Assembly (NCBI GenBank): GCA_002049455.2
Contig: KV918983.1
Coordinates: 1 to 64,000, forward strand
DNA length: 64,000 nucleotides
Direction of reading: 5' to 3'
Source: Porphyra umbilicalis
Taxonomy: Eukaryota; Rhodophyta; Bangiophyceae; Bangiales; Bangiaceae
Each line of letters begins with the position of its first letter. The stretch's first letter is position 1. Of this stretch, positions 1 to 64,000 are shown piece by piece. Below the pieces are notes generated by a model, which was given only the letters and a program-made list of their open reading frames with translations, made no database searches and was not told where the DNA came from. Position numbers and translations under genes: made by a program.

Positions 1-1059
1 GTGCGCGTCACGGCACGGCGGAGAGCCGGCTGGGCGGTTCAAAAGGCGTCGTCTGCGGGCTGCGACTCGGGAGCAGCGAATCGAGTGGTTGAGCGCTGGG
101 GTGCTCCGAGAGCGGTTTTTGGACGTCTCGATTTAGGTTAGGAAAAGCCTCGCGCCAAGCTTAGGGAATCACAGAATGGACCTTAGGTAGGCGGCGGATG
201 CATGGCGCTTCGTTTTCGTGACCCAGGGAGAGTGCCTGTGGCGACTGCTGCTGCATGACCTCCGGTCCGAAACACGCTATGTTTGAAGTGGCGCCAACTT
301 TGTGGCGCTGACATGAGCTTGGCGTGGGGGACAAGCCATGTGGCGCCACCAACTCATATTGAGCTGTCTTGGACCGACGTGAAGCGCTCCATGTGTCCTC
401 CGTTGAGATGGATCATGGGAGACATCGTAGAACCGTCGCCGGCGAGGCGTACGTTTCCATGTACGCTGCGCTTGGGCTGGGACACGGGCCTGTCTGAACG
501 TGTCGGCCCCGCCAAGCCCCCAAACGTGTGCGCGTGCCGTTGCAGCGGCTGTCTTTCCCGACCGCCCCGCCGGTGGGTGAAGGTGCGACGGTCGTGCCGG
601 CGACACCGCCGTGCAGTTTTTTGTTTTTTGGCCATACCTTGTATGTACCTTGTCTGCCGTGGTTGGCATCATGGTGATTGTGCTCGCCGCGCACCCTGGC
701 GCGGAAGTCGAGGCGGTGATGACAGCGGCGGCCAATGGCGAACGCTGCTCTACGCACAACATTGCCGACGAGTAGAAGCGACCGGTCGCTCTTGTGATGG
801 GATTCCCGAAAATAGACAACGTTGTGCCCGTACCTGTACTACCAGCTGTACAAGATAACCACAAGAAAAACAATCATTCTCGCGGGTCGTCTCCCTACAT
901 TGTGCCGCCCCGCCACAGGCTTGGCGCATAGAAAAGGCGGAAAACACAAGCAGCCATGGCGCCGTACCGCCATGCACAAAAAAAAACACCCTACAAAAAC
1001 CACCGCAACCCCCGACACGGGGCTCGACACGGCTATGGCAGTCGCGAGCATACCCCGCG
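1..1059. other. No gene recognised
   Basis: About 1 kb at the left edge. Open frames exist on both strands but give basic, low-complexity translations with no family signature. An A-run near 968-978 lies just downstream of the minus-strand gene and could belong to its 3' flank. The repeated word GTGGCGCCA near 290 and 339 is noticeable but short. Confidence 0.5.
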
Positions 1060-3072
1060 TCACGCGCCAGAGCTACCCCCGGCCCCAGCCCCTCCCTCGT
1101 ACGCTCGCCACAGCGCTTGTTCCAGTGCCTGCGCCTCCGCCGCCAGCTCCGCCCGCTGCCCTGCTGCGGACGCGCGGTTGGCCAACTTACGCGCCTCCTT
1201 GCGCGCGACGCGGAGGCGGATGCCCGCCGCGCCCGCCACCGCCGCTCCGCCCCCCCCACTGATCGGCGCTGCAACGTGCGCCGCCAGCGTGGCCACCCGC
1301 ACCTCCGCCTTGGCCGCATTGACCGCGTCCCGGTGGGTGGCGGCCCACTCCTGCCGCTTGGCCATCCCCGCCGCGCGCGCGGTAGTGTCAACGGCGGCGA
1401 GGACGGTCGGCCCGGCGGCAAGGGCCACCTCCTGCTTGAGGGCGACGCTCTTGGCGCGCCGCACCGCGCGGGACACGTAGGCTGCGCGGAGGTTGGAGAG
1501 CCGCGACGACTGGGCAGGGGAGTCACATGTGCGCAGCCTTTCGGCATTGTCGGCTGACCACCGCTCGGTGGCCGCGGCGTTGGCCGCTTCCACGGCCGCG
1601 GCGACGCGGGCCATCGCCGCCGCGCCGCCGTCACTGGGTAGAGGGTGCTGCGGCGCGTGCACGGGAAGAGCGACGTTGTCAACCGCGTCGTGCGGGACGG
1701 GGCCCGCCGCCATCGGCCCACTGACCGTTGTGTGGGGCGGCGGCACGCCGGGCGGCCACGAGGCCGGCAGAGGTCCGGCAGGCACCACTAGAGCGTCCAG
1801 TGCAGCCACCGCGGACGCCCAGGGCAAGTCCGTGTCACCCTGCGACCCGTCAGACGGGGGGCTGCCTGACTGCGCCACGGAGTCGGAAGAGGACGTGACC
1901 GCTGGGTCCGGCTGGAAAAAGGAGCGGGGCTGCTGAGCCAGCGTGTTCCCTTGGTTGGAAAGGCGACTGGGTACAGCGCGGGGTGTAGTGGTGGGAACAG
2001 GCTCAGCGTCCGCAGTGCCATTGTGGTCGTCGGTGTTGCCCACCCTCATGTCGGCAGGCCCGAAGAAGAGATGCGGCCGCGGCTCCGGCATGTCGTGGAG
2101 GGGTGGCACGGGTGACGCGTTGGGCACACTGCTGCCACCAATGACCGCCGGGTTGGTGGCCAAAGGCGTGCCGCCAGGCGCTTGATTGCCGCCCGTGGCC
2201 AGCCAGGACGGCGGCACGGATGACGGCCGCGGGCGACCCACAGGGAGCATCGATGCGCTTGACGCTGCCGCCCCCGCCAACAGGTCTTGATCGCCACTGA
2301 CGACGGGCGGGCCAAACGTCCATGGCAAGCCCATCTGTTGCGCGGACGTCCACGGCGCGCTTGACGTGGGCAACCCGACCGGCAAGCCCAAACCTGCACC
2401 AACGGCGGGGTGGGCCTCCCGACCACCAATGCCGCCACCGCCACCGCCGCTCCACGGCTCACCTGCCGTGCCTTCCATCGGTTGGAGATGAATGCTCGGC
2501 GGCGGCGCATAGCCAAACGCGGCGGGCGCCGCCCGGGTCGGCGCCGTCGATCCACTCGCCGCCTCCGCCGCCGCAACGACCTCAATAACACCTGGCGACG
2601 GCGCGACATTGCCGGGCTGCGGGACGGGCCAAAATGGGCTCTCCACCCCCGCGCCGGGGCTGTAGGTCAGCGCAGGGCCAGGGGCAGGCGCACCCCCCCC
2701 GTTGTGAGACAACGGACCGGGCCGCCACCAGGTTGCAGCGCCCGCGAGCTGGGTCGACGCTTGCGGCCCGGAAAAGTCGTCCAGGGCCATGCCCGCCCGC
2801 TGAGGGGGAAGGCTCCGCGCGTCGCCGATAGAGGGGATGAGCGAAGCAGGCACAGCGTCCATGGCGGCCGACGCCTGCGGGGGATGCCCACCGTCTAGGA
2901 ATGCGTTTGGGACGGGGGGGGCGTGCACGCCGTGTGGAGGAAGAGAGGGGGACAAAAATACATGCGAGCTGGGCAACCGAGAGTTCGGCGGCAAGACGTC
3001 CGCCTCGGGCGCCATGTTAGCGTCCGCGAGCTCCCGGTGCCCACGCGCACCCGGTGCCCCGCTGGGGTCCAT
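1060..3072 (-). CDS. Disordered Pro/Ala/Gly-rich hypothetical protein
   Basis: I do not recognise a family. From the ATG at 3072 this single open frame gives about 670 residues, whereas frames on the opposite strand are short. Residues 1 to about 470 are rich in Pro, Gly, Ser and Ala with scattered aromatic residues, as in disordered scaffolds. The last 170 or so residues are Ala-rich with regular Arg, Glu and Lys and heptad-like spacing, suggesting a helical or coiled-coil tail that ends in a Gly/Ser-rich stretch. The frame stays open upstream of 3072 but without another ATG, so 3072 is the first credible start. No membrane segment or signal peptide is visible. In DNA this GC-rich a long open frame can be accidental; balanced composition and the structured tail are the reasons for keeping it. 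Confidence 0.5.
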   Translation of the reverse strand: MDPSGAPGARGHRELADANMAPEADVLPPNSRLPSSHVFLSPSLPPHGVHAPPVPNAFLDGGHPPQASAAMDAVPASLIPSIGDARSLPPQRAGMALDDFSGPQASTQLAGAATWWRPGPLSHNGGGAPAPGPALTYSPGAGVESPFWPVPQPGNVAPSPGVIEVVAAAEAASGSTAPTRAAPAAFGYAPPPSIHLQPMEGTAGEPWSGGGGGGIGGREAHPAVGAGLGLPVGLPTSSAPWTSAQQMGLPWTFGPPVVSGDQDLLAGAAASSASMLPVGRPRPSSVPPSWLATGGNQAPGGTPLATNPAVIGGSSVPNASPVPPLHDMPEPRPHLFFGPADMRVGNTDDHNGTADAEPVPTTTPRAVPSRLSNQGNTLAQQPRSFFQPDPAVTSSSDSVAQSGSPPSDGSQGDTDLPWASAVAALDALVVPAGPLPASWPPGVPPPHTTVSGPMAAGPVPHDAVDNVALPVHAPQHPLPSDGGAAAMARVAAAVEAANAAATERWSADNAERLRTCDSPAQSSRLSNLRAAYVSRAVRRAKSVALKQEVALAAGPTVLAAVDTTARAAGMAKRQEWAATHRDAVNAAKAEVRVATLAAHVAAPISGGGGAAVAGAAGIRLRVARKEARKLANRASAAGQRAELAAEAQALEQALWRAYEGGAGAGGSSGA

Positions 3073-6011
3073 GCGCTCGGGCCGTACAAAGCTCAACAAA
3101 CAAGGGGGTGGTCGTCCGACGGTCGCCAGGGTGCCGGTTGGTAGGGGCCGTGTGGAAGATGGGGAGAGGACGAGCCTTGCCGCCAGTGAATGGAGATGCA
3201 CGAGCAGTCGATGCGCGCTTGGGGCCTTGGCGGGTGGTGCTCGGCTCCCCTCGTTGTCCACGCGCGGTCCGCGCTCTTGAGCAGTGTGCGTTGACGGCGC
3301 GTTGCCGCCACCGAATGCCGTGCGCGTGCGGACAATTGCGAGAGAATCAATCGGCAGCGACAGGTCTGCGTGTCGCGTGCCCGCTACTGTAGGGGTGTAC
3401 GACTTGGAGGCCCGTCGGCACCCGATGACACTCGCAACGGGGGCGGCAATACCCTACCGTCCGACGGTGACCGAGGGTGACGTGGGGGCACGAGTGTCAA
3501 GAATAGCTCCCCGACGGCAGCGTGGCACGGTAACTACGGTGCCGACCAGTAAAATTCCCGTGCGTCCCAGCGGCGCACGTCCACCACACAGGCGGGCGGG
3601 GCCCCCTTCAGCGCGACGCCCCTGGCGCACCCTGCGACGAGGAGTGCCTGTGGCGGCACCTAGAGGTGCTCCACTCAGCCGCGCTCGGAAGGATCAGCAG
3701 GCGGCGGATGGAACACCCTCACCGGTGGGGGGCCAACACACGGGGTCAACAAATCACGCGCGCGCACACGAGAGCCGAGCGTCTTCTCCTCTCTCCAGCC
3801 CCGATGTGCAGCGGTGCGTGTACGCGACGGAGTCAGGCTCTCGGGTGTGGCCGCCCCGCCTCCCTCCTCGCAGCGCTCAAGTACACGCGGCTCGGCTGCG
3901 CCGCGGGCGGCTGGAGCGGTTGAGGGTGAGCTCTGGGTAGATCTCCGCCGTGCTGTCCCCGCCCACCGTCCCTCCTCTGCCCGTCATCCCGCCTACTCCC
4001 CACCCACCCCCCCCTCCCCCGACAGTGCAGCCCCATGACACACAAACAAGGCGTACAGCCTGGATCCGCCAGAGAGAAGACAAGGGGGAACGCCAACGCG
4101 CCGCTACGTCACCGGCGCTCGTGTCGGGGGGCGGTGGGGGATCGGCGGGGTCCAAAACATGCTACTGCACTCAGCACCCGCGCGCGTGTGGCCGGCGGGC
4201 GCCGACGGTGACAACGGGTGGTGCCGCGGCTCGGATCGGGGGGAAGCACGCAAAGTTGCCTGGATGCCAGTATGGAGCGGCACGCGCCACGCCTGCCGCT
4301 TCACGGGGGCGCCTAATGGGCTGTGGCGAGCGCCGTCAAAGTCGCCGCAAGCGGGCCGCAACGGGGCCACGCACGCACATTGGCGTCAGCTCGCCAAGCC
4401 AGTTTCTTGGCCCCGCGGATGCTGACAGGACCGGTGGGGGGTTCGCCGCCGACCATTGGGGCCTGTGTTTGCCAACATGGAATGGCGGGCGGGGTGCTCG
4501 GGCCGCCCACGCTGAATCCAGCGCGCAGAGAGGCCCACAGGTCCCTTTGCGCAGGGGTCCGATTGGGTCGCCCTGAAGGGTCTCTACGCCCATTTTCAGC
4601 AAGCCTCGCCGGAGGGCAATCGTTGGCCATGCCCCCTATCCGCACACGTGGCGGCTGCTGCAGGCTGAGCCCGGCGTGCGCAGTGTGAGGAGTCAGGTGG
4701 CGCCCCATTGGGCAACGTCAGAGGGCCATCCTTCCAACTGGTTGAGGTTGGTGGTCGAGATCGCGAGACGGGGTCGAAGCAGAGCTGCCATCATGGTTGC
4801 TGGGGGGCCCCACGGTCGACTCTTTTGCGCCCCGAGCACAGGAAGAGGCAGGGCACCGCCAAAGACCGCCTGGGCGCCCAGCCCGGGCTTGGACGCGGAC
4901 ACGGTGCCCCGCGCGAGGGCCGGGGACTGGCACCGGTAGAGGCGGTACCGCGCGGCGGCGCAGATCCTGGGTTGGGGGGTGCGGCGAAGGGGTGTACGCC
5001 CACCAACTGGTTAAAGCGCTCCAGACCTGTGGGACCAACACCCGCAATGTCAACAATTGAAGGGACGTTGTTGACGCGGCACTGCCTGCTGCTGGCCACT
5101 CGTGTAGCCAAAGTGGACGGGGCTGCTGATCGCGGGCGCGGCAGGGGCCCGATGCTGGAGTCGTCAGCGAGTACGGTATTGAAAGAATGACACATAGAAT
5201 ATGTGGTTGGTTTGGTTGGGGAGTGATGGTTCTGTCTCAGGCTGTCTCAGGCTATCCTATTGGCTGCTGTGCGTTTCCACTGACAACAAACAGGCGCGGA
5301 CGTGGGAGAATCCTGGCAGGAGGCGGCTCTGTTTGTGGGGGGCGGTGGTGTGGTCAACAGAGCCCTGACGTCAGCTGGCCGGGGGCCTGACAACTTGCAA
5401 TCAGTACCGTACCAACGCAACGATGCGTGCGGGCCAATCAGAGTCTGCGCTTCCCGTTGCTGCAATGAGAGGTGGCTGAATTTTCGAGACTATACAACAA
5501 GTGATGCTAAATTCAAGTTTTAGGGTGATGTTAATATGAAACAATTTGACATACAAACGACCACAACAATCGTTGACGTGGTCGACGTGGTCCTTTCTGC
5601 CGTTTCTTGGCGCACTCGTGCTCTCAGCGTTCATTGGCTGAGCAAGGCGACGGCGGCTGGCGTACACCACGAATACCGGCACGTTGCAATCGTTTACACG
5701 TGGAGGGATCCCATCCACAACCGACGGCCGGCAGCTTCCATGCTTGGGCCCCGCCGTCTCTGGCCAGTGCCAGCCCAGGCCGCCCGCCCGCCGTCGTCCT
5801 TGCCGCCCCCCCCACACCACGTGACACGACGTCGTGGCCGTGCGCGGTCGTCCCGTCCGCCCACTCCTCCGCCGTGCCACGGTGCCGTACCCCGACTCGA
5901 GCGCAGCTCGCGCCCGTCTTGTGGCATCTGATCTGTCGCTGCCTATCCTCTTCACCGCCCGCCCTGTGTGCACCTTTGGTGGACGGTGGGTGAGGCCGCC
6001 CGCGCTGCGGC
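3073..6011. other. Intergenic region, no gene recognised
   Basis: About 2.9 kb between the minus-strand disordered protein and TIM17. Open frames on either strand are short and low-complexity. GC falls around 5170-5660, where there are A/T-rich patches and several copies of ATTGGCTG/CCAAT-type words, some of which could belong to the TIM17 upstream region. I see no transposase fragment or clear terminal repeat. Confidence 0.5.
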
Positions 6012-7034
6012 ATGCAGGAGGTCGACCACAAGCGGGAGCCATGTCCCCACCGTATCATTGATGGTACGTTGATCGGCCCCGGGGGGGAGCTGTCGTCACC
6101 CTGTTGGTCCATGGCTAAGGTAGCGCACGCTACTTGTGCGGAGTGTGGGCCGGCAGTGGGTGACATTGTGGGCCATGTCGTGCGATGCGACAGCCGTGGT
6201 GTACCTATTTTTCACCTGCACGGCGGCGGCATGCGTAGCGTTGACTGTAGCGGCCAGCTGCGAGTCTCGTGTGAAAGGGTTTTGTTGCCTGCCTTTTCCA
6301 CCTCCCGTGTCGTCCGCGGTGCCGTGAGACCTGACGACCTGTGTCCCTGTCTCGTTGATGTCTTTTTCTGACCTGTGCACACCGACTTGCTCTCTTGGGC
6401 TTGGACTCTATCACGCTCTCACCGCACCACGTCCCCCCCCCCCCCTCTTCATCCCCCGTGTAGATGTCGGCGGCGCCTTTGCCATGGGCGCCATTGGCGG
6501 CACCATCTGGCACTCGATCAAAGGCGCGCGGTCGTCGCCGTCGGGCGCCCGCTTCCGCGGCGCCATCGACGCGGTCAAGCTCCGCGTCCCCGTCCTCGGT
6601 GGCAGCTTTGCCGTATGGGGCGGCCTCTTCTCCACCTTTGACTGCGCGCTCGTCGGCCTCCGCGGCGTGGAGGACCCCTCAACTCGATCGCCGCGGGCGC
6701 CACGACGGGCGGGGTGCTTGCCGTGCGGCAGGGCGGCCGCGCCATGTTTCGCGGCGCCGCCGTGGGGGGGTGCTCCTCGCCCTAATTGAGGGCATGGGCA
6801 TCCTCATGGTGCGCGTGTTGGCCGACGTGCCCGCCGAGGCGGGCATGGAGGGGGGGCGGGAGGAGCTCGCAACGGCCATGGCGGCGGCCAAGCGCGACGC
6901 GGGGAGGGGGGGGGGGGTCGGGGAGTGGCGGCGGCGGCGGCGCCCCGTGGTCGGGCGCGGGCGACGTGGCCGACGATGGGCTCGCGAGCGTCGGCAAGTG
7001 GGCGGCGGGCAAGGAGGGCGCGAGGAATTACTAG
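6012..7034 (+). CDS. TIM17: Mitochondrial import inner membrane translocase subunit Tim17
   Basis: Tim17 is a four-helix subunit of the TIM23 presequence translocase in the mitochondrial inner membrane. Exon 1 (6012-6063) encodes [17 protein letters not shown] and ends at a GTACGT donor. The intron is 6064-6463 with a TAG acceptor, and exon 2 resumes with [13 protein letters not shown]. Hallmarks seen are REPCPxRI, the GGAF/GxxGG glycine-rich helix, [16 protein letters not shown], and later [11 protein letters not shown]. The protein would be about 207 residues, slightly longer than usual, with a hydrophilic tail ending [12 protein letters not shown]. The frame changes three times, each at a C or G run (about 6674-6680, 6763-6771 and 6901-6919). 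Because the protein is conserved on both sides of each change, these look like run-length errors rather than decay. The gene is convergent with CTR9. Confidence 0.93.
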
Positions 7035-7440
7035 GGGTGGTCCCCGCCCGCCTGGGCGGCGGGCGCCCAAGGGGGCAGCGCCGCGCCCCGCCCGCGCCGG
7101 CGGTGGGAGGCGGGCGACGGGGAGGGGCGCCGCCGCTTGCGGACCAAACAGTCTCTTGGGGACGCGGCAGGATCGCCGCGGACGCCAACGTCTCTTTTTT
7201 TTTTTTTGTACAACACGGACCGTCTTTCCGCGCTGCGTTGCTGTGTGTGGCTACGGCGCTGCCCGCTCGGCCTGTGGCGGCTCCGCCGGTGCGCCAAACA
7301 TTCGTCCTGTCTGTTGTAGCCGACCGTGGACCACCACGCAGCGGCGCGTCTGCCGCAACGGCGCCACGCCCCCCCCCCCTCCCGCCTCAATCGCTGTCCT
7401 CCCGCGCCCGCTTGTGGGCGGCGACGGCGCGCCACCCCCA
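7035..7440. other. Convergent intergenic gap between TIM17 and CTR9
   Basis: About 400 bases between two stop codons that face each other, presumably holding both 3' UTRs. A T-run lies at about 7193-7207 and C-runs near 7372 and 7448. No AATAAA is evident. Confidence 0.5.
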
Positions 7441-8357
7441 TCACTGTCCCCCCCCCCCCCCCCTGGTCCCCTCCCGCCGCCCCCCCCCGCCGCCGCCCAC
7501 CGCCGCACCACCCCCACCGCCGCCACCCGCCGCCGTCCCCCCCGACGCGTCCGACGCGGACGCGTCACGCGCGCGCTTGACCCCCCCCCCCCCGACGGCG
7601 GCGGCGGCGGCGACGCACCCCCCCCCGACGGCGGCGGCGGCGGCGGCGGCGACGCGCCCCCCCCGACGGCGGCGGCGGCGGCGGCGGCGGCGACGCGCCC
7701 CCCCCGACGGCGGCGGCGGCGGCGGCGGCGGCGACGCGCCCCCCCCCGACGGCGGCGGCGGCGGCGGCGGCGGCGACGCGCCCCCCCCCGACGGCGGCGG
7801 CGGCGGCGGCGGCGGCGACGCGCCCCCCCCGCCCCCCCCGCTGCCGTCGCTGGCGCCCCCCCCCCCACCACCCCCCCCACCGTCACTGTCCCCGCCGCCG
7901 CCCCGCGGGCGCGGGGCGGCGAGCTCGGGCGGGGGGCTCCCGTCGCTGCTGCTCGCGCGCGGCGGCGGCCGGCGGGCGGCGGCGGGGACGGGCGCCCCCC
8001 CCCCGCCCCGTCGCCGCCGCTGCCGGCGCCGGCGCCGTCGCCGGCGCCGTCGCTGTGGCTGGCGCCCCCCCCTCCTCCTCGTCGGGCACGGAGATGACGC
8101 GCTTGCGCAGCAGCGTCGGCGGGCGCGGCCGCGCCGGCGCCGCCGGCGGCGGCGTGTCCCCGCCCGACTCGCTGCCACTCGACCCGCCCCCACCCCCGTC
8201 GGCCGCCGCGGCGGCGGCGCCGCCCCCCCCCGCGCCCGTGCGGCGGATGCGCACGCCGCCATCCTCCTCGTCGGTCGGCGGCGGGGAGTCGCCCCCCCCG
8301 ACTCGCCCCCCACCGACGGCGCCGAGTAGTCATCCGACGACGCAGACGCGTCGCTGT

Positions 8358-8399
<42 letters not shown>

Positions 8400-11300
8400 G
8401 CCCCCGCGGCCGCCCCCGCCCGCGCCGCTCCTTGCGCGCGGCGGGGCGGCCGCGGGGGCGCCCCCCCGCCCCCCCCGCGGCAACGCCGCGGCGGCGGCGG
8501 CCGCGCGGCGCCGCCGACGTGCCCCCCCCCCCATCCGACGAGCCGCTGCCGCGCGCCGCACCCGCCCCGTCAGACCCGTCGCTGTCCACGGCGCCGTCGG
8601 CGGCGGTCGAGCGGCGGCCGCGCGCGGCGCGCGCCTCCCGCTCCTCCGCCGCTTTCCGCTCCCGGACGGCGAGTTGTTCGGCCATGGCGGCGGCGACGCG
8701 GCGTTCCTCCTCGGCCGCCTCGGCGGCAGCGGCGGCGGCCGCGTCGGCAGCCGCCGCGGCGGCAGCGGCAGCGGCGGCGCGCCGACGCGCCGCGTCGGCG
8801 CGCCGCGTCGCCGCCTCCTCCTCCTTGGCGAGGGCGGCTTCGCGGGCCACGACCGCCCGCCGCGCGCGCGGTGGAGCCACTTGCCGTGCGCGGCGGCGGC
8901 GGGGCCGACGCCGCCGCCGACGTTTGCAACGCGGCCGAGGAGGCCCCGCGCGAGCTCATAATCGGCAATCGCGGCGGCCGCGAGCTTGGACGGCGGCAGC
9001 GGCCGCCCGCGGGCGCCCCGGGGGACGCCCCCGAGCCCGCCCGCCGACGACGCGGCTGCGGTCGGCCCGCCGAGCCCGCCGACGGCGGGGGGTCCCCCCC
9101 GGCCGCCACGGGTGGCGGCACGCCCCCCCGCCCCCACCCCCCCCCCCCCGCCCCCCGCCGCGTCCATCGTTGTGTGCCCCCGCGCCTCGAGGGCCATCCC
9201 CAGGTTGTACACGTGGCTCGGCACCCACGGGGCGAGGCGCAGGGCGGCGGTAAACGCGCCGACCGCCTCGGCGGGGCGGTCGGCGCCGAGGAGCGCGCGG
9301 CCAGTGACGGCCGCCAAGTCGGCCGACGCGGGCACGTCCGCCGCCGCCGCCGCGTACGCGTCGGCCGCGTCGGCGTAGCAGCGGCGGGCGGCTTCCGGGG
9401 TGGCGGCGGCGCTGCCGCCCGCCGCCCCGAGGCCGCCCGACCGCCCGCCGGCGGCGCCAATGGGGGTGGCGGCGCCGCCCCCCCCCCCCCCCCCGGGCGC
9501 CCGCCGCGCCGCCGCGCGCGCCTCGTCCCCCTGCAGCAGCAGCACGTGGCCGAGGTTGACGGCCGCGAGCGACGCGGCGACGGGCTCCCCCCCCCCCCGC
9601 ACGTCGGCGAGCACCTCCCGCGCCGCCGCCAGCCGCCGCACGTGCGCGAGGTAGACGCCCGCGAGCAGCGCGGCGGGCGCGTTGCGGGGCTCCCGCCCGA
9701 GCAGCCGCGCCGCGCCGAGCGCCGCCCGATCGAGCATCCGCCCCCGCCGATCCCGCGCGAGGCCGTCGACGCACGCCAAGTAAAAGGTGACGACCGCCAC
9801 GCCGCCCGCGTCGTCGAGGCGCATGTGCGCTTCGAGGAGGCCCTGCACCTCCCCGAGCGCGCCGCGCGCGCGGAGGGCGGCCGCGAGGGCGGTGACGGCC
9901 AAGCCCCGCTCCGCGAGCGTCGTGGCGGCGGGGGGGGGGGGGGGGCGCCGGGCCCGCCGTCGCCCCCGCCGCCGGCCGACGTGGCCGACTCGACGGCGGC
10001 GCGGAGGGCAGACAGCTCCCCGTCCGCGTCCCCGTCGCGGCTGGCCGCGTCGGCGAGGAGCAGGCGCGCGGGCACGAGGTCGGGGGACGCGCCGAGGAGG
10101 GCGCGCAGCAGGCGGGTGGCGGCGCCGAGGCGGCCGGCGGCGAGGCCCACCGCCGCCGCATTGACGGCGAGGGCGACCGACGAGGGGAGGAGCAGCACCT
10201 CGTCTGCCAGCAGCTCGACGAGGTCGGGCGGCGGCGGCGCCGCCGCGGGCGCCGAGCCCCCATTGGCAACGGCGACGCCGCCCATGGCCACGTCCCCGTC
10301 CGCGTCGGTCGCAGCGGCCGCCGGCGGGACCGTCCACCGCGCGTCCATGCCCGCCGCCACCCGCGCGTCGTCGGCCGCCGCCGCCAGCGTCGCGACGAGC
10401 GTGGCCGTCAAGCCGAGGCGCAGGCGCAGGGCGAGCATGTTGCACCGGAGGCCCGGCACCACCCGCGTCGCGCCATCGTCGGTCCACGCGTCCGCCGGCG
10501 GCGTGGCGTCCGCGTCCGCGCCGGCGGCCGTGGCCGCCCCCCCGCCGGCCCGTCTTCCCCGCTGCTGTCGGCCGCCCCCCCTCCCTCCCCCCCGCCGGCG
10601 GGTCGGCGACCGCCTCCCCCCTGGCGTGCCGCACGAGCACCCGCAGCGCGCGGGCGTACGCGTCGAGGCCCGCCGCCGGCTCCCGCTCCTCGAGCAGCTG
10701 CCCATACTCAACGAGCGACGGCACCGCCTCGAGGGCCTCGGCCGGGGCGCCCGCCGGGCGCGGCGGGAGGCCCGCCCCCTCCCCCGCCCCGGCACGCCGA
10801 GCACCTCCCCCAGCAGCGCCGCCGCGCGCCGGCGGAGGGCCGCAACGCGCTTCCCCCCCGCCCCGTCCGCCTCGGCGCCCGGCCCCGCCGCCGCCGGCGC
10901 GCCCGCCTCCTCCAACGCCCCCGCCCAGCGGGCGAGCAGCACCCCCGTCACGCGGCGCGCCTCGTCGCCCCCACCACCGGCGGCGAGCACCCGCTCCAGC
11001 GTCGCCACCGTCGCCGCCGCGCCGGCGGGGCCGTCGGTCGCCTCGACGCCGCGGGCGAGGCGGAGGCGCGCCAAATTCACCGCCGCCGTTGCGGTCGTTG
11101 CGTCGCCGCCGCCGCCGCCGCCGCCGCCGGCGGTACCCCCCCCCGCCCCCCCCACCGCCGTCGCCACGCCGACCGCCGCCGCGTACAACACCTCTGCCGC
11201 CCCCAACCGCCCCTGCGCGTGCGCCGTGCGCGCGCGCACGAGGCCGACTTCGGCGGCAACGGCGGCGCCGGCGGGCGTCGTTACTCCGCCGCCGCCCACG

Positions 11301-12147
11301 GCGGGGGTGCTGCCGACGGGGGGGGCAGCCCCCCCCCCCCCCCCCCTCCTCCCCAACCGCCGGGCCGAGCGCCGCCACCGCGCGGGCGGTGAGGCTCTTG
11401 GCGGCAACGGCGTCGCCGCCGCGCAGCGCCACGTCTGCGAGGAGGCCGAGCACCCGCGCGTCGCCGCCGCCGCCGCGCGCAACCGCCGACCGGAGGGCGG
11501 CAACGGCAACGCGCACGCCGTCGGCCGTGCCGTCGGCCGCGTGCGCCGCGGCAGCGACGAGGAGCGCTTCGACAGCGTCGCAGGGGCGCCCGCCGGCGAT
11601 GGTGGAGGGGGGGGGGGGGGGGGGGGGTCCCCGTCGCCGCCATCCTCCTCCGCCGCCGCCGGGGGGGGGGAGCGCCGAGGGGGCGTCGGCCGCCGCCACC
11701 GCGCGGATGGCGAGCGCCTTGGCGGCGGCCGCCGCGGCGGCAGCGTCGGCAGGGCTCTTGGCCGCCGCCGCCCGCCGGCCGACCGCCGCCGCGAGCGCCG
11801 TCCACGCGCCCGGCGGGCACACCCACCCCGCGAGGGCGCGGGCGAGGAGCCCCACCGCCGCCGTGTCTGGGTCCCCCCCCCCCCCCCCCCCCCCCCCCCA
11901 CCGGCGGCGCGTCGAGCGCCGCCGCCGCCGCCCCCAGCAGCGCGCCGACGCCCCCACTCCCCACGTCCACGGCGTTGGCAAATTCCGACCGCGCCATCCC
12001 CCCGTCGCCCTCGAGGAGGTAGGTCCAGCCCTTGGCCTCCCACACCGCCGCCGCGTTGACGTCGACCGACTGGGCCGACGTGAGCCGCGCGCGCGCCAAA
12101 TCCAACTGCGCGCCGGCGGTCGCCGAGCCGCCGCCCCCGCCACCGCC

Positions 12148-12181
<34 letters not shown>

Positions 12182-12286
12182 CCCGCCGCGCCCGCGCGGG
12201 CGGCGGCGAGGATGTGGGCGCCCCCGAGGGCGGCGAGCGTCACCACCCGCGGGGCGACCGGGGCGGCCGCGCCGCCGCCGCCGCCC

Positions 12287-12336
<50 letters not shown>

Positions 12337-12600
12337 CTCCCCGCGCGACAGCGGCCCGTCGACGGCGGGGGAGTGGGCGGCTTCCAGCACCGCCACGGCT
12401 CCGGCGGGGCGCCCGACGGCGGCGAGCAGCCGCGCGGCGGCGAGCCACGTGCCCCGCGGCGCCGTCTCGTATTGGAGGAGGGAGATGATGTCGAGGGGGT
12501 CCGCGTCGCGGGCGGTGGGGGGGGTGAGGGCGACCGCGTCTGAGGAGCCTTGGAGGCGCACGAGTACCGTGCCGGGCGGGAGCGCCGTTGGCGCCGCCAT
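7441..12600 (-). CDS. CTR9: RNA polymerase-associated protein Ctr9 (Paf1 complex TPR subunit)
   Basis: Ctr9 is the tetratricopeptide scaffold of the nuclear Paf1 complex, which couples RNA polymerase II elongation to histone modification. The start at 12600 gives an N-terminus with DPLDIISLLQYE followed by LAAARLLAAVGRPAGAVAVL, matching the Ctr9 opening and first TPR-like helices. TPR-type Ala-rich helix pairs continue for roughly 1,000 residues. Then comes a charged coiled coil (AREAALAKEEEAATRRADAA to AVRERKAAEEREARAARG) equivalent to the Glu/Arg/Lys segment after the Ctr9 TPRs. The tail is Ser/Asp/Arg-rich and contains VISVPDEEEGG, then a Gly/Pro repeat and KRARDASASDASGG. The span of about 1,700 residues exceeds the usual 1,100-1,200 because of Gly/Ala/Pro insertions. 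The reading frame changes repeatedly at G/C runs, so the exact end is uncertain. No intron was found. Confidence 0.82.
7594..7830. repeat. GC-only minisatellite in the CTR9 3' coding end
   Basis: Six tandem units of about 33, 38, 41, 42 and 42 bases, each starting GACGGCGG, running through GGC triplets and ending GACGCGC plus a C-run. On the CTR9 strand the units read as Ser-Gly-Gly-Gly-Ala-Ser followed by Pro runs in one frame, so the array adds Gly/Pro repeats to the Ctr9 tail. Unit length differs by changes in both the GGC count and the C-run. Confidence 0.85.
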
Positions 12601-13656
12601 GGCGGCGGGGCGGGAGGGGGGGGGGAGGGGGGGGGGGGGAGGGGGGGGGGGCAACGCCGCCACCGCCGGGGAGGTGGCGCAGTGGAGTGGGGGGACGATC
12701 GTCGGCCGCCACCGTCACGGTGCAAAAAGGGAATGAAGCGACGGGGAACGGGGAGCGGGGGTGGCCGACGGGACGAGGCTGGCCGAGCGCCCCGTCCACG
12801 CGGGGGGCGGCGGCGACACCCCGCGCGTCGGCCGCTCTAGAGCGCCCCGTGCACGCGGGCGGCGACCGGCGTGGCGGCGCGCGGCCAAGCCCGCGCGCAC
12901 GGCCTTGGCGCCCGCCCGCGCGACGCCCGCCGGGGCGGGAGTGCGGTCAAGTCCGTGTGGGTGGCACTCGGCAATTGTTTCGCCCTCTGTGTGGCCAGAT
13001 TCACCGTTTGGGTCAAGCCGGCCAACAATCATGGTGCATGATGGACCGGGCGGCTCAGCGCGAGCGCCGCCACGCCACGGAAACCGCCTGCACGCGCTGG
13101 CTCGGGCGCCCCGCGGGCGAGTGGCGGGCGGTTTCCGTCGCGTGGCGTCGCGCGCACCGCGGCGGCGCGCCGGCGGGCGCCCCGTCGCGCGGGCGCAGCG
13201 GCGCGGCGGCCGCGTCGGCGGCGCGGGCGCGGAGCGCACTCCCCCGCGCCCCTCTCGGCGCGCGGGGGACGCACGAAGAAGAAAAAAATGGTCGGTCGCA
13301 GTCGACCACGCCCCGCCTCGTGGCGGCGGCGACGCGTTACCGCGGTGCGCCGTACAAACGCCGGCGCGCGGCGCGCGGGCGGGGGCCCCCGTGGGTGGGG
13401 GCGGGCGTGCTTAAAAGAAAAAGAGGCGCCCGGCGGGTGCCCGCCGCGGCGGTGGGGAGCGGGTCCGCACACCCCCGACGGCCGCGCGCCGTCGGGACCG
13501 CCCCGCCCCCGCCGCGCACGCCGCGGACGGTGCCACCGCGCGCGGGGCGGCGGGTCATTGTCGGCACAGGGGCGGCGGGGTCTCGCGCGCAGCGTCGTCG
13601 ACAGAGGGGCGGCGCCGCCTCCCCCTTCCCCCCCCCCCCCCCCCCCCCCCCGCGGC
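12601..13656. promoter_or_regulatory. Divergent intergenic region between CTR9 and the MOV10-like helicase
   Basis: About 1,050 bases between two divergent start codons, presumably holding both promoters (inferred from gene order). It contains G-runs just upstream of the CTR9 ATG, a repeated word GAGCGCCCCGT near 12788 and 12840, and a 21-base inverted repeat with one mismatch (13068-13088 against 13127-13147, 38-base loop). No TATAAA is evident. Confidence 0.45.
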
Positions 13657-16600
13657 ATGGCGCGCAAGCGCGGGGTTGCCCCCCCGCGCCCCCCCCCCCC
13701 CCCGACCGATACCCCCAGTCGCCCGCCGAGGCGCGCGCCTGCCAGACCCTCCTCCCCGGCCTCGTTGCCGCCGTGCGGGGCGCCCTGCCGACGACGCGCG
13801 CCGCCTTTTACGCCGCCTATGACGCCTTTCTCGACGGCCTGCCGCCGGCGCAGCGGCCGCCGGCGGCGGAGCGCCCCAAACCCGCGCGCGTCCTCTTCCA
13901 GCTCCGCGCCGCGGAGCTCCTGTGGGTGCACGCGGGCGACACGATTGTGTGGCGCACGTGGCGGTGTGATGAGCTGCTGCGGCGGCGGCCGCCGCCGAGG
14001 GGGGGGGGGGGGGGGGGGGGCGCGGCCGGCGGCCCGCGGTGGCGGGGCGGGCGACGAGGGCGGCGGCGGGGGGGGCGGCGCCGCCGGCCACGTCGACGCG
14101 CGGTGGGCGGCGGCCAAGATGACCGCCGCGTGGGCGAACGTGAGCGTGGAGGGGGGGCCGGACTTTGGCGACGTGCCGGTGGGGGATTGGCGGCAGGTGG
14201 AGTTTGAGGTGCACAATGGGGAGGAGACGGACCAGACGTACGTTGCGCCGGTCGCCATTGTGCCGACGCGTGGTGTGAAAGAGGTGTGGAGCTGCCGGCT
14301 ACTTGTCGTCGCGCTTCGAGCCCGTGGCAGGGGAGAAAGCACCCACACTGACTGACTGGTTTGCCCGACGTTGCCCCGGGTGTTTCGTTTCCTCTCCCGT
14401 TTGGTGGCTCTGTCTCCCGTTCCTCTCCTTTTCGCATTCTTGCAGGCTCACGAGCGTCTACGGCGATGACCTCGGGCTCGGCCACCACGACCCGCCGGCC
14501 TTCATCTACGACAGCACCAAAGGGATTGTCATTCCCCCACAGGGGCGCGTCGTCGTTTCGGTCACGTGCGCGCCTGCCGAGCTGGGCGTCTACAAGATGG
14601 GCCTCGTGCTGTCCTTCTCATCCTTTCAGCTCGGCCGTCTCCTAACCGCCAGATGCGTGCCGGACGACGGGTCCATCATGCGGGAGCTCGCGACGACCAG
14701 CGCCTACGTGCCGGCAACGACCCGGCATGCCATCCGCCTCCCCGTGTCGTCAACGGCGGTGGTGGACGAAGGCCGCCGCCGCAAGTTGCCGCCTGGTCGC
14801 AAACCGTGGCCGCGGCCACGCATGGGCAACCATCCACTGGCGCCCCCGTCGGTGTACCGCAAGGTGCTCGGCCGCGCGCAGCTGACACCAAAGTCGTACG
14901 GTGCATACCACCACGCGCTCCTGTACGCGGAGGAGGAACAGGTCAATACGACCGCCCACGAGCAGCAGGGCATCACGTTGACGCGCTGGCCAGGCAAGGA
15001 GCTCCTTCAGATTGTGGTGCCGGGCGTGGCGACGCTCCACCCGGGGGTGCTGTTGGGGGACAGAATCATCGCCAAGCTGTGCGGGGCCCACAACACGCCT
15101 GACAACGTGCGGAAGCTTAGCCACAAGGTGAGCCTGATGCTTCCTCAGGCACACAATCTCTTCTACTTGATCTCGAAGAACCTGGGGCAGAAAGCTGACT
15201 TTCGGCCGAGCGTGAGCGCCAACTGACCTTGCCGCCCTCCTCTGCTTCTCCTTGTGCTGGTACGTGTGAATTCTGGTCGATTTCCTCGATTGTCATGGCA
15301 ACGTATACAGAGCGCATCCCTTTTTGAAGGGCGGGTGCACGATATCTGCTGGAACACCGGGGTCGTCGCCGTCCAATTCTCCCTCTCGTTTCACGAGGGG
15401 TGGACTCCCAACATGACCTTTGACGTCCGCTGCGTGCCCAACCGCAGCCAATTCGTGCGCCTCCACGACGGTATCGACCGAGCGGCCGAAGATCCGCAGC
15501 TTCTGGACCTACTCTTCCCTGTCGGCGCCGTGTCGCAGGTCGCGGCGGAGGCGGCGGGTCGACGGCGGGTACACATGAAATGGTCGCCTGGCATCAACGC
15601 CGAGCAGCGGGAGGCTGTGAGTCAGATCGTACTCGGCAACGACACCTCTGCGCCTTACCTGCTCCAAGGGCCGCCTGGCACGGGCAAGGTACGTACGATA
15701 TAGAGCGGTGTGGCGGGTGGTGCGCTGGGGGGTACGAAGAGTGCCGTGCGACATGTGTTGGATTGAGCAGAAAGGTAGCCCCCCATGCCATGCATATGGG
15801 GGGGGTTGGTCCTTGCAATGGGGCAGTCACCGGCTGGTTGCAGTTCGACTCGGTCGATTCACCGCCAAGACGCTTCCCTACTCGGTTGACTACAACGTTT
15901 CTCTCGATCTCTCACGCCCGTGCCATGCTCGAACTTCCGCTATCACTTCTCCTTACCCCAACCCCACGCAGACTCGCACATTCGTGGAGTGCGTGGCGCA
16001 ACTCCGTCGCGTGCGGCCACATGTCCACATTCTGTGCTGTACGGCGAGCAACACGGCGGCTGACGTCCTCGCCACGCGGCTGCTCCAGCAACTGCGACCT
16101 AATGATCTCCTCCGGCTGTACGCGCCGTCCCATGGGTTGTCCAAAACCCCCAAAGTCCTCCACCCCATCACCTGCTACGATGAGGACACGGACAGCTTTG
16201 CCATGCCCGACGACGTGGCAGCCGTCCCCGTTGTCATCTGCACGCTGGTTACCGCGGCGCGGCTGGTCGACAAGGGCCTGCCCCGCGGGCATTTCGCCTA
16301 CATCCTCGTCGATGAGGCCGCCCAGGCCAAGGAAGCCGAGACGGTCGTGCCGCTGGCGTTGCTGGATCCCGCCGCCGGCGGGCGCCTCATCCTCGGCGGG
16401 GATCCGTGTCAGCTCGGGCCGGTCGTTGCGAGCAACGTGGCCAAGGAGCACGGGCTGGAGGTGTCGCTGATGGAGCGGCTGATGCGCGACTTTCCCCGCT
16501 ACCGCCCGGGGGCGGGGGGCGCCACCAGCGGCACCGCCTTTGACCCCGCCGCCATCGTGCGGCTGGTGGCCAACTACCGCTCCCACGGCGCCCTCCTCAC

Positions 16601-17566
16601 CGTCCCGTCTGTGCTCTTCTACGGCGGGGAGCTGCTCGAGAGGGCCAACCGCTCCGAGACGGGCGCGCTGGTCGGCCTCCCCGCATTTAGCGGCACCGAC
16701 TTTCCCTTCCTCTTCCACGCCGTGGAGGGCCGCCAGGAGCGCCAAGGCACCAACCCGTCCTGGTTCAACGCAGACGAGGCTGCGGCGGTGCTCGACCACG
16801 TGCGCGCCCTGCGCCGTGCGGGCGTGGCCGCCGCCGACGTGGTCGTCCTCTCCCCCTACCGCGCGCAGATTGCCAAAGTCGACGCGCTCCTCGGGGCCCA
16901 CGGGTGCCCCGGCGTGCGGGTCGCGTCGACGGAGGAGTTTCAGGGCGGCGAAGTCACCGCCGTTGTCATCACGACCGTGCGCTCTGGGACGGTGGCGGAC
17001 GCACCAGTGCCCGGGGGGGCCGTGTCCCTCGGCTTCCTCGCGTCGCCCAAGCGGTTCAACGTGGCCATTACGCGCGCCAAGGCGGGGATGATTGTCGTTG
17101 GCAGCCCGCACTTGGCGGCCGACGAGCACTACGCGGCGTTGATTGCACACGCGCGAGGGGGGGGGGGTACCGGGGCGCCCCGCTGCCCGAGCGGTATGAG
17201 AAACAGGTGGCTGCTGCTGCGGAGCGCCTGCGCGCCGGTGGGGGGGGGGGTGGTGGAGGCAACCGGCAGCAACGGGCGGGGCGGCGGCAGCTCCAAGGGG
17301 CGGGGGGCACCCCCCGCCGCGAGACCGACGACGCGGCACCCGTCGCGGCAGAGAAACCCATTGCCAGCAACGTGCCGTGCGAGGAGCCGCCCACCCGAGG
17401 AGTACCGACGCGCCCGCCGGTAGTGCCGGCAGCCGCCGGCGCCAAGAATGGGGGCGCACGGGCCCGCCGCCGAGGGCGCGCCGGGACGCTGGGCACCGGC
17501 GCCACTTTCGGGCGGAGCCTGTACAACTCGTTTGCCGAGCTGACGCTCGACGATGACAGCGAGTAG
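13657..17566 (+). CDS. MOV10/SDE3-like superfamily 1 RNA helicase
   Basis: Upf1-like SF1 RNA helicases of the MOV10/SDE3 group act in RNA silencing and RNA turnover. Exons: 13657-14237, 14446-15127, 15311-15688 and 15972-17566. Donors are GTACGT, GTGAGC and GTACGT, and all acceptors are CAG. The N-terminal half has the beta-rich MOV10-type region (HHALLYAEEEQV, VPGVATLHPGVLLGD). Helicase motifs follow: GPPGTGK|T, split exactly at the third intron; VDEAAQAKEAE; GGDPCQLGP; VANYRSH; VLSPYRAQIAKVD; EEFQGGE; and SPKRFNVAITRAKAGMIVVG. The C-terminal tail ends SLYNSFAELTLDDDSE. Length is about 1,080 residues, near the family norm. The frame changes at a C-run (about 13680-13700) and two G-runs (about 13999-14020 and 17156-17166). 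The start has GCGGC before the ATG. It is divergent from CTR9. Confidence 0.9.
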
Positions 17567-18899
17567 GGCCGCTGCGCGGGGGGTGGGGAAGTGTACCCCT
17601 GAGGATCAGTGAGTGACCGCATCCTGTCTTGTTTCTTTTTGTTTTCTTGCGTGGGTGTGGGGTGGCGTCTCTCCATTGTCTCCTCCTCATCGGCCGTTTT
17701 CTCGTACCCAACCCCCACCTGCAGAGGTGGCCCTCATCCGGCCAACCGCCAGGGACCGACCGGCGCCCAAACCACCGCAGGGACGGCGGCAGAGGCGCCG
17801 CCGCCGCCACCGCCTCTGCCGACGGGAGCGCGGCGGCAGCGACCGCCCGCTGCGCCCACCCGCGCCACGCCCCCACCACGTGGGCGGCGCCCCCCTCCGG
17901 CGGCGGCGGCCGACACGGCCCGACGCCGCCGCGCAGTGGCGGTCGTCGGCCGCCATGGCGCCGACGCTGCGCGCACGGCGCGCCACCGCCAACGGGCTTG
18001 CGGCACCGACGTGTCCCTGCCGCGGGCGCGTCCGCAGCTCGCCAGGCACCAGACGGCAGTGGCGCAACCGCCGGTCGCGGGGGGATCCCGCGCCCGCCCG
18101 GCGGGGCCGCCCGTAGACCCGCTCGCGGGCGTCGGGCCCCGGGTGCCGACACGTCCCGCAGCGCGTCGCCCCCCCCCCCCCACCGTTGGCGGCCACGCGC
18201 GGTACATCCCCCCACAGCGCCGCCGTCTGTGACGTCCGAGCCGCCGTTGCGATGGCCAGGGCCTTGCCCCCGTCGACGTCGGCCGCGCATGGGGCGAAGG
18301 CCCTCGCCCCCCCGCCCCGCAACGACGAAGTACGTCGACGGCACCGCCGCCGCGGCGTGTGCACCGCCCTCCCATGCTTGTGGCACAGCAGCAGCAGCGG
18401 CTACGGGCAGAAGGATGCGCCAACGTCTGCCGTCACAGACGGCGGCGGCGGCGCCGGGCGCCGGCGAGCCGTCACGCGCGCAGCGGCGAAAGGTGGGGCG
18501 GGGTCGGCGTGCCCGCGCACGGCGGCAGGGGCGCGCACAGCGGCAGGGGCGGCAGCGCGCGCGTGAGGGCGCGGGCGCGGAGGAGGGCCATGGGGGGTGG
18601 TGGAGGAGTTTTTCCGGTATCCACAGGGATGGGCAGAAGGGTGGAAAGAGAGGCGGAGGTGGCCGCCGAGCGAGGATCGGAGGAGGACAACGGGTGCGGA
18701 AGGGACCGCCACTCTGCCCGTGGCTGCGGCTGTGCCGCGCCACCGTGGCACGGGATCTGGGGCCAGACCTGTCGGATCAAGTACAATCACGCGTCAATAC
18801 TACAAGTTGCCAAGGTGCGTCAATTGTAGGTTGCCACGTGGCTGCTTTTCACGGGTCAGAATCTGGCATCTCCATAGCAGCGAGGTAGGAAATGCGCCG
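17567..18899. other. No gene assigned downstream of the helicase
   Basis: About 1.3 kb. A pyrimidine tract ending CTGCAG at about 17725 looks like a 3' splice site and could mark an alternative last intron of the helicase, but no conserved protein follows. The part 17730-18560 is very GC-rich and open in several frames with Pro/Arg/Ala-rich translations, as expected by chance. GC drops from about 18600 toward the transposon block. Confidence 0.45.
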
Positions 18900-18927
18900 T
18901 GCAGCTTTCACATGACATTCGCGTGAA
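18900..18927 (+). repeat. Left terminal inverted repeat of the decayed KDZ-type element
   Basis: Begins TGCAGCTTTCACAT and pairs with 22211-22238 at 26 of 28 positions. The repeat extends into a near-palindrome (18906-18941) whose two halves both contain TTTCACAT. Confidence 0.7.
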
Positions 18928-19378
18928 TATGCGATGTGAAAACGCGGGGGGGGGGGGGGGCGCGCGCGCTCCGCGCGCGCTCCGCGCGCCTCGGGGGGGG
19001 CCGGATGCGCTCGTCGATTGACAATATCAACAGTGAGATTCCATCAACTTCGGGCGCATCCTCGACATCGGTGCCAGCAATCAGGACCGATTGGGGCCAC
19101 CCAGAACTGGGACCCGACCACAAAGATCTCCGGATCGGGGTGGCGAATCGGTCCCCACTGTCGTCGAGGACAGCACGGCGACACAGGACCCGACGGATCG
19201 GTCCCCCCGCCGCCGTACCGAATCCGCCGCCACGATGTGCGCGTGGACGCTGATGCCGTCGCGGTTGACGCCATCGTCGTCGCGCCCGCCACCATGGCGC
19301 CGCTTTTACCAGGCGTGCGTCTCCTTCGGGCGGACCGGCATCGGGCACCCGTACGTGCGGTTCCCGTGCACCCGGCTT

Positions 19379-19525
19379 GGAGCACCGCTATGCTTTGCCC
19401 AACATGACATGCCAGTCCTCCGGCAGCGTATTGGTGTTGCTCTATATGTGGACAGCTTGACCGCGGCCGACGCCTGCGCCCGCCTCCCTGTTTCTTCGTT
19501 GGCCGATGTAGCTGCAGAGGACTAG
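19379..19525 (+). pseudogene. Ulp1/SENP protease C-terminal remnant
   Basis: The translation GAPLCFAQHDMPVLRQRIG followed by VALYVDSL aligns without gaps to the end of the intact Ulp1 domain nearby (DAPLLFSQQDIPTLRVRLA, then IALFFDDL). The match continues to the stop, with LP and Ser/Asp residues near the end. The catalytic His, Asp, Gln and Cys regions that should lie upstream are not recognisable, so only the last 50 or so residues survive. It is the best evidence that the 18.9-22.2 kb element descends from a KDZ-Ulp1 transposon. Confidence 0.65.
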
Positions 19526-19540
19526 GGGAGGCACAAGCTA

Positions 19541-20690
19541 GCGCGGGTAGCGGGCGTGGGTGGCTGCAGTGTGGGTGACTGGAGAGTGGCGCGCCTGCAC
19601 GATCACATCGTAGTCAATACCTTCTTTTGCTCTCTCTCAGCTCCATTCTGTCTGACCCTACTTGTCCACTGAAGCATGAGTGCGGTCCGCTCGTACGCAA
19701 ACGACGAAGACACTTCAGTACAGCGGGCTGGTGTACCGAGTGTGCTGCTACATGTACCCCTTCAGGCGCCAATGCTCAGGCGGCAGGTGGACAGCTTGCA
19801 TGCCACTCTGGGTGAGGCCGGCACAGCGACCGCCGGGGCGCACGCCGATTCTATGCGCAGACAGTATAAACGAAACAGCAACAGTCGGGCGGCTTCTGGG
19901 TCACCCCCGACAGGGAGGCGGGACGGGTGGGAGCTCGGCCACTGGTGGCAGGCCAATTCAGCGTGCGGCGCTCTTTCCATCTCGTCCAGCTCTGCTGCTG
20001 GTGGGGCCATGCGCGTATCGCGGTCGACCGTGGGACCCCACTTTGGAAACCGAGGCGACAGGTGACCAGGCAGATGGCGTTTGGGTTCTACTGGGAGCCA
20101 TCAGCAGATACCATTCCGCAGGTGACCGACTGCTCCTCAACAAGGGACTATCCCGACGTGGCCGGGTCTCCCAGAATCCTGTGACCGCTCACGGCCCAGC
20201 ACCACGCTGGCTGCTTGACCAGTCTATCTCTCGGATGGGGGACAGTGAGTACGTTCGCGGATTGCCGAGTGACGTGCTCCCCGATAATCGCCCACCGACG
20301 CCCCCACTGTGTACTGGGGAGACATGAGCTGGTATGGGTAAAAGGCGTGGGTGACTGGAGTGCGGCTCGTGGGCATCATCGCTGTGTAACCAGAACCTAC
20401 TTTCGCTTTCTCTCTCTTCCAGTCTTTCTGACCATGCGTGTCTGCTGCCGTTTGCTGGAGGTCCGCTCTTACGTAAACAGCGAAGGTACTGTTTCTGTTC
20501 TTCTGTATGCTTGGGGCTGCGGGTGCGGCCAGGGCAGCGGTCGGTGGGGCCGGCTACGGGACTGTGCGCAGCAACCGAAACGAATGCAGCGTCAGTCGGG
20601 CAGCTGCTGAGTCAGCTCCGACAGCGGGGCTGGATGGGTAAGAACGCGGCCACTGGTGACAGACCAGTGCGGCTGCGAGGCTGTTGCCGG
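19541..20690 (+). repeat. Diverged direct duplication inside the decayed element
   Basis: Two related blocks, about 19541-19965 and 20335-20690, share in the same order GTGACTGGAG, a pyrimidine tract ending CAG, TTCTGTCTGACC versus TTTCTGACCATG, GGTCCGCTC plus TACG(C/T)AAAC, then CAGTCGGGC, CCGACAG and CGGCCACTGGTG. Divergence is high, so the duplication is old. Confidence 0.65.
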
Positions 20691-20691
20691 C

Positions 20692-20799
20692 TGGTGGAGC
20701 CAGCAGCTGCTGGCTCCACCATGGCGTCCTGCTGGCGACTGGTCCTCTTGCCAGCCACTGCAGTTGCTAGCAAGAGGACCAGTCGCCAGCAGGACGCCA
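20692..20799. repeat. Two adjacent long palindromes (double hairpin)
   Basis: 20692-20721 is a perfect 30-base palindrome with no spacer (half-site TGGTGGAGCCAGCAG). Immediately next, 20722-20751 and 20770-20799 form a perfect 30-base inverted repeat (arm starts TGGCGTCCTGCTGGCGACTG) with an 18-base loop that is itself partly self-complementary, making 20722-20799 a near-palindrome of 78 bases. Confidence 0.92.
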
Positions 20800-21450
20800 C
20801 CTCGGTCAGAGGTGGGAAGCAAACAGGAATGAGGAGCATGCCCTTCCGTAGGGCCTGGAATCGGCTGCTGAGGAGCCTGCATCGCCGGCATTGACCTACG
20901 CACAGGGGTAAAACCCTGGCCCACAAACCCGTAACCCTGACCCATCTGGAACAGACACAGGTGATTGAAAAAATAATATGGACCCCTTGTGAATCATTTT
21001 CAATCCACACAAGCATATTACACATCAGTGAGCCTCTCCAGGGCCCTTCCAGAGGCTTAAAAAATCTACCAGTAGGCACTGCGCCCCGTCCATGGAACAG
21101 ACTTTAGATTGTCCTTCAATTTCAGCCGAACAAGGCAATGAGAGTGAATTAACAGGTTTTTGATAAGTTGCTAAAACGGGCGGCGTTCTGGTGCTTGCCG
21201 CCTGATGCAACGCGCGGGGCAGGTCGTCCACCGTGTCAGACCCAGTCGGCACTTGGAAACCTCGGAATCGCCTGATCTTGGAACGAAGTGGACGGATTCA
21301 AAGTATTCTCTGAGAGAAGAAAACTTCGAGCCCGATTTGATGTATCAAAAACATTTTACGACAGCAAGCGGAACGTGTTTCTGTTTCGTCGGTGGATCTG
21401 TTCGTTGATTTGCGTACAGTTGCGGATGACGCTTGGCAGCACTGTAAACC

Positions 21451-21812
21451 CGGCGCGCCAGGGGGCCCCGTGCACGGCCCCCGAGATTCGCCAGCGCCCA
21501 CCCCCGCCAGAGGTACCGTGCAGGGGGTGCCCCAAAGGGGCCACAAAGCGCGCACAAACATTTCGGCCTGCTGATTGGCCAGGTGGCGGAAACGAAGGCG
21601 GCATCCTGGCCGCATGAAATTTCTACCGGCGCGCCAGGGGCCCCCAGCGACCCCGTGCACGGCCCTCGACTTTCGCCAGCGCCCCCCCCCGCCAGAGGTA
21701 CCGTGCAGGGGGTGCCCCAAAGTGGCCACAAAGCACGCACAAACATTTCAGCCTGCTGATTGGCTTGGTGGCGGAAACGAAGGTGTCATCCTGGCCAATG
21801 AAACAGGCGCCA
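21451..21812 (+). repeat. Two-copy tandem repeat of about 180 bp
   Basis: Units at about 21451-21628 and 21629-21812 both start GGCGCGCCAGGGG and share GCCAGAGGTACCGTGCAG, GGGGTGCCCCAAA, GCACAAACATTTC and GGCGGAAACGAAGG. The copies differ at scattered sites and in a C-run. Translations of either strand carry no family signature. Confidence 0.88.
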
Positions 21813-22210
21813 GTCCGTAGGTGGTTCCCTGGTCGCTTTGTTGACCGCATGTGCTGATACTATCTCGCCACTGTGGTCTGTATCTCGCCAGACAGGGCTG
21901 CTGAGGGCCGCAGACACAACGGTATCTCATTTTGCTGTCGATCTGGGAGCCCCTTTTTTGGGTGCTCCAGGGCGCTGACATGTGTCGTCGGCCCCAGACA
22001 CGACGACTGATCCGGACAGGCTTTGGTGTCTGTGGCCCCGCTCGGGCCTTTCCTCGTCGCTGATGTCTGGCGGCCCTGTTCATGTCTGGCACGTATCCGG
22101 TTCTGTACACCCTCTCAAGGGTCGTGCAGGCGGGCCGGTCAGGTCGGCAGCTCAGCGCTCGAGCTCGGCAGGCAGTGATCTGATTGGCCGGTTTGCTTTC
22201 ACACAGCAAG

Positions 22211-22238
22211 TTCACGCGAATATGATGTGAAAGCTGCA
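22211..22238 (-). repeat. Right TIR of the decayed element, within a 40-bp palindrome shared with the large element
   Basis: Reverse complement of 18900-18927 at 26 of 28 positions. The palindrome 22195-22234 has GCTTTCACA at its left edge and TGTGAAAGC at its right, so one site could serve as right end of the decayed element and left end of the large one. Confidence 0.65.
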
Positions 22239-22489
22239 GCGTCCGTTTCCTTCACGATAGCAGCCCTGCTGCGGTCTTGGCCGATCAGCGGCTCGCCCAG
22301 CGCCTCTGGACCTCACACCCCGCTGCCTCTTCCCATCGCCCCCACCCCCACAGACGGCAGGGACAGGGGGGGGCCCCGTGAAGGAATCGGGCGCATCAGC
22401 TTTGACACGATCTGCCGTGAGAATCGGCTGTGAACGGTGTCTCAGCCAATGAGAGGGCTGCATTCCCCCGCAGAGGGCGCTCAATGCCC

Positions 22490-22665
22490 CTTCAGACACG
22501 GTGCTCAGGAACCGCCAAATGGGGCCTGTCAGGCACCGACACCCTCCTTCCCAGACACGGCTCCTCAGACGTCCGGCGCTCAGACATGTGGTGGGCCAGA
22601 CAACAGTTCGGGCCCGGGCCCCAGACAATGGCACGTGCCAGCAGCGTTTTGGCGCCCAGACCGTC
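22490..22665 (+). repeat. Cluster of CAGAC motifs (possible subterminal transposase sites)
   Basis: Seven CAGAC words, mostly CAGACA, occur in the same orientation at roughly 22493, 22550, 22564, 22579, 22597, 22620 and 22658. More copies, some inverted as TGTCTG, lie at 21993-22090 on the other side of the terminal palindrome. Clustered short motifs near an end are a known feature of transposase binding in several DNA transposon superfamilies; the role here is inferred. Confidence 0.45.
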
Positions 22666-22753
22666 AGCACACCCCCTCCAGCGCGATCTGGGCCCCCCCC
22701 CTGACGAGCCCGGTTCGCATCATCCTCACGCCGCCGATCTGCCGCACCGTCGC

Positions 22754-22790
<37 letters not shown>

Positions 22791-22810
22791 GGGGCGGGTT
22801 CCCGGTTCCT

Positions 22811-23335
22811 GGTGCCTCCCCCCCCCTCCTCCGCCACCGGCGGGCTTCCCCGGTCTTGCTGCTCGTGTTGTTTCTTCTTTTTGGGCTACAGGGGGCGCGC
22901 CGGGCGCGCCCCTGCCCGGCGGGGCGGGCGGCGCTTTTTTGCGGCGCGGCGCGGCGTTTGACGGTCTCTGGTGCCTCCCCCCCTCCCCCGCTACCGGCGG
23001 GCTTCCCCGGTCTTGCTGCTCGTGTTGTTTCTTCTTTTTGGGCTGCAGGGGGCGCGCCGGGCGCGCCCCCGCCCGGCGGGGCGGGCGGCGCTTTTTTGCG
23101 GCGCGGCGCGGCGTTTGACGGTCTCTGGTGCCTCCCCCCCCTCCCCCGCCACCGGCGGGCTTCCCCGGTCGTGCTTCTCTTGTATTTTCTTCTTTTTGGG
23201 CTGCAGGGGGCGCGCCGGGCGCGCCCCCGCCCGGCGGGGCGGGCGGCGCTTGTTTGCGGCGCGGCGCGGCGTTTGACGGTCTCTGGTGCCTCCCCCCCCT
23301 CCCCCACCACCGGCGGGCCTCCCCGGTCGTGCTAC
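22811..23335 (+). repeat. 158-bp minisatellite, 3.3 copies, upstream of the KDZ gene
   Basis: Units begin GGTGCCTCCCC at 22811, 22970, 23127 and 23285 (the last partial), spacing 157-159 bases. Each full unit contains a pyrimidine tract followed by GGGCTRCAG, which looks like a strong 3' splice site, then a GC-rich segment able to fold on itself (GGCGCGCC, GGCGCGCCCC). The array lies just before the ATG chosen for the transposase. Confidence 0.9.
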
Positions 23336-23374
23336 GCATTGTATGGTGGGCATTTGTGGCTGTGGCTGTCGTCA

Positions 23375-26300
23375 ATGGCGGGGGGTATGCGCGCGCGGTC
23401 GGCGTCGCCTTCCCCACCCGTCGCGTTGGATGACAGAACGCTGCCAAGCTTCTCTCGCCCTGTCGAGTTTCCATTCGCCGGCAGCCATGACCAGGCGGAG
23501 GCCTTGGCTGCTCGCGTGTCCGTGCTTCCCCGCGCCGACCACGGCCCTAGCACGGTTGTACATTGCGCTGCCGCAGACGGCCGTGGACGTCTCGTCGGGC
23601 GTTCGTGGAGCCAGCAGATGCGGCAAGCCCTTGGGAGCAGTGGTGTCCCTGACCGCGCTCAACACGTCCGGAAGCGGTATGACGTCAAGCCCAAGGTGAC
23701 CAACAAGACCCCTTCCGGCGATGCGTCGAGGGACGGCGACGAAGAGCAGCACGACGATGCGGCCCCCGCCGCGGATGCATGGCAACCCACGCCACGCGTT
23801 CGCGGTACGCGCACCCAAGAGGCGGTTGCAGACCATGTCCAGGATGCTCTCGTGGCGTGCATCCAACGTGCCTGCGGCCGACCGACCGCCCAACCGCTTG
23901 TCGCTCGGGCGTCCTCGGTCACAGCGCGCGTGGTTGGGGACAAGAACTCGCGATCACGAGCAATCGTGCTGCGCGCCGGCGTTGGGAAGAAGGACGTGGC
24001 CATACTTTGGGTCTCATGTCGTGACGGCCTGTTGTGCTCGTGCTTTGCCGGCACTCAGAACGCGCTCTTCCTGTCCGCGTCGTCCCGCAGCACCAAGTGT
24101 GTTCACACGACCGCCATGAGCAAGGCGCTGGCGGCATCGGGTGTTGGCATCCACACCTTCCGCGGACGGATGCGGCTCCGCGCCGACGCGGCCGACTTTG
24201 CGGTGCCGGATGTGTACGGGTCGGCGGTCATTTGGGCGGTGCTATACCGCTCCGTGTACTCAGTCGTCTCCTTCAGCTCCAGCAACGCTCCCGCCTGTAT
24301 TGCCCCGGGGTGCCGTCGATTTCGCGGTCGCTGTGGTCACGTGCGCGTCGCACGGCAACGGCAAGGACCCAACGGCTTCCTGGACATTGACACCGGAACG
24401 GCGCCAGCTGCTGTCAAGGCCCGCCTCCACGCCCGCAAGGCGGCCGCTGTTCAACGGGTCAAGGTGCTCAACAATGAGGAGGAAGACGAGGGCTTGGAGA
24501 AGGAGGAGTCGGACACCATCCGAGGCCCGCACGACGTGGACCAGGGCAAGCTTTCCCAGCGCGTCCCGCGCAACCTGCTCCCCTGTTCGTCCGAGTGCAA
24601 CCAGGGAGAGGTTTGGACGAGGACGGCTGATTGGCGGGCACTCTACATGAAGCAACGCGCTGCGGCGCTGCAGACGGGAAGGCGGGCTGACGCCAAGACT
24701 CTCAACGACTTGTTCCTCATGTCGATTGCAGCTGGACACATCCGGGACGTGCGACAGGTCTTGACGGAGCCGTTTTGTGGCAGCTGCGGCTTGCGGCGAG
24801 AACAGCGCCACAAGGTCGTCAAGGAGCCCGCCATATTGACGACTCACCACCCGACAGCGAGCAGTTTGCATGTACGTCTTGCCTTGCCATCTCTGCGCCG
24901 ACGGTTCCTAGTTGCCCATTGACGTGAGCTCTTTGGTTTGCCGACAACCCGTGCCGATTCGCCTTATCTCGACGGCGTTCTGACCCTGCCATTGTTATTG
25001 CTTAGATCTTGGCCTTGACATTGAGCAGGTTTGGGTTGGCCGCTGGGAGTGTGACGCTGACGATTGCAAGCGCACTGTCGAGTTTGACGGCGGCGCGGAA
25101 GGGCTCTTCTCCATGCGGCGGAAGAACAAGTCCCGGCAGTGGCTTTTGTTCACCCGGGGGGTGCTCGACAAGCTTGTGTCGTTCATCATTGCTGGTCGCA
25201 CTACCTACACGGCGGCCACTCGCCACCTCTCGGCGGACGTGCGTTCATTTTGCCTGCGTCGGCAGGACGTGGCGAAACTCGGCACCGCGATCATCAAGAC
25301 GTTTGAGATTCCTCCAGAGTCGGGCCGCTGCCCGACCTGCGGCCCCAACCCCGCTTTTATTGTGATCGATGCCCAGGCGCTCGGTTGCTCTGATCCAGAC
25401 GACACAACTCCTGTACGTCCGGGCGAGAACTGCCCCGTGCTGGACATCCCCGCGTCCAAGCTGTGCATCGTCGAGAAAGCCCCATTGAGGGACGCGATCT
25501 CCAAGGTGCTGCGCTCCTCGACGGCGTTGACTGCTGGCCAAGCAGCGGCGCTCCGGTCATGGCACGGCACAATCGACGCTCCCGGCCGCCCAACGGCAGA
25601 GGCTGCTGCCGCCAAGGTGTTTTTCCACTTTTTCCCGATTGGCAACCCCGAGGCTGGTCCTCCCCCCGCCGCGGACGCCCCCAAGACGCGGACGGACGCT
25701 GCTCTCCCCGTGGGTGTGCCCGCTTCCGCAGCTGCTGCCGCTGCCGCCGCTCCCCGCGCTCCCCCTCGTCGCCGGTCATCAATGGCTACTACCCTGGAGA
25801 GTGCTGTGCGGCTCGACAAAGACGGCAAGCTCGTGCTCGGGGGGAAGGGCCCTGCTCCAAAGAAGCCGGTCGAGGTGTGGTCGGACCGTGTCGGGATGTG
25901 TCAACCTGCCTTCGACTCGTACCCGCACGAGGAGGAGGACGTGTGGTGCGCCGTGCGCCCTTTCTTGCACGCCATGCTCACCGAGACCATTTGCGGCATG
26001 TTCCAGGGCTTTGACGAGCGCGCCGTCGAGCTCCTGGCCAACTCGATCCGGATCCGGCCACGGGATGGGTGGCGCAAGTTCACGGCGGCGGCGGATGGGG
26101 TGGGTTTTGTCGCCAGCTTCCTCGGGCGCTTTGCGAACGAGCTTGACGAGGACCGCTCGCTGCGCTCGGCGGTGGGGGAGCTGTTGCTCAAGGCCGTATT
26201 GATTGAGAAGTTCGTCGACGACGAGTTCAAGGAGCAAGCGAGCAAGAAGCGCAACCTGGATGACGGGTGGCAGAACGCCAAGTATTGCGAGCGGTGGAAG

Positions 26301-28442
26301 GGGACGCCGACGTCCGCGGATTACGCGCGGTGGAGAATGGAGCAGACGGACTTGGCCACGATGGACGTGGACGACCCGCTCATCAGCTACGAGTACTTTG
26401 CCGGCCTTCCACGCGTGCGGCCGGGCATTATTGACTCGGAGGCAGCAAAGCGCCGCGTGCAGTACCGGGGCAAGGACCGGCACGTGGCCGACCTGGAGGG
26501 GGAGGGCGACGCCTGCAACCAGGCGTTCTCGATCAAGGCCGGCTTGACGCAGGGGGTGTTCAACGTCGTTTGCCCACACGTCATCACCCTGGGCTTTCGC
26601 TGTTTGTTCCGGGCGGAGAGCGTGGGAGAGGCGCTCTCCATCGTCCTGGAGCGGTTTCCTAAGCTACCAGAGGTCATCTTTTATGACGTGGCTTGCAAGT
26701 TGGACAAGAACGCGATGCGGCGTGTGCGTCCCATCATGCGCGCTCACGGGGTGAGGTGCATCCTCGACCGGTCACACTCAATCACCCACTCGTGCTCCCC
26801 CATCTACATGCCCGACGACAGCCTCGGTTCTACGGCCGGCATCGCGACGCAAGCAGCCGAGGTCTCCCACTCGATCGCCGTCGTCAATCGGACCAGCTTA
26901 GCCTACATGTCTCCGTCGACGTATATGGTGCACAAGATAGTGCAGGTCGCGTTCATGAACCTCCGCAAGATCTACCGCCTGCACGCCGACAACTCGTCTG
27001 GCGAAAACGACCACGTCTGGCTCGCGCCTTTCCTGCACGCCAAGGTGGCCCACCAGTGCTCGCGGCTGTCGACGTGCTCGTGCAAGAAGACGGACGCGGA
27101 GGGCAACTTCGACGTGGAGGAGATGCTGGTAGGGGACGAGCGCCGCACGCCGCACGCGGCGGCCAATGCCGATGGCGTCGAGACGGCGAATGCGGTCGAG
27201 GTGGTCGACTCGTCGGGGGGGCCCTCCTCGGTGGACGAGCCTAACGGCCTGCCGGTGGCCGACCTGGTGGGCGGGCTCGAGGAGGTGGGGGACCCCAATG
27301 CGGCCGAGAGGCTTGACACCGTGTCGGCGGCCAACGACTCAGCGGCGCCTGTCGTGGCGTCGCTCGCTGGACGAGCTAGCCGTGAGCGCAACGAAGCGCG
27401 CATCGAGGCAGTTGGCTCGGTTGTCGGTGCTTTCCGTGGCGCCGACGTGGTGGATCTGGGAATGACGGACGGAGAGGACGCTGACTGCAGCCCGGTACCG
27501 AACGACAGCCACGTGCTGGGCAGTTTTGAGTTTGGGTGGCTGCTTGAGGAGCACAAGCGCTGCGCGCGCGGCCGGTCGCCCCCCAAGCGCGAGCCGGTGT
27601 GCACGTCGCCCCCGCGGAAGGAGGTGCTCGAGTTCGCGCGCAACCTGGTCGAGCTGCCACCCGCTCGTGCTGTACGCCCCCGAAACAAGGGGCGGATTAC
27701 GCTCACCGGTGGCGACTTCTTGCGGCTGGCAGGGGAGAACTGGCTCAACGACGAGCTGCTCAACTCCGTCGTCGCGCTCATCAACCATAGAGACGACCAG
27801 TTCCGCATTGCGGCGGTAGCGGACGGGGCTGCGCTGCCCACCGGGCGTAGCAGCATCGCGCCAAGGACCCGCATGCTGAACTCGTTCTTCTTTTCAACGC
27901 TGGCCCCTCACCCCTCCCACTACTACTACGACCGGGTACGCAAGTGGGGCGTCAAGGCGGGCGTGGAGCTGGAGGATGTGGACAAGATCATCGTGCCTGT
28001 CAATATTGGCATGCGACACTGGGTGTTGGTCGCCATTGACGTGGGCAACCAGCTGTTTTGCTTCTACGACTCGATCACCACGGCCGACCGGTCGGGCGTG
28101 GTCGACACGTTGCGGCGCTGGTTGAACGACGAGTTGCGTTCCCGTTTGGGGGACGCTGCAGTTGCCCGCTGGGTCGTTGACTCGTGGGCTGTGCGTGTCG
28201 ACCCTGCTTGGCCGCGGCAGACCGACGGTGGCAGTTGCGGTGTGTTTTCTGTGGTCGCTGCCGACTGCTTCTCCGTTGATGCTCCTCTTTTGTTTTCCCA
28301 GCAGGACATCCCCACCCTACGGGTGCGCCTCGCCATTGCTTTGTTTTTTGATGACTTGGACGTGAGTGATGACGTGCTGTCGGCGTTGCCGTGCAGTGAC
28401 TCGCCACCTATCTCAGATGGCGAGGATGAAGAAGAAGAATGA
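23375..28442 (+). CDS. KDZ-family transposase fused to Ulp1/SENP-like cysteine protease
   Basis: Exon 1 (23375-24871) and exon 2 (25029-28442) are joined in phase 0 across a GTACGT...CAG intron, giving about 1,636 residues. Residues about 215-250 carry a SWIM-like zinc motif (CSC, then CVH) and a further Cys/His cluster follows. The junction leads into the cysteine region (WECDADDC, later RCPTCGPNP). The RNase H-like transposase core has candidate acidic residues in FIVIDAQALG, IFYDVACKLD and QAAEVSH, the KDZ pattern. The last 250 residues are a Ulp1 protease with catalytic His in MRHWVLV, Asp in FCFYDSI, and Gln/Cys in RQTDGGSCGVF, ending in an acidic DEEEE tail. All catalytic residues are present, so the gene could be active. 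The upstream frame lacks another ATG near the repeats, so the start is the first ATG after them. Confidence 0.88.
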
Positions 28443-30690
28443 CTTTCTTTTGTTTTGTCTTTCCTATCCATGAGCTCCTCCCTTTCCCTGTGAGTCATCG
28501 CCGAGGTCCACCTCTCATATGGAACGCTACGGAGGCTGCTCTGTGTGACCGACAACGAACAATGACAAATAGCCAGTCGCATAAAAGGAGCCTTGGTTGT
28601 GCTGCAACAACAGAAGCCACAACGCGTCATGCAACGCGCTGGTCATGGCGGCCACTGTGGTTTCAGACTGAGCAACAGGGTGCTCAGTGCCGCCCGCGTG
28701 GCCAGTCGTACCCCATAGCGACACAGACGAGAAGAAAACAGATTCAGCGCTGATATACAAGCAGAGGAGAAAAGGGGAACGAGGAAAGGGTCAGGGGAGA
28801 AGACAAGCGCCGGGGCATGGCATCGAAAGCTTCCTATCGCACGGACAAGCAGGAAGGCATTTCATCTAAACATGAAGCAGGCCATGGCAGGGGGGCTTCC
28901 AGACTGCGCTCAACCACATACGAACTGCGACACGTGGACGAGGGAGCGACTTTGGAAACACTTCCATGCTGGAAAGGGCACATTAAGATAACTACAGGGC
29001 GGAGTCAGAGGGGGGGCACCGGCGAGGTGCCGCCACCAGTGCTCCAGAGACAATACGTGGGCGCGGTAAGGTACCCACCGCGCAGTAGCTCTGGCGCGAG
29101 GTGTGGCCCGCGCATCTTGCGGTGGACACAAAGAATGACTATTTCTTCAGTGGAGTGGAAAGTGTCACAGCAAACCATCTGACAGGCTGGGTAGGAATGG
29201 GTCGCCCCGTCATTTGCAGACCTCTGACTCATTGACTCGGACCTCTCTGACGATCATCATGTGCAAGAAGCATGCGGCGGTGCACCTGCCAGGACCAAAC
29301 ATGCAGAGAAACCGGCTTCCGCGCAAGCGCATGAAGGGCGGGGCATGCGGCGACTGTGGATGGCGGGAATGAAGTAGCATCACATCATAAAGGCTCTGCT
29401 ACGTCGCGTGTGGGTACTGACCGGGGTACCTTTCTAAATCACTGCCCGCAACCTGGTCACCAGACCACTGATACGCCAAACCAGAGTGCAGAAGCCATTA
29501 CTCACAAGAGCAAGTCCCACTCTACCCATCAGTCCCAAGCACCCACGACACGAACCGGTTCACTGACACAAGGACTTTTGGCCACCAGGTCCACCACAGA
29601 ATCTGTTCAACCACTACTGGTCTGCTCCCAGTTGCACGCCAGGTCCTACAAAGGTAGGTAGACAATGGCGCCATGTCCGTCATCTGGGGAATCACCGATG
29701 CTCGAAGGTCTCTTTGCCTCTGAATGGAAAGACACACTTGCCCCGACCGCACCTGTTTGTTCTTGTGCATTCTTTCAGACTGCGTGGCTGTCAGTCTCTT
29801 GGCGCATGAGTGCAGTGACAAGAGTATGCGGACTTCGCGCCGCCAAAGTCGCGGGATACCGTTTTCGAACCAAACATGAGGTGCTGTTATGGAGAGCTGT
29901 TGGTTGGGTCACAGGTTGGCTGGGATGTGGCGGTGGTGCCCAGGGAGCAGAGCGCCTGCTGGACGGGCAATCAGGATTCGCCTGGGGTCGCAAAGAGATG
30001 CGAGCCTTCACTTCCCCGACTTATTGCCGCCAGTAGGTTGTATTCAACACACTCTCTATGCCGGTGATGGGTAGTGCAGGATGCCTTGCTTTGGCGGCAG
30101 CGGGGATGGCGGTGGCGGTGGTCGGAGCGGTGGAAGCCGGCGAGCGGGAAGCAGTCGATCTGCTGATGGAATTGGATGACGTGTACCCATTGCATTGCTG
30201 CACCTGAGGCTTGCTTGTGCAAATTGTTTGCATGCCACGCTGACACGTTATGAAAGTAGCCTGGGTGAGGCGGGTACGGACAAGCGTCGACCAAAAACGG
30301 TCACCCAGCCTCGTTCCCACTGTCCGCGGCTCGGACATGCCGATCTCGTGTGGCAGGCGCGCGCGGGCATCTCTTTCCCGGCGTACTTGTCCCACCTCCT
30401 TCGCGCCACTGGGCCGGGGTCGTGGGTCTAATCCCCGTCACTGTCGCCGCTCCAGCACGTTTTTGCAACCTTCCCGACGTTATCTTTGCTCTGTGCGACG
30501 AGCGCGAGGTACGTTGCATCACGCGCATCACATCACCGACTCTACTGTAGACCTCGGGGGTGTCCTCCTGTTTGGCTGTTTTACGCTTGAGCTCCGTTTA
30601 TGGTGCTGCACGTCTCGCTCCCCATGCGGAGGACAGCCGTAACGTGAGGATGCATCATTGCGTTGGGGCGCCGGTGGGCGACCGGTTGAC
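28443..30690. other. Spacer between the transposase and helicase genes
   Basis: About 2.2 kb with scattered short frames and no recognisable domain. One segment (30350-30506) translates to a protein-like stretch (VGLIPVTVAAPARFCNLPDV) that ends at a GTACGT donor at 30507, so an upstream exon of the helicase gene is possible. No terminal repeats were found to suggest a separate insertion. Confidence 0.4.
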
Positions 30691-33504
30691 ATGTTTTCCT
30701 CGTCCCCTGTTGTCGTCACCATTCACGGCTTGCCGTCGATTGCTGTTCTTGCGGTGACTAACAGTTTCCCCGCTTCTCGTACGCCTCTTCCATCCTTCCC
30801 GGGGACTGTTGATGTTTTCCCTTACCTCTATGATCAGGTGCGCAGCGGCCAACGAGGGCGGCAGCTTGAGTGACCCACATGTTGTCGGCCACGGCAGGCT
30901 ATGGCCGCTGCGGTCGACCGGTCGTGCAAGTACGTCGCCGTGCTGTCGCCCTCGGTGTGCGTCATCCACAACTGGGCTGACGGGGTGGACATTACGCGAC
31001 GCCTCGTTACAGCTGAGCCGGGGTTGCTCGCCACTCGGTGCTTCTCCACGCAGAAGGATGCACTTTGCTGGCTGACCAACCCTGTCCATACCGAGGCCGT
31101 AGCCGCAGCTGCTGCGCACTCCTACGCTGAGCGCGGTCAACCCGTCGCCGATGACAACGGTTCCACCCGCATTGCAGTGGTGACGAGCTCGTCGGCCAGC
31201 TGCTTGGGCGTCGACTCGGCGGGCCTTGCGGCCGCCCTCGCATTGGCGCGCAATCCCGCCGTCGGTGCCTGCGTCTTCCATCGGTTTGTGTCGGCGGCGC
31301 TCGCATGGCAGTGGCTTGTCACGGACGCCGGCAGGTGCTTGCTGGACATTGTGCGGTGGCCGCCCGATGACGACGCTTCTCGTGTTCGGTCCCCTGCCGC
31401 CCTGACGAGCTCGTCAATCCCGGGGCAATCTCTGCGTGCGGCGGCCTCGACCCCCGGCGGAGGGTCGGCATCTGTGGAGATGACTACCAAGTCGTGTGCA
31501 TCGTGGAGCGGGGGGTCGAATGGCGGCGCCGTGCGGGAGCCGGTGCCGGCGTCCCGACCGGGAAAGCGTACATTGACCCCTTCCGGCTCCCTCGGTCTGT
31601 TGGTGGCTCCTCTTGTGGCGGGGTCACCGGGGGACAAGCGATCACCTGGCCAATTGTCTGGCTTGCCCGAGCAGCACGTTGACGCCGGTCCCATTGAGGA
31701 GATCGACCTCACTGGTGGAGCTCCGGCCAAACGGCAGAGGATGCCGGGCGTTGTGCCCGACCATGCTGGTCCTGCTCATTGGTCTTCATCGGACGCGAGC
31801 GACTTGCTCGCGGCCGCTCGGCGTCTTGTATCGCAACAGGGCGGGGGGGGCATCGGCCATGGACTTGCGTCCTCCAGCGGGGGCGCGGCGGCCGCAAGCC
31901 GAGGGAGGCACGATGGCCAAGGGACGTCTTCGCGGTCGCCGTTAGCCGGGTTAGACTCGCGTCCCCCCGTGCAAGGGCATCACGGCGGCACCCCGTCTCG
32001 TCGTCGTGGCGTCGTGGCACAAAGGCCAGCCGCTGGCGGCTGCCGCTCAACCGACAACGGCAGCGACGGGGGCTCGTTGGAGCTGGACGGTGTCGGGCCG
32101 ATTGGGCTCCTCGCCAAGGCTGGGCGGTGGGACCAGGTCTGCGAGCAGCTGTTTGCCAGAGTGAACAGTGCGTTCATCTCCGGCGGGCCAGGCGCTGGCA
32201 AGTCCACGCTTTTACGGCGTCTTTACGGCTTTTTGCGGCAGCGCTACACGGCGGACGGCGAGGTGGTGGTGCTCGCGCCGACTGGCACGGCCGCCAAGAC
32301 GGCCGGTGGCATGACGTACCACTCGTTCTTCGGGTTTGTACGGGACTACACCCCGGTGCGGCTCGACCCAAGCCTGGAGGCCGCGCGCCTTCTGCGGACC
32401 GACCGGTTCAAGCCGATCAAGACTCGCTTGGGTCAGGTCCGGGCCATCCTCCTGGACGAGGTCTCCTTTGTCGGCGCGGACAATCTCGGCATCATGCACG
32501 AGCTCCTTTGTCAGTCGCGGTCGGACGCGTCCCGCCCCTGCCTTTGGTTTGCTTTTGGCGACTTCTTGCAACTCGGGCCGGTCAAGGGTGCGATGGCCTT
32601 CACCGCGCCGTGCTGGCGGCGTCTATTTGGCGACGCTTTCCTGGACCTGCCCGGCTCCTTCCGGCAAAGCGAGAGCGGCTTCATCCAGGCGGTTCGCGAC
32701 GCGCGCATGGGCAACTACACCGACGCTGTGCAGCAGCTGGTCAAGGAGTGCTGGGTTGATGGTGCCAAGTACGAGAGTATACGGTACGAGGTCCTCCACC
32801 TTATGCCCCATCACAGGGGCGTGCTCGAGCACAACCGGACCTGCCTACAACGTCTCACTTCGGGCACCAAGACGTCGTTGTTTGTTGCTGTTGACGACGT
32901 TGAGGAGGACCCGGACCGGGACGCGTCGCTGCCTCTCCCTGCGCTTGGCGCTGTGTCGGCCCAGTCGCGCAAGGCTGCCCTGGTCGACTGCGTCGCTCCC
33001 GCCGCCGTGCCGCATTGCCTGCAAGCCCGGGTCATCATCAACAACAATCGGCGCAAGGCTCTCGGTGTCTGCCACGGGAGCGTCGGCTTCATTTTTTCGT
33101 ACGAGGCGGATGGCACCCCCGTTGTGCGTCTGAACAACCACGAGCTGCCGTCGGGCGTGGACCGGGGGCAGGCGGGGTTGCACGATGCTGGTGACACATG
33201 GATTGAGGTCCTTTGTCCGCCAGTCAAGTTTACTGCCCGCATCCTTGCTTACCCGGGGGCGTTGGCTGTACGCTTGCAGGTGCCATTTGTTTTGGGTTGG
33301 GCCACCACGATCCACATGTCGCAGAGTTTGAGTATCTCTCGTGCTGTCCTTGACTTGGCCGAATGTTTTGAGGCCGGCATGGTCCAGACGGCTTTGAGCC
33401 GTGTGCCGACCAAGAGTGGTTTGAGCATCAAGTCTTTTGCGGCGTCGCGGTTGCGAGCCGACCAGGTAGCGTTGAAGATGTACAGAGAGTGGCGGCGGTT
33501 ATAG
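30691..33504 (+). CDS. Pif1-like superfamily 1B DNA helicase
   Basis: Pif1 helicases are 5'-3' DNA helicases. The frame from 30901 to the stop gives 867 residues; a short upstream exon (30691-30837) joins in phase 0 over a 60-base GTGCGC...CAG intron and is tentative. Helicase motifs: Walker A GGPGAGKST (about residue 428 of the long exon), LAPTGTAAKTAGGMTYHSFF, Walker B AILLDEVSFV, WFAFGDFLQLGPV, PGSFRQSESGFIQAV, and near the end TIHMSQSLSISRAV with VQTALSRVPTKSGL. The first 200 residues have two similar modules with WADG...FSTQKDALCWL and FVSAALAWQWL, reminiscent of RNase H1 hybrid-binding domains (tentative). Residues 200-380 are disordered. It shares strand with the transposase and ends 34 bases from the convergent accessory gene. 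Confidence 0.87.
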
Positions 33505-33538
33505 TTATTCTTTCTCTAGGTAAACAAACAGTTATATA

Positions 33539-36085
33539 TCAAGGTGGAGCATTTGGAGCATCTGTGGGATAGCTTAGGGGTAGAAGATGGGCAAGAGAAG
33601 CCTGCGCTGCGGCCACGTCGGCCGCAACCCGGGCATGGAAAAGCCTCTTCTCCTCGGCCCTACTCAAACCACCCACCCCTCCCCCCTCGGACTGCGATGC
33701 TGGATCAGGCAAAACAAAAGAAGAAACAGGGGATTCGGGCGCAGGACGACGGGGCGTCGACTCGGGCCTCTCCACCCCGGCACCTGCCACGACGTTGGGA
33801 TGGTCACGCTTACGTGCCGTCCCACTTGCACCGGCCTGTTCTTGAGCTGCTGCTGCTGTTTCCAATGGGGCAACGGGAGCAGCTGTCCCTGTCGTCAAAA
33901 CATGGGTTGGGGGGAGTGGGCCTCGCGCTCCTTGTCCAGCGGGAGCTTGTGCGCCACCGCCATCTGTGCGACCGGCATCAGATGGGCCGTCCGCAGGTGC
34001 AGGAGGAGCCGACCTTGCGGGGGCCTTTGCCGGTCGGGGTGCGCGCGTCCGCTTGCCTCCCCTTGCAGTCGAGTTGGCAGGGGTGGAAGCCTTGCCGTTT
34101 GGGACAGTATTCACACTCGGACGGGCGGCGACAGAAGTGCCACTGCCAGTAGCAGCAGCTTTGGGCGGGCGTCCCCCGCCGGTTGCCGCCCGCGGCCTCA
34201 CAGCCCCACCAGCGCTTGGCCTGGTAGACGTCGCAGCGGGTTGTCCCGGGGTGCCAAGTGAGCTGGCAGCACCACGAGGCGCCTTGGATGCAGCGCGGGG
34301 AGCTGGTGGTCGAGCAGCTCGTGGACGTGGCCTTGCCCTGAGTACTTCCGCCCTCTGCGAGCGACGAAAAGCCGCCTCCTTGCTGTTGTCCCGAGCCCCG
34401 TCCGAGGCCATGGCGGCGTACTCCCCGGATAGATCTTGTGGGAGCTCATCGGCCACCGCCGGCAGGTCCGATGCTGGCACGCCTCCACCCCCGTCTGCAG
34501 ATGCTCCGCCGCTTGGGGACGCGCGCTCGTCTGTCGACAACGACGGCGCCAGCCCCGCTGAGTAGAACTCGTGGCGAAAGGCAGTCGTCAAGGGCGCGTT
34601 TTTGTTGACGTCGGCCCGCCCGGCAAACGCCAAGTCCGACAGGATGGAGGAGAACTGCTCCTACTTTGTCACCAGTAGAAGCAAGCAGGCGACAACAACC
34701 GTCAGCTTCATGGGCGACTTGCCGCTCACCCGCTGCACACACTCAACGCCGGGCAGCTTGTCCTTCTTAAAGAAGCGGGACGTCTTAACGCTTAGGTCTT
34801 CCAGCGCGTGGTTGATGCCCGCCATGTTGATGAGGATGGACCACCGTGAAGACTTGGCAAGGCGTTTGCGGTTGAGCTTCCACGCCAAAGTACCCTCGGG
34901 GGGTGTGGTGCTTCCCGAATCTTGGGGGGCCTTCCAATGTGGCCACCACAGCTCGCACATCCTCCAGATCGCGGCCGCGTCAGCCTTGGCGCCAGTCGGA
35001 CGTATGGTGCCGTCAGGGGCGGAGGGATTGGGCCGGGAGCGAGCCAGTACCAGGACCCCGTCGCTCAGCAGCTTGAGGAGCACGTCCTTCCCGTCAGGCA
35101 TGTCCATTACCGTACGTAGGACCGCGGCCACAGCCTTGACGGCGACCAAAGGCGGCGTCACGGTTGGTTGTTGCTCGTACAGGACGTGCGACGGGATGGA
35201 CTCGTCGTCGCCACCGTCAGACAAGTCGAGATCGCCTTGATCGCCTGCGACAGCCGAGCGAAGACTGCTTGATTGCTCTTCGTCCGCTTTGTCAGCGTCG
35301 TCCTCGTTGTCGACGCCCGCACCACCCGCAGCCACCGCTCCGCCCGCAGCCGCCGCGCCGCCCGCGGCACCCGCACCGTCCGCACCGGCAGCACCGCTCG
35401 TGCCACCAGTACCACCGCGCCAAAAGGGCGTTGCGGATACGACCATTCCTCCCTGCGGCACTGCATCCTCAACCTCCTCCCCCCCGTCGCCACCATCAAG
35501 TTGGGAGGCTTCCTCGTTTGCCGAAAGCACGAGACCTCCCGGTGGCAGTGGGTGTTCTTGTTCCTCATCGTCGCCGTCCAGCTGCCCGGGCAACAGCTCC
35601 AGGTTGGCCGCCGCGGCGGCCGCGGGGTTCATGGTCGTCGTGGACACGACCACCCCGCCGCGCGGCACGGCACCTTCCCCCTCGTCGTCATTTTGGCTCG
35701 CGGCCGCATGTGCCTTACGCAGCAGCAAAGCGTTCGCCTCCGCCAGCGCATCCGCTTCGAGATGGCGGTACGCAAAGGCGAGGCCAAGGTTGACGATGCG
35801 CTCCGAGTGCCGGTTGGCGTCGGTGAAGAAGCCCAGCCGGTCGACGACCCGGATCCACCTGTGGGTGGGCGCCTCCTGCGGGTTGTCGGACACGACCATG
35901 CGGCTGACCGCGCAGTGAAGCGCGGCGCTGTACGGTGCAAGATGAAGGTCAAGCTTAGAAGCCGCGTCGTACAGGTTGCGCAGCAGCGAACACAGAAAGA
36001 CCATCTTCTTCTTCTCTGAGATGCCCAGGTGCTCAAAGAACTTGAGGTAGAGTCGTTGCTCGGCGGCGTTGAAGACGGGCTCCAT
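33539..36085 (-). CDS. Accessory protein of the KDZ element, interrupted by one in-frame TAG
   Basis: I do not recognise a family. From the ATG at 36085 (just after a CAG that looks like a 5' UTR splice acceptor) the frame runs about 475 residues to a TAG at 34658-34660. The same frame continues as open coding sequence with similar style for about 370 more residues to 33539. The N-terminal 110 residues look folded (LYLKFFEHLGISEKKKMVFL). Then an acidic linker contains three copies of a P-x-G-G-x-V/L-V/L-S motif. A second globular region has WRMCELWWPHWKAP and KSSRWSILINMAGI. The part beyond the TAG is Ala/Pro/Arg-rich and basic. Either one nonsense change split a longer gene or the TAG is a true end. 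Convergent with the helicase. Confidence 0.6.
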
Positions 36086-37052
36086 GACGGTTCTGCAAAT
36101 CCGAAAGAAGAAAACAGAAGAGCACACATAGGAACAGCATATCAAAACTCACGCATGCAGCGACATTGAGAGAGAGGCACTAGGGGCGTCAGAAAAGGAC
36201 GTGGCGAAAACACAAACAAGGCGACAAATAGGTTGCACGACACGTGCGCCCCAACCAGCTCAGCCCTGTACACGTACCGCTCCACAAAGCCCTTGATACA
36301 ATCTCCCGTCACCAGCACAAAGCCAAGCCCCCGCCCCCTGCCGCTCCCCGCCAACGGGACCAACAGGCCACGACACCAGATGGGAGCCTGCAGCCAACCC
36401 AGCCACTGACACCACCTTCACGCCGCTACCCTTCCGCCGATGAGAGCAACGGAGGCGACCAGCACAGCACCAGTCTAACAGCACCAGAGCTCTCGACGGG
36501 CTTGCCGTCGTGCTCGACCGCCATCTCATCGTGGAGGCGCCCGCCACCCTCGCAAGGTGGTCAATCGGCAACCGCGCGGCGGCGCGCGCGCAACCGCCGT
36601 GGTCACGCTGTGGCCCCAATCTCCAGGAACGGCCAAGGTCAGTGATGTGCTGCGGTGGCGACAATCCCGAGGAATCGCGGCGCGAGCGCGCAAATCGCCA
36701 CCCTGATCGGTCCATAATTGGGCCGGGGTCCAATTATGCACCCCCCCCCCCCCCCCCCCCAGGGCGCCCCCCCCCCCCCCCCCCTCGTGTTCACTGCGTT
36801 CGTTCACAGCATTCTCTGTGAAAGCAATTTTTGGCATTTCCTATCTCGGGGGCCCGCACGCCCAGTGCGCAGCGACCGCGGTGGCGCGCCGACACCTGCT
36901 GCCCACCCCGTCCATCGCCCGCTGTTGCTGACGGCGACACGCTGCCAGTCGCCCGCCCTCTCCTTCCCCCACTCCCTCCCTCTCTTCCCAACCTCGCTGT
37001 GTCTCTCCCACGCCCGCCCCCCCCCGCTAACCCCCCCCCCGCCGCCGCCGCC
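36086..37052. other. Boundary region between the transposon block and CSP41
   Basis: Holds the upstream region of the minus-strand accessory gene, then C-runs at about 36730-36784, then a small hairpin near 36798-36825 (TTCACAG...CTGTGAA ending TGTGAAAGC) that may be the right end of the large element. From 36840 the sequence is GC-rich host DNA and presumably the CSP41 promoter and 5' UTR, with a C-rich, pyrimidine-rich leader before the ATG. Confidence 0.45.
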
Positions 37053-38263
37053 ATGGCGTTTATCGCCGCGTCGCCGCTGACCGCGCGGTCCGCCTTTGCC
37101 CCCGCCGCGTCGGCGGCGGCGACGCGGCGGCGCGCTGCCGCCGCCACCGCCGCCGGCGCGGCCCGCGGCGACCGGCGACGCCGCGCACCCGTCGGCGCGC
37201 CGCCCCGCCGCGCGGGCGGCGGCGCGCGCATGGAGGCGGGCACCCCCCCCCCGCGCTCGCCGGCAAGACGGTGCTCATCCTCAACACCAAGGGCGGCGGC
37301 CACGCGTTTATCGGCCTCCACGTGGCCGAGGCGGTGCTCGCGGCGGGCGGCCGCGTGCGGCTCCTCAACGTCGGGGATGAGGCCAGCCTATCGACGGCCC
37401 TCCCGTGCGCCCGCTACGCCGGTGTGGCCGCGTCGGCGGCCGACGGCGCGTTTGCGGTTGCGTATGGGTCGGCCGACGAGCTGCCGACGGCCTTTCCCGG
37501 CGTCGCCTTTGACGTGGTGCTCGACAACAACTCGAAGCGTGTCGACGAGGCGGCGTCCGTCGCCGACTTTGTGGCGTCGGCGGCCATCCCGCAGCTCCTC
37601 TACATCTCCTCTGCGGGCCAGTACGTGTACGACCCGTCGGTGGCGCCACACATTGAGGGCGACGCGGCCGCCGGCGGGCAGGTGGAGGTGGAGGCGTCCC
37701 TGTCGGCGCGGGGCACCCCCTTTGCGGCCTTTCGGCCCATCTACCTCGTCGGCGCGGCGTCGGCCAAGCGGGACTACCTCGACTTCTTTTTCGACCGCCT
37801 CGTCCGCGGCCGGCGGGTGCCCATCCCCGGCAGCGGCGCGGAGGTGACGTCCCTCACCGACGTGGCCGACGTGGCGTCGATGCTCGTGGCGGCCATGGCG
37901 CGGCCCGCCGCGGCGACCGGGGGGGAGGTGTACAACGCCACCGCGGGGCGGGGCGTCACGCTCGACGGCGTCGCGCGGCTGTGCGCCGCCGCCGTCGGCG
38001 TCGACGCGGCGGTCGTGCACTATGACCCGTCGCGCGTGGCGGTTGACGGGTTTAGCGTCAAAAAGGCGTTTCCGTTTCGCCCCCGCCACTTTTTTGCCGA
38101 CGCGGGCGCCGCCGAGGCGGCGCTCGGCTGGGCGCCGGGCGCCAATGGGGACCTGGCGGCGGTCGTGGCGCAGAGCTACGCCGAGTACGTGGCGCTGGGG
38201 TTGGGCGAGCGGGACGTGTCGTTTGCAATGGACGATGCCATCCTCGGCGCGGTCGCTGCGTAG
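37053..38263 (+). CDS. CSP41: Chloroplast stem-loop RNA-binding protein CSP41-like (atypical SDR/epimerase)
   Basis: CSP41 proteins are plastid RNA-binding proteins or endonucleases built on an NAD-dependent epimerase fold. The first 65-70 residues (MAFIAASPLTARSAF, then Ala/Arg-rich) resemble a transit peptide. The fold follows: VLILNTKGGGHAFIGLHVAE as a modified Rossmann glycine motif, VVLDNNSKRVDEA, LLYISSAGQYVYDP, HIEGDA, FRPIYLVG, FFFDRLVRG, VPIPGSG, and late NATAGRGVTLDGVARLCAAA, VVHYDP and FPFRPRHFFAD. The end FAMDDAILGAVAA matches the CSP41a-type end. Length is about 400 residues, normal for the family. The Tyr-x-x-x-Lys catalytic pair of true epimerases is replaced, as in CSP41. One frame change lies in a C-run at about 37241-37250, at the transit peptide boundary. 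No intron was seen. Confidence 0.93.
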
Positions 38264-38568
38264 GCGTTGCTCCCGAGGGCGGGTTGACAGTGGCGGCGTC
38301 GGGAGGACCACCGGTGGGGGGTTCTCACAAGAGCTTGTGTTTTCTTTTTTTTTCTTCAAGCATCCCTTTTGGCGGTCGATTAATTCCTTTTTGCCTCCTT
38401 GCTGGACGCGCCCGTGCGTGTGCATAAACACGCTCTTATTCAAAGCCCCGCGTTCGCCTGGCGACTCCGGCCCGTGCGCCCCCGGTTGGTCGCTGCGCCC
38501 TGTCCGACCCGGTGTCGCCTCGTCGCGGCTTCCCCCCCCCCCCCCCTCCCCCCCCCCCCTCCACCGCC
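38264..38568. other. Short intergenic region between CSP41 and the longin-like gene
   Basis: About 300 bases with a T-rich stretch at 38340-38360 (likely CSP41 3' end) and a C-rich leader immediately before the next ATG. No other feature seen. Confidence 0.5.
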
Positions 38569-39631
38569 ATGCCACCCTCAGTCCTCCACCGCCTCCTCAT
38601 CTTTGACCGCCCCCCCGCCGCGGCGGTCGTGTACCAGCAGGTCTTCCCTGCGCCCGCCGGCGGCCACGACGCGGCCGACGCGGCGGGCGCCGCCGCCGCC
38701 GCCGCCGTGCCCGCCGACACGCTGCGGGATGTGGTGACGGTCTTTTCCCAATTTTCGCGCGACGTTGGTGGCGGCGGTACGTGTGCGCGCCGCGGCGGCG
38801 GGTGTGGGGCGCGGGGGGGGGGGGTGGGGGTGGGGGTGGGGGGTGAGGGGTGGGGGGGCGGGGAGGGAGAGGCGGGAATGGAGTGGAGTGCGCGGCTAGC
38901 GGGGCGTGGGCGGGTCGGGGCGGATGCGGGCGTGGGCACTGTGCTGACTGGCGTGTGGCTAGTGGCGGCTGATGGTTGTGGAGGTGGCCACTGGCGCCTG
39001 GGGACCGACGTGTGGGCGTGGCTTGGGGCGTACAGAGGTGCAACGGCTGGTGTTTCGCCGACCGCCTCCCCCCCTGGGTGACGCGTCTGTCCAGTGGGCG
39101 CCGGTACGTGGTGCTGCTCGCCTGCTGCTCTTTGCCTGGACGGCTGCGGGTGCCTGGACGGCCCCGTTTCCATCTTCATGGGCCCCCCCTGCGGCACAGT
39201 GTTCCCGCTCACGGCCGCTCACGCGCGTCGGCTGCGGCCACCTGCATAACGGATGTATCCCCACTGCCAAGACTGGTTCTCCCCCTCCCCCCTGCCGTCT
39301 CTCCCCCACAGGAGCCCGACGAGCCCCTCCTCACCTCTGCGTGGCCGTCGCTCTCCCTCACCACCGCCACCGCCGGCGCCTTTACGGTCATTGTCCTTGA
39401 CAATGGGGCGGTGCCGCCGACGCCCGCGCCGGCCGACGTTGGCGGTGGCGCGGGCGGGGCGTCCCCCGCGGGCGGCCCGCCCGACGCGGTCGCCGCGTTT
39501 GTGCGCGCCACGGCGGCGTACGTGGCCGCGCACGCCCCAACGTTTGCGGGGGGGGGGGGGTGGCAGGGGGGATGACGCGGCGGCAAGTCGACGAGGACGT
39601 GGAGCGGATACGGGCGGCGATGCGGTTGTGA
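38569..39631 (+). CDS. Small longin-like domain protein, three exons
   Basis: Exons are 38569-38776, 39036-39103 (68 bases) and 39312-39631; both donors are GTACGT and both acceptors are CAG, and the phases join exactly (GAG at the first junction, phase 0 at the second). The protein starts MPPSVLHRLLIFDRPPAAAV followed by VYQQVFPAP, resembling the first strands of longin or AP-sigma-type domains, then a helix (DTLRDVVTVFSQFSRDV), a strand (VQRLVFRR), a conserved-looking SLTTATAGAFTVIVLDNG strand and a helix (AAFVRATAAYVAAHA). It ends RQVDEDVERIRAAMRL after a frame change in a G-run at about 39549-39558. About 200 residues. Longin domains act in membrane trafficking; that role is inference and I cannot name the family. 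Confidence 0.6.
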
Positions 39632-40233
39632 GGGGGGAGGGGGGGGGGGGGGGGAGGTGCGGGCGTGTGGGTGGGCAGAGGCATGCGTGGGCGTCGCTTG
39701 ACGCTTGGTCGTTGGCGCGGCCCGCGCAGCTGCGTGTGCGTCTCTGTAGCCCCGCGGCTGCCGCGCTCACGTGGAATTGATCTTGGCGTGGCGCCCCTAA
39801 ACACCGAACAAGTCTTTTTGGTGCTGAATTCGTTGGCGTCGGCACCGCGAGACGAGGCGGTCGTGTGAGCCCGTGTCTTGGCGGCGCCCCCGGCGGCGTT
39901 CTCGGCGGCGCCCCATACGACGCCCGGCCGACGCGAGGGCGACCAAACGACTGTTGCGCCCCAATCCCCTGTTGCCGTCGTCGCTTGACGCCTCTCACAC
40001 AGACGCCATCCCAATGCTGCCACAGCGCCTTGTTTTGCTCACCCTCCCACGTCTGCCGTAGCGCCGTCGCGCCGTCGGTAGGCGCCACCCGGTTGGTTGT
40101 CCACCCCGCGTTGACCCATCCGTCCAAAACCACCCTGCCGCATCGGCTTGTCTTCTCCACCCCTCTCATCTACTGTACCTCCCCTCGAACCCGCCCCCCC
40201 CCCCCCCCGCCCGCATTGGACGCCACGCCGACC
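39632..40233. other. Intergenic region upstream of exportin-4
   Basis: About 600 bases. G-runs at 39634-39655, then mixed sequence, then a pyrimidine-rich leader ending in a C-run just before the exportin ATG. No gene or clear TATA box seen. Confidence 0.5.
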
Positions 40234-43200
40234 ATGACCATGGCCATCGTCTCTGAATTCGAGCGCCTCGTCGAGGCGCTCCTCGCCCCCGCCACCGCCG
40301 CCGCCACGACGGCGGCGCTGCTCGACCTCGAGGCGCGCCCCGACGCGGTCGCCATTGCCCAAACGGTTATCCCCGCGACGGCGTCCCCCCCCGCCCGCTT
40401 CCACGCGTGCCGCCTCCTGCGCGTCGCCGCCCTCTCCCAGTGGCCCGCCCTCCCCGCCGCCGCCCGCTACGGCAACGACCGGCTCGTTGGGGGCGGCGCG
40501 ACGCCGTCCCTCCGCGGGTGGTTGCTCGCGTTTGTCGACGCCCGCGGGGCGGCGCTGTCCCCCGTCGAACTGCGCGCCGCCCTCCACACGGCCGCCGCGC
40601 TCGGCCGCCGCGCCTACCTCGAAGAGCCGTCGGGCGTGCGGGGGGGTGGGTCGCCGCCGTCGCGCAGCTGCCCCCGCCCCTGGCCGCCGAGGCGCTCGCG
40701 GCGGTGGCAGAGGAGATGGCGGGGGGGGGGCCGCCGTGGCGGCGGCCACCGCGGGCGTCGAGCGGGAGGCGTGGCGCCGCGCCCGCGCCGTGTTTTTGAG
40801 GGGGGGGGACGGCGCCGCGCTCGTCACCGCCGCCGCGCGGTTGGTGCACGGGGGCACACCGCACGCCGACGGGGCGGCGGCGGGGGGCGGGGGCGGACCC
40901 CCGCCGCCCTACCCCCCCCCCCCGGCGGTCGCGGCCCTGCTGACGGTCCTCTCCGCCCGCTTCCCCCCGACCGGCGGGGACCACCGCCCCCCCTCCTCTG
41001 CGTGGCGGTCGGTGCTCGCAGACGTTGGCGCCCTCCTCGGCGTCCTCTTTCGCGGCGCCGCCGCCGCCGACGCGGCGGCGGCCGCCGGCGTGCCCGCCGC
41101 CGCCGCCGTCGCGGCCGACCTCCGCGCCGCCGTGGCGGTGCTCGCCGGCGTCCGCCGGTCGGCCTACCCGTCGGCCGCCGCCGCCGAGGCGGCGCTGCGG
41201 GCCGCCCTCCACGGCGGCGGGCGGTGGGGCGACGCGCCCGCGGCCGCGACGCGCACCCGCGGCGCGTATGCCGAGTTGTGGTTGCGGGCGGTGGCCGCCC
41301 ACGGGCTGCCGCCGGTCGTGGCGAGTGGGTGCCTCGCCCACTTTGGCGCCTCTGTCGTGCGGCAGCTGCGCGCGCCGCCGCCGGGGCGGGGGGGCGGGGG
41401 CGCGGGGGCGGGGGCGGGGGGGTGGGCGGGCGACACGGCCGAGGAGGTCGACGCGGCCGACGCGGCGGTGCGGGATTGCCTCATGGAGGCGGCGGCGCTG
41501 TTGGTGGCCGACGCGGCCGACACGGACGCGTCGACGGCGGCGGCGTTTCGGCCGCTGGTGCTCGACGTCCTCGGCGCGTTTGTTGAGGGGCTCCTCGCGC
41601 GTGCCGCCGCGTCCGTCGCGCCCGCGACGGGCAGTGACGGGGGGGAGGGGGAGGAGGAGGAGGAGGAGGAGGAGGACGGGTTGGATGAGAGCGTGGAGGA
41701 GGCGCGCCTCGAGACGGCCGCCTCGCTCTTTCGCTTTGCGGCGGCCGTGGGCGCGCCGGGGGCCGTCGCGTCGCTCGCGGCGCTCCTCTCCCAGGCGGTG
41801 GGGGGGCTGTTTGGGGCGCCGCCCGCCGACGGGGCGGCGTTGGCGGCGGCGCAAGAGCGCGTGACGGTGCTCGTCGGCCTCGGCGCGGCCGTGTTGGCCG
41901 ACGCGGGGCGGGGGGAGACGCCGTCAGTGCCGCCCGCGTTTTTGTCGCCGCCGCCGACCGCGCGCGGCGGCGGCGGCGCCGCCAATGGGTCTGCCCCCGA
42001 CGGCGCGTCGTCGGCGGGCACGCCGACCGCCGCCGAGGCGGCCGCGGCGCTCTTTGCCGCCCTCATCGACGCGGTGCGGGGGGAGGCGGCGGCGGCGGCG
42101 GCGCGCGGCGTGCACGCCGCCGAGGTGTCGCCGCGCGTCGCCGCGGCGGCGCTGTCGGCGACCGCCCGCGTCGCGCGCACGTACCTCCTCGGCGGCGCGG
42201 CGGGGACGGTGGGGGGGGGGGGGTCGTCCGCGCCGCCCAGGCAACGGCCGTCGGCGCGGCGGTCGCCGCCCTCACGGGGCGCTCGTTTGAGCCAGACGTG
42301 GCGGCGGCCGCCGCGGGGCTGCTGCGCGTCCTCGCGCCCGCCGTTTGTGGGGGCGTCGGGGGGGGCAGAATGGCGGCGGCGGTGGTGGCGGCGGCGGGGA
42401 GCCCCCCCCCCCGACCCGTCGGTGGTGGCCGCGTGGCAGGCACTTGCGTCGGCCGACGTGGCCGCCTACGCGGCCGTGCCCGTCGAGGCGGCCGCCGACG
42501 TCGGCACCGCCCTCGCCATTGTGTATGGGGCCGACGCGACCGCGCGGCCGGCGGCGGTCGTTGCCGCCGCCGCCGCCGCGGCCGCGTCGACCGTGTCGTC
42601 TGACAAGGACGATGACGTGCTCGTTGCCGCCCTGCACCTGCTGCGGGGCCTCGGGCGCCACGCCGGGCCGGCGTCGGGGCCGCTGCGACGGGCGGTGTTG
42701 ACGCTCCTCGCGCCGCCGCCCGACGGCGGTGTCGGCGCGCCCGCCGCCCGCGACAGCGTTGCGGGCACCGTCTCGGCGGCAGCCTCCCGCCGCGGCCGCC
42801 CCGACGTGGCGGCGGCGGTGGCGCGGCTCGCCGACGACCTCGCGGGCGCGCACTTGGCGCACATGACGCCGCCCGAGGCGGCGGCGCTCTATGGCGCTGC
42901 CGTCGGCCTGTGCCGCGCCGCGTCGGCGGCGGCGGCCGCCGCCGCCGCCGGCGCCGAGGCGGGCGCCTCGGCCGCGCGGCGGGCGGCCGACGCGGACGCG
43001 CGGGCGGCGACGGTTACGGCGGTGCTCTCCCTCCTCCTCCGGTTGCTCGACAAGGACGCGGTGGATTTTGCCGACGAGGCGGGTGCGGGGGGCGGGGGCC
43101 CCCCGCCGCCGCCCTGCCCCGCCGACGTGGTCGCCGTCGGCTTGGCAGAGCTGGAGGGCGCCCTGTCGTCGGCCGAGGCCGTCGAGCCGGGCCTCCGCCT

Positions 43201-44020
43201 CCGCCAGCAGCTGCTCGTCGCCGAGGTGCTGACGCGCCACCCAGACCGCATCGACGCGGCGGCGCGCCCGCCGGCGGTCGCCCGCGGCGCCGCCCCGCCG
43301 CTGCCGGCGGCGCTGCGGGATCGGCTGCTCGCCACGCTCGCCGACGCGCTCTTTGGCGACACCCCCGCGGCGGCGGGCGGCGGCGGCGGGGCGGGCGGCG
43401 GCTGGGTGGGCCGGCCCCCCGCCGCCGCGGCCGCCGCGGGCGGCGGCGGACGGCCGACGCCCCTCCCGTCGGCCGCCCGCCGGCGGTCGCTCGAGGCGCT
43501 CGCCGCGCTCGCCGCGGCGGCGCCGCCCGCGTCGGCGGCGGCGCTCGCGCGCACGTTTGCGCCGCCGCTCGTCGTGGCGCTCGCCGCCGGCGCCGTGGGG
43601 GGCGACGATGGGGGGGGTGGCGCCGGCGACGGCGGTGGCGGTGGTGGTGGTGGTGGTGGTGGTGGTGGCGGCGTGGCGGCCGGGGGGGCGACGCTCGACG
43701 CCGCGTCGGACGCGCTGCTGCCGCTGTTCCTCGCCGACGGCGGCGCGGTGGCGGCGGCGGCCGAGGCGCTGGCGGCGGCCACGGGGCCGCTGGCGGGGGG
43801 GGGGGGGGGGCGCCTCGCCGACGCCGTTGCGTACCTGGGCGCCTCTGCGTCGGCGGTGGCGGCGGGCGTCGGGGCGGGGGGGGGGGGGGGGAGGGGGGGG
43901 CGGGGGGGGGGGGTCGCCCGCCGCGCCGCGGCTGCCGCCTACCGGCCGATCGTGCGGCGGTTTGCGGCCGACGCGCGGGCGCTGGTGCTCGAGTCGCCGC
44001 CGCCGGTGCAGGGCAAGTAG
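40234..44020 (+). CDS. XPO4: Exportin-4-like nuclear transport receptor
   Basis: Exportin-4 is an importin-beta family HEAT-repeat receptor that carries cargo with Ran-GTP across the nuclear pore. The start at 40234 (GACC before the ATG) gives EFERLVEALLAP and then FHACRLLRVAALSQWPAL, matching the exportin N-terminal HEAT helices. Strong landmarks are ADAGRGETPSVPPAFL (human: ADDTQGETPLIPPEI) and LLLRLLDKDAVDFADEAG followed by PADVVAVGL. Length is about 1,260 residues against 1,150 in animals, the excess being Ala/Gly insertions, including poly-Gly from GGT triplets (43637-43671). An acidic Glu run lies at about 41645-41675. Frame changes occur at G/C runs near 40641, 40722, 42211 and 42405; the last two cancel. 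No intron was seen. The family assignment rests on these conserved blocks. Confidence 0.82.
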
Positions 44021-45403
44021 GGGGGGGGGGGGGGGGGGGGGGGGGCGACGTCGCCACCAGGCTTTTTTCGGCCGCTGGCGAGGCACCGTCGGTGGGCGCA
44101 CGCCCGTCTGTCTAGTCCCTCGCTCTTCTTTTTCTTTTTTGGTTTTCTGCCGCCGCGGCGCGGGAGCGCCCCGCCGCCGCGCGTCGGCCACGTTGGCAGA
44201 AAACGTCGCTGCCGCGGGCGTGCGGCCGCCGCGGCGCCGGCGGGGGTGTGCGCGCGTCGCCGGCGGGCGCGGCTGCGGCGCCCGACGCGGCGGTCGCGTG
44301 GCGGACGGCGCCGCCGCCGCCGCGCCGCGTCCCCGGTGGGCACTCGCCGCGCGCGGCCGCCTCGACGGGGCCGCCGCGACGCACCCGACGTGCCGCTCGC
44401 GGGCAGCGGTTTGTCCTACGTAACGCGGGTGCGCGCCCGCCTCTTGTCGCGGTCCTCGTAGGGTTGCCGGGGCGATGTTGGCCCGTCCGCGCCAGCCCCC
44501 GTTGACGCCTTGTCGCGCTCCTCGGTGTGGACGCTGCCACCGCCAGCACCGACGGTGGTCCCGCCGAGGGGCCATTGCGGGCGAGCGCCGTCCCCCACCG
44601 GCGCGCGCCGACGGCCCCCGCCGCCGCGCATTGCCCGTCTTGCCGTCAGCACATGCCGCGCAGGGCCGCGGGGAGGGCGCCGGGGGGAGGCACACGTTCG
44701 ACGAGGTCGACACGCGACCGGTTGTCGTCATTGGCGTTGTCGGCGCGGGGGCGACCGCCTGTTGGTTGGCGTCGGCTCTCCAGTCTGCTGTGTTGGACAG
44801 CACGGCCAGGTCCCTGCTGGTCCTTGTGTCATTGCGTCGTTCCGGGAATCCTCGTGTGGCCCACGCGCGAGAGGCGATTGCTCCACTGTACGCCTGCTAA
44901 ATTATGGCGCGTCGCCAAAGAATGATTGGATCCGAGCAAGACCAAGTTACAGCATGCTGTGACCGTGCTGTGACTGTGCTTGGAATAAAAGTGCATGCTG
45001 AGGGCTCCTGGATGGCTCTGTGGGAGGCAAGGGCGATCACAGCAATTTTACATTTTGTGGTGTGAGCAGCTCTGAACTGTTGTGACTTACTGTGAGCATT
45101 TCTCAGATTCAATCAATCTTTGGCGACGCACCATAGGCAGCTCTTTGATTGGTCCACCACGCTCTGAACATCAGCGTGGCCATGCGTGGCCATACGGAAC
45201 ACGGGTCTCGGTTCCCACGACGCGGCCTCGGCTCGCGCACGCGCCCGCACTGTGTCGGGTGCGCCCCCAAAACGGCCATCGGCGCACGCCAGGCCGGGTG
45301 GCCCACGCCACCGCCGTCGTGCGCGCCGCATCGGCATCCGCCACCGGCGCGGTTCTGTCCCCTCCCGCCCCCCCCCCCCCCCGCCCCCCCGGTGGCCGCG
45401 ACC
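44021..45403. other. Intergenic region between exportin-4 and the ABCA gene
   Basis: About 1.4 kb. A G-run (44021-44045) and GC-rich host sequence to 44700, no recognisable gene, then a lower-GC patch containing the MITE at 44903-45135. The final 250 bases upstream of the ABCA ATG are GC-rich and end in a C-rich leader. Confidence 0.5.
44903..45135. mobile_element. Tc1/mariner-type MITE with 32-bp TIRs and TA target site
   Basis: The ends 44905-44936 and 45102-45133 are inverted repeats that begin TGGYGCGTCGCCAAAGA and match at 28 of 32 positions. Both are flanked outside by TA, the target dinucleotide of Tc1/mariner insertions. The element is 229 bases without the TA pair, is far lower in GC than its surroundings, has no coding capacity, and contains GTGCTGTGAC-type internal repeats. 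Confidence 0.85.
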
Positions 45404-48400
45404 ATGGCGTACGGGTCGCAGCTCAAGGCGCTGCTGCTCAAAAACTTGCTCCTAACCAAGCGCTCCTTTGGCGGCCTCGCGGTGCAGCTGGCGGCGCCGC
45501 TCGTCATCAACATTTTGCTCTACCTGTCGGACCGCACGTCAGAGGCCAATGGCGGCTTTTTCCGCGACGGCCTCGACACGCCCGTGCCGACCATCCACGC
45601 GCTCAACGCCCTGCCCCGCTGCACGTCCATCTCCTACCCGGACGCGTGCGTGTCGTTTGGCTTTGCGCCCGACACGCCCGACGTGGCGCGGTGGGTGGGG
45701 TTGGCCGCCGACGCGGCGGGGCTGCCGTCGTCAGAGGTGCGGGGCTTCCCGCAAGAGTCGGCGCTCAACGAGTTCCTCGTCGCCCACCCCAACCGCACGG
45801 TGGCGGCGTACGTGTTTGAGGAGCGGGACCTCAACGCCATTGAGGGTGGCAACATCAGCTACGTCGTGCAGTACAATGAGACGGAGCATGACCGCTTTCC
45901 GGTACGTTGGTCGTTTGGGGCAGCGTGGGGGTGGGGGGGGGGATTACGGCAGTGGGGAGACGGGTGTGATTTGGTCAGTGGTCGATGGCGGTACGGCAGG
46001 TGTGGAATACTAACATTGTGTGTGTGGGTGCGGTGTCGGCCTGGTTTTGCGGATGCTTTACCCTGCTGTTGTCATGACCGCACCCGCCTCTTTCATTGGT
46101 ATTCCTTTTCCTTTGCCGCACGCAGCTCGGCTCGTCCGACTTTGTCAGCCGCGTCTTCGTGCCGACCATGGTCCGCCACATGAATCAGGTGCTCATGACC
46201 CAAGTCGCCGGCGGCCGCACCGTGGAGTTGGACCTCTCCCGCGCGGTCATGCCGCACCCGCCCCTGGTGGGCGTCAACGACGCGTACGGCGATTACGGGC
46301 TGCTGCTGACGTTTGCCGTGTACATGGCCAACATGGTGCTCTTCCTCTCAAAAATCGTCAATGAAAAGGTGGCCAAGCTGCGCCAAGCCCTGCGGCTGGC
46401 TGGCCAACGCCAGTCGCAGCACTTTATCTCGTGGGGGCTCCTCTTCTTCCTGACCAACCTCGCGACGACGACGCTGCTCATTTTGTTGGGGCTCGCCTTT
46501 GGCTTCAAGTTCTTTCGTGAAACGACGGCGGCCGTGTACATCCTGACCTTTTTCATTTTTGGGTGCGCGCTCGTGCCGTGGGTGTTCCTCTTTGACACGA
46601 TCACGCGGTCGACCGAGGCCGTCAGCTTGTAGTACGTTTGCGGGCGGGACTGTCCGTCAGAGCGATGCGTGCCGATGGGTGGGAGCCGCGGCGGGGGCGC
46701 CGTGCCATTCTGGGGGGGCGCGGCGGCCCGCTCGCTTCTCCTCAGCCGGTGGTGGGCTGTGGCACCCGCCGCGTCGTGGCCGGCGTGGCACCCGCCGGCT
46801 CTGTGCACGATGGCGTGCCGCCCGCCGCGCGACGGCTTGACGCCTGCCGCCGGCACGCTTGACGGGTTGCCGCCCGTCGGTTTGGGGCCGACCGGGACGC
46901 CTGCGGGGTTCACCCGCGACGGCCGCCCGCCCGTCGTCTGCGCGGACGTGGTGGGGCGGATGAGCCGGGATGCGAGTGACGTGAGCGCGCATCTCTAACC
47001 GGTATGCCCTGTCCGTGTTTTCTTTTTACCTCGATCGACTGCTGTTCATTGTCTTGATTTCCTGGTCCGCCTGGCGCCCTCTGTGCTTTCACGCGCATCC
47101 TGCACGCGCTTGCAGCCTCTTCAATTTCTTCATCGTGAACTATTTCATTGCGACGGGTACGTGCGCGGACCCGTTTTTGTGCTCTTGTTCTTTCTTTGTG
47201 TGTTTTCCGTTCTTTTGTTGTGCAGCAGGGCCGCTCCGCTTGTCAACGTGGGCGTTGCTGCTGCTGAAGGTGCACGAAACTGCAGAAGGCGGTGGTGGGG
47301 TGTGCCTGTGTGTGCTTGTCACGTCCTTGTCTTGACAGTTCTAGCCGTCGGGGCGACGCGCTCGTGCGTGCGTGTGTGTCTTGCCTTGGTTGTTCTTTGC
47401 GGTTCTAACTCTTGGTGCGACGTGTGTGCTTCTTGTCAATTTTCGTTTGCGTCCCCCACACCGCAGGTGCCTTCATCCTGTACGTGGTGGACCAGGATGG
47501 CGAAAATTTGGTCAGCGACAACGTCCTGCCGCTGCGCTTTGTGTTTGCGCTGCTGCCCCCCGTCATGTTCTTCAAGTGCATTACGGATATTGCAAACTTT
47601 GCGCTCCGCGGACAGGGGCTGTCACTGTCGCTGGCGAGCAAGTACACGAGCGTCTTCCCGGTCACGACCTGTTGGGCGTACGTGTGTCCATTCTATTGTG
47701 CTATCGCCCCCCCCCCCCGGTTTGGCTCGTCATTTTGCTCTGCTGCCCCGCTGCTGACCCGCGTCGTGTTCGGACACTCACCCGAATGGCCGTATTCTTG
47801 TTTTTCTGTGCATGTGCTTCACACTCTTCCCCCTTGCGCACCTCCCTTTCACCGCACAGGTGGATGGCGTGGACGAGCGCCGTGGTGATGGTGCTCGCCA
47901 TCTACCTTGACAATGTGGTGTCGTCCCCAACTGGCACGGCGCAGCCGCTCCTCTACTTCTTCCGCCCCTCCTACTGGCGGACGGCCAAAGTGCTGGAGCC
48001 CGTGGTCCCCCCCGAGGCGGCTAACGGCGCCGATGCGGCGGCGTCGCGCGACTCGCCGCCGGCCGTCGACCGGACTGACGGCGCCACCTCCTTTGACGCG
48101 GCCGCCGAGGACCCCGACGTGCGCCGCGAGCGGGAGGCGGTCGACGCGGGCCTCCGCGACGACCGCGCGGTCGTGCTGCGGCACCTCCGCAAAACCTTCA
48201 AGTCGGTCGTGGCCGTCGACGACGTGACCGTGTCCATCCCCCACAACAGCCTCTTTTGCCTGCTCGGCCACAATGGCGCGGGCAAGTCGACGACCTTCAA
48301 CATGCTCACGGGCCTCACGTCCGTGACGGGCGGCGACGCGACCGTGTACGGCCACAGCGTCAAGGACGACATGGCGGGCCTCCGCCCGCTGCTCGGCGTG

Positions 48401-49414
48401 TGCCCGCAGCACGACGTGCTGTTTGACCGTCTGACGGGGGCGGAGCACGTGCGCCTGTTTGCGGCGTTGAAGGGCGTGCCCCGCGCCGCGCGGCAGGCAG
48501 AGGTCGACGAGCGGCTGGCGCAGGTGGCGCTGTCCGACGTTGGGGGGCGCTACGCGGGGCAGTACTCTGGGGGGATGCGGCGGCGGCTGTCGGTGGCGCT
48601 CGCGCTGGTGGCGGACCCCAAGATTGTGTTTCTGGACGGTACGTGTGGGGTGCAGCGTCGGATACGCGGGGGGCAGGGGGTGGAGGGGGGGGAGGACGGC
48701 AATGAGCCGACGGCCGCTGTCTTCTGCGGCGGCTGTGGACGTTCGTTGCGCCGCGCACACTTGCTAACGTGCTCTTTGTCGTCTGCGATTGCTGCATTCA
48801 CGCTCTTTGCTGCGTGTCACTGCCCTTCTCTGCGCCCCCGCTCCCCCCCCCACAGAGCCGACGACCGGCATGGACCCGATCGCCCGCCGCGGCGTCTGGG
48901 ACGCCATCCAGTCTGCCAAAGCCGACCGCGTCCTCATCCTCGTCACCCACTCGATGGAGGAGTGCGAGAAGCTCGCCGACGGGGTCGGCATCGTCTCCCG
49001 CGGGCGCCTCCGCGTCCTCGGCACGCCGCTGCGGCTCAAGGCGCACTTTGGCGCCGGCTACCGCCTCTCCGTCCTCTGCGACGATGACGCGGCGGCGGCG
49101 GCGGTGGCGGAGCTCGCCACCGCCATCCTCCCGTCGACGGTCGCGACGCCCGCCGACGCGGACGCGGAAAGCCGTGAGGGCGTCATGCTCGAACTCCTCG
49201 TGCCCCGCGCGGGGGCGGGTCGGATGAGTGAGCTCGTCGGCGCCCTCGAGGCCCGCAAGGCGGGGGGGGGGGGGTCCGCAGCTTTGGCCTGAGCCAATCG
49301 ACGCTCGAGGAGGTGTTTATCCGCATTGCCGACCTGTCGGCCGAGCCCGAGCCCGAGTTGGAGAAGAAGGGCTGCTGCGCGCGGCTGTGTGGGGGGTGCT
49401 GCTGCTGCAGATGA
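45404..49414 (+). CDS. ABCA-family half-size ABC transporter
   Basis: Six exons: 45404-45901, 46126-46631, 47116-47156 (41 bases), 47467-47677, 47860-48638 and 48856-49414. All five donors are GTACGT, all acceptors are CAG, and phases join exactly. The protein of about 865 residues has the ABCA order: an N-terminal segment (LKALLLKNLLLTKRSFGG) before the first membrane helix, a long lumenal loop, a six-helix domain (SWGLLFFLTNLATTTLLILL and neighbours), then one nucleotide-binding domain with Walker A GHNGAGKST, signature YSGGMRRRLSVA, Walker B KIVFLDEPTTGMDP (split by the last intron after LD) and VTHSMEECEKLADG. The ABCA regulatory end STLEEVFIRIADL is followed by a Cys-rich tail (GCCARLCGGCCCCR). 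ABCA proteins move lipids. The frame changes once, at a G-run (49262-49273). Plant ABCA half-transporters are of similar size. Confidence 0.92.
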
Positions 49415-50977
49415 GGGCGGCCGTTGTGGGGGGGGGGTGGGTGGGCGAGTAACTGTGTGTACTCTGTGTCTTGTTTTGGTTTTTGCAAGCTCCAAACCTT
49501 TGGCGCGACCAGCTCGTATGCGCGACGTTTCTGTTTTCCGGTTGCTCGCCCCTGGGCCGCGGTCGCGCCCCTGCAGCTCCACTGCGCACGCCCGTCCGGC
49601 CCGACGAGCTGCCCACCGCCGTCGGGGTGGCTGCCACCGCGCCGCCGCCTGCTCCGCCCGCTCCGCGCTCGTGGTGCGGCTTGTGCGGCAGCCGTTGCGC
49701 GCCGCTGCCGGCGCGGCGGCGCCCCCCCGACGCGCCTCTGGCTCGGGGTGGGGCTCCCACTGGCGCCGCTCGACACGCACCGGGCCGCGCCCCGCGTCGG
49801 GCGGAGCGGCGGGCGCGGCGCGTCCGCCATGGTGCGGGAGGGGAGGTACAATATCGACGCTGCCACGGCGGCAGGGACAGCCACCCCCGAAGAAAATTCT
49901 GACGCAGCGACAAGGGCACGTACGCATAGCAGACGCGCAACGCACTACGTGATGCTCTGACAGAACGCCTCACGGCCACGCCCACTTGGCTGGTGCGCTG
50001 TAGGGGAGCGGGGCCAGTCCGTTCCTGACTGATTTTTAGGTACAACAAGGTCAAGATGGCACCTTGGGCGTCGACTGTCGTGTTTCGGCACCCGGCGCTG
50101 TGGGGCAGCTTGCAGGTGGTCGTCCTCGCCCAATCTCCGCTTCCGTGCCCCGCATGTCCTGGATTGACAGCGCCCGGCGCGAGTGTCCCGGCTGACCGCC
50201 GTGGCCCGACGGCGGTTTGCATGATGCAAAGGGCCCACCCAGGATGGAGGCGCGCCGTCGGACGGCCACAGCTGGCCCCCGGCGCCAGGTCAGACCACCG
50301 TTTGATCGCCCCCAAGCGGGCAGGACGCCTCGCCCAGGTGACATGGTGGACAGCTCGGGACCACAGCGGGCCCCAATGATGCAGCACGGGCCCAACACTA
50401 TGGCGACAGCTGTCGCGCTTTCCACGCTGGGCGCGTCGCCGCCCCGTCGTTTGGCCAGGACGCGCCGCCAACGTGGTGTGAGTGCCAGCGCACCGGGCCC
50501 AGCTGTCATCGATAGCGCCCGTAAACACAGCAACGACGGGTCTAGCACCAAGCCCGGCGCGCGTGGCCCGGCCTACGGCGGGGACGCGCGGGGACTATGG
50601 GGCACAGCCGCTGTCAGGGCCGGCGTGGTGTACACGGAGGGCCCACGTGGTGTCCCCAAAGCGCCACGCCGTGTGGCCCACCGCAGACGGGGGTGGCGGC
50701 CACTCGGCGACTTGACACTCGAACGTACCCCGAGGAGTCGAGGACGGCGCGCCCCCGCCGGCCACTGCAGCGACGCCCGTCCACGACCGCTGCCGCGGAT
50801 GCCGCGCGTAGCGGCAGGTGGCGGAGAGCGTCGCGCCGGCCTATAAACGCGGCAAGTGGTCGCGCGTCTGCGGGGAGCCACGTCGAGGCAGACGGGAGGA
50901 CCCCCACCGACAAACGGTCCACGAAGGACGTCTGGCCTCTCCACGCGTTGGTCCGTCTCCCCCACGGTGGCGCCACC
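49415..50977. other. Intergenic region between the ABCA and MFS-like genes
   Basis: About 1.56 kb. Long overlapping frames exist on both strands but give basic, low-complexity translations; none carries a domain. The last 140 bases hold a TATA box and a good translation start context for the next gene. Confidence 0.45.
50842..50847 (+). promoter_or_regulatory. TATA box upstream of the MFS-like gene
   Basis: TATAAA in the context GGCCTATAAACGCGG, 136 bases upstream of the ATG at 50978. That leaves room for a 5' UTR of about 100 bases if transcription starts some 30 bases downstream. It stands out because A/T runs are rare in this host DNA. Confidence 0.5.
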
Positions 50978-53246
50978 ATGGGGGCGACGCCCCTCCCCAC
51001 CGGCGAAGCGCCGTCCACCCCCCCCCGCCCCCCCGGCGGTGCCCAACCTTGCGCTATTCTCCCTCGCGCTCGCCTCCCTCTTTGCGCTCGGCGCCGGGGC
51101 GACCGACGCCCTCTTGGGCCTGTACCTCGTCGACACGCTGTCGACGTTTGGGGGCTCCCGCTTGACCGCCCTTGGCGCGCTCGCCGCCGCCGCAGGGGCG
51201 TGCCTCCTCCTCGCCCCTGCCGGCGAGGCCGCGGCGGACCTCCTCGCCGGCGGCCGCAAGCCGCTCATGCTCACCTGCCACTGCATCGCGACGATCGCCG
51301 TCGTTGCGTTTGCGCTCATTGCGGGTATCCACTCCCCGTCCGAGGACGAGGAGCGGGATGTGGACGAGTGGCAACTCATCGCCCTCGCCGTTGCCGTTGG
51401 CGTGCACCGGATGGCCTCCGTGGCGGCCTCGTCGGGCACGACGCTCGTGCAGGCGTCTGCGTGGGGGGATCCAGCCGACCGACCCGCCCGCCAAGCGGTG
51501 CTCCTCTCCATGGCCTACGCGTGGAGGGTGGTCGGCGCTGTCGCAGCGGTAGTGGCGCTGGTGCTGCTCCCCGCGCGGGACCGGGTGCTCCCCTTCCTCG
51601 GCGCCGCCGCATTTGTGCGCCTGCTAACCGTGGCTGTCAGCGCGGCGTGCCTCCACCGTCCCCCGCCCGCGCCGACGCCGCCGACGCCGCCACCAGGCGC
51701 GTCGCCGCCGCCGCCGCCGTCGACGGTGTGGTCCAAGGTCCGCTCCGCCCTGTCGGTGGGGCTCGTGCAAACCCCGCAAGGCCTCCGCCCCATCTACGTC
51801 ACGTGCGCGCTGTTTGGCATGGCGTACGGGGCGCTGGCGTTTATCCGCATCCCTTACTTTGCCTCGGTCATCTTCCAGGTGGAGCCGGGCACCCGCAATT
51901 GCCTGCGGTGGTCGGGCATCAACTTTTGCCTGGCGATGGTCGTCGCCGTCGTCATTGACGCGGCCATCCCCAAAGTCGCCGCCCGCTCGAGCGGCCGCTC
52001 CTCCCGCATCCTGTGGGCGACGACGCTGCTCCTCGGCGGGGGCCTCTTTGTCGGCCTCGCGGTGGCCACCTCCCCCATCGCCGCCGTCATCCTCTTCACC
52101 GCCCAAGCGGTGCCCATCTCGGCACACACCTACCTGTCGCTCGTCTTTTCTGTGGCCCTCGCGCCCGGCCAAAAGCCCGTCACCCGCTCCATGATCCTCG
52201 GCGCGACGCAGCTTGGATTTATCGGTGGCGCGCTCGGCGCGGGCGCCCTCGCCGACCGCCGGGACGAGGGGCTCCGCGACGTCATGGCCGCCGCCGCCGT
52301 GTGCACGGTGCTCGCGGCGGTGGCGGCCATGGCCGTTGGGGGGGTGCCCCCGGTGGAAAAGGTGACGAGCGTCATCACCAATGGCAACGCCCTCGGCGCG
52401 CACCTGGCGGCACGCGTGCGCGCCGCGCTCGGGCGGCGGCCGCCGCCGCCGACGCCGCCGGGCGGCGACGACGGCGGCGACGGGGGCGCCAAGTCGCCGA
52501 CGGCGGCGGCGGCGGCCGCCGACGCGGACGCCAGCGCCGACGGAGATGGCGATGGGGGTGGCGACGGGAGCCCCGCGCGCGGGACGCCCTCGCCGCCGAG
52601 CCCGTGGGCGTCCCCGTCCCCTCGCCGCCCCCGCGGCGGCGGCCACGTCACGTGGGCGGCCGACACGCCCGGCAGCGACTGGGTCGACGACAGCCCCACG
52701 GTGCCCCGTCACCGCCCGTGGCGCCCGCCGTCCCCATCCCCGTGGGGCGCCCCGTTTCCCGTGGCACCGACCCCGCCGCGCACCGCCGCGGGCGGGGACG
52801 ACGACCGCGGCAGCCGGGGTGCACGTGCGGCTGGCGGCAGCGGCGGCGGCGACGGCAGCGGCGGCGGGCGGGCCCGCCCGTGGCCGACCATTGGCCTGGA
52901 GCTCCCGCCCACCGCCGCCGTGTCGCCGCAGCGGTCGTCGCGGGCGCGCGCCGCCGCGCTGCCGCCGCCGCCACACGGGTGGGATGCGGAGCGGATGCCG
53001 CTGACGCCCGCGGCGGTGGCCGCGCACGGCCCGCCGCCGCCGACGCGGGCGGGTGCGGGGGCGGGTGGGGCGGCGGGGGAGCGCACGCCGCTGACGCCCG
53101 GCGGCGGGTGGTGGGCGCCCACGAGGGGCACCCCGCATGCGGCCGCGAAGAGCCCGGGGAGGCGGGCGCTCGACCGCTTCAGCGCGGGCAACCGCAGCGG
53201 CCGGATGGCGGCGGCGATGGACGCGTTCCGCCAGGGTCGGTTGTGA
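50978..53246 (+). CDS. Major-facilitator-like multi-pass membrane protein with long disordered tail
   Basis: The ATG at 50978 sits in a near-ideal context (GCCACCATGG). A frame change in a C-run (about 51018-51036) links the short N-terminus MGATPLPTGEAPSTP to the membrane region. At least 11 to 12 hydrophobic segments follow in two groups split by a Pro-rich loop (about 51655-51725), the layout of the major facilitator superfamily. Examples are NLALFSLALASLFALGAG, TIAVVAFALIAGI, ILWATTLLLGGGLFVGLAV and MILGATQLGFIGGALGAG. After about 470 residues the protein becomes a 285-residue Pro/Gly/Asp-rich tail with two copies of a PLTP(A/G) motif near the end. Substrate cannot be told. Some features recall sugar or sucrose-type carriers, but the diagnostic motifs are not clear. 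Confidence 0.72.
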
Positions 53247-53362
53247 CCAAAGGTGGGGGGGGGGGGGGGGGGGCGCGGCGCCGTGGCGCGAGCGCCTACC
53301 GCTCGTGCGCGGGGGGAACAAGAGCACATAAATAAGGGAGCACATTCCGCACGGGCGGCGTC

Positions 53363-55135
53363 CTACGATGCGGTGAGGGCGACGCCCTGCGGCGACGGCG
53401 GCGGCGGCGGCAACGGTGCGCCCCCACCGCCCGGTCCGCCATCAAAGTAGGCAGCGTCGACGGCCCCAAGGCGCGCCCGCCCGAGCCCACCACGGGCGTC
53501 GGCACCTCGTCCTCATCCCGCTCCGCATAGTCGACACGCTCCGGCGTGCTCTCTGCCGAGTCGAGGCTGCTCGCTACCCCCCCCCCCCCCCGTCGTTGCC
53601 CCCCGCCCCCCCCCCACGCGCCCCCCCCGGCGCCGCCCCCCCCCCGGCGCCGCCCCCCCCCCCCACTCCTCGTCCATATCCCACGCGTGCACGACATTGA
53701 TGGATGACCGCGTCAGTCGGTTGGGGCGACACAGCTCGTCCCACCCGCGCTCCTCCCCCACGGCATCGTCGACGAGGTCCGAGTCCACCCGCCCGTGCCG
53801 CCGCCCACCCCCCGCGGGCGGCGACCGCTCGCCGCCGCCACCATCCGAGGGCGGTGCAAACGAGACCAACGCGGCGGCGGCGGCCGCCGCGGCGGCCGCC
53901 GCGCCGCCGCCCGTCGGCGCCGCCTCGTCAGCCGACGCGCCCGGCGCGCCACCCGGCGGGGCGCGCACGTCCCTGCCGCCCACTGCACCACGCGCCGTGC
54001 GCGCCGACCACCGCCGCACGGGTTTGGTGCCGAGGTGCCACACTTGGTCCGCCTCCTCTTCCCCCTCCGCGTTCGAGTCGGGCCGCGCCGCGGCGGCGGC
54101 AGCGGCAGCGGGGGCGTCGGCGGCGGCACCCGCGCCGCCGCCCGTGCGGGACAAGACGCCTGCCGGCGGGGCGGTGGCGACCAGGGAACGGAGGCGCGTC
54201 ACGTCGATTTCGCGGAGCACCAGGCGCGGGCGCGGGCGCGGGGCGGGCGCGAGACGCCCCGCGGCGGCTGTCTCAACCGCCGTCTTGGGCGGGCGTCATG
54301 ATGTCCCCGGTCTTGATGCACAGCTCCAGGGCGGCCTTGAGCGCGCGCGCCTCCTCCCCAGACAGCGCGCCCGATGGCCCCGCCACTTCGGGCCGCGCGT
54401 GCATGTCAATGGGCGCGCCGAGCCCGTGCCGGTCGTACGTTCGGGTGTGGTCCGACCCGAGCAGCCACTCGAGCCCGGCGGCCATCGAGATGGCCAGCGG
54501 CGCCATCACAAACATGAGCGCCTTGACGACGCCACTGAGGGCCGCACCGACCGACAGGGCGTGGCGGGAGCACACGGCCTGCGGGAGGATCTCCCCAAAC
54601 GGCAGCAGCGCAACCACCGACACGGCAAGCGCAAAGATGCCCCCCGCGTAGAGCTTTCAAGCGTGAGAGGCAGCAGTTCCCTGACGAGCGTCATGCTCAA
54701 GAGGAGGGTGACGAGCAGTCGGCGGCCCTGCCGCCGGACCGGCTGGGTGGCGCGGGCGGCTTTGGCTTCCGCGGGCACCGTCGAGGCGGCCATAATGTTC
54801 AGCCCCACCGTGTCGAGCGACATGAGGCTGAGCGTCAAGCCCGCCGAGGTGGCAGCGAGGACGAGGCACGCCGCAGCGAGGGACCAGAGCGCCCACCGGG
54901 GCAGCGCCGACAGGAGCGTGCCCACCTCCCCAAAAGACTTGGCGGTGAACGCGTTGCCGCCCACATCTGCCGCTGCCGCCACGGTCACTGGGACGACCAG
55001 CGGCGCACCGGCGGTGGGGTCGCCCGCCGCCGACGCGCCCGCTGCCGGGTCCCCCGTCGCGACCGCGACGGCGACGGCGACGGGGACAAGCGCCGCCGCC
55101 GCCGCTGCCACCGTCACCTTGCAGCGCACAATCAT
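53363..55135 (-). CDS. DUF21/CNNM-like membrane protein, apparently without CBS domains
   Basis: CNNM/CorC-type proteins combine a DUF21 membrane domain with CBS domains and are linked to magnesium transport. From the ATG at 55135 the N-terminus is hydrophobic (probable signal or first helix). DUF21 hallmarks follow: SAGLTLSLMSLDTVGL, PVRRQGRRLLVTLLLS, FGEILPQAVCSRHALSVG, then a conserved IMTP box. A one-base frame change near 54655 lies inside the DUF21 domain, not in a long run, and another just after IMTP near 54285. After IMTP, where two CBS domains should begin, there is only Pro/Arg/Ala-rich sequence and a disordered acidic/Gly tail. The C-terminal end is uncertain between two frames (stops at 53363 and 53296); I chose the one ending SPQGVALTAS. 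Confidence 0.7.
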
Positions 55136-55153
55136 GGTGCGCTGCAAGGTGAC
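55113..55153. repeat. Perfect 17-bp inverted repeat enclosing the DUF21 gene start codon
   Basis: Arms 55113-55129 and 55137-55153 (GTCACCTTGCAGCGCAC and its exact complement) with a 7-base loop. The ATG of the minus-strand gene (55133-55135) lies in the loop. Confidence 0.9.
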
Positions 55154-56694
55154 GCGCACCTAGACGCCCGTCATGATGACGAGCGTGTAGGTGCGGTAGA
55201 TGGCAGCCAACTTGGTTGGCGGGGGAGAGATACAGAGGTCCGGGGGTTGGCGGGCTAGCGGCAAATGCATGAAGAAATCGGATGCAACAAGTGTGAATAC
55301 CGAAGGGGAATTCACGGTTTGCGGTTGCTTCAGCCGCGACTCAGCAACCGGCTCAGACACGATGGAGAGAACTTATGCATTTGTTTTCCTACTTGGGGAT
55401 ATTGATCTTTTGCAATGACGAAACTGAAAGCGCGCACGCGAAAATACCCTGGCCTGGAGTTGTGCTGTGATCGAAGGCCATCTATTTGTGTAAGTTCCGA
55501 AGCATTATTTAGACTTGAAACGTGCCGCGTCGCGCTTCACTTGGCACGTGGCTATATATTTCATGCACTGCATTGGTTTTTATTTTCATGTCCCTGCGGG
55601 CGTCTACGTGCAGGCGCGCGCGCCCGAGCCGTCCACCCGGGAGCGCGCCGGACCCCCACCCAGGCGACGCCGTGCTTGCGACAGTCCCAAGTCACGCACG
55701 GCTCGCCGACCGCCTCACCCCCCCCAGCCCTCCGGCCTCACACCTGCGTCCGCCTTCGCCGCCGCTACCGCGCATCCCATCCGCTCCCCGGGGCACATGC
55801 CACGCCGCTTTTGCCACCTCGTCCATGGTGGCTAGGTTTGTTGCCAGCAGCAAGTCTATCGCAGCAGGGGGCGCGGACGCAGGGGCCGCCGCCGCCGCCG
55901 TAGGGGCTGCCACCGGCAAGCCAGCGGCGTTGTCACCCCCCCCCCCCTCCAGCCCCACGGCCCCTTAACCCCTCCACAACCCCCCGAACGTACCCCCCTG
56001 TTCGTTGTCCTCTCCCCACGACGTACCGCGCGGTCAGCTGCGCGACATCCTGCACGGCCAGCTTCGCCACCGCGACACCACCACCCCCTCGTACGGGCCA
56101 CACGCACGGCGCCGCCCTCTTCTCGTCACAGGCCCGCGCACAGCACCACGCGGGCAGCTGCGTCACGCCACTCGCGACTGCCCGCTTCAGTCACTGCGCG
56201 CCACGGTCACACCACATTCCACGGGTCTCGGCTGTCCCCGATCTTGGCCCTCTCCTGCGCTTTCAAAGTTTGGAAGAACAAAAACACCGTCTGGAGCATC
56301 TCAGAGCAGGTTCCACCAATTATGCCCTCAATTCCTCACCCGACGCGGTCATATGCAGCACGCATCCTCGTTTCCAGCTCGTCTGAAGCACGGACCCCCC
56401 GTTTCAAGTCATCTGAACGAGAAAAACAACCTTCCTTCACATGGTTGGACCTCACGAATGCTTAACGTACGGCGATGCTGCCAAAACACATGCAGAGGTA
56501 CGTTGCAGAGTGACGCTTCTAACCATGTCGAACTCACCGTACGGCGACGTCCGCTTGAGCCGTGCGAGGTCTTTCCGCGGCCACCCCGCTCTTTTGCAAG
56601 TACTCCCGCAACATGCACTAGCTCGTAAAAACATTATAACGGGGGCCCCTATGCACATGTTGGATAGTACCCTGTCCTAAAGACCAGGGGGCTA
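55154..56694. other. Intergenic region, lower GC, no gene recognised
   Basis: About 1.5 kb from the DUF21 gene to the mariner-type element. It includes an A/T-rich patch (55240-55560) with the word CAAATGCAT repeated in inverted orientation at about 55262 and 55375, and GC-rich stretches at 55600-56200. Translations show no family. Confidence 0.45.
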
Positions 56695-56723
56695 AAGGTC
56701 GATTCCACGCATTACGGCGCATG
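56693..56723 (+). repeat. Left TIR and TA target site of the mariner-type element
   Basis: TA followed by AAGGTCGATTCCACGCATTA and nine more bases that pair with 63560-63588 at 27 of 29 positions. Confidence 0.85.
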
Positions 56724-57318
56724 GGCGCGACCCATATTGCGGCCCCCAGAACTCCGCAATGGCTCAAGCGTTTTTTCTCGTCATGGATACCTCCTGGAGC
56801 CTAGTTCATCAGCTTATGTATGACACACTTTCAGGCGGCTACGACAATCGACTGGTGAGATAGAGGGTTTTTCGTGCATCTCACCTTTGTAATAAACGGC
56901 ATTTTCTGCAATGAGGTGCCCGCTGGTGACGCTGCAGGCTGTAACTCGACGTGGCCTGGCGACAAAAAGCGTGCCATAGGTACTGCGGGGATATGTGGAC
57001 GGTAGTCGTGGCCTTTTGAGCGCATGGGCCGTGGTGGTGGGGGGCTGGTGATGCTCGTAGCCAGCCGAGAAAGAGCGTATTTCCATGCGATGCCAGATCG
57101 GATTAATCGGGATAGGGGGGGCTACAAGTCCGGCAGTGATTCTTTGCTCGTGTGTCGGGAGTGGCGCCCTTTTTTTGATTCGAGGGCGGATTCCAGTCCC
57201 ACTCAGTCGAACGTGGCGCCTTTTTGTTCCGAGCAGCCCGACTGACGTACGGCGCTTCTCGCCTGGCTTGGCGGGCGCACGCTGCCGCGGCTCACGCGCC
57301 GGGTCACTGCCCACGGAC

Positions 57319-57618
57319 ATGGCTCCCCGCGTGCGCCGCTCTGCTCGTGGTACGGTGACGGCCGCCCATGGCGTGACGGCGGCCGCAGCCGCCCGAGTCG
57401 GCGCGGTTGCAGTTCGCGGTATGACTGCTACCGCGCGCGCGCGCGTCGTGCAAAAGCTCACAGATGAGGCGGTGATTCTCATTCGCAATGTGCGGAGGCA
57501 CTTTGAGCGCGAGATGGCGGACACGCGGCGGATTCTATGGAAGAAGCCTGCGGAGCGCACGGCGGTCGCAACTGGTGTGAGTCGGCGCACGGTTTCCCGT
57601 GAGTACGATGTCAGATGA
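57319..57618 (+). CDS. Tc1/mariner-type transposase N-terminal exon (HTH), partial
   Basis: The translation from the ATG at 57319 is basic at first, then VVQKLTDEAVILIRNVRRHF and ERTAVATGVSRRTVSR. This is the pattern of the N-terminal helix-turn-helix seen in many eukaryotic Tc1/mariner (IS630-related) transposases, where a long helix precedes ATGVSxxTV. Right after TVSR the DNA reads GTGAGTAC (57599), a good splice donor, so the open frame to 57618 probably overruns an exon end. No following exon with a DDE/D domain was found before the nested element, so the gene is probably broken or its next exon has decayed. An upstream in-frame ATG at 57085 exists but the sequence before 57319 looks non-coding. 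HTH recognition is by motif only. Confidence 0.6.
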   Translation: MAPRVRRSARGTVTAAHGVTAAAAARVGAVAVRGMTATARARVVQKLTDEAVILIRNVRRHFEREMADTRRILWKKPAERTAVATGVSRRTVSREYDVR

Positions 57619-59605
57619 CGAGTGAACTTGAATCTTGTTTGCATTGTTCTCTATCACAATTGGTATGCTACAATAGCTTTTATGTGAAGCGCAGTTGTAG
57701 AAGCGTCCATTTCATACAACCAACCAAATCCATGCTTCGCCCAGGGCTCTCAATTTGGCACGAAGGTTTTGTTCGTGCGACGCGTGCGGCGGATTGCGCC
57801 TGCCCAAGCCCGGAGGAGGCAGTTGACACGCGATTGCAGGGCTCTGAGTGGACGCGTCCCGCCCTCCACAAGGGCTCGTAGAACGTCAGATTGTCCTGTC
57901 CGTTGGCGGTTCTGGGGACATCTGCCTGGTGGGGTCCCAGGCGAGTGACAAATGGGCTGGATACATCAGTGGGGGGTGCGGGGCACGCCTAGTTAAGCCC
58001 GGACATGCGGCTTTGAATTATTTGACAGTTTCAGGAGCCAAGTCTCTGACTTCACTACAGCCACCCACCCTACACAGCCCTCAGAAGCCCCTGCTCGTCG
58101 TCCTACTGCGAAACGCATGCGACCACCTCTTCCGCCGCAAGCACCGGTAGACACGTACTGCTCCGATCCTCCCCCCTCTTCCCGTGCGTTTGACACCCTG
58201 GATGATGCCTCCTGCTTCCTTTACAGGACCAGGTGGCTCCTTAGTACCCGTGCATTGACGCTTGTCGTGCTCCCCTATTGGTACGTGCCTGTCTGTCCTC
58301 ACCCCCCCCCCCCCCCCCCACCCCGTTGAAGCAGAGTAAAGCAGTCTCTTTTTGATGTTGAGGTTTGTCGCATCGGAGCCAGCATCGCATGGCGATTCGA
58401 TTGAGCATGGGACCATATGCGGGCCTTTTGCAGAGGCCGCTGTACTGGTATTTTTGTTCACTTCATCAACGCTCTTCCCGCTGTTGCGGCAGGTCCCCCC
58501 CCTTGGTGTTGTAGTCATTCTCCCCCCCTCTGGTGCCGTGGTCCTTCTTTGCCCTCTGATGCCGGCCTTATCGGTAATCGCATGTTTCCTATGGCTTTCT
58601 CCGTCTAATCAACTATCTGGTGTCTTGGCGAGTTGCAGAGGCGTTGAGGCGTGGGCGATGAGTGCCAGAAGGTTTCGGCGAAATCAAGGCAGATGTATGC
58701 GGTATGATGAGGGGAGTGGCCACACAATCATTCTGAGGCGGGGGGTCATACCAGAGTGAGGGAGGGTAGGACAGGAACGTTTTTGCCCGTATGTGTAAGA
58801 GTGGGGATCGAGCAGAAAAACGGAAAAACAGTCCTGGCTCCGCGCGTCGACCTACTCCGTGACAGCGCTATCACCTGGTTCTCGTTTATAGGCGAGTTCC
58901 GTTCATCAACCTGGAGAAACTGCTGGGGTCTTGTGTGTCAGTTGACTTGGTGTCGTTGCATGACCGAACAGAGTGTGCGGACAGCTTTGAGAGGGCCGAC
59001 TAGTTGTAGAACATTCCGTGCCTTGCTTCAAGTTCCATACAAAAATGAGGCTTTCAACGTGTCAACAGTGTCCTCTGAGTGGGCTCTCATGCGATGTGTA
59101 GATTGGAAGCTGACTGTTTCAAACAAAGAAAAGCTCCAAAGGCTCTTTTCATGAAGTAACTGGCTGGACTTGTGTCGTTGACCAATGCACTGTCGTTCCA
59201 TCGTTTGACAGAGGCACATTATCCAATGGATGATCCATGTGGTAATGGAGATCATGAAAATTCCACCAAGACCCACATGTCCGCTCTTAACTGGGAGTGG
59301 GGGTGGTGGGGGGGGGGAGGGGACCGGCACGCCGCTGCTCGCGCAGCCTGGCCACCGTCAACCCCCCCCCCCCCCCCCCCAGCGTCACCACAGCATTGCA
59401 TCAGAGGCAGGCGCCGGATGCGGATTCGTGGGTCAGGTGGCGCCAGTAGGCTGTTTCACGGTTGCAAGCGATTCTAGAAGGCGGAGGCGATTCTACGGGG
59501 TCATCGCGATGTCCAGCATAATTCTCAGCGAAATACCAAACTTCGGAAGAAAGTCCAATCGACAACGCGAGACGCTTAGAATCGCGTGTGCCCGGACCCC
59601 CTGGC
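57619..59605. other. Non-coding part of the mariner-type element
   Basis: About 2 kb with no domain in any frame; C-runs at about 58301-58320 and 59361-59380. Between 59467 and 59580 the word GCGATTCT recurs in both orientations, echoing the PIF/Harbinger end motif just downstream, and may be an older remnant of that family. Confidence 0.45.
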
Positions 59606-60128
59606 ACTCACACTTCAACAGGAAAGAGGCGATTCTGCGTCCTCGTCCCTGTCCGGGCGGGCCCCGTCCACACACATCTACGTGCCCCCCGCGTTCTTTC
59701 TGCCAACAGCGACGGGTCTTTTTCTTACGCTCTGCAGCGCTGCTGCGGTGCTAGGACGGTAAGCCCCGCGGGCTACGTAACCTAAGGGTGCCCCGTTCTT
59801 TTTTCCCCCCCGCCATGCCGATCCGCCATCAAGTTTGCCACTCGGTACCTGACGCGCGTGCGCGTTGCTGTCTCCCCGGCCTCTCTGTTTTTGTCTGGGT
59901 GGTCTGTGGTTCTGTGTTGTTGTCCCTCCGCTCCGCGCTTCAAGGTTCCTCTGCAGGCGCACGCCTGCCCGCCACCCTTGGGCGTTACCCCCCCCCCCCC
60001 CACGCGGCACGCTTCACCCCCAACCCTCGGACCGTCCTACATCAACGTACATCAACGAGAATCACGGGGTGCACCCCACCGTTAAGCGGCAATCAGCGTC
60101 GAACTTTGGCTTTTTTTTGAACGTGGCC

Positions 60129-61403
60129 ATGGCTCGTCGTACCCGCAAGGCGGTCCTTTCTACATTGCGTAAACGCCTCCTTATTTTTTCCGTCCTGCTC
60201 GCTGCGATGGAGGTCGGGGCCATCGACAAGGGGGACCTGATTCCAGGGGGAGGGCGGCTCAGCAAATTATGCCTCCACCTGTGCTGCGGGCTGTCGTGGC
60301 AAGCTCTGCACCAGATGCACACGCAGCGGTACCTACAGCGCGAGCGAGGCGGGGTGCCAAAGACAGACGCGTGGTTCAAGTGGGTGTTCTACAGCGCGTC
60401 TGAGAAGCAGTTCCGCACCGCCTTCCGTGTCAACCGGTCGACGTTTCAAGCGCTCAAAAGTGTCCTTCTGGTGCGCGCGCGCGCCGCTTTCTGTCGCCGC
60501 CGGGGGGGGAGCCAGCTCAGCTTGGACCTGCAGCTCGCCGTCACCCTTTTCCGTGTGGGCCACTACGGGAACGCGTGCTCAGTGGATGCCGTGGCAGACC
60601 TGTTCGGGGTTTCAGTCGGGGGCGTCATCAAGAGCACGCGGCGAGTGGTCAAGGCGCTTGCTGGTGTCGCCCCGCAGCACATCCGCTGGCCAAACACGCA
60701 GCGACGTGCCGGTCTGTCAATGTATGCGGCAGAAAAGTTCGGCTTTGACGGCTGCATTGGTGCTACGGACGGAACAACTTTCCCGCTTGCCTACCAGCCA
60801 GCGCTGCATCCCTGGGCGTACTACGACAGAAAGCAGCGGTACAGCTTGAATGGGCTCATCACCTGTGACTGGGATTGCCGTATCACCAACGTCGTGCTCG
60901 GTTGTACGGGGGCAGCGCCCGACACCTACGTGCAGTCGACCGCGGCGTGGCATCGCCGCCCAAATGTCTACTTCACGAATGGGCAATACCTATTGGGCGA
61001 CAAGGGGATGCTATATTTGCGGCATGTGATTGGGCCTTTCAAGGAACCGGAATGTACTTGTGCGGAGCATCGGAACTACAATTACCAACTGGCGCGGCTG
61101 CGGGTCAAGTCCGAGCACGCGATCGGCATCCTCAAAGGGCGATGGGGGAGCTTGAAAGAGCTCCGCCTCACGCTGGCCACAGACCGCCAATTCTCTTTTG
61201 CTATGACGTGGATCACGGCGTGTATCGTGCTACACAACATATGCGTTGATGAGGGCGACGACTTCCCCATCCCGCCTGTGCCGGAGCCCTCCCCGGCGTC
61301 CGCTGTCGAGCCCTTTGTGGAAGCGCGGCTGCGACGGCAGCAGATCTCGGCGAAGGTGTGTGCTTTTATGCGAGAGAAGAAGGTGTACAGAGAGAACGTG
61401 TGA
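60129..61403 (+). CDS. PIF/Harbinger DDE transposase
   Basis: PIF/Harbinger transposases have an RNase H-like DDE nuclease. The ATG at 60129 (GGCCATGG) gives 424 residues, a normal length. The N-terminal half is helical and includes FRTAFRVNRSTFQAL and a helix-turn-helix-like VADLFGVSVGGVIKSTRRVV. Catalytic candidates are D in GCIGATDGTTFPL, D in YLLGDKGMLY and E in RVKSEHAIGILKGRWG. The family-typical end ACIVLHNICVDEGDDF follows. No stop or frame change is present, so it may encode active enzyme. It is convergent with the partner gene, 42 bases apart. Confidence 0.92.
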   Translation: MARRTRKAVLSTLRKRLLIFSVLLAAMEVGAIDKGDLIPGGGRLSKLCLHLCCGLSWQALHQMHTQRYLQRERGGVPKTDAWFKWVFYSASEKQFRTAFRVNRSTFQALKSVLLVRARAAFCRRRGGSQLSLDLQLAVTLFRVGHYGNACSVDAVADLFGVSVGGVIKSTRRVVKALAGVAPQHIRWPNTQRRAGLSMYAAEKFGFDGCIGATDGTTFPLAYQPALHPWAYYDRKQRYSLNGLITCDWDCRITNVVLGCTGAAPDTYVQSTAAWHRRPNVYFTNGQYLLGDKGMLYLRHVIGPFKEPECTCAEHRNYNYQLARLRVKSEHAIGILKGRWGSLKELRLTLATDRQFSFAMTWITACIVLHNICVDEGDDFPIPPVPEPSPASAVEPFVEARLRRQQISAKVCAFMREKKVYRENV

Positions 61404-61445
61404 CAAGAGAGGAAGAGAGAGAATGCTAGACATCAAACGAGCAGA

Positions 61446-62732
61446 TCAGGACGAGCCCCCCCCCATTGCAGCCTTGAGCATATCACGGATTGTCTCATTG
61501 TCAGGGTGCTTCTCAATGGCGGCCGTGAGCATGGCCACCCGCTTGGTGCGCTCAGCCTCCAACGCCACCAGACGCTTGGTTTTCTGCTTCTCATCGAAGC
61601 GGCGGGCGCCATCGGACAGCGACGCGGCCAAGGAGCGCATAAAGTCCCCGCCGCCCGGCAGCACCGCCTCGACTGCCGCATCCGCCACGGCCGCGCGACG
61701 CGCCCGCCCACTCGCTCCGCCGCGGTTAAGACCAGTGGCGGACACGGGGGAGGCATGAGCAGTAGCCCCCCCGCCTGATGGGCGAGTGCCGCCGTCGGGC
61801 GCAATCTCACCTCTGCCGCCGGAGGAGCCGCTGGCGCCATCGTCGAGATTGTCAGCATCGCCACCGTCCGCGTCGTTGCCACGTCCGTCGTTGTCCACTA
61901 AATCCCCGTCCGCATCGTCAGCACCGTGGGCATCGCCGAGAAAGAGCTCGTTCGCCGCCCCACAGTCGCCACCGCCCCCCACCCCCCCGCCCCCCGCCCT
62001 ATCACCCCCACCACCCTCCCCTCCCGTACGGGCCTCATGTGACTCGCCGCCATCTTCCCCCGCCCCACCCTGCCGCCCACTGCCGCCTGTCGTGCCTGGG
62101 AGCCCGTCGTCAGGGGGTGAACCACCAAAAGGGGGGGTGACACGTTGCACCCCACCCACCAATGGCTGCGTGTCAATCACAATGCTCAAAATACTTTTGG
62201 TGTCCGCATACTCCATGCGCCAGGCCTTGCCCTGCTCGCGGACGCGCTCATTGACGCGGCCTTCAATGTAGCCCGCCGCCTTGCCCGTGTTGTGCGCCTT
62301 GATAGTGTTGGTCGCGTTGTACAGCGTCACGGCTTTGGAGATGAGGCGGGACACCGCGGCCTTGTCGATGGGCTTGCCCTCGATACGCAGACGCTTCACC
62401 CACGAATCGGTAGCCACCAGGTGCGCGGAGATGGACGCCACTTGGAGGCGCTTCGACACGCCGCGACTCTGGTGACGCCGGGCACGCGCATGCACCGTGT
62501 CGTGCCACAGCTTAACAATACCGAGTCGGACGAAGGGAAAGAAGGTCGTGGAGGAGCTTTTAGCATTGATAGTGCCCCCCGTCGCGTCTCTGCCTGACGC
62601 CCCACCCGCACCAGGCACCCCGGCCACGCCGGAGGGAGCATCGCTGGCCCCCGAGACACCGCCCGCGTCTTGAGCAGCGCGAGTGACAGCGTCGGCCGAA
62701 GGGGTCGGGGCAGCCGGCGCGTCGGCCGCCAT
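61446..62732 (-). CDS. Second gene of the PIF/Harbinger element (putative DNA-binding partner)
   Basis: PIF/Harbinger elements usually carry a second, Myb/SANT-like gene whose product helps the transposase bind DNA and enter the nucleus. The position and orientation here fit, but I see no clear Myb tryptophan pattern. From the ATG at 62732 the protein has about 428 residues: a Pro/Gly/Ala leader, a basic globular region (VKLWHDTVHARARRHQSRG to YIEGRVNERVREQGKAWRM) with helices and one HDTVH motif, a long Gly/Asp-rich acidic linker, and a C-terminal helix with coiled-coil spacing (KQKTKRLVALEAERTKRVAM) ending in DMLKAAMGGGSS. The C-terminal helix resembles a dimerisation segment. Function is inferred from context. 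Confidence 0.7.
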   Translation of the reverse strand: MAADAPAAPTPSADAVTRAAQDAGGVSGASDAPSGVAGVPGAGGASGRDATGGTINAKSSSTTFFPFVRLGIVKLWHDTVHARARRHQSRGVSKRLQVASISAHLVATDSWVKRLRIEGKPIDKAAVSRLISKAVTLYNATNTIKAHNTGKAAGYIEGRVNERVREQGKAWRMEYADTKSILSIVIDTQPLVGGVQRVTPPFGGSPPDDGLPGTTGGSGRQGGAGEDGGESHEARTGGEGGGGDRAGGGGVGGGGDCGAANELFLGDAHGADDADGDLVDNDGRGNDADGGDADNLDDGASGSSGGRGEIAPDGGTRPSGGGATAHASPVSATGLNRGGASGRARRAAVADAAVEAVLPGGGDFMRSLAASLSDGARRFDEKQKTKRLVALEAERTKRVAMLTAAIEKHPDNETIRDMLKAAMGGGSS

Positions 62733-63559
62733 GACGAACGACAATAGGGTAGTTGGGAAAAAATGGAGGGAGGGGGGCGTGCGTGCAAACTGCCGCAGCC
62801 GGCCAGCTACGGCCCGTGGGGAACAGGTGAGAGGGGACGCGGCGGAGGGTGAGCGAGAGGTGCGCCGTCGAACGCGCAGGACCTACAACGACACAGCCCA
62901 ACTGTGCGCTCACATGCACGCGTGCGCGTATCCGTCCAAGTGGTGTGCCGGCGCGTGCTGGTGTGCGACGCACGCGCCGCGGACACTGGAAAACCGCAGT
63001 CGCGCACGCTGCTGCCTGCCTGCACAGCTGTGCATCTACGTTGCCGCTTTTTTGTTGTCACTCGACTGGAGTTCCAGAAGAGTCCATGTGAAACTTGAGT
63101 TCCGAGTGTAGATAATTTGTCCCGGGCAACGCGTCCAACGCAGAATCGCCTGCGTTTCCAACGTGTGAGTCAACCTAGTTGCAACGAAATACAAGAGGAG
63201 GAGGGAGGCACGCCGGGCGTCAATCTGTGGCCGGCAGCCACGAAGAGAACGGACTCGTTTCCATCGCGAGGTAGACGAGTTCCAGGCACAAGATCGGGAC
63301 AGCGACTCAAGTAGCACCGCTAATCCAAGTACAATAATTCGGTGTCAGTATCCCAAATTGGTCAGGATCCGTTCCGGATTGGCAGAGACGGAGAAAACGG
63401 GGAGATTCTCGAGGCACAGAGAAACACCGAGGCGTATCTCAGGTCTACAGGACCCTTTGAGCGCGTCTTTTTTTTCTCTGACTACTCATGCCACAGAGAC
63501 CAGTTCTGTAGTTTCTCATGGCCAAACGATGCCTGGAACAGCAGGGAAAAATCTTTCTT

Positions 63560-63590
63560 CATGTGCCTTAATGCGTGGAATCGACCTTTA
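63560..63590 (-). repeat. Right TIR and TA target site of the mariner-type element
   Basis: Reverse complement of the left TIR at 27 of 29 positions, followed by TA. Confidence 0.85.
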
Positions 63591-64000
63591 GTGCTTCGGA
63601 GCGACAGGGAGTTCTGTGAGCGTATTCGCGCCATCAGGGCTGTTTGCTGTTCCATACACCAGCGCGTCTTTCTTGCCACTGCGCGCGCGCCCTTTTTACC
63701 AAGAGCGAGCGCGCCCCATGAGGAGCATCTCCACGTCGAGCGATACAGTGCGCCCCTTCTTTAGGGCGCACGGGCAGCCATCCCAGTGACTGTTTTCTCT
63801 GTTATCGTCGAAACAATCGCACCATCCCCGCTGTGTCATCTCACCCGCTTTTTCCGCGCTCCATTCCTCCCTCTGCACCCGACAGTCCCCTACTTTCTCT
63901 TTATTATCCCCTCCCCCGCTCCACACCGCCCGCCACACAGGTATCTGGCTTCCAAGATGGTGGCTCGCCGGGGTTCCTCCACTCCCGCCACCAGCTAGCC
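63591..64000. other. Right edge of the window, no gene recognised
   Basis: About 400 bases of host-type DNA after the mariner-type element. A pyrimidine-rich tract (63870-63942) ends in CACACAG, followed by an ATG at about 63958 whose frame closes after 13 residues. It could be a 5' UTR intron acceptor of a gene running off the window, but this cannot be supported. Confidence 0.35.

Follow-up and report, generated by a model that had tools for sequence, protein, structure and literature searches.

The window analysed here, a stretch of 64,000 nucleotides of Porphyra umbilicalis DNA, contains a gene for a KDZ-type transposase fused to a Ulp1 protease, a helicase gene on the same strand, and a convergent gene. 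This raises two questions: do the three genes form a single transposon, and what might such an element do with a helicase of its own? The original prediction, made from the window sequence, placed a multi-gene KDZ transposon at 22195-36825 and proposed that its genes travel together. We compared this locus with its copies in the P. umbilicalis genome (83.8 Mb).

Extent and genes of the element

The alignment of copies that the prediction had called for yielded ends common to the copies and 8-bp target-site duplications, which delimit an element of 14,471 bp (Table 1). The predicted span thus began 182 bp too early and stopped 22 bp short. The proposed left end at 22195, a TTTCACA repeat, was rejected because it falls among the final 62 bp of the adjacent 3,375-bp element. 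The termini of the window element, CGTGAAGGAATCGGGCG...GGCATTTCCTATCTC, were also found in other copies. Ends were checked in 17 elements (11 of 14-17 kb and six short ones), and the 8-bp duplications were exact in 16 of them and matched at 7 of 8 bp in the remaining one. The left end of C164 was located via its 8-bp duplication, with the sequence recognised afterwards, and is therefore slightly less independent than the other ends.

Table 1. Features of the KDZ element and its neighbour (positions in the window)
Feature	Position	Strand	Evidence or remarks
Neighbouring non-autonomous element, related ends, 3,375 bp	18882..22256	-	Exact 8-bp duplication GCTGCTAT at 18874-18881 and 22257-22264
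Left target-site duplication GGGGGCCC	22369..22376		Matches 36848-36855 exactly
Three-gene KDZ transposon, full length 14,471 bp	22377..36847	+	Ends common to other copies; 8-bp duplications
Left terminal region, TGTGA/TCACA-like repeats, no G or C tract	22377..22496	+	End comparison
Transposase exon 1; SWIM finger 24035-24106, cysteine clusters	23375..24871	+	Spliced model
Transposase intron, 157 bp, GTACGT...CAG	24872..25028	+	Spliced model
Transposase exon 2; KDZ core match 26544-26795, Ulp1 match 27849-28334	25029..28442	+	Pfam; SENP1 alignment
Pif1-family helicase; core about 32161-33504, conserved N-terminal region about 30895-31356	30901..33504	+	Pfam, PDB sequence match, predicted fold
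Orphan accessory gene, convergent; in-frame stop at 34661 in window copy	33539..36085	-	Open frames in 5 other copies
Poly-C tract, runs of 20 and 18, 63-107 bp inside right end; opposite strand of G-quadruplex type	36741..36784	+	Same position in 11/11 right ends read that far
Right terminal region, TCACA/TGTGA repeats	36785..36847	+	End comparison
Right target-site duplication GGGGGCCC	36848..36855		Matches 22369-22376 exactly

KDZ families carry a SWIM finger, cysteine clusters and a Ulp1 domain surrounding the core, and the window transposase has all three. Joining its two exons gives a protein of exactly 1,636 residues, as had been predicted; the start codon of this model is a choice, since tblastn matches reach farther upstream in some copies. 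All six copies compared have a GTAYGT donor and AG acceptor at corresponding places. The SWIM-type CxC...CxH motif, at residue 221, was recognised by pattern rather than by profile. The window protein matched the KDZ family (PF18758) with an E value of 1.1e-4 and 22.4 bits; because this is below the curated Pfam cut-off of 26.6, the match is weak by itself. PF18758 is present in the precomputed annotation of close relatives (e.g., P0035, P0045, and P0062). The claim of an intact Ulp1 protease held: H1496, D1513, Q1563, and C1569 are all present, an alignment with SENP1 spans these four positions, and Peptidase_C48 was matched with an E value of 5.8e-23.

The Pif1-type helicase, with its core motifs, also lies where it had been proposed. 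In Pfam it matches AAA_30 and PIF1, and a sequence comparison with PDB entries gave Pif1 proteins of solved structure (E 3.8e-24). It has the SF1B helicase motifs, and its predicted structure matches the Pif1 fold. The structural model has a long low-confidence linker and an N-terminal region made up of two similar alpha/beta units, a region for which Pfam and PDB gave no meaningful sequence match. The predicted beta-beta-alpha-beta-alpha order of this region would fit an RNase-H1-type hybrid-binding domain, and the N-terminus may resemble two such domains in tandem, a reading that stays a lead because of the Pfam and PDB result.

The convergent gene was likewise found in its expected place, and a Pfam search with its protein returned no match. 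The in-frame stop of the window copy is absent from the five other copies read, in which the open frames are 784-976 aa. The predicted structure of the protein has a mean pLDDT of 34. Acidic, SUMO-interaction-like repeats (LPxGGxVVS) occur two to three times in 4/6 copies, once in C164, and not at all in C356, and shuffled versions averaged 0.05-0.10 repeats with up to 2; on sequence, these putative repeats are a lead only.

Linkage and joint divergence of the three genes

The genome gave 65 transposase matches, which merged into 39 KDZ loci once 26 additional fragments of the same loci were set aside; 84 accessory-gene matches, with 29 further fragments, gave 55 accessory loci. The accessory gene was downstream and convergent at 33 of the 39 KDZ loci. 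Of the others, three divergent loci were otherwise arranged and three loci had no accessory match; 19 of the 55 accessory loci were unpaired with a transposase. The order of transposase, helicase, and accessory gene was the same in all six elements read through, and at eight further loci with a KDZ and an accessory gene the helicase was near the predicted place in every case, always on the transposase strand (85-138 bits, whereas none of 200 shuffled controls exceeded 34.7 bits). The helicase was not found at the sampled place in C31 and C124, which have an accessory gene and no detected transposase. Within 1.5-kb flanks of accessory loci, helicase ends were seen in C20 (one of its two loci), C143, C34, C129, and the window; the flanks of C142, the other C20 locus, and C31 contained none, the end in C142 lying just beyond the flank.

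The dN/dS values of the three genes (0.19-0.37) indicate purifying selection. Their distance matrices were correlated with one another (r 0.87-0.95), a level matched by 1-5 of 720 permutations; as judged from these sequence distances, the three genes diverge together. The element thus bears out the proposal that its genes travel together as one duplication-bounded unit. As part of what would speak against it, the prediction had named copies ending after Ulp1 with clean ends and lacking Pif1, and there were none among the elements examined. We conclude with considerable confidence that the unit is a multi-gene KDZ transposon, complete at both ends, of which the Pif1-type helicase and the accessory gene are standing parts rather than hitch-hikers.

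A one-ended C tract and the possible task of the helicase

The terminal 16 bp of the elements are weakly inverted, and TGTGA/TCACA words are found subterminally at both ends; the window copy has weak terminal repeats. A run of at least 13 C was present 58-116 bp from the right end in 11/11 right ends read that far (all seven elements with both ends read plus four additional right ends), which do not amount to 11 independent events because all copies share ancestry. Such runs were seen in 0/7 left ends and once in 93,908 bp of element interior. C or G runs are abundant outside the elements (29 in 46,019 bp of the window). In the neighbouring 3,375-bp element, too, there is a poly-C run, 64-79 bp inside the right end.

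The G/C run near one end suggests a role for the helicase in moving or copying the element itself. Binding of the transposase most likely takes place at the TGTGA/TCACA repeats close to either end, and the enzyme would cut the target with an 8-bp stagger, leaving the duplications observed; the fused Ulp1 probably acts at the transposition complex, stripping SUMO from proteins of the host or of the element, and the accessory protein might partner this complex. Short elements that share these ends are probably mobilised in trans. The Pif1 helicase would most likely work on the element's own DNA. Pif1 helicases unwind G-quadruplexes, and we therefore propose the right-end tract as its site of action, where clearing of the quadruplex-prone G tract, which keeps an almost constant distance from that end, could let a replication or repair fork or an end-processing complex pass. 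This step, taken alone, we put forward tentatively, as less probable than a more general part in replication or repair. In a fuller reading, a DDE-type cut-and-paste lineage would encode a helicase dedicated to resolving quadruplexes and paired with a strand-specific G tract at one end, so that movement or copying depends on unwinding an asymmetric, helicase-gated end; this seems rather unlikely to us.

The helicase may instead have a general role, such as helping a GC-rich element of 14 kb to be replicated or repaired, removing R-loops, or mending the gap left by excision, with the G tract an unrelated landmark for the transposase or a host factor; we consider the case for this to be evenly balanced. 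The tract sits directly inside the TCACA repeats, and it is also present in a short element that lacks the helicase, the only such element with a right end read that far, for which reason it could serve the transposase or a host factor with no link to Pif1. Yet it is strand-specific, of predicted quadruplex type, and confined to one end, which is the kind of obstacle that Pif1 helicases unwind, and solved Pif1-quadruplex complexes are among the fold matches of the helicase model.

Two other readings concern the unit as a whole. Pif1 helicases are common in Helitrons, and the Foldseek and VIA matches to the helicase model include a Helitron transposase (the VIA comparison covered hardly more than the helicase core), so that the helicase and accessory gene might be chance passengers beside or inside one KDZ copy. 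Their fixed order and orientation, their position within the duplication-bounded unit, purifying selection and co-divergence, and the lack of a Helitron-type nuclease match in the five element frames scanned with Pfam make this extremely improbable. It is also very unlikely that we are dealing with a virus-like or self-replicating element whose replication protein is the helicase, and not with a cut-and-paste transposon. A helicase and an Ulp1/adenain-type cysteine protease are combined in virus-like elements as well, but the same five frames gave no polymerase or capsid match in Pfam, and duplications of 8 bp are also what PMC12730594 reports for Zisupton and one Dileera lineage. Pattern scans of IMG/VR viral contigs, of limited sensitivity, found no relatives of the transposase or helicase, and a viral origin was rejected.

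The element among known transposons

The KDZ superfamily has some of the largest transposases known, and to our knowledge little is understood of how they work. A transposase regularly accompanied by a helicase, with a G tract at a nearly fixed place of one end only, offers a testable lead on why a cut-and-paste element would need unwinding, for which the diverged copies are a natural test set. Helitrons join an HUH/Rep nuclease to a helicase and are not known to make a target duplication. The element shares with them a Pif1-family helicase, whose predicted fold matches the Helitron helicase part, and differs in having a KDZ transposase and 8-bp duplications, with no HUH match in the five frames scanned. 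AcademH, described in a paper's title as Academ DNA transposons encoding a helicase, would be a precedent outside Helitron for a DNA transposon with such a gene; it belongs to another superfamily. Cellular Pif1 proteins share the helicase core by sequence and predicted fold, whereas the element helicase has the long low-confidence linker and conserved N-terminal region in addition.

Within the KDZ superfamily, Zisupton and a Dileera lineage resemble the element in their KDZ-type transposase and 8-bp duplications; according to PMC12730594, Zisupton has terminal inverted repeats, and the Zisupton and Dileera elements described there carry a TET/JBP dioxygenase as accessory gene in fungi. Here the termini are only weakly inverted, the right end has a G tract, and the accompanying genes are a Pif1 helicase and an orphan gene. 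Kyakuja, with a related KDZ transposase, has 7-bp duplications and CA..TG termini without TIRs (same source), unlike the 8-bp duplications and CGTGAAG...CCTATCTC ends found here. A table in PMC6396904 has both KDZ and PIF1 among its expanded gene families and states no linkage between them. A KDZ element with a linked Pif1 gene was not found in the literature searched, which comprised the accessible parts of works including PMC12730594, PMC12477816, PMC6396904, PMC7473861, and PMC8290104, with the founding KDZ papers and Repbase outside the search. KDZ elements with accessory genes are already known; the strand-specific poly-C run at the right end is a new observation of this analysis. Brown and green algae also have giant KDZ elements: those of Ectocarpus reach 30.3 kb, Chlamydomonas has an active one of 31.7 kb, and many giant families carry extra genes, most of these accessory genes being of unknown function, with no helicase reported in a KDZ element in the part of PMC12477816 available. 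With the element described here, a red alga joins the hosts of large, gene-carrying KDZ elements.

Boundaries and target duplications

Comparison of the window element with two close copies on other contigs, C129 and C34, yielded common ends: the left end reads CGTGAAG[G/T]AATCGGGCG and the right end reads GGCA[A/T]TTCCTATCTC, and both are flanked by 8-bp direct repeats whose sequence varies between copies. The original prediction had set the element's start at 22195, but this position falls inside the terminal region of a separate, smaller element. The 8-bp repeats are exact in the C129, C34, C356, and C164 elements and match at 7/8 positions in the C142 element. Ten further end pairs, picked among the first 100 matches listed by each end-pattern search and read at their ends only, all have exact 8-bp repeats; five are 14–17 kb long (two on C20 and one each on C71, C115, and C51, with C115 classed as long from its end distance alone and having no transposase match among those listed), and five are short, about 2.0 or 5.1 kb (C36, C74, C129, C512, and C4). 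The total, including the smaller window element, is 17 elements, 16 of which have exact 8-bp repeats.

A gap of 112 bp lies between the smaller element and the left duplication of the full-length one; the smaller element has the same right-end poly-C run. Contig C20 carries two full-length elements inserted in head-to-head orientation, with about 100 bp between them (C20:369009 and C20:369110), and a separate exact 8-bp duplication flanks each of the two. End pairs 27–30 kb apart were also seen on C13 (347857–377876) and C143 (15159–42469), which are possibly elements with nested insertions.

Features of the window and their coordinates
Feature	Position	Strand	Remark
Full-length element	22377-36847		flanking 8-bp repeats GGGGGCCC
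Tandem repeats, ~158 bp	22819-23333		within element, 5' of chosen transposase start
Transposase	23375-24871, 25029-28442	+	two exons
Helicase	30901-33504	+	Pif1 type
Helicase N-terminus	30895-31356	+	two similar predicted beta-beta-alpha-beta-alpha units
Accessory gene	33539-36085	-	
Accessory motifs	34664-36085	-	repeated, acidic-flanked, LPxGGxVVS-like
Smaller element, related ends	18882-22256	-	3,375 bp; exact 8-bp duplication GCTGCTAT
Nearly perfect palindrome	20722-20799		39-bp arms; inside smaller element
Open frame	59865-61400	+	DDE_Tnp_4 transposase match, E 1.5e-21

Linkage and co-divergence of the three genes

The transposase, the same-strand Pif1-type helicase, and the convergent gene of the original prediction are all real in the window sequence, and the two-exon model of the transposase yields exactly the 1,636 residues that had been claimed. 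In 6/6 copies the corresponding position shows a GTAYGT donor and AG acceptor, which supports the intron. The accessory gene has no Pfam match; its LPxGGxVVS-like motifs, perhaps SUMO-interacting, are absent from the C356 copy. The helicase N-terminus may resemble RNase-H1-type hybrid-binding domains, a likeness for which database comparison of this region gave no support.

Among named proteins, the closest belong to the red alga Porphyra umbilicalis, very probably the source organism. Across the genome (83.8 Mb, 665 contigs, the window being contig C223), the transposase query gave 65 matches in 39 merged loci, and the accessory-gene query gave 84 matches in 55 merged loci. The accessory gene is downstream and convergent in 33 of the 39 transposase loci, at a distance of 5.8–19 kb; three loci are on contigs without any accessory match, and three show a different arrangement. 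Scoring covered the best 40 transposase candidates, and these counts are therefore lower bounds. The order transposase, helicase, accessory gene was found in all six elements read through (window, C129, C34, C142, C356, and C164), and 301-bp samples of eight other loci with transposase and accessory gene all contained the helicase, always on the transposase's strand (85–138 bits against the window helicase). The helicase's last residues were also seen where expected in one C20 locus and, across 43 residues, in C143. The helicase was not found in 301-bp samples of two accessory loci without a detected transposase (2/2): C31 gave no match at all, and the 35-bit match in C124 is at the level of shuffled sequence (6/200 controls matched, maximum 34.7 bits). 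In the protein database, three helicase and three transposase clusters agree in the length of their longest contig (12,928; 17,211; 13,416), which suggests that they come from the same contigs.

More divergent transposase copies (39–41% identity) on C172, C24, and C342 have no separate Ulp1 match listed, and all three have a weak accessory-like match (28–30% identity) 11.9–13.8 kb upstream on the same strand, with a second 5.1 kb downstream in C342; theirs is a different gene arrangement.

When the window copy was compared with each of five others, pairwise dN/dS was 0.19–0.37 for transposase exon 2, the helicase, and the accessory gene, with one accessory comparison saturated and the accessory C-terminal part comparable in three copies only. 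For the first-exon frame, which extends 5' of the chosen start and contains some stops in that part, the values were 0.29–0.36. Synonymous distances among copies are ~0.9–2, and the copies are therefore old and separately diverged. As co-inheritance as one unit predicts, the distance matrices of six copies agree between transposase and helicase (r 0.87; 5/720 permutations as high), transposase and accessory gene (r 0.95; 1/720), and helicase and accessory gene (r 0.95; 4/720). The window copy has one stop in the accessory frame, and in C129 the helicase frame is split and the transposase contains one stop; single copies therefore decay while the gene set is kept.

Element ends and the right-end tract

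TGTGA/TCACA words number 1–3 per terminal 120 bp versus an interior mean of 0.08–0.15 (five elements); the window copy is the weakest, with 12% of its interior windows equalling its left end. Unexpectedly, at least 13 consecutive C were present on the transposase coding strand, 58–116 bp from the end, at 11/11 right ends read far enough (seven elements with both ends read, C20 twice, C31, and C143); the 61-bp pieces retrieved for ten right ends were too short to tell. No C or G run of this length occurs at the left ends (0/7), and the element interior (93,908 bp) contains one. The complementary strand has a G-quadruplex-type pattern; such motifs occur in the last 200 bp of 6/6 full elements and the first 200 bp of 0/6, with an internal density of 0–0.57 per kb. 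Outside the elements such runs abound in this genome, with 29 in 46,019 bp of the window. A run is thus nothing rare in itself; what is rare is its position, its strand, and its near-uniqueness within these elements. That a slippage-prone run is kept across such diverged copies and in a short element that lacks the three genes points to a cis-acting role.

Possible mechanism and comparison with known elements

Taken together, these results show a bounded mobile unit with three standing genes, 8-bp duplications, and a conserved asymmetric tract. The transposase would bind the TGTGA/TCACA repeats and cleave by DDE-type chemistry, the Ulp1 domain would perform de-SUMOylation, and the Pif1 helicase would clear the right-end G tract. 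Quadruplex unwinding is a well-known activity of Pif1 proteins, and the structural matches of the helicase include solved Pif1–quadruplex complexes. We propose its action on the tract only tentatively, and give an even chance to a general role in replication or repair.

A helicase-encoding Academ lineage is reportedly named in the literature. The portion of the literature surveyed contains no KDZ element with a helicase or a linked Pif1 gene, and an earlier description is possible. KDZ elements with accessory genes are already known. In fungi, such elements carry TET/JBP dioxygenases, and duplications measure 8 bp in Zisupton and in a Dileera lineage, against 7 bp in Kyakuja (PMC12730594); KDZ elements occur in fungi (PMC7473861, PMC8290104), and Zisupton and Kyakuja occur in Chlamydomonas (PMC8226300). 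Brown algae harbour giant KDZ elements (PMC12477816), and, as cited in the same source, Chlamydomonas has an active 31.7-kb KDZ element and red algae have giant gene-carrying EnSpm elements.
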